Positions 1-64,000 are shown, counted from the stretch's first letter. The stretch: 64,000 bases of DNA from Bacteroidales bacterium (GCA_017548545.1 JAFYZW010000083.1:62001-126000), one strand, 5' to 3'. Numbers and translations: made by a program. The notes: generated by a model not told the origin, from the sequence alone.

Positions 1-825
1 GCTTCGGCTAATGTTACCCTCTCAGGTAGCGCAACAGCAATTCCCGAACCAGAACCAGCAGGTGGCACAGCTACTGATGCTTATCTCAATCTCCATAAGT
101 ATAGTACCATCAGCGATGCGGGCTATAGTGGTGTGAATGCACTCTACGCCTACACTGAGAAGTCCGATGGTTCGGCATGGATCACTGTTCCCGCTTATGG
201 CGCCTATAGTTCAAGCAGCTACCAGGGCTGGATCTCTTACAGTAGCAATAGCACGGTACGCACCACTTGGAGCAGCTACGATGTCTTCAAGGGCTATTCA
301 AATTGGTTCTCGAAGAGCTCGTCGTCTCGTGCCATCACCTCAAGCTCAAGTGGCACGGCTACCCAAACCTACTATGTGAGCAACCTCACAGCTGTCAAGG
401 TTTATGGCTACAATCCGAGCTCATGGTTTAGCAGTCCTTCTACCACCATCAACGTCTATGAGTGTACGGTAGCTTCCAACGGCTCGGTATCGGCATCATC
501 TTCAGTTGTAGCCACTGGTTCGTACAGCACAACAGGCAATAGTTTCGTCATCACGATTGATAACCTCGATGCAAGCAAGGTTTATAAGGTGGAAGTGAAC
601 GTTAAGAAGTCGTACTTCTACGAAATCGCATTCCAAACCACTCAGTCGGCTATTGAAGGCAACAGCAACTTCAACGATTGGGGCACCCTTGGCATTGGCA
701 CCATCAATGCCGACGAGGACGAGACCTGCATCTTCACTATCCATGGCCAGTATGTCGGCAAAGATATCCAATCACTCGAGAAGGGCATGTACATCATCAA
801 TGGCAAGAAGGTGATGATTAAATAA
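1..825 (+). CDS. Secreted protein with C-terminal sorting-type tail (5' partial)
   Basis: The reading frame is open from the first base of the window, so the true start lies upstream; a GTG at 133 is only an internal codon. The visible 274 residues are rich in Ser, Tyr, Gly and Thr, as in secreted or surface beta-rich proteins, with a Pro/Glu linker near the start (PEPEPAGG). The end, GMYIINGKKVMIK, has the Gly-hydrophobic-Tyr-Ile-(x)-Asn-Gly-Lys-Lys-Val pattern of type IX (Por) secretion sorting tails in Prevotella and Porphyromonas. The protein on the minus strand at 59415 has a similar tail. The catalytic or binding function cannot be told from this fragment. Confidence 0.7.
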   Translation, partial: ASANVTLSGSATAIPEPEPAGGTATDAYLNLHKYSTISDAGYSGVNALYAYTEKSDGSAWITVPAYGAYSSSSYQGWISYSSNSTVRTTWSSYDVFKGYSNWFSKSSSSRAITSSSSGTATQTYYVSNLTAVKVYGYNPSSWFSSPSTTINVYECTVASNGSVSASSSVVATGSYSTTGNSFVITIDNLDASKVYKVEVNVKKSYFYEIAFQTTQSAIEGNSNFNDWGTLGIGTINADEDETCIFTIHGQYVGKDIQSLEKGMYIINGKKVMIK

Positions 826-856
826 TCTGCAATAGTTCACCTAATTAGAATTGAAT

Positions 857-898
857 TTAGGGCGTGCCAAATGTCTTTCCGAACTTGGCACGCCCTAA
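857..898 (+). terminator. Hairpin terminator after the first gene
   Basis: A perfect 14-bp inverted repeat (857-870 with 885-898, TTAGGGCGTGCCAA and its complement) encloses a 14-base loop 31 bases after the stop codon. It is followed by a short T-rich stretch (TTGTTTTTAG). It probably ends transcription from the plus strand and may also act on the minus strand. Confidence 0.7.
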
Positions 899-900
899 TT

Positions 901-947
901 GTTTTTAGAAAAACGGCAAGCATCCTGTCGGCCGACAGAATGCTTGC
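901..947 (-). terminator. CGGCCG-centred palindrome acting as minus-strand terminator
   Basis: Bases 916-947 form a 32-base palindrome with one mismatched pair, centred on CGGCCG. Read on the minus strand it is followed directly by CGTTTTTC, as in an intrinsic terminator. It lies 40 bases past the stop of the small gene at 988-1128. The same core (GCATTCTG..CGGCCG..AATGCTT) is found nine times in tandem at 34521-34893, so this is a single copy of a dispersed palindrome family. Confidence 0.6.
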
Positions 948-987
948 TACGATTATTCGATGTTTTAGTAAGAACGCAACGCAGGAT

Positions 988-1128
988 TTACTGCGAGCGA
1001 CGATTCATTTGCTTTGGAGCAGCTTTATTACCCTTAGTAGATGCAGTACCGGCTTGCTTGCCGCCTTTGCCTTTAGGACCGTTCTGAGCTCCTTTGTTCA
1101 GGAAGTTCTGCCAGGAATTATCTTTCAT
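988..1128 (-). CDS. Small basic protein, 46 residues, function unknown
   Basis: The ATG at 1128 follows an A/T-rich leader containing TTAACAATG/TTAATTG motifs that also precede other real genes here, and the gene ends before a hairpin terminator. The product starts MKDNSWQNFLNKG and then becomes a Gly/Lys/Gln/Ala-rich basic tail (PKGKGGKQAG, NKAAPKQMNRRSQ) with no hydrophobic segment. Such a composition fits an RNA- or ribosome-associated peptide, but I do not recognise the family. An in-frame start further upstream (1248) would add 40 residues with no leader features, so the short form is preferred. Confidence 0.5.
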   Translation of the reverse strand: MKDNSWQNFLNKGAQNGPKGKGGKQAGTASTKGNKAAPKQMNRRSQ

Positions 1129-1336
1129 AACAAATTCAATTAACAATGAATAATTTACTTTTAACAATGAATAGTTTTCTATTGTTGCCTTAATGGAAGC
1201 GCCGCGAAGATAACAATTATTTTTGATTCTTCCAAGCTTCTTGGTCAAAAATACGCAAATGGCTTGGAAAAAACTGAGTTATTGGGGAGAAATGCAACGT
1301 CACGCTTTCTCAAACCGATTCCGTCATCTAGTGAAA

Positions 1337-2200
1337 TTAAGGCAGGAAGGTGCTCAGCCATTGGCCCAGTTCGCTGACGTATTGTGGCTTGTAGAGGAAG
1401 TTGTCGCGCCAGCACCAACCGTGACCACCTACGGGATAGAGGTGCATGGTGGCTGAGACACCGTGGTCAACGAGCGCGTTGTAATAGAGGATGCTGTTGC
1501 GCACGGGTACCAGGTCATCATCGCTGCTGGCAAGGATGAAAGCGGGCGGTGTGTCCTGTGTTACCTGCAGTTCATTGCTGTAGCTTTGGACGAGTTGGGC
1601 TGGTGGGTTGTCTCCCAATAGAAAATGACTCGACCAGAAGTGGGTATAGGCGGGATCAAGCGTGATGACGGGGTAGAAGAGGATCTGGAAGTCGGGACGG
1701 TCGGCGGGCTTCCGATAATGGGTGGCTGCGGTAGAGGCGAGGTGTCCGCCAGCCGAGCAGCCTTGCACGCCGAGCTTTTGGATGTTCCACTCTTCGCTGT
1801 GTTCCCGCATGATGCGCATAGCTTGCTGCACGTCTTCGAGGGGCACCTGTGGATGGGCGTTGGGCAACCGATATTTCAGCACGGCATAGACGATGCCCTG
1901 TTCGATGTACCATGCTGCGGGCAGATGTCCTTCGTGCCCGTACCATACGCCGCTGTAGCCGCCACCAGGGATGGCGAGTACAGCAAGCCCACAAGGATGC
2001 TCGGGCAGATAGACCGAGATGTCTGGATCGCTGGGGTGCTCGTAGTGGGTCCCGTAGTCTTTTTCTGGTTCTGTTTCGCCGTTGTCAGTAGGTGCGCCGT
2101 TGGGCCAAAGTTTGATTACGAGGTCTGGATGCCACGTCTGGCCTTGGAGGCCAAATGCCATGCCTATTGCTATGGCAAGGGTTGAGAAAAGGTGTTTCAT
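1337..2200 (-). CDS. Secreted alpha/beta hydrolase, acetyl-esterase-like
   Basis: The 287-residue product starts with a signal peptide (MKHLFSTLAIAIGMAFGLQG). It has the esterase landmarks in order: the oxyanion-hole segment IPGGGYSG, the nucleophile elbow GCSAGGH (GxSxG), an acid region ASSDDDLVPV and the catalytic His in GGHGWC. Family members of this size in Bacteroidetes are periplasmic or surface esterases, often removing acetyl groups from plant polysaccharides. An upstream in-frame ATG (2263) would put 21 non-signal residues ahead of the signal peptide and would lie upstream of the -7 box at 2232-2239, so the ATG at 2200 is chosen. Substrate is not determined by the sequence; a polysaccharide role is inferred partly from the pectate lyase nearby. 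Confidence 0.8.
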   Translation of the reverse strand: MKHLFSTLAIAIGMAFGLQGQTWHPDLVIKLWPNGAPTDNGETEPEKDYGTHYEHPSDPDISVYLPEHPCGLAVLAIPGGGYSGVWYGHEGHLPAAWYIEQGIVYAVLKYRLPNAHPQVPLEDVQQAMRIMREHSEEWNIQKLGVQGCSAGGHLASTAATHYRKPADRPDFQILFYPVITLDPAYTHFWSSHFLLGDNPPAQLVQSYSNELQVTQDTPPAFILASSDDDLVPVRNSILYYNALVDHGVSATMHLYPVGGHGWCWRDNFLYKPQYVSELGQWLSTFLP

Positions 2201-2231
2201 CTTTTTGTAGTAATAGGTAATGTTGACGGCA

Positions 2232-2239
2232 CAAAGATA
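2232..2239 (-). promoter_or_regulatory. Bacteroidetes -7 promoter element for the esterase
   Basis: TATCTTTG on the minus strand matches the TAnnTTTG -7 consensus. It lies 31 bases before the esterase ATG at 2200, giving a leader of roughly 25 bases. Confidence 0.65.
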
Positions 2240-2351
2240 GCAAGAAATTTGATTGGATGGCATCCTCTTGTCCTAAAAAAAGCTAAATAAGCCCAATAAT
2301 CGTTTCTCTTTCGTTGATTTTTATGTATTTCGATCCATTTATGAGTTTTGA

Positions 2352-4067
2352 TTAGAAGTTCCACTGAGCGGTGGCGATGACAGCGCTGAGGTCGCTGTGG
2401 AACATGTCGTGCCAGTGAAGACCGAGGGAACGATTGGAACCGAACCGCTTGGTGACTTCGAATCCCCCATAGAAGGGCTTGTCGTCGTAATTGTTCACTC
2501 GGTAGGGCATGTCCTTGGAATACCAGATCCATCGTGCACCGAGGAGCCATTGCCCGGGCAGGGAGAGCTTGGAGGCAAGTCGTGCATCGTGATAGGTAGT
2601 GCGTTCGGCATCGGAAATTGCTGTATTCTTGATGGAATAGAGGTTATAGCCTACCGTGAGTGAAAGATTTCCTACTTTGTAGTAGATGGAAGCATCAACC
2701 TTGTAGTACTTGTCATCGTTGCTGGTGGTGTAATAGCTGCTGTTGGCCTTGGCCGTAAAGTTGCGTTGTGTGTAGCCGTAAGATACCTTGAACTGATTGA
2801 CCCTTGTCTCCTCAAGGTCAGCCTCACCTCCGATAAATGTACCGGCCGTGTTGGGCCACAGCTCGATGAATACGTCGAGAGCGCTGGGGTTGGTAAACTT
2901 GCGGAAATAGGCGACTTGGAACTGATGGCGTGGGTGAGGGGTAAACACGGTGCTCAGTTGGAACATGTTGCGCGTAGAATTCTTCGACCATCCGCCGGAA
3001 TAGCCGTTTTGTTTGTAGTGGTAGAACAATACACGGTCGCCGATGGTGAAGAGCAGAGGACCTCGCTTGTAGTTGAACAGCAGATAGACATCGTGGTGAC
3101 AAATGTGATATTCGCTCTCTTCGTCGAATGCCAGGCCGGTCTCATTGTGTTGATTGATGGCATAGTCCTGGATATTGTAGCCCGCTTCGACACCGGTCAT
3201 CATCTTTAGCCCTTTGATAGACGGAATAGGTGTATTCAGTTCGAGCAGCCAGGCCGGGAGGTCATAGCTGTTGCGGATGATGCGGTGTTCGTTGTCACGG
3301 ATGGCGAATTGCTCCAAAGGATTGTTCTCGCGGGTATAAGTAAGCATAGTGAGCAACTCGGTACCCAGTTTGTTGAAGGTGTGGAACCATCTCGAACGGA
3401 CTAGGAACATCTCTTCGCGCAGGTTTTTGCGGAGGTTTTCAGAAGGTGTGTTGGTGTTTTTGTAACTTTGGTTGACGTAGGAACGAATTACATCGCGGTC
3501 CGTCAGCCTGTTTGTCATCTCGGCGTGCAGATACTGCTGATCGCGGTATATGCCCTTGACGTCGGTGCGGTTGAACTGGGCGTTGACGAAGACATCGGTG
3601 TTGTCGTCGCCATAACGGATGTTAGCTGTACCACTCAGCTGATGGTCGGTGGCATATTGAAGGACGGTATAGCCATGAGCATCATCTTCGGTTTCGCGCA
3701 GATTGATATCGATGACGCAACCTTCGCCTGTGCGTCCTTTAGCGACACCGGAGTTGTCGCAGATTTGTATCTTTTTGATGATGCTTGCCTTGATTTGCGA
3801 CATCAGCAGGCGGCTGTCACCCGATATGGCCACGTTGTCGAGGCGAAGCTGGTAACTGCCCAACAGGTTGTCGTATCCGCCGATGAGCAGTTCTGGATAC
3901 ATCTGAAGGATACCCATCAGGGTTTCGTCTCCTTGCAGGTCAAGCCGATCTGGATAGATGATGGTTCGGTCGCTGAGCATCTCGATGGCCGGTTGCTGTT
4001 TTTGTTGCGCTGCAAGGCTGAACAGCAAAGGACTGAGGAAACAGATAAGTGTGATTGCTTTTTTCAT
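2352..4067 (-). CDS. Outer-membrane beta-barrel protein, TonB-receptor-like
   Basis: The 571-residue product has a signal peptide (MKKAITLICFLSPLLFSLAAQ). Next comes a plug-like segment of about 110 residues (DETLMGILQMYPELLIGGYDN; SIIKKIQICDNSGVAKGRTGEG), resembling TonB-dependent receptor plug domains. The rest is alternating aromatic/polar strands typical of a barrel, ending in a terminal aromatic (VIATAQWNF). It is shorter than a standard 22-strand TonB receptor and shows no N-terminal carboxypeptidase-like domain or clear TonB box. The ATG at 4067 lies 9 bases after the stop of the DUF4153 gene, so it is almost surely in the same operon. The ligand is unknown. Confidence 0.75.
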   Translation of the reverse strand: MKKAITLICFLSPLLFSLAAQQKQQPAIEMLSDRTIIYPDRLDLQGDETLMGILQMYPELLIGGYDNLLGSYQLRLDNVAISGDSRLLMSQIKASIIKKIQICDNSGVAKGRTGEGCVIDINLRETEDDAHGYTVLQYATDHQLSGTANIRYGDDNTDVFVNAQFNRTDVKGIYRDQQYLHAEMTNRLTDRDVIRSYVNQSYKNTNTPSENLRKNLREEMFLVRSRWFHTFNKLGTELLTMLTYTRENNPLEQFAIRDNEHRIIRNSYDLPAWLLELNTPIPSIKGLKMMTGVEAGYNIQDYAINQHNETGLAFDEESEYHICHHDVYLLFNYKRGPLLFTIGDRVLFYHYKQNGYSGGWSKNSTRNMFQLSTVFTPHPRHQFQVAYFRKFTNPSALDVFIELWPNTAGTFIGGEADLEETRVNQFKVSYGYTQRNFTAKANSSYYTTSNDDKYYKVDASIYYKVGNLSLTVGYNLYSIKNTAISDAERTTYHDARLASKLSLPGQWLLGARWIWYSKDMPYRVNNYDDKPFYGGFEVTKRFGSNRSLGLHWHDMFHSDLSAVIATAQWNF

Positions 4068-4076
4068 GATGTGCAA

Positions 4077-5747
4077 TTATTTGTAGAATACATTGGCTCG
4101 ATATTCTATGTCTTGGGTGCCGTCTTCACTAGAGGTGATGCGGAGTCGTTCAAAATAGAGTAGGATGGAATCGCCACGTGTCTTCTCGGTATACCAGATT
4201 GGACGGATGCCTTCGCGTTTTTGCCTACGGAACTGCTCGAGGTTGATTTCGAAGGAGAGATCCTCGCTGTTGATCCCCTGAAAGTTGAGCTGGAGGATGC
4301 TATCGTTCAGACAGCCGGATTTGTTATAGTTATAGTCAGACTCTGTCCTAAGACGACTGTATCCTGCGGGGAGGGTGGTGTGGTTCGCATTGGTCTCGTA
4401 GAAGAACGTTTCAGCTACATTCAGATTGCTCCATCCCCACAGCGAAATCTCTTTGCCAATCCAAACGGAGGTTTGACCTTCGTAGTTGTTTTTCAAATAC
4501 TTCAATTGATCGCGCGTTTGCTCGGCAATGTCTTTGGGCAAAATCTTCATCCAAGTGTTGAATTCGTCGCGAGTCATTGGCAGATGTTCAGGCTTGTATT
4601 GTTCTATGACATCGCTGATTTTCTGTTTGTAATGACGTTTGACTATCTCGCAATAATTCATTGGTTGGGCTGATGTGAGTAGGAGGATGGCGCCGAACGA
4701 AAGAGGTATCCAATGGATGCGGCGTGCCTTAGATACATAAAGTCCGATGCAGACGACGTAGAACCAGAGGTTGAGCGTGAGAATATAAAGGCGATTGACA
4801 GTGATGCCATAGTCGCTGAACCTTCGCACAATGCCGACGGTCATAAGGATGACCAAGGGCAGGGTAAGGATGGGGAACCAACGTACTACCCATCGTTCGA
4901 ACGTCTTGGAGTCTTCACTGCGCATGGCGGGATAGAGGAGGAATTCGATGGCGATGATGCCGAACATCATGGTGGAGACAAGCCATGAGATGGGGCCCTT
5001 GGGTAGTTCCCAACTTATCAGGATTGTGGCCAGATAGCCGTATAGTACGAGCATATAGCAGGCCACGAGGGGGATGAAAAGGTAGCGGGTGGTGCCGGTG
5101 AGGAACCGGGAGGTGATGATTGATTCGTCGTGCTTGCTTTCCCCTTCTGGAACGCGGGAAAGCAGCAGGAGCATAGGTAGTAGTTGTCCGAAAAGGATGG
5201 CAATGATGAGATACAGTTTGCTGTCGATCTTGATGTCGAAAAGGTTTTCAACACCAGCCAGCAGTCCTTCGATTCCGGCAGTCATCACGCCTCCTATCAG
5301 GAAGGTAAGCACTAGTGCAATGATCATGTGGCGGGTGAAGTTCCAGGCTTTCACGTCGTTCTTTTCCTTATAGAAGGATAGGAACAGGATGCCTAGAATC
5401 AGAGCCACATAAACGGCAGAACGAGCGATGTAAAGCTCGTAGTTGAATCTCGTGCTGACCGAATTCCACAAGATGACGGCATCGATAAAAAGCAGGGCAT
5501 GGGCTGCGATGGCTACGGTCCACACCACACGGGGGCGATGGTACTCCTCAGCCCACAGCGAGAGCATGAGCGAAAGCAGAAAGCCCGCCGTGAGGTAATA
5601 GACGGCTACGCCCCGATACTCTTCGCACCATATCATGATGATGAGGACGATGGCGAGGAGGACGGCGAAAATACACGCAACGGGGAACCGTCGGGTGACG
5701 TTGGCCATCGATTCACGCAGTGCCTTTATTGAAAGAAAATGGTTCAT
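4077..5747 (-). CDS. DUF4153 multi-pass membrane protein
   Basis: The 556-residue product has about 12 hydrophobic segments in the first 370 residues (for example FPVACIFAVLLAIVLIIMIW, FILILTLPLV-type stretches) and a soluble C-terminal part of about 180 residues. This matches the DUF4153 family, whose function is not established. The start is set at ATG 5747 (MNHFLSIKALRESM); TTG at 5753 in the same frame is less likely. It sits 18 bases after the alpha-2-macroglobulin-like gene and 9 bases before the barrel gene, suggesting an envelope-related unit. Confidence 0.8.
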   Translation of the reverse strand: MNHFLSIKALRESMANVTRRFPVACIFAVLLAIVLIIMIWCEEYRGVAVYYLTAGFLLSLMLSLWAEEYHRPRVVWTVAIAAHALLFIDAVILWNSVSTRFNYELYIARSAVYVALILGILFLSFYKEKNDVKAWNFTRHMIIALVLTFLIGGVMTAGIEGLLAGVENLFDIKIDSKLYLIIAILFGQLLPMLLLLSRVPEGESKHDESIITSRFLTGTTRYLFIPLVACYMLVLYGYLATILISWELPKGPISWLVSTMMFGIIAIEFLLYPAMRSEDSKTFERWVVRWFPILTLPLVILMTVGIVRRFSDYGITVNRLYILTLNLWFYVVCIGLYVSKARRIHWIPLSFGAILLLTSAQPMNYCEIVKRHYKQKISDVIEQYKPEHLPMTRDEFNTWMKILPKDIAEQTRDQLKYLKNNYEGQTSVWIGKEISLWGWSNLNVAETFFYETNANHTTLPAGYSRLRTESDYNYNKSGCLNDSILQLNFQGINSEDLSFEINLEQFRRQKREGIRPIWYTEKTRGDSILLYFERLRITSSEDGTQDIEYRANVFYK

Positions 5748-5765
5748 AAACAAACAATTAATAAT

Positions 5766-8700
5766 TTATTTCACTGTGATACGATATGCCCGTGTGTGAG
5801 CCACGTATTCGGGAGCGTAAGCACACTGGGCCGTGGTGATGCCCGAGAGGTACTGGCCTATGCGATCGACACGGAATTCGATGTCGTAGGTCGTTGTGCC
5901 CTTGGTGAAGGCATCGAAGAAGATATCGGTTGAAGCATCGTGCATGCTGACGTAGCCCCCACGGCCATTCATCCAACGATAGCCGGAGATTTGGCTGACG
6001 GGTTCGAAGCAGGCGGGACGCTGGGCGCGTATCTGCACGAAGTCCATGTCGCGGTCGGCGGTGATGATTACGCGGAGTGTCACCTTGTCGCCCACCTTCA
6101 GCGTTTCGGTCTCGGTATTAAAGTCCTTGCCGTCCTTCATGAACTTGATAGTCACCTTTAGCTCGCCTGTCGTTTGGTTCTTCAGGCGATCCATATCCTC
6201 AAGGTACTGTGCATAAAGGGCGCCCCATGAGATGACAGGGAGTTCGTCGGCTGTAGCATTGCCCTTTATGGTGAGGTCGTGGATGGGCGAAGCGGTGATG
6301 GCATCATCGACATTGGTGCGAACGTAGCCGAGTTGTTCGGCCAGGAAGCGGGTGGTGTCGATAGGCGTGGGAAGCATGCTGCTATCGATGCTGAATGAAC
6401 GTTGCAAGGTTTGTGGACGTGCGGTAACCTGCTTGCCGCTGGCACCGGCACCCGAGAGCAGGAAGTCGAGGGCCGAGAGCGTGTTCATCTCGTTGTCCCA
6501 GATCTGTGTCTGCTTCTTGCGCAGCAGCCATACCTGCATCTCGTTGAGGAGTTGCTCCTTGTCGCTGCGTGACGATTGGCGGATAGCACGCATGGCGGCG
6601 AGTTGAGTGGGGATACGGTAGTCACGCCACGAGTAGTAGGCCTGGTCGGTAGCGTAGTAGCGTCCCATGCCGGGCTTTGTTATAGTGTATTCGACAGCCG
6701 ACTCGAGGAAGTCGTCGGCACTCTGGGTATGGCCGAAGGTGCGCAGTACGCAGGCTGCTACGGTGCGTCCGTGGATGGTGAGGTCGCGCACGTTCTTCTC
6801 AATATCCTTCAAGTAGGCTTCGCGCATGGTGCCCACCTTCTTGCTGACCTTATGGTCGGGTACGAGCGAGCTAACATAGAGGTATTGGAGAGTGTTGTTG
6901 CTGGCCGTGATGGGAAGCTTCTTGCTGATGCAGTACTCGTAGTGTTCGAGCTCCTTCTCGTCGAGGAAGCGCAGTCCGTGTTCGAGCATCTTGGCTATAT
7001 CGTCCAGTCCTTCTTTGCCCTCGGCATTGATCAGCATGGCAAGGTCTTCGCAGATGGCGAGCGTCATGTAGTAGCTACCCTTCATGCCTTCGAACCAGCT
7101 CCATGAGCCATCGCCGAGCTGCAGCTTCTGGAGGCGTGTACGTGCCTTTTCGATACGCTCATCCATCAGGCGGTCATTGAAGAGGTCAAGCATACGGGCG
7201 CGCTGTTCTGCTTCCTTCAAGGCATCGTTGACCCATGGGGATTCCTTGAGCACGATGTCACGCAGGTCCTCATTGCGGTCGAGCTGGCTCTGCTGGTCGG
7301 TACCTGCCTGTTGGGCGGCACGCAGGGCATTTTCAAAGCCTGGAATGCTTTGAGCGATGCGGCGAGCCACAACGTTGGCATAGAGCGATGCAGCATACCA
7401 GGTGGCGCAGTCATAGGCGGGCAGTTTGATGCCGTCGAGGGCCGAGATGACGGTCCACTCTGGACGGTCGGTGTATTCGAAGAGCAGACGTTTGTGGGTG
7501 GCCGTGGCGCTGCCGTCGTTGAAGAGGCTGCTGATGTCAATGTGCTTCTCCTGCTCGTCGCGTGTCACGTAGAACGGAATGGCTTCGGTGACGTACTTCT
7601 TCGAAGTGAGCACAGGCAGGTAGTTGCGTTCACCGTCGGAGAAGTCGCCGCTCACACCGCTCACTTCGCAGATGAGCATCGGGAAGCGGTCGTCGATGTC
7701 GATGTCGAAGGTAACTGCAGTGGTTTGACCCACGTCGACCGTGAAAGGTTGCGTAGCGTTATAGACTTCCTGTTCGGTCTCGGCATCGAGCAGACGCAGC
7801 CGTGCCGTGCCGCTCAACGGTTTCTCGCCCTGGTTGATGATGCGCGTGGCGATGGATGCCTTGTCGCCCTCACGCACGAAGCGTGGCAGGTTGGGTTGCA
7901 CCATGAAGTCCTTGCGACTCACAGCGGTGGCCAGGATATGGCCGTAGTTGACGTCCTTGTCGTGTGCCAGGCCGAGGAACTTCCATTCGGTAAGGCTTTC
8001 AGGTAGGGTGAAGCTGATGCTGACGTTTCCGTTGGCATCGGAGAGGAGGTGGGGATAGAAGAAGGCGGTCTCGGCAAAGTTGCTGCGAAGCTGCGGGGCG
8101 GGTGAAGTTCCTCCGGCTTCGGATTCTTGCTGGTAAGCTTCTTCTTCGGCCACTACGTCAAAGGCGGTGGCAGACTTCGCCATGGCCATGTTTGCAGCGG
8201 GAGCCATCTCAATCTCCGCGACTTCCATATCGTCTTCGACGGCAACCAAACCATCTTCGACGGCCATCGTCTCATATACTGCACCAGGTGCTGCACCAAG
8301 AGCGGCTCCACGCACCAGCATACGGCGATTGCGGCGCCAGCGTTGGTGGATGTATTCGGTGAGCTCATCGTAGCGGCGGCTGCGTATCGACTTTCCGCTG
8401 AAGGCGCGGGTGGCATGTACACTCGTGCCGTAGTTGGGGCGCGAGGTGTTGTTTTCGAACGAACGTATCAGGCGCGGGAACGACAGCGAGAAGGGCAGTG
8501 AGTGGAAGGCAAACTGATCGAGTGATGCGTCGTACATTGTGGCTAGCAATTCGGCTCCGACAACGGGCTTGCCGTCCTTGCCTTGGATGGTGAGCGTCCA
8601 CGTCTCGTCCTGTCCGGGATAGAGTCGGTCACGGAATGTGCTCCAGGCAAACTTGAGTTGCTTTTCGGGACGCACATAGATCAATGTGGCCGATTCGTTG

Positions 8701-11480
8701 CATACACTTCCGTCGCGAGCATACCAGATGAAGAGTCTGACACCGTCGCCGTAGCTTGCATCGTAAGGGATGGTGAGACGATAGAGTTCGCGTCCCAGTT
8801 CAAAGCTGCCACGCTCCACGATGCGGGTGTTGGAGAGTATCATGTAGCTCACATAGACATCTTTTTTCGTAGGGCTGAAGATTACCTCGGCAGGCTTGTT
8901 CTCCGAAAACTCGTTTTCGGTGACGTGGAAGAAGCCGTTGGCAAAGCGTGTGCGGTTCTTCTGTGTTTCGTCCGACTTCATCTTGCCGGGGAAAAGCGGG
9001 ATAGCGGCCTTCGAGTCAAAGAGGGAGACATTCTTGTAGGCACTGATGCCTGCTGGCTGTCCTGCATCGTCGGTGGCAATGGCTTTGATATAGTATTCGC
9101 CGGGGAGCAAGGATGGTAGCTCGATGGGCACGCCGGTTTGAAAGTTACCCTTGTGAAGTACGGTCTCCGAATTGTCGTTGCTTGGTTTTAATTCAAAGTA
9201 GCCCGATGCCTTGACGTCCTCTCCGTTGGCGTTGCGTGCCTTGATGACGATATGCTCCGAACCACTGACGTCGAATGGACTATTGGCACTGATGCTCAAG
9301 CTATACGGCTGGCGCGATACGGCCGTGGTGTAGGAGGCACTGTGTGTCTCACCGGCCATGTCGGTGATGTCAAAAGTGACGCGGTAGCGCAGCATCTGGT
9401 CGCTGTAAACCTCGTCGAGTTTCTTGGGGTCGAGGTAGAGGGGGATGGTGATGCGTCCTGCATCGTCGGTAAGTCCTTCACCTTCGCTGAGCTCTTCCCA
9501 ACCTCCGAAGTTCCATAACCAGAAACTGCACTTGGCCGTCTCGATACGATATTTGACCTGGGCACCCTGCACGGGCACGTCGGCGTAGGTCTTTGCAATA
9601 GCCTCGATGTCGATGGTGTCGCCGATCTTGATCTCACGTCCTCCGGCATCGGCAGCCTTGGCTGTGACGTCGAAGGTGGGTCGCTTGTATTCCTCGACGC
9701 GGAAAGAGACGCTGCTGCGGTTGTTGTCCGAGATGGAGAACATGCCTGGCAACCTGTCTGTAGGGATGACGAATTCGCAGTCGTAGCTGCCGTACTCGTT
9801 GGTCACCACATCGCGTGTTTCGACCTTCTTGCCGTTGGCGTCGTTGAGGGTGATGGTGAACTTGCGGTCGGGCGCCACTTGGGTGTTGTCGCCGTGTTGT
9901 TGATAGACGATGGCCGAGACATGGACAGTCTGTCCTGGGCGATAGATGGCGCGGTCGGTGAAGAGTTTGCTGTTCAACTCAGACTGCTTCCCTCTTGAGT
10001 CGTTGTAGTAGAGATATGTCTTGCTGGTCTTGTCGTTGGTGCCTTTGATGCAAGCCCAGGCATATGCACGTCGATCGCTGGCCGGGATGAGGACTTCGCC
10101 CTTGCTGTTGACGGCATAGTAATGCTGGTTGTCAGCATTATAATCTTCAAGAACCACTGAGGCATTGGACACGGGACGGCCTGTCTCGATGTCGCAGACG
10201 AAGGCGAGAGTCTCCTTGCTGGGCAGTTCGAAGAGGAAGAGTCGCAGCGAGGTAATCTCGATGTCGTCGATGGCCACGCGTTGCGGTGTTCGAGCGATAA
10301 AGATATAATGTCCCGCAGGCAGTGAGAACTGATCGATGCGCTTGCCGCTGGTGGGCAGGTTCTCGGCACGACGTGCTACACAGAGGCTGTCGTCACCCAA
10401 GGTGTAAGTGCGGCTGTCGATGAGCTTGCCGTCGGTCTTGAACTGGCGGTTCTTGTCCATGCCGTTGTAGAGACGTACTTCGACCGTTGCCTGTGTCTGG
10501 TTCTTGTAACGCAGTTCGATGTCGAAGGGTTGGTTGGGAAGGATGCCCGAAGGCACGTCGAGGGTGCAGGTGGGATTCATCATCTCGCCTTCCACGTTCG
10601 AAAAGTAGGGAGCACAATAAGATCCCTGATACTGCTTCTGAGCCCAGCGTGCAAAGGTCAGCTTCTCGTCATCGTTATAGAATGTCTCGCAGTAAGTCTT
10701 GCCCACATCTGCACCTGCCTCGATGTCCTTGGTTTCCTCGACGAGGGCTTTGAGCGCAGCGTTATACTCGCTGGACGACATGCGGAGTTTGTAATCTTCG
10801 TGCCGATGCATCCTGTCAAGATACTGGAGTTGGGTGAGGGCATAGGCATCGCGCGGACCGTTCTTCTTATAGTAGGCGGCCACTTCACCAAGGAGTTGGG
10901 CCTGCTCACTCTCTTCCATTTGTGCGTTTTGCAGGACAAAGCGGGTGAGCAGCGACAGCATGTCGTGCTGATAGAGCTTGCTGTCCTCACCCCTCTGGAT
11001 GAGGGGATCATAGCCGTTCGCTGAGGCTTTGGCGAGTGCGGGCTTGTTTTTCAGTGCGAGGGCGAAGTGTTCGCGAGCCTTTGTGCTGTAGTCGCTCTGT
11101 GTCTCTTCGTCAAAGTCGGAGATATGGCTATCCTTCATGGCGAGATATGCCGAGCCCATGATGGCATTATAGACGGCATCCTGAACAGGACCTTTGTGGG
11201 GAAAAGGCGGGAAGTTGGCAATAAGGAAGCTGTCTGGGTCGATGTCACACTTGGTTTCGACAATAGTGATCCACGACTTGGCGAGGTGGGGGAAGTTGTT
11301 CTCCTTCGAAGCCTTGTCGTAGATCTTCTGTGCCTCGTCAATCACCTTGCGGGGCATGTCCTTTTGCTTTAGGTCGATAACATTTTTCCAAAGGTCATCA
11401 TAACCTTGACTGTTCGAATTGGTAAATGGTAGGATACTCATGATGGTGGTTAAGGCAGCAATAAAAAGATTACGTTTCAT
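5766..11480 (-). CDS. Alpha-2-macroglobulin family protein, thioester-less
   Basis: The 1904-residue protein begins with a signal peptide (MKRNLFIAALTTIMSILPF). A helical N-terminal region of about 300 residues is followed by macroglobulin-type MG domains (FTDRAIYRPGQTVHVSAIVY near residue 510 is the typical MG2 start). A low-complexity Ala/Glu/Met bait-like stretch lies near residues 1060-1120, followed by the signature LTEWKFLGLAHD and a helical toroid domain. In A2M proteins a CxEQ thioester lies at the start of the toroid; here the aligned site reads DCATW (Cys about residue 1358), so the Gln is lost. Bacterial relatives are periplasmic or lipoprotein protease traps. It lies 40 bases after pectate lyase and 18 bases before the DUF4153 gene. 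Confidence 0.88.
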   Translation of the reverse strand: MKRNLFIAALTTIMSILPFTNSNSQGYDDLWKNVIDLKQKDMPRKVIDEAQKIYDKASKENNFPHLAKSWITIVETKCDIDPDSFLIANFPPFPHKGPVQDAVYNAIMGSAYLAMKDSHISDFDEETQSDYSTKAREHFALALKNKPALAKASANGYDPLIQRGEDSKLYQHDMLSLLTRFVLQNAQMEESEQAQLLGEVAAYYKKNGPRDAYALTQLQYLDRMHRHEDYKLRMSSSEYNAALKALVEETKDIEAGADVGKTYCETFYNDDEKLTFARWAQKQYQGSYCAPYFSNVEGEMMNPTCTLDVPSGILPNQPFDIELRYKNQTQATVEVRLYNGMDKNRQFKTDGKLIDSRTYTLGDDSLCVARRAENLPTSGKRIDQFSLPAGHYIFIARTPQRVAIDDIEITSLRLFLFELPSKETLAFVCDIETGRPVSNASVVLEDYNADNQHYYAVNSKGEVLIPASDRRAYAWACIKGTNDKTSKTYLYYNDSRGKQSELNSKLFTDRAIYRPGQTVHVSAIVYQQHGDNTQVAPDRKFTITLNDANGKKVETRDVVTNEYGSYDCEFVIPTDRLPGMFSISDNNRSSVSFRVEEYKRPTFDVTAKAADAGGREIKIGDTIDIEAIAKTYADVPVQGAQVKYRIETAKCSFWLWNFGGWEELSEGEGLTDDAGRITIPLYLDPKKLDEVYSDQMLRYRVTFDITDMAGETHSASYTTAVSRQPYSLSISANSPFDVSGSEHIVIKARNANGEDVKASGYFELKPSNDNSETVLHKGNFQTGVPIELPSLLPGEYYIKAIATDDAGQPAGISAYKNVSLFDSKAAIPLFPGKMKSDETQKNRTRFANGFFHVTENEFSENKPAEVIFSPTKKDVYVSYMILSNTRIVERGSFELGRELYRLTIPYDASYGDGVRLFIWYARDGSVCNESATLIYVRPEKQLKFAWSTFRDRLYPGQDETWTLTIQGKDGKPVVGAELLATMYDASLDQFAFHSLPFSLSFPRLIRSFENNTSRPNYGTSVHATRAFSGKSIRSRRYDELTEYIHQRWRRNRRMLVRGAALGAAPGAVYETMAVEDGLVAVEDDMEVAEIEMAPAANMAMAKSATAFDVVAEEEAYQQESEAGGTSPAPQLRSNFAETAFFYPHLLSDANGNVSISFTLPESLTEWKFLGLAHDKDVNYGHILATAVSRKDFMVQPNLPRFVREGDKASIATRIINQGEKPLSGTARLRLLDAETEQEVYNATQPFTVDVGQTTAVTFDIDIDDRFPMLICEVSGVSGDFSDGERNYLPVLTSKKYVTEAIPFYVTRDEQEKHIDISSLFNDGSATATHKRLLFEYTDRPEWTVISALDGIKLPAYDCATWYAASLYANVVARRIAQSIPGFENALRAAQQAGTDQQSQLDRNEDLRDIVLKESPWVNDALKEAEQRARMLDLFNDRLMDERIEKARTRLQKLQLGDGSWSWFEGMKGSYYMTLAICEDLAMLINAEGKEGLDDIAKMLEHGLRFLDEKELEHYEYCISKKLPITASNNTLQYLYVSSLVPDHKVSKKVGTMREAYLKDIEKNVRDLTIHGRTVAACVLRTFGHTQSADDFLESAVEYTITKPGMGRYYATDQAYYSWRDYRIPTQLAAMRAIRQSSRSDKEQLLNEMQVWLLRKKQTQIWDNEMNTLSALDFLLSGAGASGKQVTARPQTLQRSFSIDSSMLPTPIDTTRFLAEQLGYVRTNVDDAITASPIHDLTIKGNATADELPVISWGALYAQYLEDMDRLKNQTTGELKVTIKFMKDGKDFNTETETLKVGDKVTLRVIITADRDMDFVQIRAQRPACFEPVSQISGYRWMNGRGGYVSMHDASTDIFFDAFTKGTTTYDIEFRVDRIGQYLSGITTAQCAYAPEYVAHTRAYRITVK

Positions 11481-11520
11481 GATGTAGTGATTTTATTGGG
11501 GGAGATTGAATGACGAAGGA

Positions 11521-12741
11521 CTACTCCTTCGAGATGTTCAACGGATCGGAGAGGGTGGCACCTGCCTGCTTGCCTACGATGGCCGGCACATCCTCGACGG
11601 TGATGGCTTCGTAGCGATAGGGGAGGATGACACTGCCCAAGTCGGTAGGTTGTTCGAACGACTCGGTGTAATGGTTGCCGACGAAAACGAAAGCCTTGGG
11701 GTCCTTTTGTGAGAAGATTCTCTTTACACCCTTGGCAAAATAGCAACCCTCGATGCGGAACTCCGAGTTGAAGCGTGGATTGGCGGCTGCACTGTTGCCT
11801 GCACAGGTGTAGAGGTCGTTGAGCAGATGGATGGTGCCGAAGCGAGCCATCGGCATACGTTGGTCACAGCCTTCGCCCCATTCACAGTAGGCAAAGGTGA
11901 CGTTCAGGTTGTCCTCGCCATTATGCTCAGCTCGATCGCTTGAGCCGACGAGGTTGGTGTTGGCGTGGATGTAGGTGCGCTTGGTGTAGCGGAAGCGGCA
12001 CCACGTGACGGTGATGAAGTCCGAGAAACTGTTGATGTCGAAGTTGCCGTCCATACCGTCGATGAACTCCACATGATCGACCCAGATGTGCTGAGAGCAG
12101 CGGCTGAGAGTAAGCAGATCATCACCACCCACGTCGATAGCACCTGGCCCTTGCAGGGTCAGGTTGCGGATGATGATGTTCTGGCAGTTGGAGATATTGA
12201 AGAGGCCGGCATTGCGGAACCTTTCTTCAGGGTCTTTCATCTGGTCGATTAAGGTTTGGCGGACGAGATATTCACGTGGCTCGCCCACAGGTTTTCCGTT
12301 TGAGAGGGTCAGTAATTTGTCTGCTTTCGAGGTGTTCTGTTCGAGCACTTTCTTATCGTTCATCAACTGGTGTATCTCGGGACTTAGAAAGAATTGGGTG
12401 CAGATGCGGGCATTGTTGATGCCGACGATGGTCTTGTTCTGGAGATCCTTGAAACGCATCGTGCTGCTGATGGTGAAGTCACCCTTGCTTCCATCGAGGA
12501 TGATGATGTCGTTCTCCTGAATGGCCTTGATGAGAGTGTTGCGCATGTCGCCACCCGTGTTGGTGAGCGTGATGGTGCTAGGGCTTGCTACAGCCATTCC
12601 TCCTGTCACGCAATAGTTATCACCCGAGGTGAGCGAAGTGCAATTGGCCCAACCGAAGGGACGGTTGAGGTCGGGATGCTGAGCCAAGAGCGTAGTTGCC
12701 AGCAATAGTAGTGATAGGGTGAGTGTCATGGGGTGTTTCAT
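11521..12741 (-). CDS. Pectate lyase, polysaccharide lyase family 1 type
   Basis: The 406-residue product has a signal peptide (MKHPMTLTLSLLLLATTLLA). Its fold signs are those of the PL1 parallel beta-helix: IIIRNLTLQGPGAIDVGGDD, the WVDHVEFIDGMDGNFDI segment (equivalent of the WIDH..DG..DI motif with Ca-binding acids) and RMPMARFGTIHLLNDLY (catalytic Arg and the RxGxxHxxNNxY motif). It should cleave polygalacturonan by beta-elimination outside the inner membrane. It is the first gene of a minus-strand run leading into the macroglobulin gene 40 bases later. A clear -7 box was not found upstream; TACCTTTT lies in the leader as a weak candidate. Confidence 0.87.
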   Translation of the reverse strand: MKHPMTLTLSLLLLATTLLAQHPDLNRPFGWANCTSLTSGDNYCVTGGMAVASPSTITLTNTGGDMRNTLIKAIQENDIIILDGSKGDFTISSTMRFKDLQNKTIVGINNARICTQFFLSPEIHQLMNDKKVLEQNTSKADKLLTLSNGKPVGEPREYLVRQTLIDQMKDPEERFRNAGLFNISNCQNIIIRNLTLQGPGAIDVGGDDLLTLSRCSQHIWVDHVEFIDGMDGNFDINSFSDFITVTWCRFRYTKRTYIHANTNLVGSSDRAEHNGEDNLNVTFAYCEWGEGCDQRMPMARFGTIHLLNDLYTCAGNSAAANPRFNSEFRIEGCYFAKGVKRIFSQKDPKAFVFVGNHYTESFEQPTDLGSVILPYRYEAITVEDVPAIVGKQAGATLSDPLNISKE

Positions 12742-12864
12742 AACTATAAGACTTGTTTCGAAAGGTGGGTTTAATATGGATTTATTTAAAAGGTATTAAA
12801 AAAGGTGAAGATATAAGGTGGAGCCTGACTCAAAACGTTGCATTTTGGATCGATAATAAAAAAA

Positions 12865-12960
12865 CACGAATTATCATTTGAACATGAATATCGAGGGATG
12901 GGGTTAAGGGGTTTGGGGTTGTGAGTTACGATAATTCATGAACAGGAATGATAATTCGTG
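12865..12960. repeat. Long inverted repeat between secA and the pectate lyase gene
   Basis: CACGAATTATCATT (12865-12878) is repeated exactly in inverted form at 12947-12960. The similarity extends inward imperfectly (GAACATGAATATCG against CGATAATTCATGAAC), giving arms of about 30 bases around a G-rich spacer. It starts 20 bases past the secA stop. It could be a large terminator for secA or a protein-binding site for the downstream operon; there is no T-tract. The rest of the 238-base gap (12742-12979) shows nothing else recognisable. Confidence 0.5.
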
Positions 12961-12979
12961 TAGGATATTCCGTAGGCAA

Positions 12980-15900
12980 TTACTTGCCGTGGCAGTTCTT
13001 GTACTTCAAGCCCGAGCCGCAGGGACATGGGTCATTGCGTCCCACATGAGGCGTGGTGCCCACTGGTTTGCGCTGCACGGTGTTCTGACCATTGGCCCCC
13101 GCGTGGATGGCCTGCATACGGCTGAAGTCGGGACGCTGGCGCTGATCGCCTGACGTGCGGAACTGTGGTGGGAACGGCGGTGGAGGAGGAGTCGGACGCG
13201 AGGGACTCTCGCCTCCTCTCGTTTGTCCCATGGCAGCCATCTTGCGCTGAGCGGTGGCCTGTTGCATCTGCTGACGCTGGGCGGCTGCTGCCTGCTGTTG
13301 TGCAATCTCTTCGGGAGTGGGCTCGGGCAGGTGAAGCTGTCCGCGCATAAGCACCGACACGGCCTTCGAGTTCATCTTTGTCACCATGCGCTCGAAGATG
13401 TGGTACGACTCGAGTTTGTAGATAAGCAACGGGTCTTTCTGCTCGTAACTTGCGTTCTGGGTGTTCTGCTTCAGGTCGTCGAGGTCGCGCAGGTTCTGCT
13501 TCCAAGCCTCATCGATGTTGTGGAGCATGATGACCTTGAGGAAGGTCTTGCTGATCGACTTGCCGTCGGTCTCGGCAGCCTCCTGCAGTGGGCAAGGTAT
13601 CTGATAGACACGCTTGCCGTCGGAGATGGGGATGATGATGTTCTTGATCTGTCCGCCATCCTTGACCTGCTCCCAGATCTCCTTAAGGCGTGGGGTGACC
13701 TTTTCTGTCAAATCCTTCATGTGACGATTGAAGCTCTCCATGCCGGTCTTGTAGATCTTCTCGACCATCTCCTCGGTCTTGAGGCGTTTGGCTTCCTCTT
13801 CGGTGAACGGCACATCGACACCGAAGTGACGCAGTACGTCGAGCTGCAGTGCTTCGAAGTCGTTGTTCATTCCGAATTGCTCGATGAGATTACCGGCCAC
13901 GCTGTAAGCCATGTTCATGAAGTCGATGAAGATACGCTCGCCCATCAGCGCGTGGCGACGCTGTGCATACACCACTTCACGTTGCTTGTTGAGTACGTCG
14001 TCGTATTCGAGTAGGCGCTTACGGATGCCGAAGTTGTTTTCCTCGACCTTTTTCTGCGCATTTTCGATCGATTTGTTGAGCAGCGAGTGCTCGATGACAT
14101 CATCTTCGGCCATGCCGAACATCTTCGAGTCCATGATCTTCGAGATCTTGTCCGAACCGAAGATACGCATCAGGTTGTCTTCGAGCGAAACGAAGAATAC
14201 CGACGAACCTGGGTCACCCTGACGTCCTGAACGTCCGCGCAACTGACGGTCCACACGGCGTGACTCATGGCGTTCGGTGCCGATGATGGCCAAGCCACCT
14301 GCAGCCTTCACTTCGGGCGACAGCTTGATATCGGTACCACGACCTGCCATGTTGGTGGCGATGGTCACGGTCGATGTCTGACCGGCCTGAGCCACGATGT
14401 CGGCCTCACGCTGGTGTAACTTGGCGTTGAGCACGTTATGCTTTATACCACGCAACTGCAGGGCTTTCGAAAGCGTCTCGGAGATCTCGACCGACGTAGT
14501 GCCGACGAGCACAGGACGTCCAGCCTTGACATATTCCTCGATTTGTGCGATGACTGCCTTGTACTTGGCACGCTTGGTCTTATAGACGCGGTCGTTCATG
14601 TCGATACGAGCCACGGGGCGGTTGGTGGGGATGGTCACCACATCGAGTTTGTAGATGTCCCAGAATTCGCCTGCTTCGGTTTCGGCTGTACCTGTCATGC
14701 CCGAAAGCTTGTGGTACATGCGGAAGTAGTTCTGCAGGGTGATGGTGGCGAAGGTCTGTGTGGTGGCTTCAATCTTGACGCGCTCCTTGGCTTCGACCGC
14801 CTGATGCAGGCCATCGCTCCAGCGGCGACCCTCCATGATACGTCCGGTCTGCTCATCGACGATCTTCACCTTACCGTCTTCCGAGATCACGTAATCGACA
14901 TCCCTGTCGAACATGCAGAATGCCTTGAGCAACTGATCGACGGCATGTACACGTTCGGCCTTGGTGGTGTATTCGGTCATGATCTTGTCCTTGCGTTCCA
15001 GCTTCTCCTCCTTCGACAGGCTTTCGTCATGCTCTATCTCGGCGAGCTCGGAACCCACGTCAGGGAGTACGAAGAACTTCGGGTCTTCTGAGCTGCCAGT
15101 CAGGGCGTCGATACCCTTGTCGGTCAGATCGACCTGCTTGTTCTTCTCCTCGATAGCAAAATAGAGTGGTTCGAGGGCCACAGGCATCTCCTTCTGGTTG
15201 TCCTGCAGGTAGTAAGCCTCGGCGCGTAGCATCTCCTGCTTAACGCCTGGTTCCGATAGGAACTTGATGAGAGCCGAGTTCTTCGGCCATGCACGGAATG
15301 CACGGTAGAGCTGGGTAGCACCTTCATCCTTGATGTGCTTGTCGGGGTTGTTCACCTTCTTCTTGGCCTCGTTGAGCAACTGGTTGGCCAAAGTCTTCTG
15401 CAGGCGCACCACGTTCTCCACACGGTCGCGATAGGTCTGATAAAGTTCCTCGTCGGAATACTCCGAAGTGCGGGGCGTTGGACCAGAGATGATAAGAGGT
15501 GTACGGGCATCGTCAATCAGCACCGAGTCAACCTCATCGACGATGGCGAAGTTGTGTTCGCGCTGCACGAGGTCCTCGGGATGAGTGGCCATGTTGTCGC
15601 GTAGGTAGTCGAAGCCGAACTCATTGTTCGTACCGAATGTGATGTCGCAGTTGTATGCCTTGCGACGGTCGTCGGAGTTGGGCTGATAACGGTCGATACA
15701 ATCGACGGTCAATCCGTGGAACTGGTAGAGTGGGCCCATCCATTCGCAGTCACGCTTGGCCAGATAGTCATTGACGGTAACTACGTGAACGCCATTGTGG
15801 GTCAAGGCATTGAGGAAGACGGGGAGCGTAGCCACCAACGTCTTACCTTCACCGGTTGCCATCTCGGCGATCTTGCCTTGATGGAGTACTGTGCCACCGA

Positions 15901-16429
15901 AGAGCTGCACGTCGTAGTGTACCATGTCCCAACGGGTGGGGTTGCCGCCAGCTATCCACGTGGTTTTGTAGATGGCCTTGTCTCCCTCGATGGTCACGAA
16001 GTCACGGGTGGCAGCCAGGTCGCGGTCCATCTGTGTGGCTGTGACCTCGACGGTCTCGTTGTTGGCAAAGCGGTAGGCCGTGTTCTTGACGATGGCATAC
16101 ACTTCGGGAAGGAATTCGGTGAGCTTTGCTTCCTGTGTCTCACGTACCTTTTTCTTCAGTTTATCTACTTCGGCCCAAACGGCCTCGCGCTTCTCCACCT
16201 CAAGGTCCTCGACGGTGTCGCGCAAATGTTGTATCTCGTCCTTGTCAGCCTTGACGCTTGCCTCCAGTTCCTGCATGATCTGCTTGGTGCGGGCACGAAG
16301 TTCGTCATTGCTGAGTTTCTCGACGGCAGGATAGGCAGCCTTGATCTTCTCCACCCAGGGCTGGATGAGCTTCATATCGCGGCTCGACTTGTCGCCGAAG
16401 ATTTTCTTTAAGAAATCGTTAAATCCCAT
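12980..16429 (-). CDS. secA: Preprotein translocase ATPase SecA
   Basis: The 1149-residue protein is the motor of Sec export. Visible landmarks are the N-terminal DEAD-type ATPase with [11 protein letters not shown] and [15 protein letters not shown], the helical wing, the second RecA-like domain ([44 protein letters not shown]) and the C-terminal zinc motif [13 protein letters not shown] used for SecB/lipid binding. It is about 250 residues longer than the E. coli protein, as usual in Bacteroidetes, with an inserted helical region near residues 330-480 and a Gln/Ala/Pro-rich linker before the zinc tail. It follows the phosphatase-like gene by 99 bases that contain a 9-bp repeat array. Confidence 0.98.
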
Positions 16430-16473
16430 GTATTCTGTTATTATTGTTGTTGTTTTGTTTTCTATGTATTTTT

Positions 16474-16514
16474 CTAGATTCTCTAGATATTCTAGATTTT
16501 CTAGATGTCTAGTT
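16474..16514. repeat. 9-bp-period CTAGATnnT array in the secA leader
   Basis: Three exact 9-base steps (CTAGATTCT, CTAGATATT, CTAGATTTT) are followed by a shortened unit and a partial CTAG. The array lies between the stop of the phosphatase-like gene (16529) and the secA ATG (16429). The same unit makes a six-copy array at 57577-57630 before def. Confidence 0.8.
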
Positions 16515-16528
16515 CGCTTGATTGCTCT

Positions 16529-18172
16529 TTAGAAGAGCGGGAGGGCGCGGCATGCGCTGGGAGCCCTTATTCGGATGGTCTTGGCGACAGTCGGGGCGAT
16601 GGTAGTTGCCTCGACGGGCGTATGGATGCGCTCTGCCTTGACCAGCGAAGGAGCAAAGATGATGGCAGGTCCTGGATAGACATCAAAGCGCTTCTGGGGC
16701 TGTGGACGGCTGTTGTCGTCGAGCCGCAAATTCCATCCAGGCTGTAGGATGATCACCAAGTCACCGCCTCCGTTCTTGCGGTAGCTGTTGCGGATGCGTT
16801 CGATGCGCAGGCTATAGTCTTCGTGCAGCAGCTGTTGGGCGGTGAAGACCTCATCGACACCGCTGAAGAGGGCGACAAACTTGGCGGCCTCGCGGGCCAC
16901 GTCGTCGATCTGCAGTTGCTTTTGTTCGATGAGTTTATGGTTCAAGTAGATCTGATTGTCGTCGAAACCTTCGATCCACTGTCCTTGTCCATAGAGCGAA
17001 TTAAGCTGTATGTTGAGAAGGGCTGTGCAGCGGTTGGCATTGAATTCGCCCAGCGAAAGGCCCAATATCTCTTCGGTGTCTTTGCGCGTGTCGCCCGTTC
17101 CCATCACGTAGATAAGGGTGTTCCGCAACCCCACCTGCTTGTCGATGAAGTTAAGCAGTTCTTCCAGGGTTTGGTCGAGGCGCAGATAAGTCTCTTCTAG
17201 TTCGCAGGGATAGACCTCCTTGGCCACATGCTGATAGGTGCCGGCATAGAAGGTGAGCTGCAACATGTCGGTGCGCGATTCGGCTGTGCCTACTCGTCCA
17301 CTGTTGATGAAGAGCTGTGCCATCTTGCTTACGGCCTCGTTGATGATGGGCGAGGTCTTGATCCAACTGTACATCACCTGCTTGCTCTCCTGGAACTTAT
17401 GGGTGAAGTAGGGGTTGCAGGGCTGATAGGGCGAAAGAGCGCAGACACCGTTCTGTGTCAAGAGCTGCGAATCCCAGCCCTTGCTCTCGGCATCGCAGAA
17501 GAGGGGATGGTTGTTGTTCTGGTTCGAAACGTAGAACGGGAAGTCCTTATAGTAGGTCGTCGAACACCAGTTGCCCCGTTTGTCATCCACCCAGAATGCT
17601 CCGTCCGACGAATGTCCGGCAGTGATGAGTGCCTCCTGCGCATTGGGAGCGATGCTGTAGATCTTGCTGTTATGCATCGAGGCCAGCTTCAGTTCGTCGG
17701 CCAATGTGCTGCTCAACAGGGCGCGTGGCGACCAGTATCCGTCGGTCGAATTGCCGATGTACTGGATGTCGAAGAAGATGGGCCGACGGCGCAGAGTTTC
17801 CTTGTCGAAGGAAAACTCCCCGCTGATGCCATTTTGGAAAGGATAGCTGCCTGTAGCCAGGACGGCAATGGCTGCAGTGGCATCGGGATGATCGAGCTCG
17901 AAGGTTACCTGGTCATAAACTCGTCCTTCCTGCATCAGGCGGCGGAACCCACCTTGCCCGAAACGGTTCTGCAGGATGTCGAGGTAGTCGGTGCGGAGCT
18001 GGTCGATGGTGATGCCGACGATGAGTCGGGGCATGACGTGGCTCTCGCTGCTCGCACTGGCGGCAGCGTAGCGCTGGTCAGGCTCAACAGCAACAACTGG
18101 CAGCGCATGGAGCGCCGTCAGCAAAAGAACCAGCTGGGTCAATGTCTGTATGTCAGACCTGTGTGAATTCAT
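16529..18172 (-). CDS. Alkaline-phosphatase-fold protein, probably degenerate
   Basis: The 547-residue exported protein (hydrophobic N-terminal segment LTQLVLLLTALHALPVVAV) matches Bacteroidetes phosphodiesterase/phosphatase (PafA-like) sequences: RLIVGITIDQLRTDYLD carries the first metal-binding Asp and DATAAIAVLATGSYP the nucleophile Thr region. Two later metal sites look lost: the family DxxGH is GTYQH and the family ADHG is GTGDT (about residue 360). It may therefore be a non-catalytic binding protein or have changed activity. It is encoded between the DUF4105 gene (58 bases upstream, stop inside a repeat array) and secA. Confidence 0.75.
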   Translation of the reverse strand: MNSHRSDIQTLTQLVLLLTALHALPVVAVEPDQRYAAASASSESHVMPRLIVGITIDQLRTDYLDILQNRFGQGGFRRLMQEGRVYDQVTFELDHPDATAAIAVLATGSYPFQNGISGEFSFDKETLRRRPIFFDIQYIGNSTDGYWSPRALLSSTLADELKLASMHNSKIYSIAPNAQEALITAGHSSDGAFWVDDKRGNWCSTTYYKDFPFYVSNQNNNHPLFCDAESKGWDSQLLTQNGVCALSPYQPCNPYFTHKFQESKQVMYSWIKTSPIINEAVSKMAQLFINSGRVGTAESRTDMLQLTFYAGTYQHVAKEVYPCELEETYLRLDQTLEELLNFIDKQVGLRNTLIYVMGTGDTRKDTEEILGLSLGEFNANRCTALLNIQLNSLYGQGQWIEGFDDNQIYLNHKLIEQKQLQIDDVAREAAKFVALFSGVDEVFTAQQLLHEDYSLRIERIRNSYRKNGGGDLVIILQPGWNLRLDDNSRPQPQKRFDVYPGPAIIFAPSLVKAERIHTPVEATTIAPTVAKTIRIRAPSACRALPLF

Positions 18173-18180
18173 TTACTATT

Positions 18181-18234
18181 CAAACCTTTCAAACCACTCG
18201 AACCTCTCGAACTTCTCGAACTTCTCGAACCTTA
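18181..18234. repeat. 9-bp-period array between DUF4105 and phosphatase-like genes
   Basis: Six consecutive 9-base units run on the plus strand as CAAACCTTT, CAAACCACT, CGAACCTCT, CGAACTTCT, CGAACTTCT, CGAACCTTA. The last unit contains the stop codon (TAA, 18234-18232) of the DUF4105 gene, and the array ends 8 bases before the next ATG. The reverse complement (GGTTYGAR) is the unit also seen inside the gene at 22252-22302. Confidence 0.85.
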
Positions 18235-19458
18235 TGAAGTGAACCTCATATAGCTGCGAAGCAGCAGGGTGGCCAATAGCAGAAGGAAGGCTGGTGGACA
18301 GTATTGTCCGATGATCCAGTCGAAGATTACGTATGCGATGATAAGTGCAAATGTTATGCCAAAATAGATATTGCACCATTTCTTGAGTCCTTTGACCCAA
18401 AGCAACCCTGCCACAATGACATGTGTTGGAAGCAGCCAGAAGCAGTTCAGGTTGTTGTCAACGGCTGGATGGAGCGAGAAAAAGTTGAGAAACCACACCA
18501 CGCATCCCGTAAGCCCTGCTGCCAGGAACAGTACGGTGTCGAAGGTGTTGACCAGCACGGGCACTTGGGCTTGCCTTTTTTTCTGTTCTGCCTCTTTTCT
18601 CTTGCGCCATTCCCAAGCCGAGAGGACGAGGGCTAGAATGAGTACGATGCCGAACACGGTGGCTGGTGCTATGCGGTCGGGTGCCGCTATCTTGGCTGCA
18701 ATGTCGGGTCGCATGGTGAGTATCGTGTCGCTTTCGGTCACGAAGGGTACATGCCAGCGGTTTGAGGCAGTGGCCTTCTCAATCTGCGCATTGGCGACGG
18801 CCAGACTTAGGTGTTCGGGCAGGAACATCTGTTCTTCAAACCATGCCCGCTGGTCGGAGCGTGCCGCCACGGCCAAGGCGATACCGAAGTCGAGCCAGTT
18901 GTTGCGATGTGTCTTCTCCTGCACCATCTCGCGCAGCGTGATGTTCTTCACCCACGCTGTATCGTAATGAAGTGGTTCGCCCACCGAAGCGTTGATGAGA
19001 TGGAAAGGGCGAGTGGCGCAGTTATCGAAGAAGTAGGAGTAGCGGTAGGTGCGGTTCTCGGGACGGTAGTTGATCAGCAGACGTCGTAACATCTCCTGTG
19101 ACTGTGCCGAGTCGAGGCGCAGCCATTGTTCGGTCATGCCCAGTCCGCGATGGTGGTATTCACTGATGAAGTCGCGGGTATAGACAGCCCCCAGTTGGTA
19201 GTCGGTCTCACCTTTCACAAAGCGATAGATGAAGTGGGGGGTATTGAACGAAAACACTCCGTAGTGGAAGGTAACGTCCATCTCCGGATTACGCTGGTCC
19301 TGTATGCGCAAACCAGTATGCCCGAAACGTTCATACGCATCGGGACCGGGGGAACAGGTCAGCAAACTAATGCGCAAAGAGTCGGAGAAGTCTATTTGCG
19401 CACGCGCGGGTAAAAAATAAGTCAGCGTCAGTAACGCTGCCAGGAGAAATTGCTTCAT
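18232..19458 (-). CDS. DUF4105 membrane protein
   Basis: The 408-residue protein has a signal peptide (MKQFLLAALLTLTYFLPARAQ), then the DUF4105 domain marked by SLLTCSPGPDAYERFGHTGLRI, FHYGVFSFNTPHFIYRFVKGETDYQLG and YSYFFDNCATRP (Cys and His positions conserved in this family, which resembles a papain-like/NlpC-type fold). The C-terminal 150 residues hold about four membrane segments. Its precise function is unknown. An ATG at 19467 (MWSMKQF) is an alternative start. The gene lies 90 bases downstream of the Hc1 gene. Confidence 0.8.
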   Translation of the reverse strand: MKQFLLAALLTLTYFLPARAQIDFSDSLRISLLTCSPGPDAYERFGHTGLRIQDQRNPEMDVTFHYGVFSFNTPHFIYRFVKGETDYQLGAVYTRDFISEYHHRGLGMTEQWLRLDSAQSQEMLRRLLINYRPENRTYRYSYFFDNCATRPFHLINASVGEPLHYDTAWVKNITLREMVQEKTHRNNWLDFGIALAVAARSDQRAWFEEQMFLPEHLSLAVANAQIEKATASNRWHVPFVTESDTILTMRPDIAAKIAAPDRIAPATVFGIVLILALVLSAWEWRKRKEAEQKKRQAQVPVLVNTFDTVLFLAAGLTGCVVWFLNFFSLHPAVDNNLNCFWLLPTHVIVAGLLWVKGLKKWCNIYFGITFALIIAYVIFDWIIGQYCPPAFLLLLATLLLRSYMRFTS

Positions 19459-19548
19459 AGACCACATAACGAGACATCCACGTGCAGATGTGTTAGCCCA
19501 TGGATGCCTCATTTAGTAATGGGGAATGGTGATTAAGGTAAAAGCGGA

Positions 19549-19725
19549 TCAAGCCTTAGCCTTCTCCACCGAAGCCTTACGGAACTCCTTCAGGAGGCCG
19601 ATGATTGCGAGGGCATTCTTGCGGGCGCGGAGGCCGGCAGCCTTGTTGCCCTTTACTGCCTGTGCGGTAGCGTCAGCAGCGAAGGCGGCTGAAAGTTCAT
19701 TGATTTTCTGAACCAATTCTTCCAT
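19549..19725 (-). CDS. Histone H1-like protein, Hc1 family
   Basis: The 58-residue product (MEELVQKINELSAAFAADAT... LKEFRKASVEKAKA) is Ala/Lys-rich and helical with basic clusters around GNKAAGLRARKNALA, matching the short Hc1-type histone-like proteins of Bacteroidetes. They are thought to bind DNA and help organise the nucleoid. The ATG at 19725 follows a 5' leader of about 60 bases from a -7 element at 19793-19800. It is transcribed away from the lipid-headgroup operon, sharing the 239-base intergenic region 19726-19964. Confidence 0.8.
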   Translation of the reverse strand: MEELVQKINELSAAFAADATAQAVKGNKAAGLRARKNALAIIGLLKEFRKASVEKAKA

Positions 19726-19792
19726 AGTGATGTTTAATTATTAGGGTTGATGTAGTGTCGTTAATAATGGGAAAACCCGGTCTTTGACGATG

Positions 19793-19800
19793 CAAATGTA
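19793..19800 (-). promoter_or_regulatory. -7 promoter element for the Hc1 gene
   Basis: The minus strand reads TACATTTG, matching TAnnTTTG, 68 bases before the ATG at 19725. Confidence 0.55.
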
Positions 19801-19927
19801 ATAAGAATATTCGATAACTCACAAACTTTTCGCTAAAAAATTGCACTTTTCACGCTATTTTTTGTAGTTTTAGGCTTTTTTTATACTTTTTAAGGTTCAA
19901 AAAGGAACAATTTAGCAAAAAAAAGAC

Positions 19928-19935
19928 TACCTTTG
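19928..19935 (+). promoter_or_regulatory. -7 promoter element of the headgroup-lipid operon
   Basis: TACCTTTG matches TAnnTTTG and lies 30 bases before the ATG at 19965. The bases before it are strongly A/T-rich. It favours the ATG at 19965 over an in-frame TTG at 19953. Confidence 0.65.
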
Positions 19936-19964
19936 CCGCGGAATTCAATAATTTGACAATAGTC

Positions 19965-21590
19965 ATGCACTACGCTATCATAGCTGCTGGAGAGGGCTCG
20001 CGCCTTCGTGACGAAGGGGTCCTCTTGCCTAAACCATTGGTCCCGCTTGGGGGAAAAGCTATGGTGGATAGGCTGATGGATATCATGATGGGTTGCGGAG
20101 CCGAGAGCATCTCGATCATCTGCAATTCTCAGATGCATGAGGTACACGAGCATCTGCTGTCCTACCGTGATAGACATCCAGACCTGGTGCTGAATATTGT
20201 GGTCGAAAGTACGCCGAGTTCCATGCACAGCCTTGCACGTCTGTCTGCTGTCATTCCAGAGGGCAAGGTATGTGTGACTACCGTCGATACCATCTTTCAC
20301 GAACGGGAGTTTGCCGCCTATATCCAGGCATTCGAACATAGCCAGGGCGGTCTCTTTGCCGTCACGCCTTTTGTCGATGATGAGCGGCCCCTGTGGGTGG
20401 CCTGCTCGAAGGAGGCTGCGGGAACGATTGATGGCCGTGTATGCCCCGCCATCCGAGGATTTTACGATGACGAGGCACAGATGTCCGACGACGAGTGGCA
20501 TTTCGTAAGCGGTGGAATCTATGGTCTGGAGACGTCCACAGCATGGCCCGTCCTTCGACAGTGTCTTGCCGAAGGGCAATATCGGATGCGCAACTTCCAG
20601 CGAGCTCTGGTGAGTGCCGGTGTTCCTCTGTCGGCCTACGTTTTCGGCAAGGTGATGGACATCGACCATGCCGACGATCTTCGGAAGGCCGAGGCGTGGC
20701 TCGACTTGTCACGCAAGACGCGTGCCATCCTGGCCGTGCATCGTGCACCAGAATTCTCGCCCAACCTTGCTGTGAGCGATGCAGCCATCCTCCAGCTCGT
20801 GTCCTCCAAGCTCGAAGAGGAGGGATTCCGTGTGGAGGAGGTCGATGAAGATACCTTCGGGCGGATGTCCTACAGCGAACTGTGCTCCTACGAACTTGTC
20901 ATCCACATGATGCGCCGTATGTCGTCGCTTCTCAAGCTGCAACGTCTTGGTCTTCCCGCTATCAATGCACCCCAGGCGGTGCTCACGGTGGCCAAAAGTC
21001 GCGAGATGACACTCGAACTGCTCCAGCAGGCGGGTATCGCAGTGCCCCCGTGGTGGGCCTACGAGCCGAGCGACGACCAGATGTTCCAATGCGAACCGCT
21101 GCTCCAGCAACTCCTGCCCGGATGGATCAAGGTGATGCGCGAGTGCGGCACACGCCACGACGATGTAACGTGGGTCGAGACACCCCTCGATGCCGATGCG
21201 CGGATGATGGAGCTTGCCGCCCAACGTGTGCCCGACATCGTTGTGACACGTCACGTCGAAGGCGACCTGCTCAAGGTCTATGCCGTAATGCCCGATTTCG
21301 TCTATGCGTTCTATCCGCAGGAGATGAACTACACCAAGTTTGGCACGGCCGAGCAGCACAACACCGCCTTGGCGCATATCGAATATAGTGACGAGGAGCT
21401 TCGTGCCATAGCCGGTGTCATTGCCCGCACCTTTGGCATCGAGATCTTCGGATTCGATGTCGTCATCGAGCCCAGTGGGCATATCGTGGTGATCGACGTC
21501 AACGATTGGCCCAGTTTCTCGGCCTATCGTCAGAAGGGAGCTTCAGCCATCGCTGCACTCATCACCGATTCATTGGCCAAAACGAAGTGA
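19965..21590 (+). CDS. Nucleotidyltransferase / ATP-grasp fusion protein
   Basis: The 541-residue protein has two parts. Residues 1 to about 245 are a MobA/LicC-like sugar- or alcohol-phosphate nucleotidyltransferase: AAGEGSRL (7-14), PKPLVPLGG, metal site VDTIF (Asp108) and MDIDHADDL near 235. Residues from about 255 to 541 resemble ATP-grasp kinases/ligases: KVMRECG, VVTRHVEGDLLKVYAV and a metal-binding end GFDVVIEPSGHIVVIDVNDW. The first domain likely makes a CDP-linked small alcohol from CTP and its phosphate; the second may phosphorylate that alcohol or ligate an amino acid. The stop is one base before the ATG of a CDP-alcohol phosphotransferase gene, which supports this reading. The substrate is not visible. 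Confidence 0.78.
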   Translation: MHYAIIAAGEGSRLRDEGVLLPKPLVPLGGKAMVDRLMDIMMGCGAESISIICNSQMHEVHEHLLSYRDRHPDLVLNIVVESTPSSMHSLARLSAVIPEGKVCVTTVDTIFHEREFAAYIQAFEHSQGGLFAVTPFVDDERPLWVACSKEAAGTIDGRVCPAIRGFYDDEAQMSDDEWHFVSGGIYGLETSTAWPVLRQCLAEGQYRMRNFQRALVSAGVPLSAYVFGKVMDIDHADDLRKAEAWLDLSRKTRAILAVHRAPEFSPNLAVSDAAILQLVSSKLEEEGFRVEEVDEDTFGRMSYSELCSYELVIHMMRRMSSLLKLQRLGLPAINAPQAVLTVAKSREMTLELLQQAGIAVPPWWAYEPSDDQMFQCEPLLQQLLPGWIKVMRECGTRHDDVTWVETPLDADARMMELAAQRVPDIVVTRHVEGDLLKVYAVMPDFVYAFYPQEMNYTKFGTAEQHNTALAHIEYSDEELRAIAGVIARTFGIEIFGFDVVIEPSGHIVVIDVNDWPSFSAYRQKGASAIAALITDSLAKTK

Positions 21591-21591
21591 G

Positions 21592-22530
21592 ATGACCGAA
21601 GCGGACAAGATACAGTATCGGGCCAGCCTCAAGCACCCCGATGTCGAGGAACCCATCGACCTGTGGTTCTACCGTCCCGTGGGTTTCCGCGTGGCACTCT
21701 TGGGACGCAGGCTTGGATGGACACCCAACCAGATCACCATTGCCAGCATCTTCCTCGGTATAGGTTGCGGCATCCTCTGCTATCCGCAGGACCTTTGGCT
21801 CAACCTTCTGGCCATTGTGCTGCTCATCCTAGCCGACATCGGTGACTCGGCCGACGGACAGCTGGCACGTCTCACCCACCAGTACAGCCAACTGGGACGC
21901 ATCCTCGATGGAGCGGCGGGCGACTTCTGGTTCGTCGCCATCTATATCGCCATTGCCCTGCGTCTCACGCCCGAATGGGACATCTGGTGTTGGCTCCTGG
22001 CCATCGTCACTGGCGCTTGCCACGCACAGCAGGCGGCCATGGCCGACTATTATCGTCAGTTCCACCTCTATTGCGTCAAGGGCAAGCAGGGCTCCGAACT
22101 TGACGATGCCAAAGAGGTGGCGCGCCAATACTCCGAGACAAGGTTCTCTGAGAACCCTGTCCTCAAGGTCTTCCTCTGGTTCTATCGCAACTATACGGTA
22201 GGGCAGGAGAGGATCACTCCTCAGCTGCAGAAGCTGAGGAAGAAGATTAAGAGGTTTGAGGAGGTTGAAGGGTTTGAGAGGTTTGAAGGGTTTGAAGGGT
22301 TCTGGCAACAGTTGCGCGAGCAATCCCTGCCGCTCATGCCTATTGCCAATGCGCTGACGTTCAATTGCCGCGCCATCACCCTGTTCATTGCCCTGATGCT
22401 CGGGATGCCCTGGCTCTATTGGGTCGTCGAACTGACCCTCTTCAATGCCCTCTGCCTCTACATGGTTTATAGGCATGAGTCGATGTGTCGGAAGGCTTTG
22501 TTTCGACTTGAAGGACTTCATAGCAGATGA
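21592..22530 (+). CDS. CDP-alcohol phosphatidyltransferase family protein
   Basis: The 312-residue membrane protein carries the family signature D85-S-A-D88-G-x-x-A-R93 ... G102-x-x-x-D106. The fourth Asp, expected at residue 110, is Gly, and an Asp follows at 111. Such enzymes move a phospho-alcohol from a CDP carrier onto another alcohol or lipid, with release of CMP, in the inner membrane. The gene begins one base after the upstream nucleotidyltransferase stop and overlaps the next gene by four bases (ATGA), so the three are co-translated. Residues about 220-237 (RFEEVEGFERFEGFEGF) come from an in-frame 9-bp repeat and look like an inserted loop. Confidence 0.85.
   Translation: MTEADKIQYRASLKHPDVEEPIDLWFYRPVGFRVALLGRRLGWTPNQITIASIFLGIGCGILCYPQDLWLNLLAIVLLILADIGDSADGQLARLTHQYSQLGRILDGAAGDFWFVAIYIAIALRLTPEWDIWCWLLAIVTGACHAQQAAMADYYRQFHLYCVKGKQGSELDDAKEVARQYSETRFSENPVLKVFLWFYRNYTVGQERITPQLQKLRKKIKRFEEVEGFERFEGFEGFWQQLREQSLPLMPIANALTFNCRAITLFIALMLGMPWLYWVVELTLFNALCLYMVYRHESMCRKALFRLEGLHSR
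22252..22302 (+). repeat. In-frame 9-bp-period repeat inside the phosphotransferase gene
   Basis: Units AGGTTTGAG, GAGGTTGAA, GGGTTTGAG, AGGTTTGAA, GGGTTTGAA follow in register, plus a partial copy. Each unit encodes three residues (R/G-F-E type), so gain or loss of copies would keep the frame. The unit is the reverse complement of the array at 18181-18234. Confidence 0.85.
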
Positions 22531-23468
22531 GGAAATCTACACGACGTCTGCTCAAAGCAGCGCTTTTTGTCGGCTGCTGTCTCCTGCTGGGATTTATGGT
22601 CTGGAAGGCCGGTCCCTTGCAGTTGTGGCACACCCTTTGCTCCATGCCTGGCACCATTGTCCTGTGCATCCTCGTGTGGGCAGTAGGATATTTGCTCAAT
22701 GCGGCGGCGTTCCGCCATGTCTTGATCGGTTCAGGTGCTCGTCTCAGCTATCTTGCCACGCTGGGTGTAACCATCTCGGGCTACGCGCTCAACTACATCA
22801 CTCCCTTCGGGCTCCTTGGTGGCGAGCCTTATAGGGTATGGGTGCTCAAACGTACCATGGGCACCGAAAAGGCCACGCAGGGTGTCGTGCTCTATTCGAT
22901 GATGCACATCGCCTCGCACTTCCTCTTCTGGATCCTGGCCGCATTCGTGGCTTTGGCCACTGCCACCCTCACCCGTGGACAGGATCGCATCGGGTGGGAC
23001 GAAACACTCTGGGTCGCGGGTTTGATGCTCGCTTGTCTCCTTTTGCTATTCGTGTTCTGGCGACTCTATCGCCGGGGCATTGCACTAAAGTTCATGAGTC
23101 GTTGGGTCAACTGGTCTTTGCTCGACCCTTCGCTTCTGCCTTCGGGCCGATTTATTCGTGCCCTTTTGCTCGAACTGTCGAGCCGTCTTGTCAACGTCAT
23201 TGAATATTGGCTTGTCATGCATGCCCTCGGTTATCCCTCGTTCGGATATTTCGAGGCTCTGCTCGTAGTTGCCTTCAGTTCGCTGTTGGCCAATATTCTG
23301 TTCTTTTCACCCATGCAGGTTGGAACGCGCGAAGGAGGTATTCTCCTGGCTCTCCAATATCTGCTCTCTGGTCATCTGTTACCTGTGGCGCTGACGCTCA
23401 GTTTTGCCACGCGCATCCGTGAGTTCTTCTGGATTGCTGTCGGACTGGCCATCATGAAACGCAAGTAA
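22527..23468 (+). CDS. Lysylphosphatidylglycerol-synthase-type membrane protein (flippase-like)
   Basis: The 313-residue product has about eight hydrophobic segments and the family patterns TISGYALNYITPFGLLGGEPYRVWVL and SPMQVGTREGGILLALQYLL. It belongs to the UPF0104 / MprF membrane-domain family; characterised MprF proteins use such a domain to flip lipids across the inner membrane. It has no aminoacyl-transferase domain. The ATG overlaps the stop of the phosphotransferase by four bases. The likely job is moving the lipid made by the two preceding proteins. Confidence 0.8.
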   Translation: MRKSTRRLLKAALFVGCCLLLGFMVWKAGPLQLWHTLCSMPGTIVLCILVWAVGYLLNAAAFRHVLIGSGARLSYLATLGVTISGYALNYITPFGLLGGEPYRVWVLKRTMGTEKATQGVVLYSMMHIASHFLFWILAAFVALATATLTRGQDRIGWDETLWVAGLMLACLLLLFVFWRLYRRGIALKFMSRWVNWSLLDPSLLPSGRFIRALLLELSSRLVNVIEYWLVMHALGYPSFGYFEALLVVAFSSLLANILFFSPMQVGTREGGILLALQYLLSGHLLPVALTLSFATRIREFFWIAVGLAIMKRK

Positions 23469-23485
23469 TACAAATATTATATAAT

Positions 23486-24259
23486 ATGAAGGGTTTAATT
23501 TTAGATTATGGTGCCACCATTGATAGCGGAGGGAGGCACTGGTCTGAGGTCATTTGGGAGGGCTATTGCCAGGTCTCTCTTCCAGTAACCAAGGAGCATT
23601 TCCGCGAGGCATATATCTATGCCGAACGATACGTCCAATTCACACCCGTCATCCAACCCAGCTACAACTTCTTCGAACTGATGCAGGCACGTATCGGCAT
23701 CCAGATCGATTACCTGATTGGTCAGGGGCTGCTTAACGAGGATATCCTCCAGACTGCACTCAAGATCTTCAGCGAGGGCGAAGTACCCATCATCGACGAC
23801 ATGCGCGAACTCGCACAGCACTTTGTCGATATCATTGCCGGCTATTGCTACGACTATGCACGACGCTGTACGCTCGACAGTATCCCTTTGATCGAGAAGC
23901 TATCCGACTGCTATGAGATCGCGCTGGTGTCCAACTTCTACGGCAATCTGGCATCGGTCATCCAGGACTTCGGTTTAGGCCGTTGCTTCCGCGTCGTCAT
24001 AGATTCGGCTGTGGTGGGTGTACGCAAGCCTGACCCTGCCATCTTCCAACTCGCCATCGACAGGCTTCACCTCGACCCGAAGGACATCACCGTCATCGGC
24101 GACAGCTTCAAGAAGGACATCGAACCTGCTCTCGACCTTGGCTGCAATGCCATCTGGCTCCGTGGTTCCAGCTGGGACAATTCCGACAGTACCATCCAGT
24201 ATGAGCCCACTGTCACGTCCTTGCTCCAGCTCTTCGACATGCTCCAGAAGAATGCCTGA
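23486..24259 (+). CDS. HAD-superfamily hydrolase with altered motif I
   Basis: The 257-residue cytosolic protein shows HAD motif I as LDYGATIDS (Asp7), motif II as LVSNF, motif III Lys in RKPDPAIF and motif IV as VIGDSFKKD. The second Asp of the usual DxD is Gly9, so the normal acid/base of HAD phosphatases is absent; phosphonatases (DxA) and dehalogenases (DxY) also differ at this position. Residues 15-130 form a large helical cap. It ends the headgroup operon, 17 bases after the flippase-like gene, and could remove a phosphate or act on the CDP-alcohol precursor. Confidence 0.78.
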   Translation: MKGLILDYGATIDSGGRHWSEVIWEGYCQVSLPVTKEHFREAYIYAERYVQFTPVIQPSYNFFELMQARIGIQIDYLIGQGLLNEDILQTALKIFSEGEVPIIDDMRELAQHFVDIIAGYCYDYARRCTLDSIPLIEKLSDCYEIALVSNFYGNLASVIQDFGLGRCFRVVIDSAVVGVRKPDPAIFQLAIDRLHLDPKDITVIGDSFKKDIEPALDLGCNAIWLRGSSWDNSDSTIQYEPTVTSLLQLFDMLQKNA

Positions 24260-24285
24260 TTGCTCTCCGAGCCGCTATCAATCGA

Positions 24286-24323
24286 ATATGTCCGCGCCAA
24301 TTTTCGGCGCGGACATATTTTTA
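24286..24323 (+). terminator. Intrinsic terminator of the headgroup-lipid operon
   Basis: A perfect 13-bp stem (ATATGTCCGCGCC at 24286-24298 with 24306-24318) and a 7-base loop are followed by a run of T. It begins 26 bases after the HAD gene stop. Confidence 0.85.
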
Positions 24324-24378
24324 TACCCAAAAGTAGGTATTTTCTCACCAAAATGCATCAAGTTGTCAAAATTATCCT

Positions 24379-24386
24379 TATCTTTG
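24379..24386 (+). promoter_or_regulatory. -7 promoter element for feoAB
   Basis: TATCTTTG matches the -7 consensus, with TTGTCAAA about 10 bases further upstream. It is followed by a 75-base leader containing two TTAATTGTTAATT-type repeats. No Fur-like palindrome was recognised. Confidence 0.65.
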
Positions 24387-24460
24387 CAGCGATTATTGAA
24401 TAATAGCACTGACCAAATAATTATCTGTTAATTGTTAATTATTTATTGTTAATTGATTCT

Positions 24461-26824
24461 ATGACACTAAGGGATTTGAAGATCGGTCATCGCGCCATCG
24501 TCACTGTCGTAGGTGGCGAGGGGGCCTTGCGTCAGCACTTCCTCGACATGGGCATCGTCCCAGGCATCGAGGTCACACTCATGAAGTATGCGCCGATGGG
24601 CGACCCGATGCAGATCCTGTTGCGCGGCTATCTGCTCACCCTTCGTTTGGCCGACGCTGCCCAGATTGAGATCACCACCGACATCCCCGTCCTGCCTCCC
24701 AAGCCACAGCCTCGTGGCGAAGAGATACCTCACCCGGGTCTCGGTGAGCCCGGCCGCTATCATGAGGAAGACCAGCAGCGTCGTAAGGGGATGAAGGGCC
24801 ATAAAGACACAAAGGAGGAACGTTCTACGCTCACCCTCGCTCTCGCCGGCAACCAGAATTGCGGCAAGACCACGCTCTTCAACCAGCTCACTGGTTCCAA
24901 CCAGCACGTCGGCAACTTCCCGGGCGTCACTGTCGATCGCAAGACGGGTGTCATCCGTGGCTATCCCGATACCGAGCTCACCGACCTGCCTGGCATCTAT
25001 TCCCTCTCTCCTTATACGGCCGAAGAGATTGTCTCGCGACGATTTATCCTCGACGAACATCCCTCAGCCATCTTCAACATCGTCGATGCCACCAATATCG
25101 AGCGTAACCTCTACCTCACGATGCAGCTCCTCGAGCTCAACACGCCCATGGTGCTTGCCATCAACATGATGGACGAGATGAGAGGCAATGGCGGCTCCAT
25201 TCGCGTCAACGAGATGGAGGCAGCCTTGGGCATCCCTGTCATCCCTATCTCGGCAGCCAAGAACGAAGGTATCGACGAGCTTATCGAACATGCCGTCCAT
25301 GTGGCCCGACATCACGAGACGCCCTATCGCCAGGACTTTTGTACGCCCGAGGATCACGGAGGCTCTGTGCACCGCTGTCTCCATGCCGTGATGCACCTCA
25401 TCGAGCGTCATGCCGAGCGTGCAGGCATTCCCGTGCGTTTCGCGGCCACCAAACTCATCGAAGGCGACCCCATGACCATCGAGGCCATCCAGCTCACCGA
25501 GAGCGAGAGCCATGCCATCGAGCACCTTGTGAAGGAGATGGAGCAGAAGCGCGGCATCGACCGAGCAGCAGCCATCGCCGACATGCGCTTCGCGTTCATC
25601 AAGGAATTGTGCGACAAGACCGTCGTCAAGCCTCGCCGCAGTCGCGAACAGGTGCGCACCAATGCCATCGATAAGGTTCTGACGGGGCGTTGGACGGCTC
25701 TTCCGTCGTTCTTCCTCATCATCGGCTTCATCTTCTACTTCACGTTCTTCTCGGTGGGCGGCTGGATACAGGAGGAGTTTGCTGCCTTGCTCGACTGGGG
25801 TGGAGAAGGGCTTGCCAATCTGCTCACCCGTCTCGAAGTGAACCACATCGTCCGCTCGATGGTTGTCGAAGGCGTCTATGCTGGTGTTTCGACGGTGCTC
25901 AGCTTCATGCCCGTCATCGTCATCCTGTTCTTCTGGCTCTCCATGCTCGAAGACTCGGGCTATCTGGCCCGTGTGGCCTTCGTGTCCGACAAAATCCTTC
26001 GTAAGATTGGTCTTTCGGGTCGAAGCGTCGTCCCGATGCTCATAGGCTTCGGCTGTTCGGTGCCTGCCATCATGTCCACGCGCACCCTGCCCTCGGCACG
26101 CGACCGTAAGCTCACCATCATGCTTACGCCCTTCATGTCGTGTACGGCCAAATATGCTATCTATGGATGGTTCTGCATGCGATTCTTCCCCAGCAATGGC
26201 AGTTGGATCATCATCTCGCTCTATGTCCTCGGTGTACTGACGGGCATCGTCGTGGCCCTTATCCTGCGTCGCTTCACGTTCAGTGGCGAACCCGTTCCCT
26301 TTGTGTTGGAGCTGCCCAACTATCGTTTGCCGGGTGTGCGCAATACGCTTCGTCTGATGTGGGAGAAGGCCAAGGACTTCATCGAGCGTGCCTTCACCGT
26401 CATCTTCCTGGCAGCTATCGTCATCTGGTTCCTACGCAACTTCAACTGGCATCTTTCCATGGTCAATGAGTCGGACAGCATGTTGGCCGACATCTCCGGA
26501 ATCATAGCTCCGCTCTTTGCACCGCTCGGTCTGGGCGACTGGCGTTGGGTGACGGCCCTCGTATCGGGCTTCATGGCCAAGGAGAGTGTAGTGGGTACCA
26601 TCGGCGTGCTCTTCCCGGGCGATGTGGGACTGCATGAGATCATGACGCCAGCGCTGGCGTTTGTCTTCCTCGTCTTCAGCCTGCTCTATACGCCATGCGT
26701 TGCAGCCATTGCAGCCGTGCGTCGCGAGCTCGGAGGCAAGTGGGCGCTCATCATTGTCGTCCTGCAGTGTGCTGTCGCCTGGTTGGTCGCCTTCCTTGCC
26801 CATCTCGTGCTCATGGCCTTCTAA
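24461..26824 (+). CDS. feoB: Ferrous iron transporter FeoA-FeoB fusion
   Basis: The 787-residue protein starts with a FeoA SH3-like domain (residues 1-75, RDLKIGHRAIVTVVGGEGAL ... DMGIVPG). A charged linker follows, then the FeoB G domain: G1 GNQNCGKTTLF, G3 DLPGIYSLSPY and G4 NMMD. The rest is the polytopic iron channel with the Gate motifs (VPMLIGFGCSVPAIMSTRTL; MAKESVVGTIGVLFPG). FeoAB fusions are common in Bacteroidetes and import Fe2+ under low oxygen. ATG 24461 is used; a TTG five codons earlier is in frame. A Cys-rich partner follows at 26862. Confidence 0.97.
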   Translation: MTLRDLKIGHRAIVTVVGGEGALRQHFLDMGIVPGIEVTLMKYAPMGDPMQILLRGYLLTLRLADAAQIEITTDIPVLPPKPQPRGEEIPHPGLGEPGRYHEEDQQRRKGMKGHKDTKEERSTLTLALAGNQNCGKTTLFNQLTGSNQHVGNFPGVTVDRKTGVIRGYPDTELTDLPGIYSLSPYTAEEIVSRRFILDEHPSAIFNIVDATNIERNLYLTMQLLELNTPMVLAINMMDEMRGNGGSIRVNEMEAALGIPVIPISAAKNEGIDELIEHAVHVARHHETPYRQDFCTPEDHGGSVHRCLHAVMHLIERHAERAGIPVRFAATKLIEGDPMTIEAIQLTESESHAIEHLVKEMEQKRGIDRAAAIADMRFAFIKELCDKTVVKPRRSREQVRTNAIDKVLTGRWTALPSFFLIIGFIFYFTFFSVGGWIQEEFAALLDWGGEGLANLLTRLEVNHIVRSMVVEGVYAGVSTVLSFMPVIVILFFWLSMLEDSGYLARVAFVSDKILRKIGLSGRSVVPMLIGFGCSVPAIMSTRTLPSARDRKLTIMLTPFMSCTAKYAIYGWFCMRFFPSNGSWIIISLYVLGVLTGIVVALILRRFTFSGEPVPFVLELPNYRLPGVRNTLRLMWEKAKDFIERAFTVIFLAAIVIWFLRNFNWHLSMVNESDSMLADISGIIAPLFAPLGLGDWRWVTALVSGFMAKESVVGTIGVLFPGDVGLHEIMTPALAFVFLVFSLLYTPCVAAIAAVRRELGGKWALIIVVLQCAVAWLVAFLAHLVLMAF

Positions 26825-26861
26825 TCACCACCATTCTTCGTCCGTAGTCGAAACTTAAGAA

Positions 26862-27044
26862 ATGAACTTTGCAACCATCATTGTCGTATTAATCATTGCC
26901 GCAGGTGTCTATTGGTCAGTCACCACCCTGCGTCGCACCGGCGGTCGCCGATGCGATGGCTGCTGCGGTGGTTGTTCCTGCGACGAAGCAAAGACGTGTC
27001 CCTCAAAGCAGAAGGCAGTTAAGGCAACCGATCAGGAAACCTAA
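26862..27044 (+). CDS. FeoB-associated Cys-rich membrane protein
   Basis: The 60-residue product has one N-terminal membrane segment (FATIIVVLIIAAGVYWSV) and a cytosolic Cys cluster (RRCDGCCGGCSCDEAKTC). This is the usual architecture of the small Cys-rich proteins found after feoB, proposed to assist or sense iron or redox. It begins 37 bases after feoAB. Its last 42 bases overlap the tail end of the convergent DUF445 gene. Confidence 0.88.
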   Translation: MNFATIIVVLIIAAGVYWSVTTLRRTGGRRCDGCCGGCSCDEAKTCPSKQKAVKATDQET

Positions 27045-27917
27045 CAATGCACCGAGCCACACGATGGCTTTCAGCTCCTTCTGGGCAATGCTCGTGATGA
27101 GCTGTTCGGCTTCCATCATATCCATTTCGTTGATACGGCGCTCGATAATATGACTGATGTCGAGCGCTTCGAGCATCTTGGGCAACTGTTCCTCGATCAC
27201 CGACTGATAGAGCTGGATGATGGCTCGACGCGTCGAAGCGATTTGTTCGGGTCGGTCCTTGATGAGGTCCTGCATGGGCATTCCCATGACCTGGGCCACG
27301 CCCTCGGCCACCAGCCTCACCGTCATCTCGGGCGCTTTCTGTTCCAGCATCTCGTCGATGTTCTTCGCCAGATGGCTCTCGGTCGGCCCCTGCACGAAGC
27401 TCAGGACCTTATCCACATGGAACAGTCCAACCACGCCATGCTGCATCTTGTCGAGCGCATGTTCCACGGCGATGTGCGCTATCTGTTTGCCCAAACCAGA
27501 ATGCACCAGTTTGTCGGCCACCATGATCGATAGTTCCTGTGTGGCATTCTTCTCCAAAGCTACAAGCTCTTCCTCGGCCATATAGTGGCTCAGGTATTCG
27601 CGCAAAGGTTCGCGGTCATCGGTCAGCTTGTCCACCAGTTCGTCGAAAGCCACGCCCACCTTGTCGAGCATGTCGTCCGACAACAGCGTTTCCTTCATAA
27701 CGTCGTGGTTCATCAGGTTGGCGCTGATGGCCTCGCCTATCGATGCGGCTATCCTCCCTTTCTCCTTCGGAATCACTCCTGGCGTGAACCACACTCTTTT
27801 ACCGAATATATATTTTGCCTTATGTGGCCTGAACAGCATCCGTATGGCGATGTCGTTGGTCACATATCCGATGGCTGCCGCAATCAGCGGCGTGAAGATA
27901 TAGCTTAGTGCGATCAT
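27003..27917 (-). CDS. DUF445 membrane protein
   Basis: The 304-residue protein begins with MIALSYIFTPLIAAAIGYVT NDIAIRMLFRPHKAKY-type sequence, the hallmark of DUF445, and has GVIPKEKGRIAASIGEAISA shortly after. A long helical middle part is closed by a second membrane segment (IVWLGALLGFLIGCLNCLLL). Relatives (for example Bacillus YheB) are membrane proteins of uncertain function. The ATG at 27917 is 13 bases past the hipA stop on the same strand, so it is likely co-transcribed with hipBA. It overlaps the end of the FeoB-associated gene tail to tail. Confidence 0.82.
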   Translation of the reverse strand: MIALSYIFTPLIAAAIGYVTNDIAIRMLFRPHKAKYIFGKRVWFTPGVIPKEKGRIAASIGEAISANLMNHDVMKETLLSDDMLDKVGVAFDELVDKLTDDREPLREYLSHYMAEEELVALEKNATQELSIMVADKLVHSGLGKQIAHIAVEHALDKMQHGVVGLFHVDKVLSFVQGPTESHLAKNIDEMLEQKAPEMTVRLVAEGVAQVMGMPMQDLIKDRPEQIASTRRAIIQLYQSVIEEQLPKMLEALDISHIIERRINEMDMMEAEQLITSIAQKELKAIVWLGALLGFLIGCLNCLLL

Positions 27918-27930
27918 TATCGTTTTGTTG

Positions 27931-29421
27931 TTATGTAAGGAACTGTGTGATAAGACTTTTAAGATAATCGGTTGACAGGCCCGAAGGTCCGTGGCGGCTG
28001 ATTTCCTCGTGTTCGGCGGTCTTCTTTCGTATGACGTATTTACGCTCTTTCCCGTCGATAGTTGCCAAAAGATGGTAATTCCCTTTGAACTGCTGTTCGA
28101 TGCGGATGTTCTCGATTTTGCGCCCCTGTTCGTCAAAATAGCATTCGATGGCAGTTGATTGGGACAATTTCCATGCTTCAACATTGGCTTTGAGAGTGGT
28201 GTCAACAGCTGCTATCCAACGTTCCTGGGCACCATGCTTCTCGGCAAGGTTGCGGAATCCCTGAATGGCCTCCGCTACCTCGCGAATGATGTTTTCGGGT
28301 CTGCGTATGCCATTCTCTGCGGCAAGTTGCACGACATCGTCAATCGTGATGTCTGCGAACTTTCCTCGTACCATCAGGCAATGGTGCGTCTCGGGCAGAT
28401 AGCCTCCGCTATTGAAGATGTAAGTCATATCGTAGGCAGGCGAAAGGCGCCAGTTTCCCTGTTCGTCCATCAGGAAAGAGAAGTTCTTGTTATGGTCGTC
28501 GGTATTGTTGGCAAGAATATTGAACACCATACGTCGGAACACCTCTTCGCTGTCCCGTTCGGTGAGACGCATCTTACGGCATACCCACAACAGTTTCTCA
28601 TAACTGTCAGCTTCTGGATAGAGGGTAGCCAAGGTCTGCATGTGGAGTTTCTTCCCTTGTTCTCGATCAAATCGCTTGGTGACGAAGTGCTTTTCGCCCT
28701 CAACGTCTATCAGTCTGCATGGCATCATCTGTATTCCTGCCTTGCAGGCCATTTCATAATATGCCATTTCCAACTCGGCAGTCGAACGTTCGCGAATGCC
28801 GAACTTCAATATGCAGTAATCATATCCGACAAGGTCGCTGACTTGTCCGCTGCGAATATCTCCTGTCTCTCGGTTGAAAGCGATGATTGCCTTTGGCTGT
28901 CGTCCACCGGCCGAGGTGCCTACAGCCAGCAATGCTTGCATCGTAAGCGACTGCTCAGGGTCGATGTGCGCCTTCTCTCGGTTTGCATAAATCTGATTGG
29001 CCAGATCAATCAAGGCTTTCAGATTCAGACTGTCCTTCGACAAGTAATTGGATGTCTCAGGCTGGAACTCGAAGGCACCCATTGCCCTCTTCCCGATGAA
29101 GGCGAGTTTGTCAAGGGGCGTAATTTCTCCCAGCCTGATGCCCTGTTGTTGCCTCCATTGTTCGAACAGTTCGTTACCCCATGCATCGGGCAGAGAGTCG
29201 GCCAGGAACGGTGGCAGCTTCTGGTAGATCTTCTCCGATGCACCATAGATTGGGCGAAGGCTTTGAGGCAGTTTGATGGACGAATTGAGTGGCGAGATGT
29301 CAAGCCCGTTCTCCACCCAGTCGCGACTATATTCGAAGTAAGGCAAGCCTCGACGAAGGTCCATGCTCAACCTGCCCACCTCCCGTCCCCACAACATTAC
29401 TTTCAGTATACTTGTTGTCAT
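27931..29421 (-). CDS. hipA: HipA-family serine/threonine kinase toxin
   Basis: The 496-residue protein contains the HipA N-terminal subdomain (residues 1-115), a P-loop-like VGTSAGGRQPKA, the lysine region GEKHFVTKRFDR, the catalytic loop NNTDDHNKNFSF and the metal-binding SPAYDMTY. HipA kinases phosphorylate targets such as glutamyl-tRNA synthetase and cause growth arrest when not bound by HipB. It has about 50 residues more than E. coli HipA, mostly after the kinase core. Its start is 9 bases after the hipB stop. Confidence 0.9.
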   Translation of the reverse strand: MTTSILKVMLWGREVGRLSMDLRRGLPYFEYSRDWVENGLDISPLNSSIKLPQSLRPIYGASEKIYQKLPPFLADSLPDAWGNELFEQWRQQQGIRLGEITPLDKLAFIGKRAMGAFEFQPETSNYLSKDSLNLKALIDLANQIYANREKAHIDPEQSLTMQALLAVGTSAGGRQPKAIIAFNRETGDIRSGQVSDLVGYDYCILKFGIRERSTAELEMAYYEMACKAGIQMMPCRLIDVEGEKHFVTKRFDREQGKKLHMQTLATLYPEADSYEKLLWVCRKMRLTERDSEEVFRRMVFNILANNTDDHNKNFSFLMDEQGNWRLSPAYDMTYIFNSGGYLPETHHCLMVRGKFADITIDDVVQLAAENGIRRPENIIREVAEAIQGFRNLAEKHGAQERWIAAVDTTLKANVEAWKLSQSTAIECYFDEQGRKIENIRIEQQFKGNYHLLATIDGKERKYVIRKKTAEHEEISRHGPSGLSTDYLKSLITQFLT

Positions 29422-29430
29422 GGCTTGGTC

Positions 29431-29757
29431 TTATTGAGTGTTTGACTTCTTGGAAGAATGTCTGATGCGTTGAGCTTTCCTTCCATCATCCTTGACAAGG
29501 TAGGCCGATTCGGGCAGCTCGGGCATCAGGTCATCAAGGCCGTCGATGCAGCCGATGGCTTTCAGCAAAAGCAGGAAGGTACTGAGCGACATGTTGGGCA
29601 CGAGGCCGTTCTCGAACTTGTGGATGGTGTTGACCGTGAGTCCCGACTGATCGGCCACGTCACGTTGTGTCATGTTCGAGCGCATACGGTAATCCTTGAA
29701 TCGAGAGCCCAGCAAACGTACCAGTTCCGGTATCGAAAATTCATAATAATCTGTCAT
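29431..29757 (-). CDS. hipB: HipB-type XRE-family antitoxin/repressor
   Basis: The 108-residue product has a Cro/C1 helix-turn-helix at residues 20-70 (RFKDYRMRSNMTQRDVADQS, GLTVNTIHKFENG) and a charged disordered tail (DDGRKAQRIRHSSKKSNTQ). It is expected to neutralise HipA and repress the operon. The operator is probably the near-perfect palindrome at 29831-29850. Confidence 0.88.
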   Translation of the reverse strand: MTDYYEFSIPELVRLLGSRFKDYRMRSNMTQRDVADQSGLTVNTIHKFENGLVPNMSLSTFLLLLKAIGCIDGLDDLMPELPESAYLVKDDGRKAQRIRHSSKKSNTQ

Positions 29758-29830
29758 ATTTGCACCACGTTATAAATTATACTATCGGATTATTTAAGCC
29801 TATTTTTCGTGTCTAACTTGCACGATTGTT

Positions 29831-29851
29831 GTATTTGCAGCTGCAAATATA
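29831..29851 (-). promoter_or_regulatory. Probable hipBA promoter with overlapping operator palindrome
   Basis: Bases 29831-29850 (GTATTTGCAG and CTGCAAATAT) form a palindrome with one mismatch. On the minus strand TATATTTG (29851-29844) is a -7 element, so a repressor bound here would block transcription. The leader to hipB would be about 80 bases. Confidence 0.5.
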
Positions 29852-29874
29852 CGCATAATTTTTGAAATCCAAAA

Positions 29875-29921
29875 CAAATGGCGAAAAAAACACCCGTTGC
29901 GAGTGTCTTTTTCGCCATTTG
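29875..29921 (-). terminator. Intrinsic terminator for the CreD-like gene
   Basis: A 19-bp inverted repeat with one G-T type mismatch (29875-29893 with 29903-29921) encloses a 9-base loop. The stem contains A-runs and T-runs on either side, so it can act on both strands. It starts 20 bases past the stop of the gene at 29942. Confidence 0.75.
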
Positions 29922-29941
29922 CCGTCATTTTGCCCAAAAAC

Positions 29942-31261
29942 TTATGTCGTCTTGTTCGCATTGACAAGGCGGAGCGAGAAGTACATCGCCACACCCAGTA
30001 TCACGAACAGTCCGAGCGTTCCGACGAGGAGCGATAGGCTGGAGATGCAGAGCAGTACGTATATGAAGATATAGACCAGCGCCATGAACGAGCAGGCGGC
30101 CAATGCCACGTTCCGCTTCTTGATGATCGCATTCAGGTAAACGAAAACCATGCCCAGTATCATCAGCGCCGACACGAGATAGGCCTTCTGGAAGCCTATC
30201 CATTCGCTGAACGAAAGCAGCATCAGATAGAAGAGCACCAGCGCCACACCGATAAGTATGTAGTTGAGCAAATTGATCTCGCTGTTGACGCACATCTCCG
30301 CTACGAAGACGGCCACCAGCGACAATAGGATGACAAGGAAGGCATATTTCAGCGCACGGTTGATTCGTGTGTATTGCCCGCCTGTGATCAGCAGTTTCGT
30401 GCCGATGTGCAGTAATTCGTACGATTGGTCGCGGGAATAGAAGACCTGGTCCACGTCGTTGCGGTTCAGGCTCGAAATCTTCCAGGTCGCCTTGAAGCCT
30501 TCGTCGGTCACTTCGCGACTTGAAGGCAGCATGAATCCGATGAAGCTGGGGTCCTTGCAGTTGCCTTGCATCGTGAGGACGGAAACATTGCCGATAGGGG
30601 AGAGGTTGAGTTCGTCCGAGCCCTTCAGCTCAGTGGCGATATCGAAGGCGACGGCCTTGTTGCCCACCTGGTCACTCAAATCAATAATCTTGCAGACGAG
30701 CTCCTTGTCGTTGTTGAAGATATGTTTCAGATTGGAATTGCCATAGTTGTGGAACGACTGGTTCAGTTCGATAGCCTTGTCCCCGATGTTCACCTTCACA
30801 GCCTCCTCGATACCACGTTTGTCGTTGATGGCGATGATAACCTGGGTATTGCTCCAGTCGAAGCGCACGGGTTTCGAACTGCCCGCCATGACGCCCGTTG
30901 TCTTCATCTCCTTCAAATTGAACACACCGCTGCCCGACAGCTTGGACCGATAGACCAAAGCATCAAAGATGCCGCGATGCAGTACCTCGCTCTCCACATC
31001 CGTCGTCAGCTCGATGCGATCGGGAAGCACATACATGCAGGTGTAAGGCATAACGACGCTTTGAGAGTCTCTGACCACGGGCACGCAGAGGATGGGCCCG
31101 ACGAAATCCTGTTTCCTGCTCCAGGTTTCAGCTACTTCCGTTTGTGTCTCATCCGACAACTTGATTCGTTCGCCTACGAGACCCATGATGCTGAAACTGA
31201 TCATCCAGAATATCACTGACATGACAGCGATAAGCAGGCATTTTCTGAGTTTCTTTTCCAT
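29942..31261 (-). CDS. creD: CreD-like inner membrane protein
   Basis: The 439-residue protein has one N-terminal membrane segment (CLLIAVMSVIFWMISFSIMGLVGERI), a large periplasmic part with PILCVPVV and MPYTCMYVLP typical of CreD, and five or six membrane segments in the last 150 residues. CreD proteins are linked to envelope integrity and colicin/beta-lactam responses in enterobacteria; here there is no creBC nearby. It is a single-gene unit with its own -7 element and terminator. Confidence 0.88.
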   Translation of the reverse strand: MEKKLRKCLLIAVMSVIFWMISFSIMGLVGERIKLSDETQTEVAETWSRKQDFVGPILCVPVVRDSQSVVMPYTCMYVLPDRIELTTDVESEVLHRGIFDALVYRSKLSGSGVFNLKEMKTTGVMAGSSKPVRFDWSNTQVIIAINDKRGIEEAVKVNIGDKAIELNQSFHNYGNSNLKHIFNNDKELVCKIIDLSDQVGNKAVAFDIATELKGSDELNLSPIGNVSVLTMQGNCKDPSFIGFMLPSSREVTDEGFKATWKISSLNRNDVDQVFYSRDQSYELLHIGTKLLITGGQYTRINRALKYAFLVILLSLVAVFVAEMCVNSEINLLNYILIGVALVLFYLMLLSFSEWIGFQKAYLVSALMILGMVFVYLNAIIKKRNVALAACSFMALVYIFIYVLLCISSLSLLVGTLGLFVILGVAMYFSLRLVNANKTT

Positions 31262-31293
31262 AATGATAAGGATTTTTGAAGTTTTTGACGCTG

Positions 31294-31301
31294 CAAAGAT
31301 A
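31294..31301 (-). promoter_or_regulatory. -7 promoter element for the CreD-like gene
   Basis: The minus strand reads TATCTTTG 33 bases before the ATG at 31261. Confidence 0.65.
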
Positions 31302-31511
31302 GGACTATTTTTTTTGAATTACAAGGGTAAACTGTCTCGCGTGTGCAAAATGTACATAAAAATCATTAAATAAAGAAAAAATGTGTCTTAGAGGCGTAGA
31401 TTTGGCATCAGGATTCTTGTTCAAATGACGGTCTGATGCCTGTTTCTCGCCTTATGTGTGGCTATACGTATCATTTTTTTCTATTTATTTGGCCATATGA
31501 CATTTTATAAC

Positions 31512-31519
31512 TATCTTTG
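31512..31519 (+). promoter_or_regulatory. -7 promoter element for the gene at 31565
   Basis: TATCTTTG lies 46 bases before the ATG. The 303-base gap 31262-31564 holds this element and the divergent creD promoter; the remainder is A/T-rich without another recognisable feature. Confidence 0.65.
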
Positions 31520-31564
31520 CGCCCGATTTTTAATTATTCATTATTTTTCTAAACTAAAGACGAT

Positions 31565-33103
31565 ATGGACTATCAAGACGATATGGACTATCTAGACGAT
31601 TATGATTTTTTCTTATTAGAAAACGATTATCCGGACCGATTATTATATGAAACAAGACGTTTGTTAACCAATTTTTTATGTGATTATGATCGTGAGAGAT
31701 CCTACAATATTTATAATCTCCGCGTATTCTCAGAATATATTAGAATCTGTCGGAGCTTCGAAGAAGAAACCAAGGGCATAGATATCTCAAAACTTGATAT
31801 TGAGTATTATTTTCTTTTAAAAAGAGCCTTTGATGACTTCTCTGCTGCAACCATATGCATTTCAAATATTCTTAGGTATTTAAGGAATAATTATAAACAC
31901 TGGGATTTCGATATTGTTGACGACAATCTCGACTACTTGCAGTCGTATAGTGGTGACGAGACGGTCTTTGTTAAGCAAAAGGCCATTCTGGAATCGACTG
32001 AAGTTATGAAGTCGAGTATCAATAATTTAATTGATGCCACTATCGATTTGTTTGAATCCATGCGTGCGGTTGTTGACAATAATCTATCCCATATTCGAGA
32101 AGGACTCAAGTCCAATGAAGAGTTTAAGGTGTTCATCCTCGAGAATTATCGCCGTTATGCTGCCAGTTCGTGTAATGGCTTGAAGCATTCGCTTGAAAAA
32201 TATGCAAAGAAACTCAAGGCTAACCGACTGGAGCCGCTTTCCCGGATCCATTGGGCAAAACTGGCCGACCTTGACGATGAGATAGATAAAAAGATTGCCG
32301 ATGGAGAAGAAGTCGACTACAATGCCTGTAGGGATTATTATGAAAGTAGCGAACTGAGACAGTTCAAATGGAGCAAAGAACTACTAACCTTGTTGAGAAA
32401 ATACTCTAATCCAGAGGAGCTTTTCGATTGGAATATGTTGTTTCGTAATTGTTTTAATTTGAGCCGTGTTTTAAACGAAAACAATGTCTATTTCTTCTTC
32501 AATCGAGTCCACAGGGAGAACCTGATCAAGTGTGAATTGTATGATGGCTTGGCGGAGCAATATCATCAGTTCCTCTATGGATCGGATGAAAAAGATGAGG
32601 CAACAGAAGCTGCTCCTCAGGTGCCTGCTAAAACAAATACAGAATCATCTGCTGCGTCTGACGGATCCATCAACAAGAGAATCGATGTGGCCAAGCTGAT
32701 TGGATTCATCAGGAGTTATACCGATGGTCAATACAAATCGAACTACTTCAACAAGAAGAGTTACTGGCTGTCGATTTACATCGTATTGCGGCAGAACTTG
32801 GAACAGTTGGATGGCTCGCCCATTTTTCTTCCTGCATCAAGACCAAAGTTCGTCGAGTGGGTGAATGCCAACATCAAACCAGATAGTGTGCCTTGTGAAA
32901 AAGGATCTTTGGATACTCCACCCAGTTATTTTCGTAACGAGAAGAACTATCCCTGGGACATCAATGGTTTCTACAAAGCAGGCTTTGCACAGGAAAAGAC
33001 CTTCAACGGTTACTCGATGGTGGCCGATTATTTTCAGAAGAACTTGATCGAGAATCTTCAGGATTTCATGATTCCTGCCGATAAAGGAAGCGAAACTTAT
33101 TAA
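31565..33103 (+). CDS. Unrecognised 512-residue protein of the accessory region
   Basis: I do not recognise a family. The product is acidic at its start (many Asp/Tyr: MDYQDDMDYLDDYDFFLLEN), has no signal peptide or membrane segment, and is predicted mostly helical through residues 30-340. A Ser/Ala/Glu linker (about 345-375) leads to a C-terminal domain of about 135 residues containing NKRIDVAKLIGFIRSYTDGQ and SYWLSIYIVLRQNLEQLDG. Low G+C content and TTT/ATT-rich codon use set it apart from its neighbours, suggesting transfer. It has its own promoter and is followed by a hairpin with a T-tract. Confidence 0.8.
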   Translation: MDYQDDMDYLDDYDFFLLENDYPDRLLYETRRLLTNFLCDYDRERSYNIYNLRVFSEYIRICRSFEEETKGIDISKLDIEYYFLLKRAFDDFSAATICISNILRYLRNNYKHWDFDIVDDNLDYLQSYSGDETVFVKQKAILESTEVMKSSINNLIDATIDLFESMRAVVDNNLSHIREGLKSNEEFKVFILENYRRYAASSCNGLKHSLEKYAKKLKANRLEPLSRIHWAKLADLDDEIDKKIADGEEVDYNACRDYYESSELRQFKWSKELLTLLRKYSNPEELFDWNMLFRNCFNLSRVLNENNVYFFFNRVHRENLIKCELYDGLAEQYHQFLYGSDEKDEATEAAPQVPAKTNTESSAASDGSINKRIDVAKLIGFIRSYTDGQYKSNYFNKKSYWLSIYIVLRQNLEQLDGSPIFLPASRPKFVEWVNANIKPDSVPCEKGSLDTPPSYFRNEKNYPWDINGFYKAGFAQEKTFNGYSMVADYFQKNLIENLQDFMIPADKGSETY

Positions 33104-33194
33104 GTTCTTTAGTTTCGAAACGTAACTTCTTTAGTTTTGCATTTAGTTTTGTCTTTTTCGTTCTAAAACTTGCTAATATCTGAAATTTTTTGTA

Positions 33195-33202
33195 TATATT
33201 TG
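33195..33202 (+). promoter_or_regulatory. -7 promoter element before the DUF4373 gene
   Basis: TATATTTG matches the -7 consensus. It touches the hairpin at 33204-33239, so the predicted start point falls inside the 5' arm of the stem. Confidence 0.5.
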
Positions 33203-33203
33203 C

Positions 33204-33239
33204 ATCGCAGTCCGGAACATTCTGGGCTGCGATTTTTTT
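33204..33239 (+). terminator. Hairpin with T-tract after the 512-residue gene
   Basis: ATCGCAG (33204-33210) pairs with CTGCGAT (33227-33233), extended inward by CC/GG pairs, and is followed by seven T. It would end transcripts coming from 31565, while transcripts starting at the adjacent -7 box would lack part of the 5' arm and so read through. Confidence 0.65.
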
Positions 33240-33273
33240 GTAATAAATTATTAACAATTTAACAACAAAAACT

Positions 33274-34089
33274 ATGGATTTCTTTATTCATTCTACTAAA
33301 GCAAGTGATTCTGCAAAGCTGCAGAAATTGCAGAAGGATTACAAGTTGGCGGGACTCGGCTTTTACTGGAAGGTAGTCGAGCTGTTGATGTTATGCCCCA
33401 TCAAGGTACATTTCAATAGCATCTTGACTTTGAGAGAACCTCCTATCAGTTTCAACGTGGTCAAGGCAATCATCAACGATTATGATCTCTTTAATGTCGA
33501 TGAAAACAACTATGTCACCTTGAAGGTCGACAAAGGGAATGGCATCGGAGAAAAATCGCTCGAAAGTTACCTCTCTTTTTTTTGTTCTTCCTCGCGCGCC
33601 TCAGATGCGTCACATACGTCACGTGCGTCATCACACGCGTCATCAGGCGCGTCATCAGATGCGTGTACACCCGCCCGTTCCTCTTTTAAAGAAAAAAAAG
33701 ATAATAAAATTAATGACTCTTTAGTCATAAATAAAATTGAGAGAAAGGAAGATGAAGGCACACAAAGCGACGTTTCTCGCTACACAGAGGCTCTTTGTAA
33801 AAATAGGCCAGACATAGCAGAAGAAGTGATGTTTGAATCGTTTTTGAAAAAGAACTGCCCCCATTTATCTGAAATGGAACAACCACTGACAATGACAGAA
33901 TATGGCTGGCTTAAGAAATCATATACAGATGCGCAGATTCAAGATGTTTTGCTCGATATGGAAAACGATACGAATGTTGTTCGAAGTAAGCGAAGTGCAT
34001 ATCATACGGCTTTATCTTGGCTCAGAAAAAGGCATGGGGATCAGTCTCATTCTGCCCATTATGCATCTAACAATTATTTTCCCTATTGA
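33274..34089 (+). CDS. DUF4373 (Lin1244/Lin1753-type) replication-like protein
   Basis: The 271-residue product begins with the domain MDFFIHSTKASDSAKLQKLQ ... KLAGLGFYWKVVELLM, found at the N-terminus of phage and mobile-element replication or helicase-loader proteins. Residues 105-135 are a Ser/Ala/Asp low-complexity stretch coded by short GCGTCATCA-type repeats, with T8 and A8 homopolymers on each side. A C-terminal helical region follows (EYGWLKKSYTDAQIQDVLLD). This suggests a mobile-element origin, although no integrase is present in the window. The A/T-rich codons match the preceding gene. Confidence 0.78.
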   Translation: MDFFIHSTKASDSAKLQKLQKDYKLAGLGFYWKVVELLMLCPIKVHFNSILTLREPPISFNVVKAIINDYDLFNVDENNYVTLKVDKGNGIGEKSLESYLSFFCSSSRASDASHTSRASSHASSGASSDACTPARSSFKEKKDNKINDSLVINKIERKEDEGTQSDVSRYTEALCKNRPDIAEEVMFESFLKKNCPHLSEMEQPLTMTEYGWLKKSYTDAQIQDVLLDMENDTNVVRSKRSAYHTALSWLRKRHGDQSHSAHYASNNYFPY

Positions 34090-34118
34090 TAAACTTCAAT
34101 TTTTGCTGTTAAAAACTA

Positions 34119-34562
34119 ATGAAACACATTGTAGAAAACGTGGAAGAGATGTACCACGCAAAAGAACCTTTTGGCGAAGTGATTGTCGATGAAGTGCTGA
34201 ATATCTTTCGGCATTACAAGTTGATTTATCCCGAGGATGTCGCACTGCTGATGGATGTGAAGGTGCGAGACCTTCGTTCTGCATGGTTTATGCTGACCGG
34301 AACACGTCTCATCGACGTGATCACCGAATGGCGACTGAGGCAGGCCCAGGACGTTATCCGAGAGAGGATAAACAACCTTCCTATGGATAAACGAGGGAAG
34401 CAAACCATCAAGAAATTGCTTTCAGAGGTGGCAAATCGTTGTGGATGGCGAACCGAAAGGGTGATGTCGCATGTCTTCGAACGCTATTGTGGTTGCTCAG
34501 CCATAGAATGGGTGGATAAAGCACTCTCACGGCCGTCAGAGTGCTTGCCACAACAGAAGTAG
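34119..34562 (+). CDS. AraC-type helix-turn-helix protein
   Basis: The 147-residue protein has a double HTH of the AraC type without a ligand-binding domain. The first unit is ALLMDVKVRDLRSAWFML followed by WRLRQAQDVI; the second is KLLSEVANRCGWRTERVMSH followed by the FERYCGCSAIEWV end typical of AraC. The last 14 codons (KALSRPSECLPQQK) are made of the first tandem palindromic unit, so the natural C-terminus may have been replaced by repeat sequence. It begins 29 bases after the DUF4373 gene and is likely co-transcribed. Confidence 0.75.
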   Translation: MKHIVENVEEMYHAKEPFGEVIVDEVLNIFRHYKLIYPEDVALLMDVKVRDLRSAWFMLTGTRLIDVITEWRLRQAQDVIRERINNLPMDKRGKQTIKKLLSEVANRCGWRTERVMSHVFERYCGCSAIEWVDKALSRPSECLPQQK

Positions 34563-34893
34563 CATTCTGACGGCCGACAAAATGCTTTCTCCAATCGGAT
34601 AAAGCACTCTCACGGCCGTCATAATGCTTGCCACAACAAAAGTAGCACTCTGTCGGCCGACAGAGTACTCGCTCCAATCGGAAATAGCATTCTCACGGCC
34701 GACATAATGCTTGCGGCAAAAGAAGTAGCACTCCAACGGCCGACAAAGTACTCGCTCCAATCGAAAGTAGCACTCTGACGGCCGACATAATGCTCTCTCC
34801 AATCGGAAACAGCACTCCCACGGCCGACATAATGCTTCCCACAAAAGAAGTAGCATTCTGACGGCCGACATAGTACTATCTGCGATAGAAGAG
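34521..34893. repeat. Nine tandem 41/42-bp palindromic units centred on CGGCCG
   Basis: Units begin at 34521, 34562, 34604, 34645, 34687, 34728, 34770, 34812 and 34853. Each has a palindromic half of about 24 bases (GCAYTCTGACGGCCGACATAATGCTT type) and a spacer of about 17 bases. Two spacer types occur: CCACAACAGAAGTA-like (units 1, 3, 5, 8) and CTCCAATCGGAAATA-like (units 2, 4, 6, 7). Spacers are related to each other, unlike CRISPR spacers. Apparent Cys/Arg/Pro-rich reading frames on the minus strand are by-products of the repeat. A lone copy of the palindrome is at 916-947. Confidence 0.95.
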
Positions 34894-35080
34894 TGTAAAT
34901 CATCTTCGAAAAAGATCGTATTCCCATATTCAGAGCCTCTTAAACGCGAAAAAATGGTACTTTCCCATACAAAAGGCTCATAATCGGGAATTATTCCGTA
35001 ATAATTGGGGATAAAAACAGGACTTTTTCCGAAAATGGGTGTAAAGTCGCCCTTTTCTTGGATATATGAAATCTTTTTCG

Positions 35081-35088
35081 TATCTTTG
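35081..35088 (+). promoter_or_regulatory. -7 promoter element for the DUF1593 gene
   Basis: TATCTTTG lies 38 bases before the ATG at 35119. The stretch 34894-35080 is otherwise unremarkable A/T-rich sequence. Confidence 0.65.
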
Positions 35089-35118
35089 CGGCAGAAAACC
35101 TGATAATCGAAAAGAAAG

Positions 35119-36624
35119 ATGAGAAAGCCGTTCTTATTATTGACCTTGTTCGTGGGGCTCGTATGGCTTGGAGGGAGCATGGAGGCTCGTGCCAATGACA
35201 GCAGCGAGATGCCAAAGCACCGCGTGATTATCCTGACTGATGCGGAGAATGAGCCTGATGATACGGAGTCGCTTGTCCGACTGATGCTCTACACCAATCG
35301 GATTGACGTGCGCGGACTGATTGCCACCACATCGACCCACATGAGGAACCGCATCGCTCCCGAGTCCATCCATCGTGTGATTGATGCCTACGGACAAGTG
35401 CGCAGTAACCTGCTGAAGCATGAGGCGGGATTTCCCGAGGCCGACGCATTGCACGCGCTCGTGAAGAGAGGCTCGACGTTCTATGGCATGAATGGAGTGG
35501 GGAAGGGCAAGAACTCGGAAGGCTCCGACTGGATTGTCGGCGAACTGCTGCGCACCGATGACGACAGGCCGCTGTGGGTTTGCGCATGGGGTGGAGCCAA
35601 TGTGCTGGCTCAGGCGCTCTATCAGCTGAGGGCAACGCAGTCGGCAGCCAATCTGGAGCGACTTGTCGGCAAGCTGCGCGTCTATACCATCTCCGATCAG
35701 GACGACACGGGCACCTGGATGCGCCGTGAGTTCCCCAAACTGTTCTACATCGTCAGCCCGGGTGGCTATGGCAATGCCACATGGACGGGCATGATGCAGG
35801 TGGCCGAGGGTGCCGACAACGAGAAGGTGTCGAACCGATGGCTTGCCGAAAACATCCAGCAGGGACATGGCCCGCTCGGGGCTTGTTATCCCGACGTGGC
35901 CTACGGCATGGAGGGCGATACGCCGTCGTGGCTCAATCTGATTCCCAACGGCCTGAATGAGCCGGAGCATCCCGACTGGGGCGGATGGGGTGGACGATAC
36001 GCGTTCTACAAGCCACGTCGCGAGGATTGCGACCCCACGGGCTTCAATGGTTCCATCCCGATTGAGGAGGAGACTCGTGCCATTTGGACGAATGCTGTCG
36101 ATCGTTATACACCTTACAAATTCAATGAATATGGTTGTGCCGTGCGAAGTGACACTGCCACCTACAGCACTCCACAGGCTAGCGTATGGCGTTGGCGCAG
36201 CGAGGTGCAGAACGACTTTGCCGCACGCATGGACTGGTGTACCAAGGATTATGCCGAAGCCAATCATGCTCCCGTGGCCATGGCACGACTGATGACGGAG
36301 GTGGCGGGCTACGGCGAGGACAACAATGCGCCTCGCGAAATAACCAACATGACGGTGAAGGGTGGCGATACGTTCATGCTCGATGCCACGGGTTCGAGCG
36401 ATCCCGATGGCGACAACCTGAGCTACCTGTGGTTCCAGTACCCGGAAGCGGGGAGCCTGAAACAGATTGTCCCCATCCTAGGTTCACCCAACATCTACCA
36501 TGTGAAGGTGCAGGCTCCGAAGGTCGAGAAACCCGAGACCTTGCATTTCATCCTAAAGGTGACCGACAAGGGCACGCCTGCCCTCACAAGTTATCGCCGC
36601 GTCGTGGTTACTGTAATCAAATAA
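35119..36624 (+). CDS. Secreted DUF1593 protein, nucleoside-hydrolase-like fold
   Basis: The 501-residue protein has a signal peptide (MRKPFLLLTLFVGLVWLGGS) and a DUF1593 domain starting HRVIILTDAENEPDDTESLV, whose Asp cluster resembles the metal site of inosine-uridine nucleoside hydrolases. WVCAWGGANVLAQALYQL and YTISDQDDTGTWMRREFP also match the family. The last 100 residues form a beta-rich domain (DATGSSDPDGDNLSYLWFQY), as in PKD/Ig-like modules. These proteins are predicted to act on glycosidic bonds, but no activity is established to my knowledge. Confidence 0.85.
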   Translation: MRKPFLLLTLFVGLVWLGGSMEARANDSSEMPKHRVIILTDAENEPDDTESLVRLMLYTNRIDVRGLIATTSTHMRNRIAPESIHRVIDAYGQVRSNLLKHEAGFPEADALHALVKRGSTFYGMNGVGKGKNSEGSDWIVGELLRTDDDRPLWVCAWGGANVLAQALYQLRATQSAANLERLVGKLRVYTISDQDDTGTWMRREFPKLFYIVSPGGYGNATWTGMMQVAEGADNEKVSNRWLAENIQQGHGPLGACYPDVAYGMEGDTPSWLNLIPNGLNEPEHPDWGGWGGRYAFYKPRREDCDPTGFNGSIPIEEETRAIWTNAVDRYTPYKFNEYGCAVRSDTATYSTPQASVWRWRSEVQNDFAARMDWCTKDYAEANHAPVAMARLMTEVAGYGEDNNAPREITNMTVKGGDTFMLDATGSSDPDGDNLSYLWFQYPEAGSLKQIVPILGSPNIYHVKVQAPKVEKPETLHFILKVTDKGTPALTSYRRVVVTVIK

Positions 36625-36689
36625 CAGAACTAATTAACAATTAATAATTAACAAATAACATCTTTTTTCTTATTCAAAATTTACTTACA

Positions 36690-37313
36690 ATGAAAAAGAG
36701 TTTGTTTATTAGTGCAGTAGTAATGTTGCTTGGGTTGACAGCCTGCAACAAGCAGCAGAGTGTGCCAGAGACACCCCAAGGTCCAGCGTTTGATGAAGTG
36801 CTTATGACGCGCCGTAGCATCCGTAGCTACGATGCCACCAAGACCATTAGCAAGGAAGAGGTGCGCCAGTTGTTGGCCGCCGTGCAGGAAGCTCCCTCAT
36901 GGGCCAATCAGCAGCCTACGAAGTATTATGTTGCCATCAGCCCTGAGAAGCTGGAGGCTGTGCAGAATGCTATCTATGGGAACAAGGAACGTGTGGCAGG
37001 TGCGCCTGTGCTCATCGTCTCGACCTACGAACGTGGTAAGTCGGGCTTCTTCCGTGGACAGCCCACCAACGAGATTGGCGATGGTTGGGGTGCCTATGAC
37101 AATGGTTTGAGCAACTGCTACCTCGTTCTCAAGGCTCGTGCCATGGGCTTCGACACCCTCATCATGGGTATGCGCGACGGTGATGCTCTTCGCTCCATCT
37201 TCAATATCCCTGCCGAGGAGACGGTGATGGCTGTCATCTCGCTGGGTTATCGCAATCAGGAGCCTAACCAGCCTGAGCATAGGCCGCTTGACGAAGTCGT
37301 CAAGTTCTTCTGA
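36690..37313 (+). CDS. Nitroreductase-family lipoprotein
   Basis: The 207-residue product has a lipoprotein signal (SLFISAVVMLLGLTAC) with the lipobox LTAC. The rest is a short nitroreductase: the FMN-phosphate binding start MTRRSIRSYD, PSWANQQPTKYYVA and a C-terminal MAVISLGY. Most nitroreductases are cytosolic FMN enzymes, so a lipobox form suggests a periplasmic, membrane-tethered flavoprotein. It follows the DUF1593 gene by 65 bases of repetitive AATTAACAATTAA leader sequence. Confidence 0.87.
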   Translation: MKKSLFISAVVMLLGLTACNKQQSVPETPQGPAFDEVLMTRRSIRSYDATKTISKEEVRQLLAAVQEAPSWANQQPTKYYVAISPEKLEAVQNAIYGNKERVAGAPVLIVSTYERGKSGFFRGQPTNEIGDGWGAYDNGLSNCYLVLKARAMGFDTLIMGMRDGDALRSIFNIPAEETVMAVISLGYRNQEPNQPEHRPLDEVVKFF

Positions 37314-37321
37314 TAAAAAAA

Positions 37322-37356
37322 CAAGCCGTGCGGAGTGAAAAGCTTCGCACGGCTTG
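37322..37356 (-). terminator. Intrinsic terminator of the VWA-tubulin-protease operon
   Basis: CAAGCCGTGCG (37322-37332) pairs with 37346-37356. On the minus strand the stem is followed by seven T (the A-run at 37314-37321). It lies 20 bases past the protease gene stop; for the plus-strand nitroreductase it would lack a T-tract. Confidence 0.8.
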
Positions 37357-37375
37357 CTGTATCAGGGGGGTGATG

Positions 37376-40300
37376 TCAGTTGAGGATGGCGACCTGGTCG
37401 ATCTTGAGGTTCTGAATCTGCAGCTCGATGAGCTTGTAGCGGGAGTCGAGGTCGAGATCGGCAGGACGTGAGCTGAAGTAGCGTTGGTAGGTGTCGCGCC
37501 AAACGTTGCGGTCGGCCTGCGAGTCGGTGTGGATGAAAACCATTTTCTCGAGGGTCTCGTCGAGGGTGACGCCCGTCTGGACAATGTGCAGGAAGCAGTC
37601 GCTGCGTTTGTCGAGCAAAGGCATGAGCTGCGCCACGTCGCTGGCCTTGTCGCTGAGATACGGATAACGCGTCTTGTCGGTGAGATATTCAACCATCGAG
37701 AAGCCCGAGTAGGCCTTGCGCAACTGAGTGATGACCTTGTCGCGTATCTGAATCTTGAACTGCAGGATGTCGTCCTGCGACATCTTGTAGCTATCGACGA
37801 GGTCATAGAGGTGGAGGCCTCCGGTGATATCCTGCTTATGCTTGTCGAAGAAGGTGTCGAGCACGGCATTGTCGAGCAGTTGGATACATGGGGTGCGCGA
37901 AGGTACGGTCATCTGCTTGAGCGTCTGCTGTTCCTCTTGGCTCCACTTGCCGAGGTCGGAGACGTAATCGGCCAGGGCGTGATACTTGTTGATGAGCTTG
38001 ATCTTGATGTCGGTGAGGCTCGATACGACCATGCCGGCCAGATGGAGGCGCAGGTGCTTCTCGGCCTTTTCCTGTTCGGCATGGGCAATCCTGGACTTGA
38101 TGACGGCCGCTTCCTCGTCAAGACTTTCCTTGAGCTTGATGAGCCGATGGTGGGCATACCAAACGCCGAGGATGTAGAGGAGGATGAGGACCGCGGTGAA
38201 GACCGAAGTGATGGTAGCCATCTTGGTGAGGTCGAGGTAGAACAGGAGCCATACATCGAGCAGAAAGATGAGGATGCAGATGGCTCCCCAGAAGAGCCAT
38301 TTGCGACGGACACGCTTGAACTCCTTGATGGCCTTTGGTCGTGTCTCGGAGACGAATGTCTGATAAGCGTCCTTCTGTGTGGCTATCTCGCTTTCGAGAC
38401 GTGCGACGGACTGCTGGAAGATCTGGTCACGCTTGGAGGGGTTGGAAAGGGTCTGCAGCAGCTGTTCGTAGGAGAATCGGAGCGATGTGTAGCGTGCAGT
38501 GTCCTGTTTGAGCAGGCGCGTCTCCGAATCGATGAGGATGTGCAGGATGGAAGCGCGGATGTTGTCGTCGGTGAGGTTGAACGAGACGGTCTTGCGCTTG
38601 TCGATGCCCGATACCTTGACCTTCTCGGTGACTTCGACATCGGTGATGATGCAGGCCTGGTTGCAAAGGGCGGGGTCGTCGATGTAGGAGAAGGGGATGT
38701 AGCAATAACCCTTGTCGCCAAAGCTGGTGCCCCACGAGTTGCGGACGATATAGACCTTGTCGTCTTCGCTGAATCCGCAAATCACGAGGGCATGGTTGCC
38801 TTCGTCATGGTCCTTGATCTGCTGGTCGGTGGGACGATAGATAAAGCCGTTACCATCGGCCTGGAACGAGTCGAAGATGCGGAGCGAGATGGCGACTGGG
38901 TAGCCTTCGGAGAGGGCTGAGGTGAGCGCTTCGTGGGCAATCTCGACGTTCTTGACCGTCTTGACCAGACGCGTCTTGCCATCCTCGTAGGCTTCGGGAG
39001 AGGGCTTGATAAGGTTTTCGCCATAGGGGCAGAGGTCTTCGCTACAGATGCCCAATGCCGACATGGCGCTGACGGCTTCGAAGAAAGAGATGCCTTCCTT
39101 GAGCTTGTCCTTCCAATTCACGCCACCCGTATCGACCGCATTGTAGAAGACGAACATCTCGCTGAGGTCGGGGTTGGAGGGATTGGCCTTCTTCATGATG
39201 TATTCGAAGATGGAAACCATGGAGAATGCCGAGCAGGTGCCGAGGGTGCCCTGGTTCTTGGGTATCGTGAAGTTGGAACGCAGATCTACGCTGCGCTCGT
39301 TGGTCTGTCGGGGCACGTATGTTTCCTCAAATAGACGCACTTCGCGGTCGGTGGGCATCAGGCGGAAGATTTGCCCTTCGAAGTTGAAGCCGCCATCGGA
39401 AAGGCGTTTCTTCGAGTCTTCGACGGCCTTGACCTGTACCTTGATGGCATCGAGTTCCTCCTGCTTCTTGCGGATGAAGGCGGTTCGCTGGCGTATTTGT
39501 GCGCGAAGCAGCTTCATCTCGTCGAGGGGCAGATAGACGTGCTCGTTGATGTCGGTCGGGGTGGTCAGGACTCCGCGATGCACGCGACGCGGCTGGTCGG
39601 CGGTAGCTTCCTCGATATGGACCTGCTTGTTGTCTTCGGTGATGAAGAGGTTGATGGTCTCGGCATCGCAGTCGTCGAGGGTAAGCTGTTCCTTGTGGTA
39701 CTGTATGCCCTGCAAGAGGGCATCATCCTCGCCGAGCAGTTGCGCCATGATGGCCTGCTTGTGGGGGAGGGAAAGACGTTCGTCGTTGATGAACGACTGC
39801 ATGTCGTTGATCGAAGCATCGATGCGCTGCTGCAATTCCTTTTCGAGTTGCTGCATCTCGCTGAGCGACAAGGCTCCACGGGCGTTGGCTTCGGCAATCT
39901 TCGGATCGACACGGTCGTGCACGAAGTCCTTGTAGAGCTGCACATGACGGCTGAGGAGGCGCAGGGCGGTATCGGAGGCCTCGTTGACGTTGATCTTCGT
40001 CTCTTCGACACGTTCGCGTCCCAATACCTCAAGATAGGCGTTGTGGAGCAGGTAATCGACGAAGTAAATCTTGTCGAAGGCAAGCATCGAGATGCCGAAG
40101 GTGGTCACGTCGATGTCGTTGCCGAGCTGGTTGGCGGGGAAGATGGCTGGATAATGTTCGACGGCAAGGAGCGCGAATTCGCCCAGGATGCGCAGCAATC
40201 CCTCACGGTCGAGGTTGAGCGCGAGGCCCTGCGTATTGGAGTCCTCGAAGAGCAGGAGACGGTGCACGTCGGCATGTGCGATAACCTCGCGTGCCACCTT

Positions 40301-40855
40301 GCGACAGGTGTCGCTGTGCTGCTCCATCAGGTCGGGAAGCTTTGCCTTGGCATCCTCGCCGGTGACAAGGAGCGGTGCCAGCACGGCAGGCAATCCCATC
40401 ACGTCGATGAGATAGGGTTTGCCCGACTTGCGGATGGCGGCGATGAGCTGGAGGGCGATGGACCAACAGTGTTCGTCATAGAGGGGCAGGTAGAGGCAGA
40501 GGTTGAGCATGCCCGTCTCGCCCGGGTTGTCGATGGTGACGGTGCGATTGAAGAGCTCGACGAAGTATTGTTGCAGCTGTGCGGCATTGGTGAGCGTCGG
40601 GCTCGGGTCGGCCTCGACATGGTAGCGGTAGCTGATGCCCGAGGTGAAGGTGGTCTCGACTTCGATGGGCTTCTGGACGAGCTTCTGAATCCGCAAACCG
40701 CCATCGGCATCGGCCGTGTCGCACGAGAATATCTGCAGATAGTCGCAGGCATCGCCGGCACCGTACATCAGGGTGTACTGCTTGAGGAAGGGAGCCGCTT
40801 CGGTGAGCTCCCTTCCGATAAGCAGGTGTGCCGTATGTCGCATTTTGCTGTTCAT
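37376..40855 (-). CDS. Papain-fold (C1) protease with two membrane segments
   Basis: The 1159-residue protein has no signal peptide. An N-terminal region of about 450 residues is unrecognised; it is followed by a coiled segment (450-485) and a C1A peptidase domain from about 510 to 740: the QGTLGTCSAF nucleophile Cys541, GNHALVICGF His688 and VRNSWGTSFGDKGYCYIP Asn706. Two membrane helices follow (about 853-873 and 878-900), then a helical tail of 260 residues. Both large parts are therefore likely on the cytoplasmic side. Its ATG overlaps the stop of the tubulin-like gene by one base, a sign of translational coupling. Prodomain-like control could come from the N-terminal part. The targets are unknown. 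Confidence 0.82.
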   Translation of the reverse strand: MNSKMRHTAHLLIGRELTEAAPFLKQYTLMYGAGDACDYLQIFSCDTADADGGLRIQKLVQKPIEVETTFTSGISYRYHVEADPSPTLTNAAQLQQYFVELFNRTVTIDNPGETGMLNLCLYLPLYDEHCWSIALQLIAAIRKSGKPYLIDVMGLPAVLAPLLVTGEDAKAKLPDLMEQHSDTCRKVAREVIAHADVHRLLLFEDSNTQGLALNLDREGLLRILGEFALLAVEHYPAIFPANQLGNDIDVTTFGISMLAFDKIYFVDYLLHNAYLEVLGRERVEETKINVNEASDTALRLLSRHVQLYKDFVHDRVDPKIAEANARGALSLSEMQQLEKELQQRIDASINDMQSFINDERLSLPHKQAIMAQLLGEDDALLQGIQYHKEQLTLDDCDAETINLFITEDNKQVHIEEATADQPRRVHRGVLTTPTDINEHVYLPLDEMKLLRAQIRQRTAFIRKKQEELDAIKVQVKAVEDSKKRLSDGGFNFEGQIFRLMPTDREVRLFEETYVPRQTNERSVDLRSNFTIPKNQGTLGTCSAFSMVSIFEYIMKKANPSNPDLSEMFVFYNAVDTGGVNWKDKLKEGISFFEAVSAMSALGICSEDLCPYGENLIKPSPEAYEDGKTRLVKTVKNVEIAHEALTSALSEGYPVAISLRIFDSFQADGNGFIYRPTDQQIKDHDEGNHALVICGFSEDDKVYIVRNSWGTSFGDKGYCYIPFSYIDDPALCNQACIITDVEVTEKVKVSGIDKRKTVSFNLTDDNIRASILHILIDSETRLLKQDTARYTSLRFSYEQLLQTLSNPSKRDQIFQQSVARLESEIATQKDAYQTFVSETRPKAIKEFKRVRRKWLFWGAICILIFLLDVWLLFYLDLTKMATITSVFTAVLILLYILGVWYAHHRLIKLKESLDEEAAVIKSRIAHAEQEKAEKHLRLHLAGMVVSSLTDIKIKLINKYHALADYVSDLGKWSQEEQQTLKQMTVPSRTPCIQLLDNAVLDTFFDKHKQDITGGLHLYDLVDSYKMSQDDILQFKIQIRDKVITQLRKAYSGFSMVEYLTDKTRYPYLSDKASDVAQLMPLLDKRSDCFLHIVQTGVTLDETLEKMVFIHTDSQADRNVWRDTYQRYFSSRPADLDLDSRYKLIELQIQNLKIDQVAILN

Positions 40856-43611
40856 CAGAGTTCCTTTTTGACAAAGCTGATTTCCTCGGTGATCAATTGG
40901 CGGATGGGTTCATAGCCTTTGGCCGTGATCTGCTTCTTGTCCATGTTGATCTGGGAATACTTCTCGAAATAGTTTTCCTTGACATCCTGCAGGAGCTTGT
41001 CCATATACTCGCTGCCGTTCTTCTTGCCAATCTCCTCGATGAGTGCCTCGTACTCGTCGTGGATGGTTTCGATGTGGCGCTTGAACTCCTGGTAGGCCTC
41101 GTCGCGGTACTCGCTGAGTTCCATCCAATAGTCGAAGAGCGGATCGCCCTCCTCGGTGTTCTGGTACTGGTAGTGACCGTCCTCGTTCTTGATGAGACCG
41201 AAGATAAGACCTTGTATCCACAGGCCCAACGAATCGTCGGCCTTCGGCGTGGGTTCGATGCGATAATCCTCGCGGATCATGCGGTTGAGCATGTTCTGGT
41301 CGAGGTGGCAGCTGACGGTCGAGCGGTCGTACTTGGGCTTGTAGCTCTGCAACGTGGCGATGTGGAAGGCGGGGAAGACGCCGAACTGACGATAGATGAT
41401 CACACGGTCGGTGGTGCCGAGGTTGGCGAAATCGACGGTGGCCACGGGGTTCTCGATCTTCTTCTTGAAGTAGTCATCCTTGAAGAGACGTGAGTTGAGC
41501 TTGTCGGGCACGCCGATGTAGTAGGAGTCGGTGGGAGCCACCATCGGGCGGTGTCCGCGATCGTCATACTGGATAAGCGGCTTGGACTTGTTGATGGCCA
41601 TGCGAACGACGTGTTCGAAAGCTGCGGGACTCATCTTGTCGAGCACATTGTCGATGGTCATGCCCTCCCAGACGGAAGCGGCCTTGAGACGCGATGCGAA
41701 GTCGGTGAGCTTGCGTAGCACGTCTTCGCTGTGCATGGTGTCGAGGCTGAAGAGCTTGTCGCCCTCGAACTCCTTGAGCAGGTCGGTGATGAGCAGGTCG
41801 TTGTCGTTGACTGCCACATCGCCCACGAACTCCTTGGCGAGGTCGATCTGGAAGATCTGCGTCTCGCGGTTGACCTGATTGACGATGCGCGAGATGGCGT
41901 TGGTGCACTCGTCGTTGACGTTGGAGAGCAGGCGCTTGATGTTCTGTATCTTGGTATATTGGTCAACCAGTTCGTTCTGCAGGCTGGTGAAGAACGAGAT
42001 GGCGAACGAGTGGCGCAGCAGGTCGCGCTTGTTGCGGGTGAGGTTGGCCACGCAGCTCAGCACATCGTCGGCATATTCCTGCTGACGCGAACGTGTCTTG
42101 AAGAACTTGGAGCTGTAGTCGGTGAGGTCCTGGATGGCGTTGTCGAGGGCGGAGACGAGCAACGGCTGCTGGTCGGTGAGGTCCTTGTACTCCTTGTTCA
42201 TCTCGTCGAAGAAGATGTTGACCTGCGACTGGATGCCAAGCACCACGGCTTCGGCGGCACCGATGCCGCACTCCTGGTTGATGGTCTTGACAAGGAGCTT
42301 GTGGAGCTCGTCGAAGACGCGTTCCTTGAGCTGGCGGAGCTTGCCGTCGATATTCTCCTGACCCTTCATGCCCGAACCGTTGAGGTAGTCCTGCACTTCA
42401 GCGTTGGCGCTGTCCTTGTTGTCGATCTCGGAGAGCTGGAAGGGCGGGTTGATGTCGAGCAGGTAGTCGATCACATCGTCGTGTTCGCCACCGCCATTCT
42501 CGCGGATCTTAACAGTGTCGGAGTCGATCCAACCATTGACAATGGAATCGCTATCGACACAGCTGTTGAACAAGCGTTCGATAAGACGCTTGACGGCCTT
42601 GTAGGCGTAGAGCGAACGCAGTTCGGAGCCCTTGAAGAGTATCTCGCAGACACCCATGCCGGCGCACCAGGCACGCTTGCCTTCGACATCCATTGTGCCG
42701 GCAGCAATCATCTTCTGCACATTGTCGCTCACCGAAGCCGAGGCACTGGAGAGTTCTCCGGCCGATGTGACAAGCGCAAGGCTGATCATGTCGGTGAGCT
42801 GATCGACGTGGTTGTAGATATCGCCATTGGAGTTGCGGTTGTCGATGAAATAGACGGTATCGAACGGGTTCTGGCTGGTTTCGAGAACGGGTGTTGACAC
42901 GTAGTCGAAGGTCACGGGTTTGCTGTCCATCTGCAGGTGCATGAGCCAGTCGAGGTCGAGGATGGCGCCGTAGGCATTGGGTTTGACGCGCGCCATGGCA
43001 GCATTGCCGTTGCCCATGCTTTCGAAGACGTCGGGGAGCACGGCGTAGCCCGTCAGCTTGCGGTTGGGAGCCAACTGACGCACCAGGTAAGCTGCATCGA
43101 TGAACGTGCCGCAACCTGTACCGCCGCAGACCGAGAAGATCATGTGAATCTCGACGTTGCTTGCAGCAAGCTCGTAACGCGGGTTGTTGGAGATCTGTGC
43201 ATCGGCGATGCGGTCGAGGACATTCTTGACCTGGGTCTGCATCTTCTGATAGTTATAGGTGATGGCGAAACGACCATTGGAGCGAACCTGGCCTGCACCG
43301 AGCATCATCGACTGGAGTGCGAAGATGTTCTTTTCGGCGAGCCACGTGAAGTGGTTGCGATTCACCTCGTAGAATGAGCGCGGATCCATCACCTGCAGCG
43401 AAAGCTGCTCGTAAGGCTCAAGACGGATCTTGCCCATCTTCGAGTCGATTTCCTTCTTGAAGGCGCCTCCGTCGGTATCTACACCGAGGAAGCCGATCAT
43501 GGGTGGCAGTTCGCCGTAGGTTTCGATAAAGAGTTTCTTGGCATTGAGCAATGCGTTCATGCCGGTTCCACCTAAGCCGATGTAAAGGCTGCGTTTGATT
43601 TTTGTTGCCAT
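40855..43611 (-). CDS. Tubulin/FtsZ-superfamily GTPase-like protein
   Basis: The 918-residue protein begins with a Rossmann-like YIGLGGTGMNALLNAKKLF (residues 10-28), continues with FLGVDTDGGAF (41-51), and has the tubulin signature loop as FSVCGGTGCGTFIDAAY (159-175; consensus GGGTGSG). VYFIDNRNSNGDIYNHVDQL and MISLALV follow, as in prokaryotic Tubulin_2-type proteins. The remaining 600 residues are mostly helical, far longer than FtsZ (about 400), and end in a charged helix. It has no signal or membrane segment. It sits between a membrane VWA protein (33 bases upstream) and the protease, and probably forms polymers or a scaffold at the membrane. Confidence 0.85.
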   Translation of the reverse strand: MATKIKRSLYIGLGGTGMNALLNAKKLFIETYGELPPMIGFLGVDTDGGAFKKEIDSKMGKIRLEPYEQLSLQVMDPRSFYEVNRNHFTWLAEKNIFALQSMMLGAGQVRSNGRFAITYNYQKMQTQVKNVLDRIADAQISNNPRYELAASNVEIHMIFSVCGGTGCGTFIDAAYLVRQLAPNRKLTGYAVLPDVFESMGNGNAAMARVKPNAYGAILDLDWLMHLQMDSKPVTFDYVSTPVLETSQNPFDTVYFIDNRNSNGDIYNHVDQLTDMISLALVTSAGELSSASASVSDNVQKMIAAGTMDVEGKRAWCAGMGVCEILFKGSELRSLYAYKAVKRLIERLFNSCVDSDSIVNGWIDSDTVKIRENGGGEHDDVIDYLLDINPPFQLSEIDNKDSANAEVQDYLNGSGMKGQENIDGKLRQLKERVFDELHKLLVKTINQECGIGAAEAVVLGIQSQVNIFFDEMNKEYKDLTDQQPLLVSALDNAIQDLTDYSSKFFKTRSRQQEYADDVLSCVANLTRNKRDLLRHSFAISFFTSLQNELVDQYTKIQNIKRLLSNVNDECTNAISRIVNQVNRETQIFQIDLAKEFVGDVAVNDNDLLITDLLKEFEGDKLFSLDTMHSEDVLRKLTDFASRLKAASVWEGMTIDNVLDKMSPAAFEHVVRMAINKSKPLIQYDDRGHRPMVAPTDSYYIGVPDKLNSRLFKDDYFKKKIENPVATVDFANLGTTDRVIIYRQFGVFPAFHIATLQSYKPKYDRSTVSCHLDQNMLNRMIREDYRIEPTPKADDSLGLWIQGLIFGLIKNEDGHYQYQNTEEGDPLFDYWMELSEYRDEAYQEFKRHIETIHDEYEALIEEIGKKNGSEYMDKLLQDVKENYFEKYSQINMDKKQITAKGYEPIRQLITEEISFVKKEL

Positions 43612-43644
43612 AATATGATGTTTTTTAATGATTTTGTCGAAGGA

Positions 43645-45390
43645 TTATTTCTTGAGGGTGATCTTGATCTTTTTGCCTGTAGCGAGGCTCTTCATCTCGA
43701 CGGGTGTCAATGCCTCGATGGTGTTGCCTGGAGGATTCATGGCATAGCCCGAAACGCCGAGGGCGCGGACACGTGTCTTCTTGGAGCCCGGGACAAGCGA
43801 CCACTCCTTGTCCCAGAAGTCTTCGGTGATGTATTTCACTTCGCCCGTGAAGATGCGGTTGAGCAGGTTCTGCTGGCGACGTCGGTTGCTAAATACCACA
43901 CGGCGACAGCCCTTGATGCGCGGATTCTTATAGATGGGCTGGCACTCCATCTGGATGCTGCTGAGTCGTATGGTGGGGTAGAGCAGCGGACGCATGATGA
44001 GGAACCAGACGATGAGCAGCGCGAGGATGATGGCGCAGATGATGATGACGGCCCACTTGAGCGGATTCATATCGACGTCGTAGCTGGAGCGCAGGGTGAG
44101 CTGATAGTCGGATACGGGTTCGCCGTTGATGTTCTCGAGGTTACGTTTCGAACTCGGCACAGAGATGAGCTGGTAGTAGTGCTTGCCCTCGCGGCTGTCG
44201 GTGTTGGGGATGATGCTCAACACGGCGGGTTGACCGGGGTCGATGTTGAGATTGCCATCGGAAGGCTCGCCGTTGAAGAGCAACTGACATTGCTGGCCCA
44301 GAGGTTTGTCCTTGTCGGTCGTTGTCTCGGAGAAGCGCAGCTGGATATGTGCACCCATCTTGCTCGCCGACTCGTTGAACTGCGGATTGAGGTCGAATGT
44401 GAGGGTGTCCTGGGCTTTGGCATCGCTCCACCAGAAGCTATCGTACCACTCTGCTTCGCCGAGGTCAATCTCCTCGGTAGGGAGGAGGAGCGAACGCTCG
44501 GCGATATTCTTGACATGGAGGATGAGGTCGGGATTGAGGATATCGATCTCGTCGCTGGTCACCTTGATGGGCACATCGAACGACTGGGGCATCTGGCTGA
44601 TGCCGACATTGGGAGTGAAGTGGAAGGTGGCACGTCCCTGCTGGATAATGCCGCCTGCAAGCGTGACTCCGATGGATGAATCGGCCGACTGAGCGCTGGC
44701 CTTGAAATTGCCTTCGGCCGAGAAAGGCAGGATGGCATCGTGCGGGTCGAGGGTGTTGTAGTTCATCTCTGTCTTGTCGAAGCTGCCAAACGGGTTCTGA
44801 ATGCCATTGACGGTCTTGAACTTGGGACAATGTTCGACAGCCGTACGGATACGGTCGTCGATGGCTTCGTTGGAGAGAGCTACGTAATAACCCTGCGAAT
44901 TGCCCGCGCGTTCGCACCATTGCCGGATACGCTTGCAGACGTTCTCGGTACCGTCGGGGCTGGGGTTCTTGTTGTCCTTGCCGTCGGTTAGCAGGTAGAT
45001 GTAGTTGTCCTTATTGGGATCAATGTAGCTTTGGGCATGGTCCCATGCCTGGCAGATATTGGTGCCTGTCAGTGCATCGGGATAGCGATAGACCTCCTTC
45101 TTAAACTTCGCCCAGTCGAAGTCCTTCTTGAGCTCGTGTTTCACCGACTTGCCATAGACGGTGCCCTGGAAGGGAACGATGGTCACCATCGTGTTGTCTG
45201 ACAGACGGGCAATATCCTTCTCAAGATAGTCGAGTGTGGCATCCCAGATGTGATATTCGGTCACCATTGAACGTGAACAATCCAGGATGTAGATATAGTT
45301 GCGTTCCCTTTGTGCCCAAAGGGAAGAGACGCAAGACATGAGTAAGGCGAGGACGAGAAATCGAGTCACCAGAGACTTTTGTTTCTTCAT
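43645..45390 (-). CDS. Membrane-anchored von Willebrand factor A protein
   Basis: The 581-residue protein has a signal peptide (MKKQKSLVTRFLVLALLMSC) and a VWA domain from about 30 to 200 with an intact MIDAS: D37-C-S-R-S41, Thr in DALTGTN (about 108-110) and Asp136 in LLTDGKDN. A beta-rich periplasmic region (about 210-440) is followed by one membrane helix (about 446-470, WAVIIICAIILALLIVWFLI) and a basic cytoplasmic tail of about 109 residues. This topology could link a periplasmic metal-dependent binding event to the tubulin-like protein. It is the first gene of the operon. Confidence 0.87.
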   Translation of the reverse strand: MKKQKSLVTRFLVLALLMSCVSSLWAQRERNYIYILDCSRSMVTEYHIWDATLDYLEKDIARLSDNTMVTIVPFQGTVYGKSVKHELKKDFDWAKFKKEVYRYPDALTGTNICQAWDHAQSYIDPNKDNYIYLLTDGKDNKNPSPDGTENVCKRIRQWCERAGNSQGYYVALSNEAIDDRIRTAVEHCPKFKTVNGIQNPFGSFDKTEMNYNTLDPHDAILPFSAEGNFKASAQSADSSIGVTLAGGIIQQGRATFHFTPNVGISQMPQSFDVPIKVTSDEIDILNPDLILHVKNIAERSLLLPTEEIDLGEAEWYDSFWWSDAKAQDTLTFDLNPQFNESASKMGAHIQLRFSETTTDKDKPLGQQCQLLFNGEPSDGNLNIDPGQPAVLSIIPNTDSREGKHYYQLISVPSSKRNLENINGEPVSDYQLTLRSSYDVDMNPLKWAVIIICAIILALLIVWFLIMRPLLYPTIRLSSIQMECQPIYKNPRIKGCRRVVFSNRRRQQNLLNRIFTGEVKYITEDFWDKEWSLVPGSKKTRVRALGVSGYAMNPPGNTIEALTPVEMKSLATGKKIKITLKK

Positions 45391-45449
45391 AGGTTTTTCC
45401 TTAGTTTTGGTATAGACTTATACCTTACGATTGTATAATAATATCGGCG

Positions 45450-45457
45450 CAAATATA
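45450..45457 (-). promoter_or_regulatory. -7 promoter element of the VWA-tubulin-protease operon
   Basis: The minus strand reads TATATTTG 60 bases before the ATG at 45390. Confidence 0.6.
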
Positions 45458-45692
45458 GTCAATTTTGCAATATCTCGGACAGTTTACATTGTTTTTTTGA
45501 TGAAATCAACCTTGAAAATGTCAGTTTGACTCGGAAACTGGGAAAATTGACACATCTTTTTTGCTGGGACAAAGATAATGAGTTTCGGAGATTAATCGGT
45601 GATTTTGACAATGTTGTCGGTATAGAATGAGAAAAAACGGCGGGAAATAGAAAAAAAAGAGGCGGATTCTTGGAGATTCGCGCGAATTGTTT

Positions 45693-45700
45693 TAACTTTG
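45693..45700 (+). promoter_or_regulatory. -7 promoter element for the SGNH hydrolase gene
   Basis: TAACTTTG matches TAnnTTTG, 19 bases before the ATG at 45719. The 328-base intergenic stretch 45391-45718 holds this element and the divergent operon promoter; a small hairpin (CAGTTT...AAACTG) lies near 45525, and nothing else is recognised. Confidence 0.6.
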
Positions 45701-45718
45701 CACCGAAAAATAATATCT

Positions 45719-46873
45719 ATGGAGGAACAAGCAAACAAATATACCAAATGGGTGGCTTGCTGGGGCAACGCCACGTCGATCTCCGACCGAAAGATGTCGG
45801 TGTATGCACGGGATATCACACTCAGGTACCCTATCAGGATGTGCTTCAGCGGCAGCAAGCTGCGTTTCCGCTTCTCGAACCTGACGGGCACCGAAGAGGT
45901 GACGCTCACCAAGGTGCGTGTGGCGAAAGTGGTGGAGCATTATCGTCCTGTGGCCATCACCTTCGATGGGGCCCGACGTATCCACATTGCACCTGGTAAG
46001 GAAGTTGAGAGCGATGAGATACCTTTGGAAATAAATGCAGGTGATGCTATCGAGGTGAGCATTTATCTGGGCAGCTATACGCAGATGAATGCCGGTACGT
46101 TGGTGACAGGACCACTTTCGAAGGGCAAGTTCTCGTACGGTGATTATGCCGATGCCAAGGTGTTGCCGCTTGACTTAACCAGGAACACCAATTGGTTCTA
46201 TTTCCTCAACACTATCGACATTCTGACCGAGGAGAAGAATCATGCCCTGGTGTGCTATGGCGATTCGATTACAGCGCAAAGCTGGCCCGATTATCTGGCG
46301 AACCGTGCTTGGAAGGAAGGATTACACGATGTGGCGATCATCCGACGCGCGGTGAGCGGAACACGCATCCTGCGCCAATACAATTGCATCACCTATCAGG
46401 CATACGGATTGAAGGGCGAGACGCGCTTCCCGATCGAGATGAATGTGGCGGGTGCGCGCGATGTGATCATCCAGCATGGCATCAATGACATCATCCATCC
46501 GGTGGGTGTCGATGTCAATCCGTTCCGTCCCATGAGCGATATGCCTACGACCGAAGACCTCATCGAAGGTATGAAGAAGTTCTATATCGAGCACGCCCGC
46601 CAGTTGGGCCTTCGTGTGTGGAGCGGCACACTGCTGCCTATCTGGAACTGGAGGACATACGCCGAGTTCCGCGACCAGATACGTCGTGAGTTCAATGAGT
46701 GGCTGCGCACTTCACCCGACTTTGATGGCTGCATCGACTTCGATCAGGCCGTGAGAGACCCAGAGCGACCCCTGGCTTTCGCTCCTGGCTGCGATTCGGG
46801 CGACCATCTGCATCCGAGTGAGCGGGCTTATGAGGCGATGGCCAACTGTGTGCCTTTGAAGCTATTAACTTAA
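45719..46873 (+). CDS. SGNH/GDSL-family hydrolase
   Basis: The 384-residue product lacks an obvious signal peptide. An N-terminal beta domain (residues 1-170) precedes the SGNH core: block I CYGDSITAQSWPDYL (Ser nucleophile), block III HGINDI and block V SGDHLHPSERAYEA (Asp/His). Such two-domain enzymes are esterases acting on acylated carbohydrates or similar compounds. ATG 45719 is used, since an in-frame TTG at 45698 overlaps the -7 box. The DUF362 gene follows 14 bases later and is likely in the same operon. Confidence 0.85.
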   Translation: MEEQANKYTKWVACWGNATSISDRKMSVYARDITLRYPIRMCFSGSKLRFRFSNLTGTEEVTLTKVRVAKVVEHYRPVAITFDGARRIHIAPGKEVESDEIPLEINAGDAIEVSIYLGSYTQMNAGTLVTGPLSKGKFSYGDYADAKVLPLDLTRNTNWFYFLNTIDILTEEKNHALVCYGDSITAQSWPDYLANRAWKEGLHDVAIIRRAVSGTRILRQYNCITYQAYGLKGETRFPIEMNVAGARDVIIQHGINDIIHPVGVDVNPFRPMSDMPTTEDLIEGMKKFYIEHARQLGLRVWSGTLLPIWNWRTYAEFRDQIRREFNEWLRTSPDFDGCIDFDQAVRDPERPLAFAPGCDSGDHLHPSERAYEAMANCVPLKLLT

Positions 46874-46887
46874 ATTTCTAAATAATT

Positions 46888-47967
46888 ATGAACAAAATGA
46901 TTAAACGAGCACTACTGCTTGGCCTATGTGGAGGAATGATGGCCAGCTGCAATTCGAGGAAGGCGCAGTCTAACAAGACGGAAAGCAACACCGATGGTCG
47001 CAGGTATGTGAATTATGACGAGCGTACGGGCGACGAGGCCGTCGTCTATTTCACCCGAGACCTAAGTGCCAATGGTCTGATTGCCGCATACGAAAAGGTG
47101 AACCAGAACATCGTGGGCAAGGTGGCAGTGAAACTGCATACCGGTGAACAGAACGGCCCCAACATCCTGCCTCGTGAATGGGTGAAAGCCCTATTTGAAA
47201 AGGATCTGAAGGATGCCATCATCGTGGAGACCAACACCTATTACGAGGGTGATCGCTATACCACCGAGAAACATCGTGAGACCCTGAAGGTGAATGGTTG
47301 GACCTTCTGCCCTGTCGATATCCTGGACGAGGATGGTACTGCCATGCTGCCAGTCAAGGGTGGCAAGTGGTTCAAGGAGATGTCGGTGGGCAAAAATCTC
47401 AAGAACTACACTTCCCTGGTTGCTCTGACCCATTTCAAGGGACATACGCAGGGCGGCTTCGGCGGTTCGAACAAGAACATCGGCATCGGTTGTGCCGATG
47501 GCCGTATCGGCAAGGCGATGATCCACACCACGCCCGGACAACCCGATCAATGGGACATCAAGGAGGAGGAGTTCATGGAACGAATGACCGAATCGACCAA
47601 GGCCACCGTCGACTTTTTCGGCGAACATGTAACATACGTCAACGTGATGCGCAACATGAGCGTGTCGTGTGACTGCGAGGGATTGGCCGCTGCTCCTGTG
47701 GTTACGCCCAACGTCGGCATCCTTTCTTCGACCGATATCCTTGCTGTTGACCAGGCTTGCATCGATATCGTTTTTGCCATGACTGAAGAGGAGCACCACG
47801 ATCTGTTGGAACGCATTGTCACACGCCATGGATTGCGCCAGCTCTCTTACATGAAGGAACTCGGTATGGGTCACGATCGCTACAAGCTCATCGACCTCGA
47901 CAATGGTGGCAAGCAGATCACTGCCGCTGAGGCAGCCGAAGGTCTGAAGCCGTTTGTAGCAGAATAA
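46888..47967 (+). CDS. DUF362 lipoprotein
   Basis: The 359-residue protein has a lipoprotein-type signal (ALLLGLCGGMMASC). The DUF362 domain shows VAVKLHTGEQNGPNILPREW, NYTSLVALTHFKGHTQGGFG and MSVSCDCEG, but I see no complete 4Fe-4S ferredoxin motif as in some family members. The function is unknown; family members are often annotated as iron-sulfur or DUF362 proteins near respiratory genes. It probably shares the promoter of the SGNH gene and ends at the terminator near 48012. Confidence 0.82.
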   Translation: MNKMIKRALLLGLCGGMMASCNSRKAQSNKTESNTDGRRYVNYDERTGDEAVVYFTRDLSANGLIAAYEKVNQNIVGKVAVKLHTGEQNGPNILPREWVKALFEKDLKDAIIVETNTYYEGDRYTTEKHRETLKVNGWTFCPVDILDEDGTAMLPVKGGKWFKEMSVGKNLKNYTSLVALTHFKGHTQGGFGGSNKNIGIGCADGRIGKAMIHTTPGQPDQWDIKEEEFMERMTESTKATVDFFGEHVTYVNVMRNMSVSCDCEGLAAAPVVTPNVGILSSTDILAVDQACIDIVFAMTEEEHHDLLERIVTRHGLRQLSYMKELGMGHDRYKLIDLDNGGKQITAAEAAEGLKPFVAE

Positions 47968-48011
47968 GCCTATCTTGCCGTTTCATGAATAGAAACGATG
48001 ATGCCTATTAC

Positions 48012-48056
48012 AAGGGGCGGCGATTTCAGAACGGAATCGCTGCCCCTTGGTCTTTT
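48012..48056 (+). terminator. Intrinsic terminator after the DUF362 gene
   Basis: AAGGGGCGGCGATTT (48012-48026) pairs with AATCGCTGCCCCTT (to 48048), with two wobble or mismatched positions, and is followed by GGTCTTTT. Confidence 0.75.
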
Positions 48057-48093
48057 GGGAGTCAAATCGTACAAAAAGGGCGGTTTTGTAGGT

Positions 48094-48137
48094 GATGTTA
48101 CATTGTTAGAGAAATTTGTTGCGTGAAATGTAACATC
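48094..48137. promoter_or_regulatory. Inverted repeat upstream of the hybrid sensor gene
   Basis: GATGTTACATT (48094-48104) recurs exactly inverted at 48127-48137, with 22 bases between. The right half-site reaches the -33 area of the promoter at 48155-48162, so it is a candidate operator. Confidence 0.5.
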
Positions 48138-48154
48138 TTCTGCGAATTATTCGC

Positions 48155-48162
48155 TATCTTTG
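48155..48162 (+). promoter_or_regulatory. -7 promoter element for the hybrid two-component gene
   Basis: TATCTTTG lies 37 bases before the ATG at 48199. Confidence 0.65.
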
Positions 48163-48198
48163 CCGCATATTTATCATGAATTACAATTTATAAAGATT

Positions 48199-51100
48199 AT
48201 GTTACACAAGCTTATTTCTTGCCGCCGCACCAGCATTGCAGTGTTGACGTTCGTCATGGCTTTGATAGCCCATGAGGCGAATGCCAAGTTGAATCTGCTC
48301 TATACCACCGAGAATAATCTGCCCAACAGCTTGGTCAATCAGGTGGAAGAGAGTGCCGACGAGATGATTTGGGTGGTAACCGAAGATGGGTTGTGCCGTT
48401 TCGATGGCTCTCAGTTTGTCACTTATACCGATGATTCGAATAATCCGCATTCGTTACAAAGCAATGTTGTACGAGCCATCTGTACCGACGATGATGGTCA
48501 TGTATTGGTGGGAACGATGGGTGGCGTGCAGATGTATAGACCCGAGACCGATGACTTTACGAGGGTGATCTGCGACACGCTACAGGGGATTCGCCCCGTC
48601 AATGTGTCGCATCTGACCCGTCTGGCAAATGGCGACTTCATCGCCTGCGGAAACAATACCTTCACGATTCACATTGATGAGGACGGTGAGCCTCACGCTC
48701 TGGCTAACGTCCTTACTAAAGAACTGGGAGCAAGTATTTGCTGTTGTCAGGATTATTTAGGCAACATCTGGGCAACCTCATTAGTGCGTGGTTTGCATCG
48801 TCTCAACAATCAGGGAATTTTGGAGGAGATAACATTAAGCGATGGCAACAAAGGCTTCAATGAATTGCTGACAGGTCCTGATGGTGTGGTGTATTTGGGT
48901 GGCGTGGATCGCGGCCTCTATAAATATAATAATGTGACACAGCAGATAGAGGAGATCACTCGTCCGGAAGACAATTACAGGGTGTGTGAGTTGCGCTGTG
49001 TGCCTGGCAAGCAACAACTATATGTATGTACTGATGGAGAAGGTGTCAAGATACTGGATTGTTTGACGGGACAGCTGATGGACTTCGACTTTGACGATGC
49101 TCAAATGGAGGCGGGAACTCAGAAGGTCCACTCGCTGACTACCTCGCGCAATGGTGATATTTGGATGGCAATTTATCAGAAAGGTGTGCTGGTGGTGTCG
49201 CGCAATCCGTTTGACTTCCACTATTTCGGCCCGCACTCCCTGCGATATAATAACATCGGGGATCGTTGTGTGACCTCCTTGATCCGTTCTCATGAGGGCA
49301 TTCTTTGGGTAGGCACGGACAATGGCGGTGTATATGGCTTGAATTCTCAGGGTGAAACGGTGGCGTATTATCCTTGCAATTCAGGACCGGGGTCGGTGCC
49401 GACTGCGTTGATTTCCTTGTATGAAGACTCACGTCATCGTGTATGGTTCGGTTCATACGGGCAGGGTGGAGGCATGATGGACGTCAAGACGGGCGTCTGC
49501 CATTACATACCCTTGGAGAACCAGCGAAGCAATACCAGCAATATCTATGACTTCGAGGAGGACGAGAGGGGCAATGTGTGGGTGGCTTCGATGGGTAATG
49601 GCATACTGAAGTACGATGAGCAGCGAAGAACGTTCGTGCGTCAGAACCTGCCTGCATCCTGCAACTGGGCGGGTGCCTTGTGTTATGACGCGGTGACTGG
49701 CCAACTGTATGTGGGCACATACAGTGGTCTGATGATCATCAACAAGCTTGATTCTGAGATGACGTGTGAACAGTATTACCCTGATCTAGTTGTCTATAGC
49801 ATCACTTGTATTTCTGCCACGCAAATCAGTTTGTGTACCAATGCCGGCCTGATCGTTTTCGATACACAGAAAAGATGCGGCCAGGTATATACGACACAGG
49901 AAGGTCTTCCCACTGACAATATCTTTGCTTCGCAGACCGATGGAGAAGGCAATCTTTGGGTGAGCAGCGGAAAAGGCATTTCGAAACTCAATCTGAGCCA
50001 GCGAACCATAACCAACTACACGTCGCGAGAAGGACTTCAGTTCAACGAGTTTTACAAGAATGTCTCGATGCGCGATGATGATGGGACGCTGTGGTTCGGA
50101 GGAACGGAGGGCATCAACTGGTTCAATCCGCAGGAGATCCGCAAGAACGAGACCATGGTCGAGGCTCGTGTAGTGAGGTTCAGTACCGACCTTAACAACA
50201 TTTTGCCCGACAAGGATGGTGTCTATCAACTCGAGGAGCGGGACCGTTCGTTCTCGATCGAACTGGCCACGCGCCCCATTATGCAGACCTTCAGTGTAGC
50301 TTATCTTTATGCAATGGACAACGACGCCTGGCAGACGCTGCCCCCCTCGGTCAATCGAGTCACGTTCAGTCGCATCAGTTCGGGTAAACATACGTTCCGA
50401 TTCCAGACCGATGTCGATGGAAAACTTTCGCCTGTCAAGACTGTGCAGATACTTGTCGCTCGACCGTGGTTCCTGAAATGGTGGGCGCTGTTAATATGGC
50501 TTGCCATCTTCAGCATCATTGTTTGGCTCGTTATCCAGCAACTTCGACGCCGATATCGTGAGACTAGACTGCGGATGAAGCATGCCCGTGAGGTGGCAAT
50601 CAAGGAAGAGAAACTGCAGTTCTTCATGAATCTTGCCCATGAGATTCGTACCCCTATGACGCTGGTGGTAAGTCCGCTGCAGAAGTTGATGTCGAATGAT
50701 ACGGATTCGGAACGCCAGCGCAGTTACCAGATTATCGACCGAAATGCCAATCGTGTGCTAGGCCTGATCAATGAGCTCATGGACCTCAGGAAGATCGACA
50801 AGGCTCAGATGCATCTGCAATGTCAGCAGTTGTTGCCTGCCCAATTGCTCCAGTACCTTTGTGATACGGTTTTGGATTTGACCCAAGAGCGGCAGATTAA
50901 CTTGAAATACAATAATCTGTTGCCCGATGGTTTCACGACATGGATTGACAAGGGATGCTTCGACAAGATCGTGATCAACCTGCTTTCCAATTCTATCAAA
51001 TATACACCTCGCGGCGGTCGGATTACTGTTGAATCCAAATTGTCGCCAGAGAATATGCTGCAGATCAGTGTGACCGATACAGGTGTCGGTATAACTCCAG

Positions 51101-52206
51101 AGGATAAGAAGCACATCTTCGAACTCTTTTACCGTTCGAAAGACAACAGCACCCAAGCTATCGGCTCAGGCATTGGCCTGAACCTCGTGAGGGCGCTGAC
51201 TAACCTGCACCATGGAAATATTGAGGTGGAAGATAACCCGGAGGGACAGGGGACAGTATTCATTATCTCGCTACCTACTGGTAATGATGCCTATACGGAC
51301 AAGGAAAAGATCTCGAAACAGAACTTGGGTGCTGAATTGACAGACAACTTTAATGCTGTCACGATAGCGAAAAAGGCAGTAGGAAAGACGATGGAAGATT
51401 CTTCGGTGGAGTCCAACCGTTACCTGCGACGTATCCTGGTGGTTGAAGACGAAGATGACGTGCGCAATTATCTGGAATCGGAACTGCGACCCTACTATCG
51501 GGTAACGACAAGTCTGAATGGCCGTGAGGCGCTCGAGAAACTGTTGGAGCATGCCGATGCCTATGACCTGGTGCTCAGTGATGTGATGATGCCCGGGATG
51601 GATGGTGTGGAACTTTGCCGCTATATACGTAGCAATGTGCTGCTCAATCACTTGCCAGTGGTGCTGCTTACAGCAAGATCAAGCGACGAAGACCGGTTGA
51701 AGAGCCTTGAAATCGGTGCCAATGCCTTTATCTCGAAGCCATTCAACGTGGAAATACTACTTATGACAATCAAGAACCTCATTGAGGAGCATGCACGCCT
51801 GCGCAGTTCGTTCAGCGGTTCGCAGCTTCCTGCCAACCAGGTCGATACGCCTGAACTGCAGTCGCCCGACCAGCGTCTGCTGCAACGCATCCTCAAGGTA
51901 GTGAACGACAACTTGAGCAATTCAGAACTGACCAGCGAGATGATTGCCGACAAGGTGGGATTGAGCCGTGTGCACCTCTACCGCAAGCTCAAGGAACTCA
52001 CCAACCAGACGGCACGCAGTTATATACGCAACATCCGATTGGCAAAGGCCGCTGAACTGTTGACACAGCGCAAGATGTCGATTGCCGAGGTGGCTTATGA
52101 GGTGGGCTTTTCCAGTCCCAATAACTTCGCTACCGCCTTTAAGGAAATGTATGGTTTGACCCCCACTGCCTATAACGAGAAGCATTATTTGGGAAAGGAA
52201 CCATAA
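48199..52206 (+). CDS. Hybrid two-component system sensor/response regulator (HTCS)
   Basis: The 1335-residue protein combines a whole signalling pathway. A signal segment is followed by two periplasmic propellers of Reg_prop repeats (WVVTEDGLCRFDG, LWVGTDNGGVYGLN, LWVSSGKGISKLN) and a Y_Y_Y domain. A membrane helix lies at about 757-780, then HisKA (NLAHEIRTPMTLV, His814), HATPase (INLLSNSIKYT; GSGIGLNLV), a receiver (SDVMMPGMDG, Asp1128) and an AraC-type DNA-binding end. HTCS proteins usually sense a glycan fragment and switch on a polysaccharide-utilisation locus, but no susC/susD pair is present here. Confidence 0.95.
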   Translation: MLHKLISCRRTSIAVLTFVMALIAHEANAKLNLLYTTENNLPNSLVNQVEESADEMIWVVTEDGLCRFDGSQFVTYTDDSNNPHSLQSNVVRAICTDDDGHVLVGTMGGVQMYRPETDDFTRVICDTLQGIRPVNVSHLTRLANGDFIACGNNTFTIHIDEDGEPHALANVLTKELGASICCCQDYLGNIWATSLVRGLHRLNNQGILEEITLSDGNKGFNELLTGPDGVVYLGGVDRGLYKYNNVTQQIEEITRPEDNYRVCELRCVPGKQQLYVCTDGEGVKILDCLTGQLMDFDFDDAQMEAGTQKVHSLTTSRNGDIWMAIYQKGVLVVSRNPFDFHYFGPHSLRYNNIGDRCVTSLIRSHEGILWVGTDNGGVYGLNSQGETVAYYPCNSGPGSVPTALISLYEDSRHRVWFGSYGQGGGMMDVKTGVCHYIPLENQRSNTSNIYDFEEDERGNVWVASMGNGILKYDEQRRTFVRQNLPASCNWAGALCYDAVTGQLYVGTYSGLMIINKLDSEMTCEQYYPDLVVYSITCISATQISLCTNAGLIVFDTQKRCGQVYTTQEGLPTDNIFASQTDGEGNLWVSSGKGISKLNLSQRTITNYTSREGLQFNEFYKNVSMRDDDGTLWFGGTEGINWFNPQEIRKNETMVEARVVRFSTDLNNILPDKDGVYQLEERDRSFSIELATRPIMQTFSVAYLYAMDNDAWQTLPPSVNRVTFSRISSGKHTFRFQTDVDGKLSPVKTVQILVARPWFLKWWALLIWLAIFSIIVWLVIQQLRRRYRETRLRMKHAREVAIKEEKLQFFMNLAHEIRTPMTLVVSPLQKLMSNDTDSERQRSYQIIDRNANRVLGLINELMDLRKIDKAQMHLQCQQLLPAQLLQYLCDTVLDLTQERQINLKYNNLLPDGFTTWIDKGCFDKIVINLLSNSIKYTPRGGRITVESKLSPENMLQISVTDTGVGITPEDKKHIFELFYRSKDNSTQAIGSGIGLNLVRALTNLHHGNIEVEDNPEGQGTVFIISLPTGNDAYTDKEKISKQNLGAELTDNFNAVTIAKKAVGKTMEDSSVESNRYLRRILVVEDEDDVRNYLESELRPYYRVTTSLNGREALEKLLEHADAYDLVLSDVMMPGMDGVELCRYIRSNVLLNHLPVVLLTARSSDEDRLKSLEIGANAFISKPFNVEILLMTIKNLIEEHARLRSSFSGSQLPANQVDTPELQSPDQRLLQRILKVVNDNLSNSELTSEMIADKVGLSRVHLYRKLKELTNQTARSYIRNIRLAKAAELLTQRKMSIAEVAYEVGFSSPNNFATAFKEMYGLTPTAYNEKHYLGKEP

Positions 52207-52250
52207 ACGAGGTTCTAGCTGAACAGTTGGACAATTTCGCAAGGACACAA

Positions 52251-52280
52251 AAAGGAGCAGGCCATTCGACCTGCTCCTTT
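52251..52280. terminator. Bidirectional terminator between HTCS and peptide transporter
   Basis: AAAGGAGCAGG (52251-52261) pairs with 52270-52280, with A-run and T-run on opposite sides. It lies between two convergent genes. Confidence 0.8.
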
Positions 52281-52313
52281 TATAATTAGTTTATCTTTGA
52301 TACAAATGCTGTA

Positions 52314-53885
52314 TCAGCAAGCAACTTTTTCGAGCCACTTGACCATGCCGAACATGACGGCCATCGAGATGAGGCAGACGATGAGGAACACTGCCCAGCA
52401 CCACTGGATGGGCCATGCGTTGTACATGACGGGGCCAAGCCAGATCATCAGATTGCCGATGGCAGTGGCACCGAGCCAGAGACCTTGGCAGAGACCTACC
52501 ATGTGACGCGGAGCGACCTTCGAAACGAAGCTCAAGCCGAGTGGTGAGATGAAGAGCTCGGCCACAGTAAGGAAGAAGTAGGTCACGATGAGTACCCAAG
52601 GAGAAGCCTTGGCCAGGCCTGCTGCAGCCATGCTGGCAGCATCGAGTGCGCGGAACTCATCACCCGAAGGATAATTGCTGAACATCGAGAAGAGCATCAG
52701 GAAGAGGTAGGCACAGCCTGCGATACCCATGCCGATACCAATCTTACGTGGAGTAGAGATGGCCTTGCCCTTGGCAGCCAGACTTCCAAAGATCCACATG
52801 ATGATGGGGGTGAGCACAATCACGAAGAACGGATTGAGCGCCTGCCAGATTTCGGGAGCGATGGAGTCGGTCTTGACGAAGTCGCGGGCGAAGACGCTCA
52901 GCGACTGTCCGTTCTGATGGAACGAGAACCAGAAGAAGATGGCGATACCAAGCACAGCAAAGAGTGCGTAGAGACGCTGCTTGATTTCGGTAGCCATGGT
53001 GCGCTTCTCTTCTTCGGTATATTCGACAACAGCGGCAGCTACTTTCTTGGCTGGCTGTGGGAAGATATGCTTGTAAGCGAGGAAGATAGCGAGCGAGATT
53101 AGCATGGCAATCACCGAAGCGATGAACGAGTAGTGGATGCCCTGGTTGAAGACAGTGATGTAATCGTGGCTGAATGCAGCATTGTCGACAAAGTTGTAAC
53201 CGGGGAGGAGCACCTTGTCGAGCGTCTCGGTGAACTTGGTGGTTACCTGGCCATCGGCGAGGAATTGGTGGCAGAGTGCCGGCATATCGGCATTATAGAC
53301 AAGAGCGTGCTTGGTGAGCCACCACTGACGGAGTAATGGAGCAATGAAAGGAGCGAACAGACCGCCGATGTTGATGAACACGTAAAAGATCTGGAAGCCC
53401 GAGTCACGCTTGTCCTTGGCAATCTGGAGGGCTTCAGGACCTTCCTTGGCAGCTTCGGCCTCATATTCGTCGTACATCTTGCCGACGATGGCCTGCAGAT
53501 TACCCTTGAAAAGACCGTTGCCGAATGCGATGGCAAGCAGGGCAACACAAGTGAAGATGAGAATGCCCCACCAGCTGCCGCTGAAATCCGTCTGGCTGAA
53601 TACGGGGATGGCGAGGGCGATGTAGCCTAACGCCATGATGACCAGACCCCACTGGATGGTGCGGTTGTAGTTCTGTGTGCGGTCGGCGATGATGCCGCCC
53701 ACTAGACTCAGCACATAGATGCCGAAGTAAAACACTGAATAGATAATGCCGGCGGTACCGTCGGAGAGGCCGAATTTCGACACTAGGAACAGCAGGAGCA
53801 CTGCGTTCATGATGTAGTAGCCGAAACGCTCGCCCATGTTGGCCAGCGCGGCAGGGATGAGACCCTTGGGATGACTTTTGAACAT
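52314..53885 (-). CDS. POT-family peptide MFS transporter (first paralog)
   Basis: The 523-residue membrane protein (about 14 helices) carries POT family features: ALANMGERFGYY near residue 15, GNGLFKGNLQAIVGKMYD and FQIFYVFINIGGLFAPFIAP. POT proteins import di- and tripeptides with protons across the inner membrane. The usual motif 1, ExxERF, reads NMGERF here. ATG 53885 (MFKSHPKG) is chosen by alignment with the paralog's MFEGQPKG. It is transcribed divergently from that paralog. Confidence 0.9.
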   Translation of the reverse strand: MFKSHPKGLIPAALANMGERFGYYIMNAVLLLFLVSKFGLSDGTAGIIYSVFYFGIYVLSLVGGIIADRTQNYNRTIQWGLVIMALGYIALAIPVFSQTDFSGSWWGILIFTCVALLAIAFGNGLFKGNLQAIVGKMYDEYEAEAAKEGPEALQIAKDKRDSGFQIFYVFINIGGLFAPFIAPLLRQWWLTKHALVYNADMPALCHQFLADGQVTTKFTETLDKVLLPGYNFVDNAAFSHDYITVFNQGIHYSFIASVIAMLISLAIFLAYKHIFPQPAKKVAAAVVEYTEEEKRTMATEIKQRLYALFAVLGIAIFFWFSFHQNGQSLSVFARDFVKTDSIAPEIWQALNPFFVIVLTPIIMWIFGSLAAKGKAISTPRKIGIGMGIAGCAYLFLMLFSMFSNYPSGDEFRALDAASMAAAGLAKASPWVLIVTYFFLTVAELFISPLGLSFVSKVAPRHMVGLCQGLWLGATAIGNLMIWLGPVMYNAWPIQWCWAVFLIVCLISMAVMFGMVKWLEKVAC

Positions 53886-53957
53886 ATTATACAAATAACA
53901 ATTAACAATTAACAAATAACAATTGTGATTTGGTTAATAACAATTGAAATTGCGGTG

Positions 53958-53965
53958 CAAAGATA
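53958..53965 (-). promoter_or_regulatory. -7 promoter element, first peptide transporter
   Basis: TATCTTTG on the minus strand, followed by GCACCG as in the divergent promoter at 54042. The leader carries AATTAACAATTAACAAATAA repeats. Confidence 0.65.
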
Positions 53966-54041
53966 AACAATAAAAATGGCATTTCCAAATATTTGTGAAT
54001 AAATGTGCAAATTAAAATTTGGTAGTTTCAAAAAAACTATG

Positions 54042-54049
54042 TATCTTTG
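54042..54049 (+). promoter_or_regulatory. -7 promoter element, second peptide transporter
   Basis: TATCTTTG followed by GCACCG, 33 bases before the ATG at 54075. Confidence 0.65.
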
Positions 54050-54074
54050 CACCGAAAATAAATTGGTATCAGAT

Positions 54075-55625
54075 ATGTTTGAAGGACAACCCAAGGGCCT
54101 GTATGCTTTGGCATTGGCCAACACCGGTGAGCGTTTTGGCTATTATACCATGCTTGCCATCTTCGCCTTGTTCATGCAGGCCAAGTTCGGATGGGATGAA
54201 GCCCATGCTGGACAGGTTTATGCCATCTTCTTGGCCGTAGTATATTTTGCACCTCTTGTAGGTGGCTGGGTAGCTGACAAGATTGGTTACGGCAAGTGTG
54301 TGGTCGTCGGAATGCTCGTCATGTTTCTGGGTTATCTGGGGCTGGCTATCCCTACGCCAGCTAATACGGCGGGTGCTTGGGCCATGTATGCAGGCTTGGC
54401 AGGAGTGTCGCTTGGCACGGGTCTCTTCAAGGGTAATCTGCAGGTGCTCATCGGCAACCTCTTCGATGACCCACGTTACCAGAGTCGTCGCGATTCGGCT
54501 TTCAGCCTATTTTATATGGCTATCAACATCGGTGCGATGTTTGCACCGTCGATGGCCAAGTGGATCACCAATCAACATTTAGCGGGGAAAGGCTTCGTCT
54601 ATGATGCCGCCAATCAGGATCCTGCCTATCTTGAAGCTCTCTATAGCGGCTATGGACTCTGCTTCGGTGTGGCATGCATTTCGCTGGTGCTTTCGGCCAT
54701 TATCTATTTCTCCTGCCGCAACTGGTTCAAGCATGCTGATGTGACTGCAAAGCAGGCCAAGGTCGCCAACGCCGAGATAGTCGAGCTGACACCCAAGCAG
54801 ACAAGAGACCGTATCTTTGCTCTGCTGCTCGTCTTCGCTGTGGTCATCTTCTTCTGGATGGCTTTCCATCAGAACGGTTCGGCCTTGACCTTCTTTGCCA
54901 AGAGATATACCGACCTTACGGTTACCGGTCCTTTACGCATGGGCTTCAACATCTTTAGTCTGGCCCTTGTCGCTTTGTCCGTTTATACGGGCTTTGGTGC
55001 TGCGGGGGCAAAGACTTCGAAAAACCGTTCTCTGCTGTGGTGTATCACTTTAGTATTGCTGGGTGGTGCATACGCCCTCTATCGCGGCATGTCAGATCCT
55101 ACCCATGCACAACCTTCGGACTTCCAGCAGTTCAACCCGTTCTTCGTAGTGGCACTGACCCCATTCAGCATGCTGTTCTTCGATACATTGGCCAAGAAAG
55201 GAAAGGAAGTAAGTGCTCCAGCTCGTATAGCTTGGGGCATGCTGGTTGCAGGTCTCGGCTTTGCCGTCATCTCGCTTGCCTCTGTTTCCCTGACATCGCC
55301 TATGGACCTTGGTGAAGGCACGCAGAGCATCCTTTCACCAGGATGGCTTATATCGACGTATTTCACCTTGACGTTGGCCGAACTACTCCTTTCGCCCATG
55401 GGTATTTCGTTTGTGACTAAGGTGGCTCCTCCTAAGTACAAGGGATTGATGATGGGTGGCTGGTTCGTGGCAACTGCCATCGGCAATTATCTGAGTTCCA
55501 TTCCGTCGCAACTTTGGAACAAGATACCACTGATGCACAACTGGGGTATCCTCATAGCTCTATGCCTTATTAGTGCTATCGTTATGTTTGCCCTCCTCAA
55601 GAAACTGAAAATGATGACTGCATGA
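54075..55625 (+). CDS. POT-family peptide MFS transporter (second paralog)
   Basis: The 516-residue protein parallels the divergent gene: ALANTGERFGYYTM, GTGLFKGNLQVLIGNLFDD and FSLFYMAINIGAMFAPSMA. About 14 membrane helices are visible. As in its paralog, motif 1 is NxxERF rather than ExxERF. The start follows the alignment (MFEGQPKG). The hypoxanthine phosphoribosyltransferase gene lies 52 bases downstream and may be partly co-transcribed. Confidence 0.9.
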   Translation: MFEGQPKGLYALALANTGERFGYYTMLAIFALFMQAKFGWDEAHAGQVYAIFLAVVYFAPLVGGWVADKIGYGKCVVVGMLVMFLGYLGLAIPTPANTAGAWAMYAGLAGVSLGTGLFKGNLQVLIGNLFDDPRYQSRRDSAFSLFYMAINIGAMFAPSMAKWITNQHLAGKGFVYDAANQDPAYLEALYSGYGLCFGVACISLVLSAIIYFSCRNWFKHADVTAKQAKVANAEIVELTPKQTRDRIFALLLVFAVVIFFWMAFHQNGSALTFFAKRYTDLTVTGPLRMGFNIFSLALVALSVYTGFGAAGAKTSKNRSLLWCITLVLLGGAYALYRGMSDPTHAQPSDFQQFNPFFVVALTPFSMLFFDTLAKKGKEVSAPARIAWGMLVAGLGFAVISLASVSLTSPMDLGEGTQSILSPGWLISTYFTLTLAELLLSPMGISFVTKVAPPKYKGLMMGGWFVATAIGNYLSSIPSQLWNKIPLMHNWGILIALCLISAIVMFALLKKLKMMTA

Positions 55626-55677
55626 ATTATTGGCAGCCAGACTTGGCTACCACTAGAACAATATAATAGTAGTTGTT

Positions 55678-56223
55678 ATGGAATATATCAAAGTATCTGA
55701 CAAAACGTTCAAATCCTATCTCAGCAAGGAGAGGATCCAAGCGGAGGTGACTCGTGTGGCCCAAGAAATATCGAAAGATTTCAGGGGCGTGGAGCGTCCG
55801 CTTTTCGTGTGTGTACTCAATGGTGCCTTTGTCTTTGCTTCCGACCTCTTCCGTCAAATCACCTTGCCGGATGCCGAGATCACGTTCATTCGCATGAAGT
55901 CATACGAAGGCACTCGAACCACGGGAAAGGTAAAGACCATCGTGGGACTGATTGAGAGCGTGGTGGATCGCGATGTCGTGATCGTTGAGGATATTGTAGA
56001 TAGCGGTTATACCATGCAGCGACTCATCTCGCAGCTGGGTGATCTGGGCGCCAGGAGCATCAAGGTGTGTTGCCTGCTCAAAAAGCCTGCAGCTATGAAG
56101 GTGACAGACCTGCAACTCGATTATGTGGCTCTAGAGATACCCAATGACTTCATTGTAGGCTATGGATTGGACTACAATGAGCAGGGACGCAACCTTCCTG
56201 ATATCTGGGTGGTAAGCGAGTGA
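55678..56223 (+). CDS. hpt: Hypoxanthine phosphoribosyltransferase
   Basis: The 181-residue product has the PRPP-binding loop VVIVEDIVDSGYTM, the FVCVLNGAFVFASDL segment and a C-terminal YVALEIPNDFIVGYGLDYNE typical of HPRT. It makes IMP (and GMP) from hypoxanthine or guanine and PRPP in purine salvage. The length is normal. No separate -7 element was found; it may be read through from the transporter gene. Confidence 0.95.
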   Translation: MEYIKVSDKTFKSYLSKERIQAEVTRVAQEISKDFRGVERPLFVCVLNGAFVFASDLFRQITLPDAEITFIRMKSYEGTRTTGKVKTIVGLIESVVDRDVVIVEDIVDSGYTMQRLISQLGDLGARSIKVCCLLKKPAAMKVTDLQLDYVALEIPNDFIVGYGLDYNEQGRNLPDIWVVSE

Positions 56224-56324
56224 GAATTGATTACTTTTGTTGGCAATTTTGAGCTATATTTCTTCAAAATCCAAGTTTTTTGTTGGAAAATTTGTTTTCT
56301 AGATAAAATATTTTTACCTTTGTC

Positions 56325-56332
56325 AAGATTTT
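56325..56332 (+). promoter_or_regulatory. -7 promoter element for adk
   Basis: TACCTTTG lies 48 bases before the ATG at 56380. The region 56224-56379 is otherwise A/T-rich leader. Confidence 0.6.
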
Positions 56333-56379
56333 TATGATTTTTCTAGAAAATAGTTATTCGTTTTTAAGGTGAATAGAGT

Positions 56380-56955
56380 ATGTTGAATATTGTGATTTTC
56401 GGAGCCCCAGGTTCCGGCAAGGGCACCCAGAGTGACAAGATTATTGAGGAGTATGGCGTTGCACATATCTCCACAGGTGACGTGCTACGCGAAGAAATCA
56501 AGAAGGGTACCGAGCTTGGCAAACTTGCCGCCTCATATATTGATGAAGGCAATTTCATTCCAGATTCTCTCATGATCCAGATTCTTGCCGCTGTGCTGGA
56601 TGCCTTGGGCAAGGACATCAAGGGTGTGATCTTCGATGGCTTCCCACGCACTATCCCACAGGCCTTGGCGCTTGATGAAATGCTTGCTGACCGCGATGAG
56701 GAAATATCGACCGTCATTGGTCTTGAGGTCGATGATGCAGAGCTTATCCATCGCATTGTGCTTCGAGGCAGGACCTCGGGACGAGCTGATGATAATGAGC
56801 ATACTGCAAGGCATCGTCTGGAGAATTATCACCACATGACACAGCCTTTGAAGAAATACTATATTGACGAAGGGAAGTATGTCTCTATTCCTGGTGTGGG
56901 TGACATCAATGAAATCTTTTCTCACATCAAGAAGGTCATCGATGCTGTCAAATAG
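56380..56955 (+). CDS. adk: Adenylate kinase
   Basis: The 191-residue enzyme has the P-loop GAPGSGKGTQ, ISTGDVLREE, the FDGFPRTIPQALAL segment and RGRTSGRADD leading into a short LID without zinc Cys. It interconverts ATP + AMP and 2 ADP in the cytosol. It is a monocistronic unit with its own promoter and terminator. Confidence 0.97.
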   Translation: MLNIVIFGAPGSGKGTQSDKIIEEYGVAHISTGDVLREEIKKGTELGKLAASYIDEGNFIPDSLMIQILAAVLDALGKDIKGVIFDGFPRTIPQALALDEMLADRDEEISTVIGLEVDDAELIHRIVLRGRTSGRADDNEHTARHRLENYHHMTQPLKKYYIDEGKYVSIPGVGDINEIFSHIKKVIDAVK

Positions 56956-56982
56956 GAACGCATCTATCTTCTCGAATGTCAT

Positions 56983-57020
56983 AACCCCTGCCGCAGCCTC
57001 CTGTGACAGGGGTTCGTTTT
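56983..57020 (+). terminator. Intrinsic terminator after adk
   Basis: AACCCCTG (56983-56990) pairs with CAGGGGTT (57007-57014), followed by CGTTTT. Confidence 0.7.
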
Positions 57021-57093
57021 GACAACGAATGTGAAAAAGAAATTATTTTGGAAAATATTAGGGGAAATATTTGCAGAATTCGCGAAAATGTGC

Positions 57094-57101
57094 TATCTTT
57101 G
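57094..57101 (+). promoter_or_regulatory. -7 promoter element for the ruvX-def-recA run
   Basis: TATCTTTG lies 31 bases before the ATG at 57125. Confidence 0.65.
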
Positions 57102-57124
57102 CACGCGATAGAAAACTGACCGTT

Positions 57125-57580
57125 ATGGGACGCATCCTCAGTATCGATTATGGACGCAAGCGCACGGGCTTGGCTGTCACCGATCCGTTGCAGATCATTG
57201 CCAACGGACTGACTACTGTTCCTACAAAGGAACTTGAGAAATGGTTGATGGATTACATCCCACGGGAGGGAGTGGAGCGTGTGGTTGTGGGGATGCCACG
57301 ACGAATGAGTGGCGAGATGAGCGAATCGTGGCAATACATCGAGCCTTTCCTCAATCGTCTGCATACGTTGCTGCCCGATTTGCCCATCGAACTGGTGGAT
57401 GAGCGCTTCACCTCGAAGCTCGCTTCGCAGACTATCTTGATGAGCGGCGTAGGCAAGCAGCGCCGCCGTGAGGACAAGGGCATGATTGACGAGGTTTCGG
57501 CCACTATCATCCTTCAGCAGTGGATGGACAACCGATCTATGCCTAGCTATACGGCGGTGATGTTCCCTTTGAAAGACTAG
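57125..57580 (+). CDS. ruvX: RuvX/YqgF-type Holliday-junction resolvase-like nuclease
   Basis: The 151-residue protein has the RNase H-like start ILSIDYGRKRTGLAVTD, VERVVVGMPRR, VDERFTSKLA and a C-terminal GMIDEVSATIILQQW carrying the last catalytic Asp. YqgF proteins process the 5' end of 16S pre-rRNA and resemble Holliday-junction resolvases. The stop codon TAG is formed by the first unit of the CTAGA repeat array. Its start is set by the ATG after the -7 box. Confidence 0.93.
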   Translation: MGRILSIDYGRKRTGLAVTDPLQIIANGLTTVPTKELEKWLMDYIPREGVERVVVGMPRRMSGEMSESWQYIEPFLNRLHTLLPDLPIELVDERFTSKLASQTILMSGVGKQRRREDKGMIDEVSATIILQQWMDNRSMPSYTAVMFPLKD

Positions 57581-57630
57581 ATGCTCTAGATATTCTAGAC
57601 GCTCTAGAGACTCTAGATAATCTAGAAAAA
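57577..57630. repeat. 9-bp-period CTAGAnnnT array between ruvX and def
   Basis: Six units in register: CTAGATGCT, CTAGATATT, CTAGACGCT, CTAGAGACT, CTAGATAAT and CTAGAAAAA. The ruvX stop lies in the first unit, and the def ATG is 17 bases after the last. The same unit occurs at 16474-16514. Confidence 0.9.
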
Positions 57631-57646
57631 AGAAAATAACGATAAT

Positions 57647-58201
57647 ATGATACTACCAATTTACTTATATGGCGAGCCGGTGCTCCGTAAGGAAGCCGAG
57701 GAAGTGCCCGAGGACTATCCAGAACTCAAGACACTCGCTGAAAATATGTTCCAGACGATGGAGAAGGCCAATGGCGTAGGTCTGGCGGCTCCGCAGGTGG
57801 GATTAGCCTTGCGCATGTTTGTGGTTGATGGCAACGGACTAGCCGAGGATTATCCTGAGTGCCGGGGTGTGCGTCGTTGCATGATCAATCCTGAGATTGT
57901 GGAAGAGAGCAAGGAGACCAATGTCAAGGATGAAGGATGCCTTTCGATCCCTGGCGTTTATGAAGGTGTGAAGCGTCCCGATTGGATTGTTATCAACTAT
58001 CTTGACGAGAATCTTGTGGAGCATGAGGAACGCCTTGATGGTTTTGCTGCCCGCATGGTGTTGCATGAGTATGACCACCTCGATGGAAAGATGTTCATCG
58101 ATAAAGTATCACCACTGCGCAGACCATTCATCAAGAACAAACTCCAGGCCATCCTTAAAGGCAAGAACCACCCTGACTACAAGCATTGCTCACTGCGATG
58201 A
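57647..58201 (+). CDS. def: Peptide deformylase
   Basis: The 184-residue metalloenzyme shows all three motifs: GVGLAAPQVG, EGCLSIPGV (metal-ligand Cys) and HEYDHLDG (two metal His and catalytic Glu). It removes the N-formyl group from new proteins. It begins 66 bases after ruvX, with the repeat array in the gap, and recA follows 50 bases later. Confidence 0.97.
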   Translation: MILPIYLYGEPVLRKEAEEVPEDYPELKTLAENMFQTMEKANGVGLAAPQVGLALRMFVVDGNGLAEDYPECRGVRRCMINPEIVEESKETNVKDEGCLSIPGVYEGVKRPDWIVINYLDENLVEHEERLDGFAARMVLHEYDHLDGKMFIDKVSPLRRPFIKNKLQAILKGKNHPDYKHCSLR

Positions 58202-58251
58202 CTTGGGAGTTATTTTCAACATCGATTCTATAATTTTAATTCCTAATAAAA

Positions 58252-59319
58252 ATGGCAAAGGTACAGAAAGAAACCGCCCCATTGAGCGACAAGATGAAAG
58301 CGTTGCAGATGGCGATGGAAAAGATTGACAAGACCTTCGGTAAAGGTTCCATCATGCGTATGGGCGAAGAGAAGGTTGAAGAGGTAGAGGTGATTCCTAC
58401 GGGTTCGATTGGTTTGAATGCAGCTCTTGGCGTAGGAGGTTATCCCAAGGGACGCATTATCGAGATCTATGGTCCGGAATCATCTGGTAAGACCACATTG
58501 GCCATCCATGCTATTGCTGAGGCTCAGAAGAAAGGTGGTATTGCAGCCTTCATCGATGCTGAGCATGCTTTTGATCGCTTCTATGCCGAGAAGCTGGGTG
58601 TCGATACTGACAATCTGCTTATCTCGCAGCCCGACAATGGGGAACAGGCACTCGAAATTGCCGACAACCTGATTCGTTCGGCAGCTATCGATATCATAGT
58701 CATTGACTCGGTGGCTGCATTGACACCAAAGGCCGAGATTGAGGGCGACATGGGAGACAACAAAGTAGGTCTGCAGGCACGTTTGATGAGCCAGGCGTTG
58801 CGCAAGCTTACCTCAGCCATCAACCAAACCAAGACCGTGTGCATCTTCATCAATCAGCTTCGTGAGAAGATTGGTATCATGTTTGGTAATCCGGAGACTA
58901 CCACGGGTGGCAATGCCTTGAAGTTCTATGCATCGGTACGCCTCGATATCCGTCGTGTCACCAGCATCAAGTCGGGTGATCAGGTATTGGGCAATCAGGT
59001 GCGTGTGAAGGTTGTCAAAAATAAGGTGGCTCCTCCTTTCCGCAAGGCAGAGTTTGACATTATGTTTGGCGAGGGTATCAGCCGTTCTGGTGAGATCGTC
59101 GATCTTGGTGTAGAATATGGTGTAATCAAGAAAAGCGGTTCATTCTTCAGCTACAATGGTACCAAGCTGGCTCAGGGACGTGATGCTACCAAACAGCTCA
59201 TGCTCGACAATCCGGAGTTGGCTGACGAGATCGAGGCTCTCATCATGAACAAGCTCAAAGGCACCGAGTTACCCGAGGAACCACTGACTGCGGAAGAGAC
59301 GGCTGCTAGCGAGTATTGA
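58252..59319 (+). CDS. recA: Recombinase RecA
   Basis: The 355-residue protein carries [10 protein letters not shown], the Walker [10 protein letters not shown], Walker [16 protein letters not shown] and the RecA signature [14 protein letters not shown]. It drives strand exchange and LexA-type cleavage. The length is standard. No SOS box was recognised upstream; it appears to be transcribed with def or from the short gap before it. Confidence 0.98.
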
Positions 59320-59346
59320 TATTCCCGAAGAACGAAAAGAAAAAAC

Positions 59347-59382
59347 CAGAGGCAACGTGAACGAGCTATCACGTTGCCTCTG
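59347..59382. terminator. Terminator between recA and the minus-strand secreted gene
   Basis: A perfect 14-bp stem (59347-59360 with 59369-59382) has an 8-base loop. T-rich sequence follows on the minus strand (GGTTTTTTC), so it fits best as terminator of the gene at 59415-60047, and may also stop recA transcripts. Confidence 0.8.
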
Positions 59383-59414
59383 AACTATTAATAATATGTG
59401 TGTGTAAGTATTTC

Positions 59415-60047
59415 TTACTTAATAACCACCTTGCGAGAAGCGCCGTTCTGTTTGATGATGTAGATGCCTTTGGTAAGACCCTTGGTGCTTTCGGCAATCT
59501 TCTTTCCGCAGAGGTTATAGACTTCCATCTTGTTCAGATCGTTTGTCACCTTGTCGATGCCTTGTGCATCAGTGTCGAATAGAACGGTGATGGAGGTACA
59601 GTCCTCAGGATCAAGAGTACAATAAGCCTTAAGCTCGACAGAACCTTTGAAGGACTTGGTGTCGAAAACTTGTGCATGCAACCAATTGTTGCCCTGTTCA
59701 ACGGTAGCGCCTGGTAGGATAGCATCCTTATAGTTGGTGGTGAGTTCGTTGCCATCGCTTGGCCATGCCATGCAATTGCCGTTGGGACAGAATTCGATTC
59801 CTTTATAGTTATCTTTGCCTATGCATGTCAAGGTGAGCTTGGATGCATCTTCGCTGACGTTCTTGATATAAATGGCAGCCTGCATCTCAATCATGAAGTC
59901 GAAATCCTCATACTCCGAGATGGTCACTGTGCCACCATTGGGAATGATCTCATCGCCGTACATGAAGGCAAAAGTAGTTTCCTCCTGAGCCAATAGAGCC
60001 GAGGAGCAAAAGATGAGAGCAAGTATCGTGGAGTACAGTTTCTTCAT
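59415..60047 (-). CDS. Small secreted protein with T9SS-type sorting tail
   Basis: The 210-residue product has a signal peptide (MKKLYSTILALIFCSSALLA), a beta-rich middle part and four Cys in the centre. It ends in KMEVYNLCGKKIAESTKGLT, then KGIYIIKQNGASRKVVIK, the classic type A sorting domain pattern. The cargo domain is not recognised. ATG 60047 is used because it starts the signal peptide; an upstream in-frame start gives no signal. Confidence 0.8.
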   Translation of the reverse strand: MKKLYSTILALIFCSSALLAQEETTFAFMYGDEIIPNGGTVTISEYEDFDFMIEMQAAIYIKNVSEDASKLTLTCIGKDNYKGIEFCPNGNCMAWPSDGNELTTNYKDAILPGATVEQGNNWLHAQVFDTKSFKGSVELKAYCTLDPEDCTSITVLFDTDAQGIDKVTNDLNKMEVYNLCGKKIAESTKGLTKGIYIIKQNGASRKVVIK

Positions 60048-60093
60048 TATGTATTTTGTTGGAATAGTATTATAGTTTTTCCTATATCGGGTG

Positions 60094-60101
60094 CAAATAT
60101 A
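60094..60101 (-). promoter_or_regulatory. -7 promoter element of the small secreted protein gene
   Basis: The minus strand reads TATATTTG 47 bases before the ATG at 60047. Confidence 0.55.
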
Positions 60102-60198
60102 CTCACTTTTCACAAATAATGCAAATATTTCTGAAAAAAACTGTTGTTAGATACAATAAAAACCTTAATTTGCAGCCAATGGGTGACAAAAAACGAGA

Positions 60199-61230
60199 TT
60201 ATTCCCTGACACGACGCTCCTCATCCTTCTTGCTTGACAGCATGCCGCATGCGGCATAAATATCTTCGCCACGCGAGGCACGGATGGTGGTCATCAAACC
60301 ATGCTGGCATAGATAATCACGAAACGCCTCCATCGCCTTGAGATCGGAACTTAGGAGCTCCACATCGGGGATGGCGTGGAAACGGATGAGGTTAACCTTG
60401 CAAGGCAGTCCTTTGAGTAGGTGAAGCAACGCTTGAGCATGAAGTCGATCATCATTGAGACCACGGAAAACAATGTATTCGAAGGTGAGTTCACGCTGAT
60501 GTGTCCAGTCGTATGTCTTGAGCAAAGCAATTACCTCGCTGATAGGATAAGCTTTCTGTACGGGCATCAGTCTTTGTCGCTCGTCGGCAAAAGGTGAATG
60601 GAGGGAGATGGCAAGATTGCAATGGCTCTCCCGCAGGAAATCGGGAAGGTGCTGCATCTGTCCGATGGTCGAAACAGTGACGCGCTTGGGACTCCACGCC
60701 ATACCCCAGGGGGATGTGATGATGTCGAGGGCCTTGCGTAGTTCTTCCCAATTGTCGAATGGTTCACCCATGCCCATGAAGACAAGGTTGGTAAGTTGTG
60801 ATGATTCGGGGATGGCGAAGATTTGATTGATGATCTGATGAGCGGAGAGTTGTCCGTTGAAGCCCTGTTTCCCGGTCATGCAGAAATAGCAATTCATCTT
60901 GCAGCCAATCTGGCTGGAGATGCAGAGTGTGGCACGCTCATGTTCGGGCAGATAGACGGTCTCGATGGGTTTTCCCGTAGGAGTAGCGAAGAGATAGCGG
61001 ATGGTGCCGTCGGTTGAACGGGCTGCACCTGTTGGCTCTTCGTATCCGATGGCGTATTCCGATGCAAGGCTGGTGCGATTGTCCTTCGAGAGATTGGTCA
61101 TCTCGTCGATGGTGCGCACTCGTTTTACGTAGAGCCATTGGGCAATCTGCTTGGCCGCAAATTTCGGCATGCCTAGAGTGTCGGTTATCTTCTGGATTTC
61201 GGTGATTGTCTTACCTAAAAGTGGAGTCAT
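60199..61230 (-). CDS. rlmN: 23S rRNA (A2503-C2) methyltransferase RlmN
   Basis: The 343-residue radical-SAM enzyme has CKMNCYFC (CxxxCxxC cluster), FMGMGEPFDNW, ISLHSPFADERQRLMP and a C-terminal ACGML with the catalytic Cys. It methylates C2 of A2503 in 23S rRNA and A37 in some tRNAs. ATG 61230 (MTPLLGKTITEIQ) is chosen; an in-frame start at 61296 would extend through a terminator hairpin. Confidence 0.95.
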   Translation of the reverse strand: MTPLLGKTITEIQKITDTLGMPKFAAKQIAQWLYVKRVRTIDEMTNLSKDNRTSLASEYAIGYEEPTGAARSTDGTIRYLFATPTGKPIETVYLPEHERATLCISSQIGCKMNCYFCMTGKQGFNGQLSAHQIINQIFAIPESSQLTNLVFMGMGEPFDNWEELRKALDIITSPWGMAWSPKRVTVSTIGQMQHLPDFLRESHCNLAISLHSPFADERQRLMPVQKAYPISEVIALLKTYDWTHQRELTFEYIVFRGLNDDRLHAQALLHLLKGLPCKVNLIRFHAIPDVELLSSDLKAMEAFRDYLCQHGLMTTIRASRGEDIYAACGMLSSKKDEERRVRE

Positions 61231-61249
61231 GGTTTTCTTTTGGGAATGG

Positions 61250-61281
61250 AAAAGGACGGGCAAGTTGCTGTCCGTCCTTTT
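61250..61281 (-). terminator. Probable terminator between ppiD-like gene and rlmN
   Basis: AAAAGGACGG (61250-61259) pairs with CCGTCCTTTT (61272-61281). It lies just 20 bases before the rlmN ATG on the minus strand, so some read-through or a nearby start is needed for rlmN. Confidence 0.6.
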
Positions 61282-61326
61282 TCGTTGATGGCCCATGCTT
61301 TAAGCGATGAGCTTGGATGCATCTGA

Positions 61327-63414
61327 TTAATAGAAGTTGATGCGGTTGTCCTCGATCTTAGCGTTTTCGGTCAGGACCTGAAGGGCTGCATTGGCTGCCT
61401 GGGCGTAGTCGCGGCTACGAGCTACTGACTCGAGACGAGCCTTCTCGTCGTAAGTGAGGCCCTTGTCGTTCTTGCTGAGCAACTGGAGGGCAACAACAAC
61501 GTTGCGACCGGCTACGGTGAGCACGTCACCAGGATTGGCCTTGAGGGCAGCCTCGAAGATCTTTGGCTCAGAACCCAGACCAACCACATTGCTGAGGTTG
61601 AAGTTGACAAACTTGGCGGTGTCGATGCTGGCGCCATTGAAGGCAGCAGCATAACCTGCGAGGGTCTTGTCGGCTACGGCCTCGAAGTCAGCACTGAGCT
61701 TCTCGACCTTCTTGAGCGGCAGGACATTGAACTGAGCAAGCTGCTTGTAGAACGTGGTGTCGTTGATGTCGAGATAACCCTTCTCGATGTCGCCAGTGAT
61801 GGCTACCACGAGGAGATTGTCGCCAGTCTCAATGATGTCGCTGACGTCTCCCTTCTTGTTCTGGAAGGCGAATTGCACAGCCCTGCGAGCATCCTGCACG
61901 CCACCTACATTGTAAGAGGTGGAGTAGAGGGTGGTAGGCATCATCATGAAACCTTCAGCACGAGCGCTGTCCTGCATGGAACGAACGTCCTTGTAGGTGG
62001 TGAGGAAACGGTTGAGTTTGCCATACTCCTCGCCACGGGTGCGGGTCGAAGGATAGACCTCGTTGGCATAGATAGCTACCTTAGCAAGGGCTACGGGAGC
62101 AGTCTTCTTGGTCACCTTGCAAACGAAATGGGCATTGTCGTTCATGTCGTGGATGAAGGTGTTACCAACGGCGCAAGAGCGAATCTTGTTGCGAAGGTCA
62201 TTGCCAAAGTTCTGGAGGAGCGAAGGATCCTCCATCCAGCCTACGAACTTCTGCTGCTGGTCATAGGAAGCAAGGGCAACGGTGGCGTTGGATGCAGCCG
62301 CAAGAACGGCCTTGATGCTGTCGGCCTCAGTTGTGGTAGGAACAACTACCATAGCCAGTTCGATGGAATCGGGTGCTACGGTCTTGTCGAGGATACGAGC
62401 CATCATGTAATAGTCGCCACTCTCGCGGTGAGGCTCCAAAATGGCACCGATGCCATTGTTCTGCACGAACTCCTTGGTGTCGCCCTCAAAATTGCTGACT
62501 GGTACCCAGGCATCCATGTAGGAGATAGAAGAATTTCCGTTCACCAGTTCGGCCACCTCGTCAGTGGTAGCGAACTCGTCGCGCAGGGCCTTGATGTCGG
62601 CCTCGGCTTGTGCGTAATCCTCGTCGCTAGGACGAAGAGCAACGTTGATGTAGCTCACGTTGCGACGCTCAGCATTAAGCTTATAGTTGCGCTTGGTGCT
62701 GTTGTAGTACTTCTCGACGTCATTCTTGCTCACGCTTACCACCGAATCGGGAACACTGCTTACATATTGCTTGACATATGCAAAGTTGCACTCGGTATTG
62801 TCGCCGTTGAAGTTGTCCTTGGCTTCAAGCTTGTTGGGAGCAACAGCTGCAGCTACAAGGCCTGTATATTTCTCGACGAGGCGATTCAGGGCTACCTGGT
62901 TCTCAATTTCCATCCAGTTCTCCTCCGAGAAGAAAGGATTCTGCTGAGCTGCCTGCTCAAAACCATCGTTGGTGATGAGGTTGACAAAGTAGGAAACGAC
63001 CTGAGAGGCTTGCTGTCCGAACATCTGGGTAAGGATAGGAGACATGTTCTGTCCCTGCACGAGCTCGTTAATCTCGTCTTTGGTAACTACGATGCCAAAT
63101 TTTTCACATGCCTTCTCGATGAGGGTCTTGGTGACGATCTCCTGATAAACTTGATTGTTGAGCTGCTGGGTGCTCTGGTTGTCAAGCTCCTGGCCCTGCA
63201 TGGCCTTGACGAAATCCTGACGACGCTGACGTGCAGCCTCATAACTCTCGTAGGTTACTTTCTCGCCGTCAATGGTCACGACTTTATCGCGTCGGCTCTG
63301 CACGATGGAGCTGGAGCTTGTGATCAAGTCTCCGACAATGAATGCTACCATTGCCAAACCCACGATAACCAAGAGGAGAATGGAATGGTTTCTGATGCGT
63401 TGTAATACTGCCAT
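61327..63414 (-). CDS. ppiD: PpiD/SurA-type periplasmic peptidyl-prolyl isomerase
   Basis: The 695-residue protein has an N-terminal membrane anchor (SILLLVIVGLAMVAFIVGDL), a SurA_N-like helical chaperone part (FGIVVTKDEINELVQGQNMS; QQNPFFSEENWMEIENQVAL), a parvulin-type domain in the middle and a further helical C-terminal part (YAAAFNGAS; SRDYAQAANAAL). It resembles PpiD in layout and likely helps fold exported proteins at the periplasmic face of the inner membrane. It lies upstream of rlmN, and the preceding gene is the CorC-like protein. Confidence 0.9.
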   Translation of the reverse strand: MAVLQRIRNHSILLLVIVGLAMVAFIVGDLITSSSSIVQSRRDKVVTIDGEKVTYESYEAARQRRQDFVKAMQGQELDNQSTQQLNNQVYQEIVTKTLIEKACEKFGIVVTKDEINELVQGQNMSPILTQMFGQQASQVVSYFVNLITNDGFEQAAQQNPFFSEENWMEIENQVALNRLVEKYTGLVAAAVAPNKLEAKDNFNGDNTECNFAYVKQYVSSVPDSVVSVSKNDVEKYYNSTKRNYKLNAERRNVSYINVALRPSDEDYAQAEADIKALRDEFATTDEVAELVNGNSSISYMDAWVPVSNFEGDTKEFVQNNGIGAILEPHRESGDYYMMARILDKTVAPDSIELAMVVVPTTTEADSIKAVLAAASNATVALASYDQQQKFVGWMEDPSLLQNFGNDLRNKIRSCAVGNTFIHDMNDNAHFVCKVTKKTAPVALAKVAIYANEVYPSTRTRGEEYGKLNRFLTTYKDVRSMQDSARAEGFMMMPTTLYSTSYNVGGVQDARRAVQFAFQNKKGDVSDIIETGDNLLVVAITGDIEKGYLDINDTTFYKQLAQFNVLPLKKVEKLSADFEAVADKTLAGYAAAFNGASIDTAKFVNFNLSNVVGLGSEPKIFEAALKANPGDVLTVAGRNVVVALQLLSKNDKGLTYDEKARLESVARSRDYAQAANAALQVLTENAKIEDNRINFY

Positions 63415-63586
63415 TTGTTTTAATGTATTTTGTTATAATTTTATTATTCAGTGTTCGAACCGCTTGTGTAAGGGGGTCAAATTGCACAAAATCGGACGCG
63501 AATATACATAATTAATTTTAATTGTCGAACAAATTTGCGGATTTTTTTGCTAAAATCGTGCAAAATTGTTTCAATTCTTTCAATTC

Positions 63587-64000
63587 TCACTCTTCACTTG
63601 GCAAATTTGACAACTTAACAAGCTCAATTTTGGTGGCACTGGTCTTCACTACGGTCAGACTGATCTGTTCGTCGTCGAGTGTAATGGTGTCACCAACCTT
63701 GGGCATGGTCTGCAGGTGGTGGAGGATGAGGCCGGCTAAGGTTTGATATTCATCGCTTTCGGGCAGGTTGAGTTCGAGATCCTCGTTGATGTGGCTTATC
63801 TCAAGGCGTCCGCTAAGTTCCCATTCGTGGTCGTTCACCTTGTTTTCGATGAGTTGAACCTGATCGTGTTCGTCCTCGATATCGCCGATAATCTCCTCGA
63901 AGAGGTCTTCCGTGGTAATGACACCCGCTGTGCCGCCAAACTCATCGACAACAGCGGCAATGGACTTTTTGTGTTCCATCAGCATACGCAGCAGTTTCGG
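63587..64000 (-). CDS. CorC/HlyC-type CBS-domain protein (partial, 3' end)
   Basis: The frame runs off the right edge, so only about 137 C-terminal residues are seen. They contain the end of the second CBS domain (HKKSIAAVVDEFGGTAGVIT, TEDLFEEIIGDIEDEHD) and the CorC/HlyC transporter-associated domain (ELSGRLEISHINEDLELNLP; LAGLILHHLQTMPKVGD). The missing N-terminal part should hold a CNNM membrane domain. Such proteins act in Mg2+/divalent ion export; in Bacteroidetes a related protein (GldE) is linked to gliding and type IX secretion. Confidence 0.88.
   Translation of the reverse strand, partial: PKLLRMLMEHKKSIAAVVDEFGGTAGVITTEDLFEEIIGDIEDEHDQVQLIENKVNDHEWELSGRLEISHINEDLELNLPESDEYQTLAGLILHHLQTMPKVGDTITLDDEQISLTVVKTSATKIELVKLSNLPSEE

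Follow-up and report, generated by a model that had tools for sequence, protein, structure and literature searches.

A Conserved Three-Gene Operon of Bacteroidales Encoding a VWA Protein, an FtsZl1-Type GTPase and a Predicted Papain-Bearing Pseudo-Tubulin

Operon Organization

A compact three-gene operon, identified in a Bacteroidales bacterium and conserved in other genomes, joins a VWA protein and a Tubulin_2/FtsZl1 GTPase to a papain-bearing protein that is itself very probably a pseudo-tubulin. It lies on the minus strand of the window, namely the whole stretch of DNA that was analysed, with a length of 64,000 nucleotides, and its genes are named here VWA (gene 1, upstream), TUB (gene 2, the Tubulin_2/FtsZl1 GTPase) and X (gene 3, the papain-bearing protein). 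The three ORFs are tightly packed, with a gap of 33 bases between VWA and TUB (43612-43644) and an overlap of one base between TUB and X (40855), which reproduces exactly the coordinates of a preliminary description of this DNA. The -7 element and the terminator that this description had placed around the genes were both located, the former as TATATTTG, by consensus match only, and the latter as a hairpin with a T-run, which makes it a probable terminator. The features of the locus are as follows.

45450..45457, minus strand: TATATTTG, Bacteroidetes -7-like element before gene 1 (consensus match only)
43645..45390, minus strand: VWA protein, 581 aa, with a predicted periplasmic VWA domain (sequence, DxSxS, hydropathy, homologues)
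40855..43611, minus strand: TUB, Tubulin_2/FtsZl1 GTPase, 918 aa, with a GGTGCG loop (Pfam, AF2, VIA)
37376..40855, minus strand: X, predicted pseudo-tubulin with a C1 protease and a membrane hairpin, 1159 aa (Pfam, profiles, AF2/VIA, hydropathy)
40082..40843, minus strand: X residues about 5-258, predicted tubulin GTPase-like fold without GGTGxG (AF2, VIA)
38696..39292, minus strand: X residues 522-720, papain-like peptidase with C541/H688/N706 (Pfam PF00112, E 7.3e-17)
38159..38296, minus strand: X residues 854-899, predicted two-helix membrane hairpin (hydropathy)
37379..37651, minus strand: X residues about 1069-1159, counterpart of TUB residues about 662-747 in its tubulin C-terminal region (hhalign match)
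37315..37356, minus strand: 11-bp hairpin and T-run after X, probable terminator (sequence)
37314..45629, no strand: cassette extent, judged from its absence at the corresponding site of sister genome G010 (genome comparison)

The hairpin at 37315-37356 is missing from the output of the terminator scan, which has a loop limit of 8, and the sigma-70 promoter scan is uninformative for Bacteroidetes promoters.

Conservation and Mobility

A profile search with TUB over contigs from one genome per species recovered 101 relatives, of which 80 were kept; near-copies of the window's operon (L050-L052) were left out, so that 77 loci were counted, all from Bacteroidales, Flavobacteriia and Fibrobacter genomes other than that of the window. 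Rumen and gut Bacteroidales MAGs host most of the relatives, the rest coming from Fibrobacter, Myroides, Aestuariibaculum, Bizionia and others. VWA lies just upstream of TUB in 71 of the 77 loci and the third gene just downstream in 74, both being in place in 69, and the exceptions to this order are mostly contig ends and probable gene-call problems, along with one locus (L115) whose third gene fell below threshold. Intergenic gaps in these loci are short, often replaced by overlaps, and the genes outside the operon differ from locus to locus. Since 69 of 77 loci preserve the gene order while the neighbours change, a chance cluster is ruled out and the three-gene set is a real conserved operon, so the three genes grouped together in the preliminary description are indeed kept together in other genomes. 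The distances of TUB and X are also correlated (r = 0.85 over 66 loci).

Within the window's genus, TUB and X occur in exactly the same five of 15 genomes, while VWA is present in those five and, truncated by the end of a contig, in G013. Across the order, any TUB match was found in 15 of 393 genomes, and a full-length one in only three. The sister genome G010 retains both flanks (window 30000-37311 and 45630-50828, mostly at 73-90% DNA identity), separated by about 120 bases where the window has the operon; this clean empty site marks the operon as an 8.3-kb cassette, at whose edges no integrase and no target-site or flanking repeats were seen. In the TUB tree, the reading of which is limited by long branches, sequences from Prevotellaceae, Muribaculaceae, Rikenellaceae, Tannerellaceae and Bacteroidaceae are intermixed and Fibrobacter falls among Bacteroidota, as expected under horizontal movement. 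An accessory, horizontally moving three-gene set, present in many gut and rumen Bacteroidales, is the best explanation of this distribution. An origin from a phage or plasmid was considered and rejected, the only relevant hits being seven distant plasmid matches and, at 22%, a record of 9.8 kb labelled as phage but lacking annotation.

The FtsZl1-Type GTPase

TUB matches Pfam Tubulin_2 (PF13809) with an E-value of 6.5e-49 (167.5 bits, the cut-off being 27), which bears out the tubulin signature previously read from the GGTGCG motif of the 918-residue protein. This GTP loop is present as GGTGxG in 77 of 77 relatives, and TUB is predicted to be an active GTPase. An AlphaFold2 (AF2) model built from 71 sequences (pLDDT 90) has CetZ as its best VIA match (Z 27.9, 3.1 A over 298 residues), and all of the 50 matches listed are tubulins, CetZ or FtsZ, so that the tubulin fold is upheld at the level of the predicted structure. 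As many as 345 residues, drawn from positions 5 to 787 of the model, could be aligned with tubulins, with tubulin core at both ends and a helical insert at about residues 350-660 (AF2 helices at 418-581). Because the structural alignment extends from residue 5 to residue 787, TUB appears to hold both tubulin domains, forming in the model a full tubulin core split by the helical insert. When the TUB alignment was used as a profile against the PDB, only coiled-coil look-alikes came back, and the T7 catalytic loop was not located in TUB.

Assignment to the FtsZl1 group is supported by the profile match and GTP loop, by architecture, as the AF2 model comprises an FtsZ-like N-domain, a coiled-coil middle and a helical C-domain, and by gene context, with a VWA gene in the same predicted operon, 33 bases upstream of TUB.

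The VWA Protein

The product of gene 1 is a diverged VWA protein, with a Pfam match that is sub-threshold only (VWA_CoxE, E 0.18). The anatomy proposed for it earlier, comprising a MIDAS, a signal peptide and one membrane helix, holds on re-examination: the DxSxS motif is intact (LDCSRS), a hydrophobic, signal-peptide-like N-terminus occupies residues 6-24, and a single strong transmembrane segment at 448-466 is followed by a basic, predicted cytosolic tail. A VWA bearing DxSxS is found in at least 65 of the 77 loci, several of the remaining VWA genes being cut by contig ends. It is encoded as a single protein, as in the window, in 33 loci, whereas in most others it is split into two genes, one for a secreted VWA and one for a lipoprotein-like partner; in these split loci, about half of the relatives, the partner holds the transmembrane helix and the cytosolic tail. 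Both the one-protein and the two-protein layout fit a periplasmic part that is relayed to the cytosol via a membrane part.

The Papain-Bearing Protein X

Residues 522-720 of X match Pfam Peptidase_C1 (PF00112, E 7.3e-17) as well as PDB entries, and contain the catalytic residues C541, H688 and N706 together with the oxyanion glutamine Q535. Two transmembrane segments are predicted from hydropathy at 854-872 and 881-899, in agreement with the membrane-bound C1 protease with intact Cys/His/Asn that had been described at this position. The triad is kept in 72 of the 73 X proteins with a C1 domain, the exception being L113, with Ser for Cys, and no other part of X is as well conserved as the papain domain (42% identity on average, versus 24% elsewhere). 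X resembles family C1 (cathepsin-like) proteases in its Q/C/H/N active site, but differs in having neither a signal peptide nor a recognisable propeptide, and in the insertion of the domain into a presumably cytosolic, membrane-tethered, tubulin-like protein. The lack of a signal peptide, combined with the basic residues flanking the hairpin, suggests that the papain domain is located in the cytosol and tethered to the membrane. The sequence suggests no substrate for the protease.

The papain domain is absent from five X proteins, three from Fibrobacter and two from Myroides. The third genes of L029 and L115 also encode X homologues without papain (hhalign probability 90-95%), and the papain-less third gene of L028 is a weak case as an X homologue. 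Papain is thus a removable module of X, which the preliminary description had missed, and its absence in Fibrobacter, Myroides, L028, L029 and L115 implies that the wider family does not have proteolysis as its core function.

Several lines of evidence argue that X is itself a diverged tubulin. An AF2 model of residues 1-425 (65 sequences; pLDDT 92) has CetZ as its best VIA match (Z 11.7, 3.6 A over 191 residues), and the best 36 rows are all FtsZ, CetZ, TubZ or PhuZ (Z 8.3-11.7), the first other fold appearing at Z 8.0. By hhalign, the C-terminus of X aligns with the C-terminal tubulin region of TUB at a score of 38.7, against a maximum of 25.3 among 30 block-shuffled decoys. For the papain-less X proteins of Myroides and L115, the N-terminus aligns with that of TUB over 240 columns (score 40.6, decoy maximum 30.2), in a match that takes in residues around 'FIDNRNxNG'. 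An alternative is that X is unrelated to tubulin, its N-domain being a generic Rossmann-like fold, and that it is simply a membrane protease encoded beside one. In its favour, Foldseek gave weak E-values for the N-terminal model (best 3e-3) and ranked non-tubulin folds first, leaving the question unsettled by Foldseek alone, and the N-terminal part of X from the window's clade did not exceed decoys against TUB by sequence alone. This alternative is nevertheless judged quite improbable, given that VIA places 36 entries of the FtsZ/tubulin family above all others, that the C-terminal match between X and TUB stands well over decoys and in the right order, and that papain-less X matches TUB from N-terminus to N-terminus above decoys.

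The GGTGxG motif, universal in TUB, occurs in none of 72 X proteins; X is therefore called a pseudo-tubulin by fold and descent and placed outside the GTPase family. The papain domain and membrane hairpin sit where TUB has its helical insert, and X is read here as a diverged paralogue of TUB that would have lost GTP binding and that bears papain and hairpin at the insert site, a paralogy that we infer from these matches on a predicted fold. While the C1 membrane protease of the preliminary description stands, the tubulin-like nature of the protein in which it is inserted had escaped notice. Tubulin heterodimers such as alpha/beta-tubulin and BtubAB consist of two tubulin-fold proteins encoded or used together. 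TUB and X are likewise two tubulin-fold proteins occurring together and may form a heterodimer, but differ in that X lacks the GTP motif and carries a protease and a membrane hairpin.

Relationship to Known Systems

Operons of FtsZl1 and vWA were described in 2010, when a function in membrane remodelling was proposed (Makarova and Koonin, PMC2875224). The window's operon shares with them an N-terminal FtsZ-like GTPase with a GGTG loop, a coiled-coil middle and a helical C-terminus, an adjacently encoded MIDAS-bearing vWA and a patchy distribution. The partners of FtsZl1 named in the main text of that paper are PKs, P-loop GTPases and OmpA proteins, a protease being unmentioned there, and the present operon differs in adding a protease-bearing third component. 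The same text reports that the FtsZl1 C-terminal domain has no similarity to known tubulin/FtsZ C-terminal domains and that T6-H7 was not found, whereas the TUB model spans a full tubulin core around the helical insert. The earlier suggestion of a related or new version of the Makarova-Koonin system therefore stands as regards a conserved operon of FtsZl1 and vWA, to which must be added a protease component that the main text of PMC2875224 does not name.

The main text of Kaur et al. (2020; PMC7159879) describes systems of tubulin, vWA and TRAFAC GTPase, proposed to be thresholded conflict systems, which resemble the window's operon in that a tubulin homologue and membrane vWA proteins occur together in mobile gene neighbourhoods. 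As presented there, they differ in requiring a TRAFAC GTPase (GAP1) and FNIII, neither of which is in the window's operon, in being known from Firmicutes and Actinobacteria, and in having no fusion of papain with a pseudo-tubulin. Pfam gave no P-loop GTPase match for VWA, TUB or X, and none of the three genes encodes an AAA+ (MoxR) partner, so that a MoxR-vWA or GAP1 GTPase ternary system is rejected, the required partner being absent from the operon.

In the literature searched, no description of a pseudo-tubulin protease was found, including the main texts of PMC2875224 and PMC7159879, although the supplementary family list of the former may hold the third gene unnamed. Searches for tubulin with BrxL and for a pseudo-enzyme with a cysteine protease returned nothing relevant, and no paper was found that assigns a function to FtsZl1/Tubulin_2 proteins. 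As neither main text contains a protease-pseudo-tubulin fusion, one component of the operon looks new: the pairing of vWA with FtsZl1 was already known, and the papain-bearing pseudo-tubulin appears to be the novelty.

Proposed Mechanism and Possible Roles

A trans-envelope system, in which a VWA relay leads to assembly of TUB with X and to protease activation in a conflict or stress response, is favoured tentatively, at somewhat less than an even chance. Anchored to the inner membrane, the VWA protein would expose its metal-binding VWA domain to the periplasm and its tail to the cytosol. A cue at the envelope would alter this protein, whose tail would then permit assembly at the membrane between TUB in its GTP-bound state and X, the sister tubulin with which TUB would pair or co-assemble and which is devoid of the GTP motif and held at the membrane by the hairpin. 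X molecules thereby brought together would have their papain domains switched on and would cut cytosolic targets, the most likely role being a conflict or stress response, possibly against phages. A relay running from the periplasm through a polymer to a protease, as first suggested in the preliminary description, fits the anatomy of the three proteins, and gating of the protease by tubulin assembly is considered to approach an even chance. It is also conceivable, though rather unlikely, that TUB and X form a prokaryotic tubulin of two subunits, the one retaining GTP binding and the other having exchanged it for a membrane-tethered papain, and that GTP-driven assembly, gated by VWA from the periplasm, switches on a cytosolic protease for immunity or programmed self-damage.

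Two other roles have to be weighed against this trans-envelope reading, both of them unlikely. The operon might be a membrane remodelling machine in which TUB polymers shape the membrane, X is their anchored partner, papain trims or recycles the polymer and VWA ties it to the envelope. FtsZl1 with vWA is the founding association of the remodelling proposal (PMC2875224), and the pseudo-tubulin part is retained in members without papain, so that assembly looks more basic than proteolysis. However, the strictly kept catalytic residues (72 of 73) and the strong conservation of papain (42% versus 24% for the rest of X) argue for a main role of proteolysis where papain is present, and patchy gain and loss would be unusual for a structural system.

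Alternatively, the operon might serve anti-phage abortive infection, with VWA sensing phage entry or envelope damage and the protease killing or arresting the cell. Its cassette-like presence and absence, the mixture of host families in the TUB tree, RloAB-like genes downstream in L027, and BrxL and Hma genes beside distant Thermaceae cousins are in line with this role. All three of these cousins are plasmid versions with vWA, a tubulin-like gene and a hypothetical third gene ahead of brxL, and one of them adjoins an Hma system. The Thermaceae third gene has no detectable similarity to X and was rejected as an X homologue. Abortive infection is opposed by the scarcity of PADLOC matches among the 140 genes examined on either side of Bacteroidota loci (a raw count of at most two members per family), by the lack of a PADLOC model convincingly matching VWA, TUB or X, and by the absence of a nuclease, pore or NADase effector. 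The best PADLOC-DB 2.0 value for the three proteins was 0.029, for one protein, in a library of 2023 that may lack such a system. The neighbours of the Bacteroidota loci are not clearly enriched in defence genes, and a defence island is not supported there. The defence role raised in the preliminary description is thus suggested only indirectly, by cassette-like gain and loss and by the Thermaceae cousins next to BrxL and Hma, but not by the Bacteroidota neighbourhoods, and is regarded as possible, though doubtful.

Implications

The operon represents a compact, conserved three-gene version of FtsZl1 with an enzyme attached, so that its function can be read out as proteolysis and tested by single mutations. 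The TUB model suggests that FtsZl1 proteins do possess the tubulin C-terminal domain that was thought to be missing. If the proposed nature of X and the proposed mechanism hold, the tubulin superfamily would gain a new kind of member, one that lacks the GTP motif and carries a protease, and a novel means by which a cytoskeletal protein controls proteolysis would come to light.

Genomic surroundings and distant relatives

Close to the cassette, the 8.3-kb segment that holds the VWA-TUB-X operon, a 42-bp unit (AGCACTCTCACGGCCGACATAATGCT...) is repeated in tandem about 8.5 times at positions 34514-34877 of the window; an array of this unit also occurs at about 12530-12937 of locus L163 and is present in the sister genome that lacks the cassette. 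In a genus mate (L027, 68% identical), RloB and AAA_21 (RloAB-like) genes lie directly downstream of the operon (5069-7051).

More distant cousins were found on Thermaceae plasmids from Thermus, Meiothermus, and Allomeiothermus (L130 8407-16366, L131 8309-16386, and L169 8378-17470), where the gene order is vWA, tubulin-like, and a third gene that has no similarity to X. This set is followed by brxL in all three plasmids, with an IS separating the third gene from brxL in Allomeiothermus, and it adjoins HmaB/HmaC in Meiothermus; a search for papers that connect a tubulin with BrxL found none. In addition, a tubulin-like protein with 22% identity to TUB is encoded at 6934-8112 of MT836542.1 (database hit H8), a 9.8-kb record from human faeces labelled Bacteriophage sp., which could be a wrongly labelled host contig.

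Variation in operon composition

Among loci L054-L129, approximately half have the VWA gene split in two: one part encodes the VWA protein, which is secreted, and the other a lipoprotein-like partner in the membrane that bears the cytosolic tail. Some Bacteroidales encode a second, shorter Tubulin_2-like protein 3' of X, of about 399-405 aa (L118 17995-19194, L119, and L121) or 491 aa (L126 15505-16980). Other Bacteroidales (L030-L039) carry a distinct Tubulin_2 operon type with other partner genes and no adjoining VWA or X homologues.

In X, the catalytic Cys is replaced by Ser in a single instance (L113 11811-15068) among the 73 C1-bearing relatives checked. In Fibrobacter (L086 14386-18532 and L088 7756-12166), the operon version lacks papain, and the genes after it encode a Fib_succ_major protein and a channel-like protein of the Ion_trans type, which are perhaps replacement effectors.
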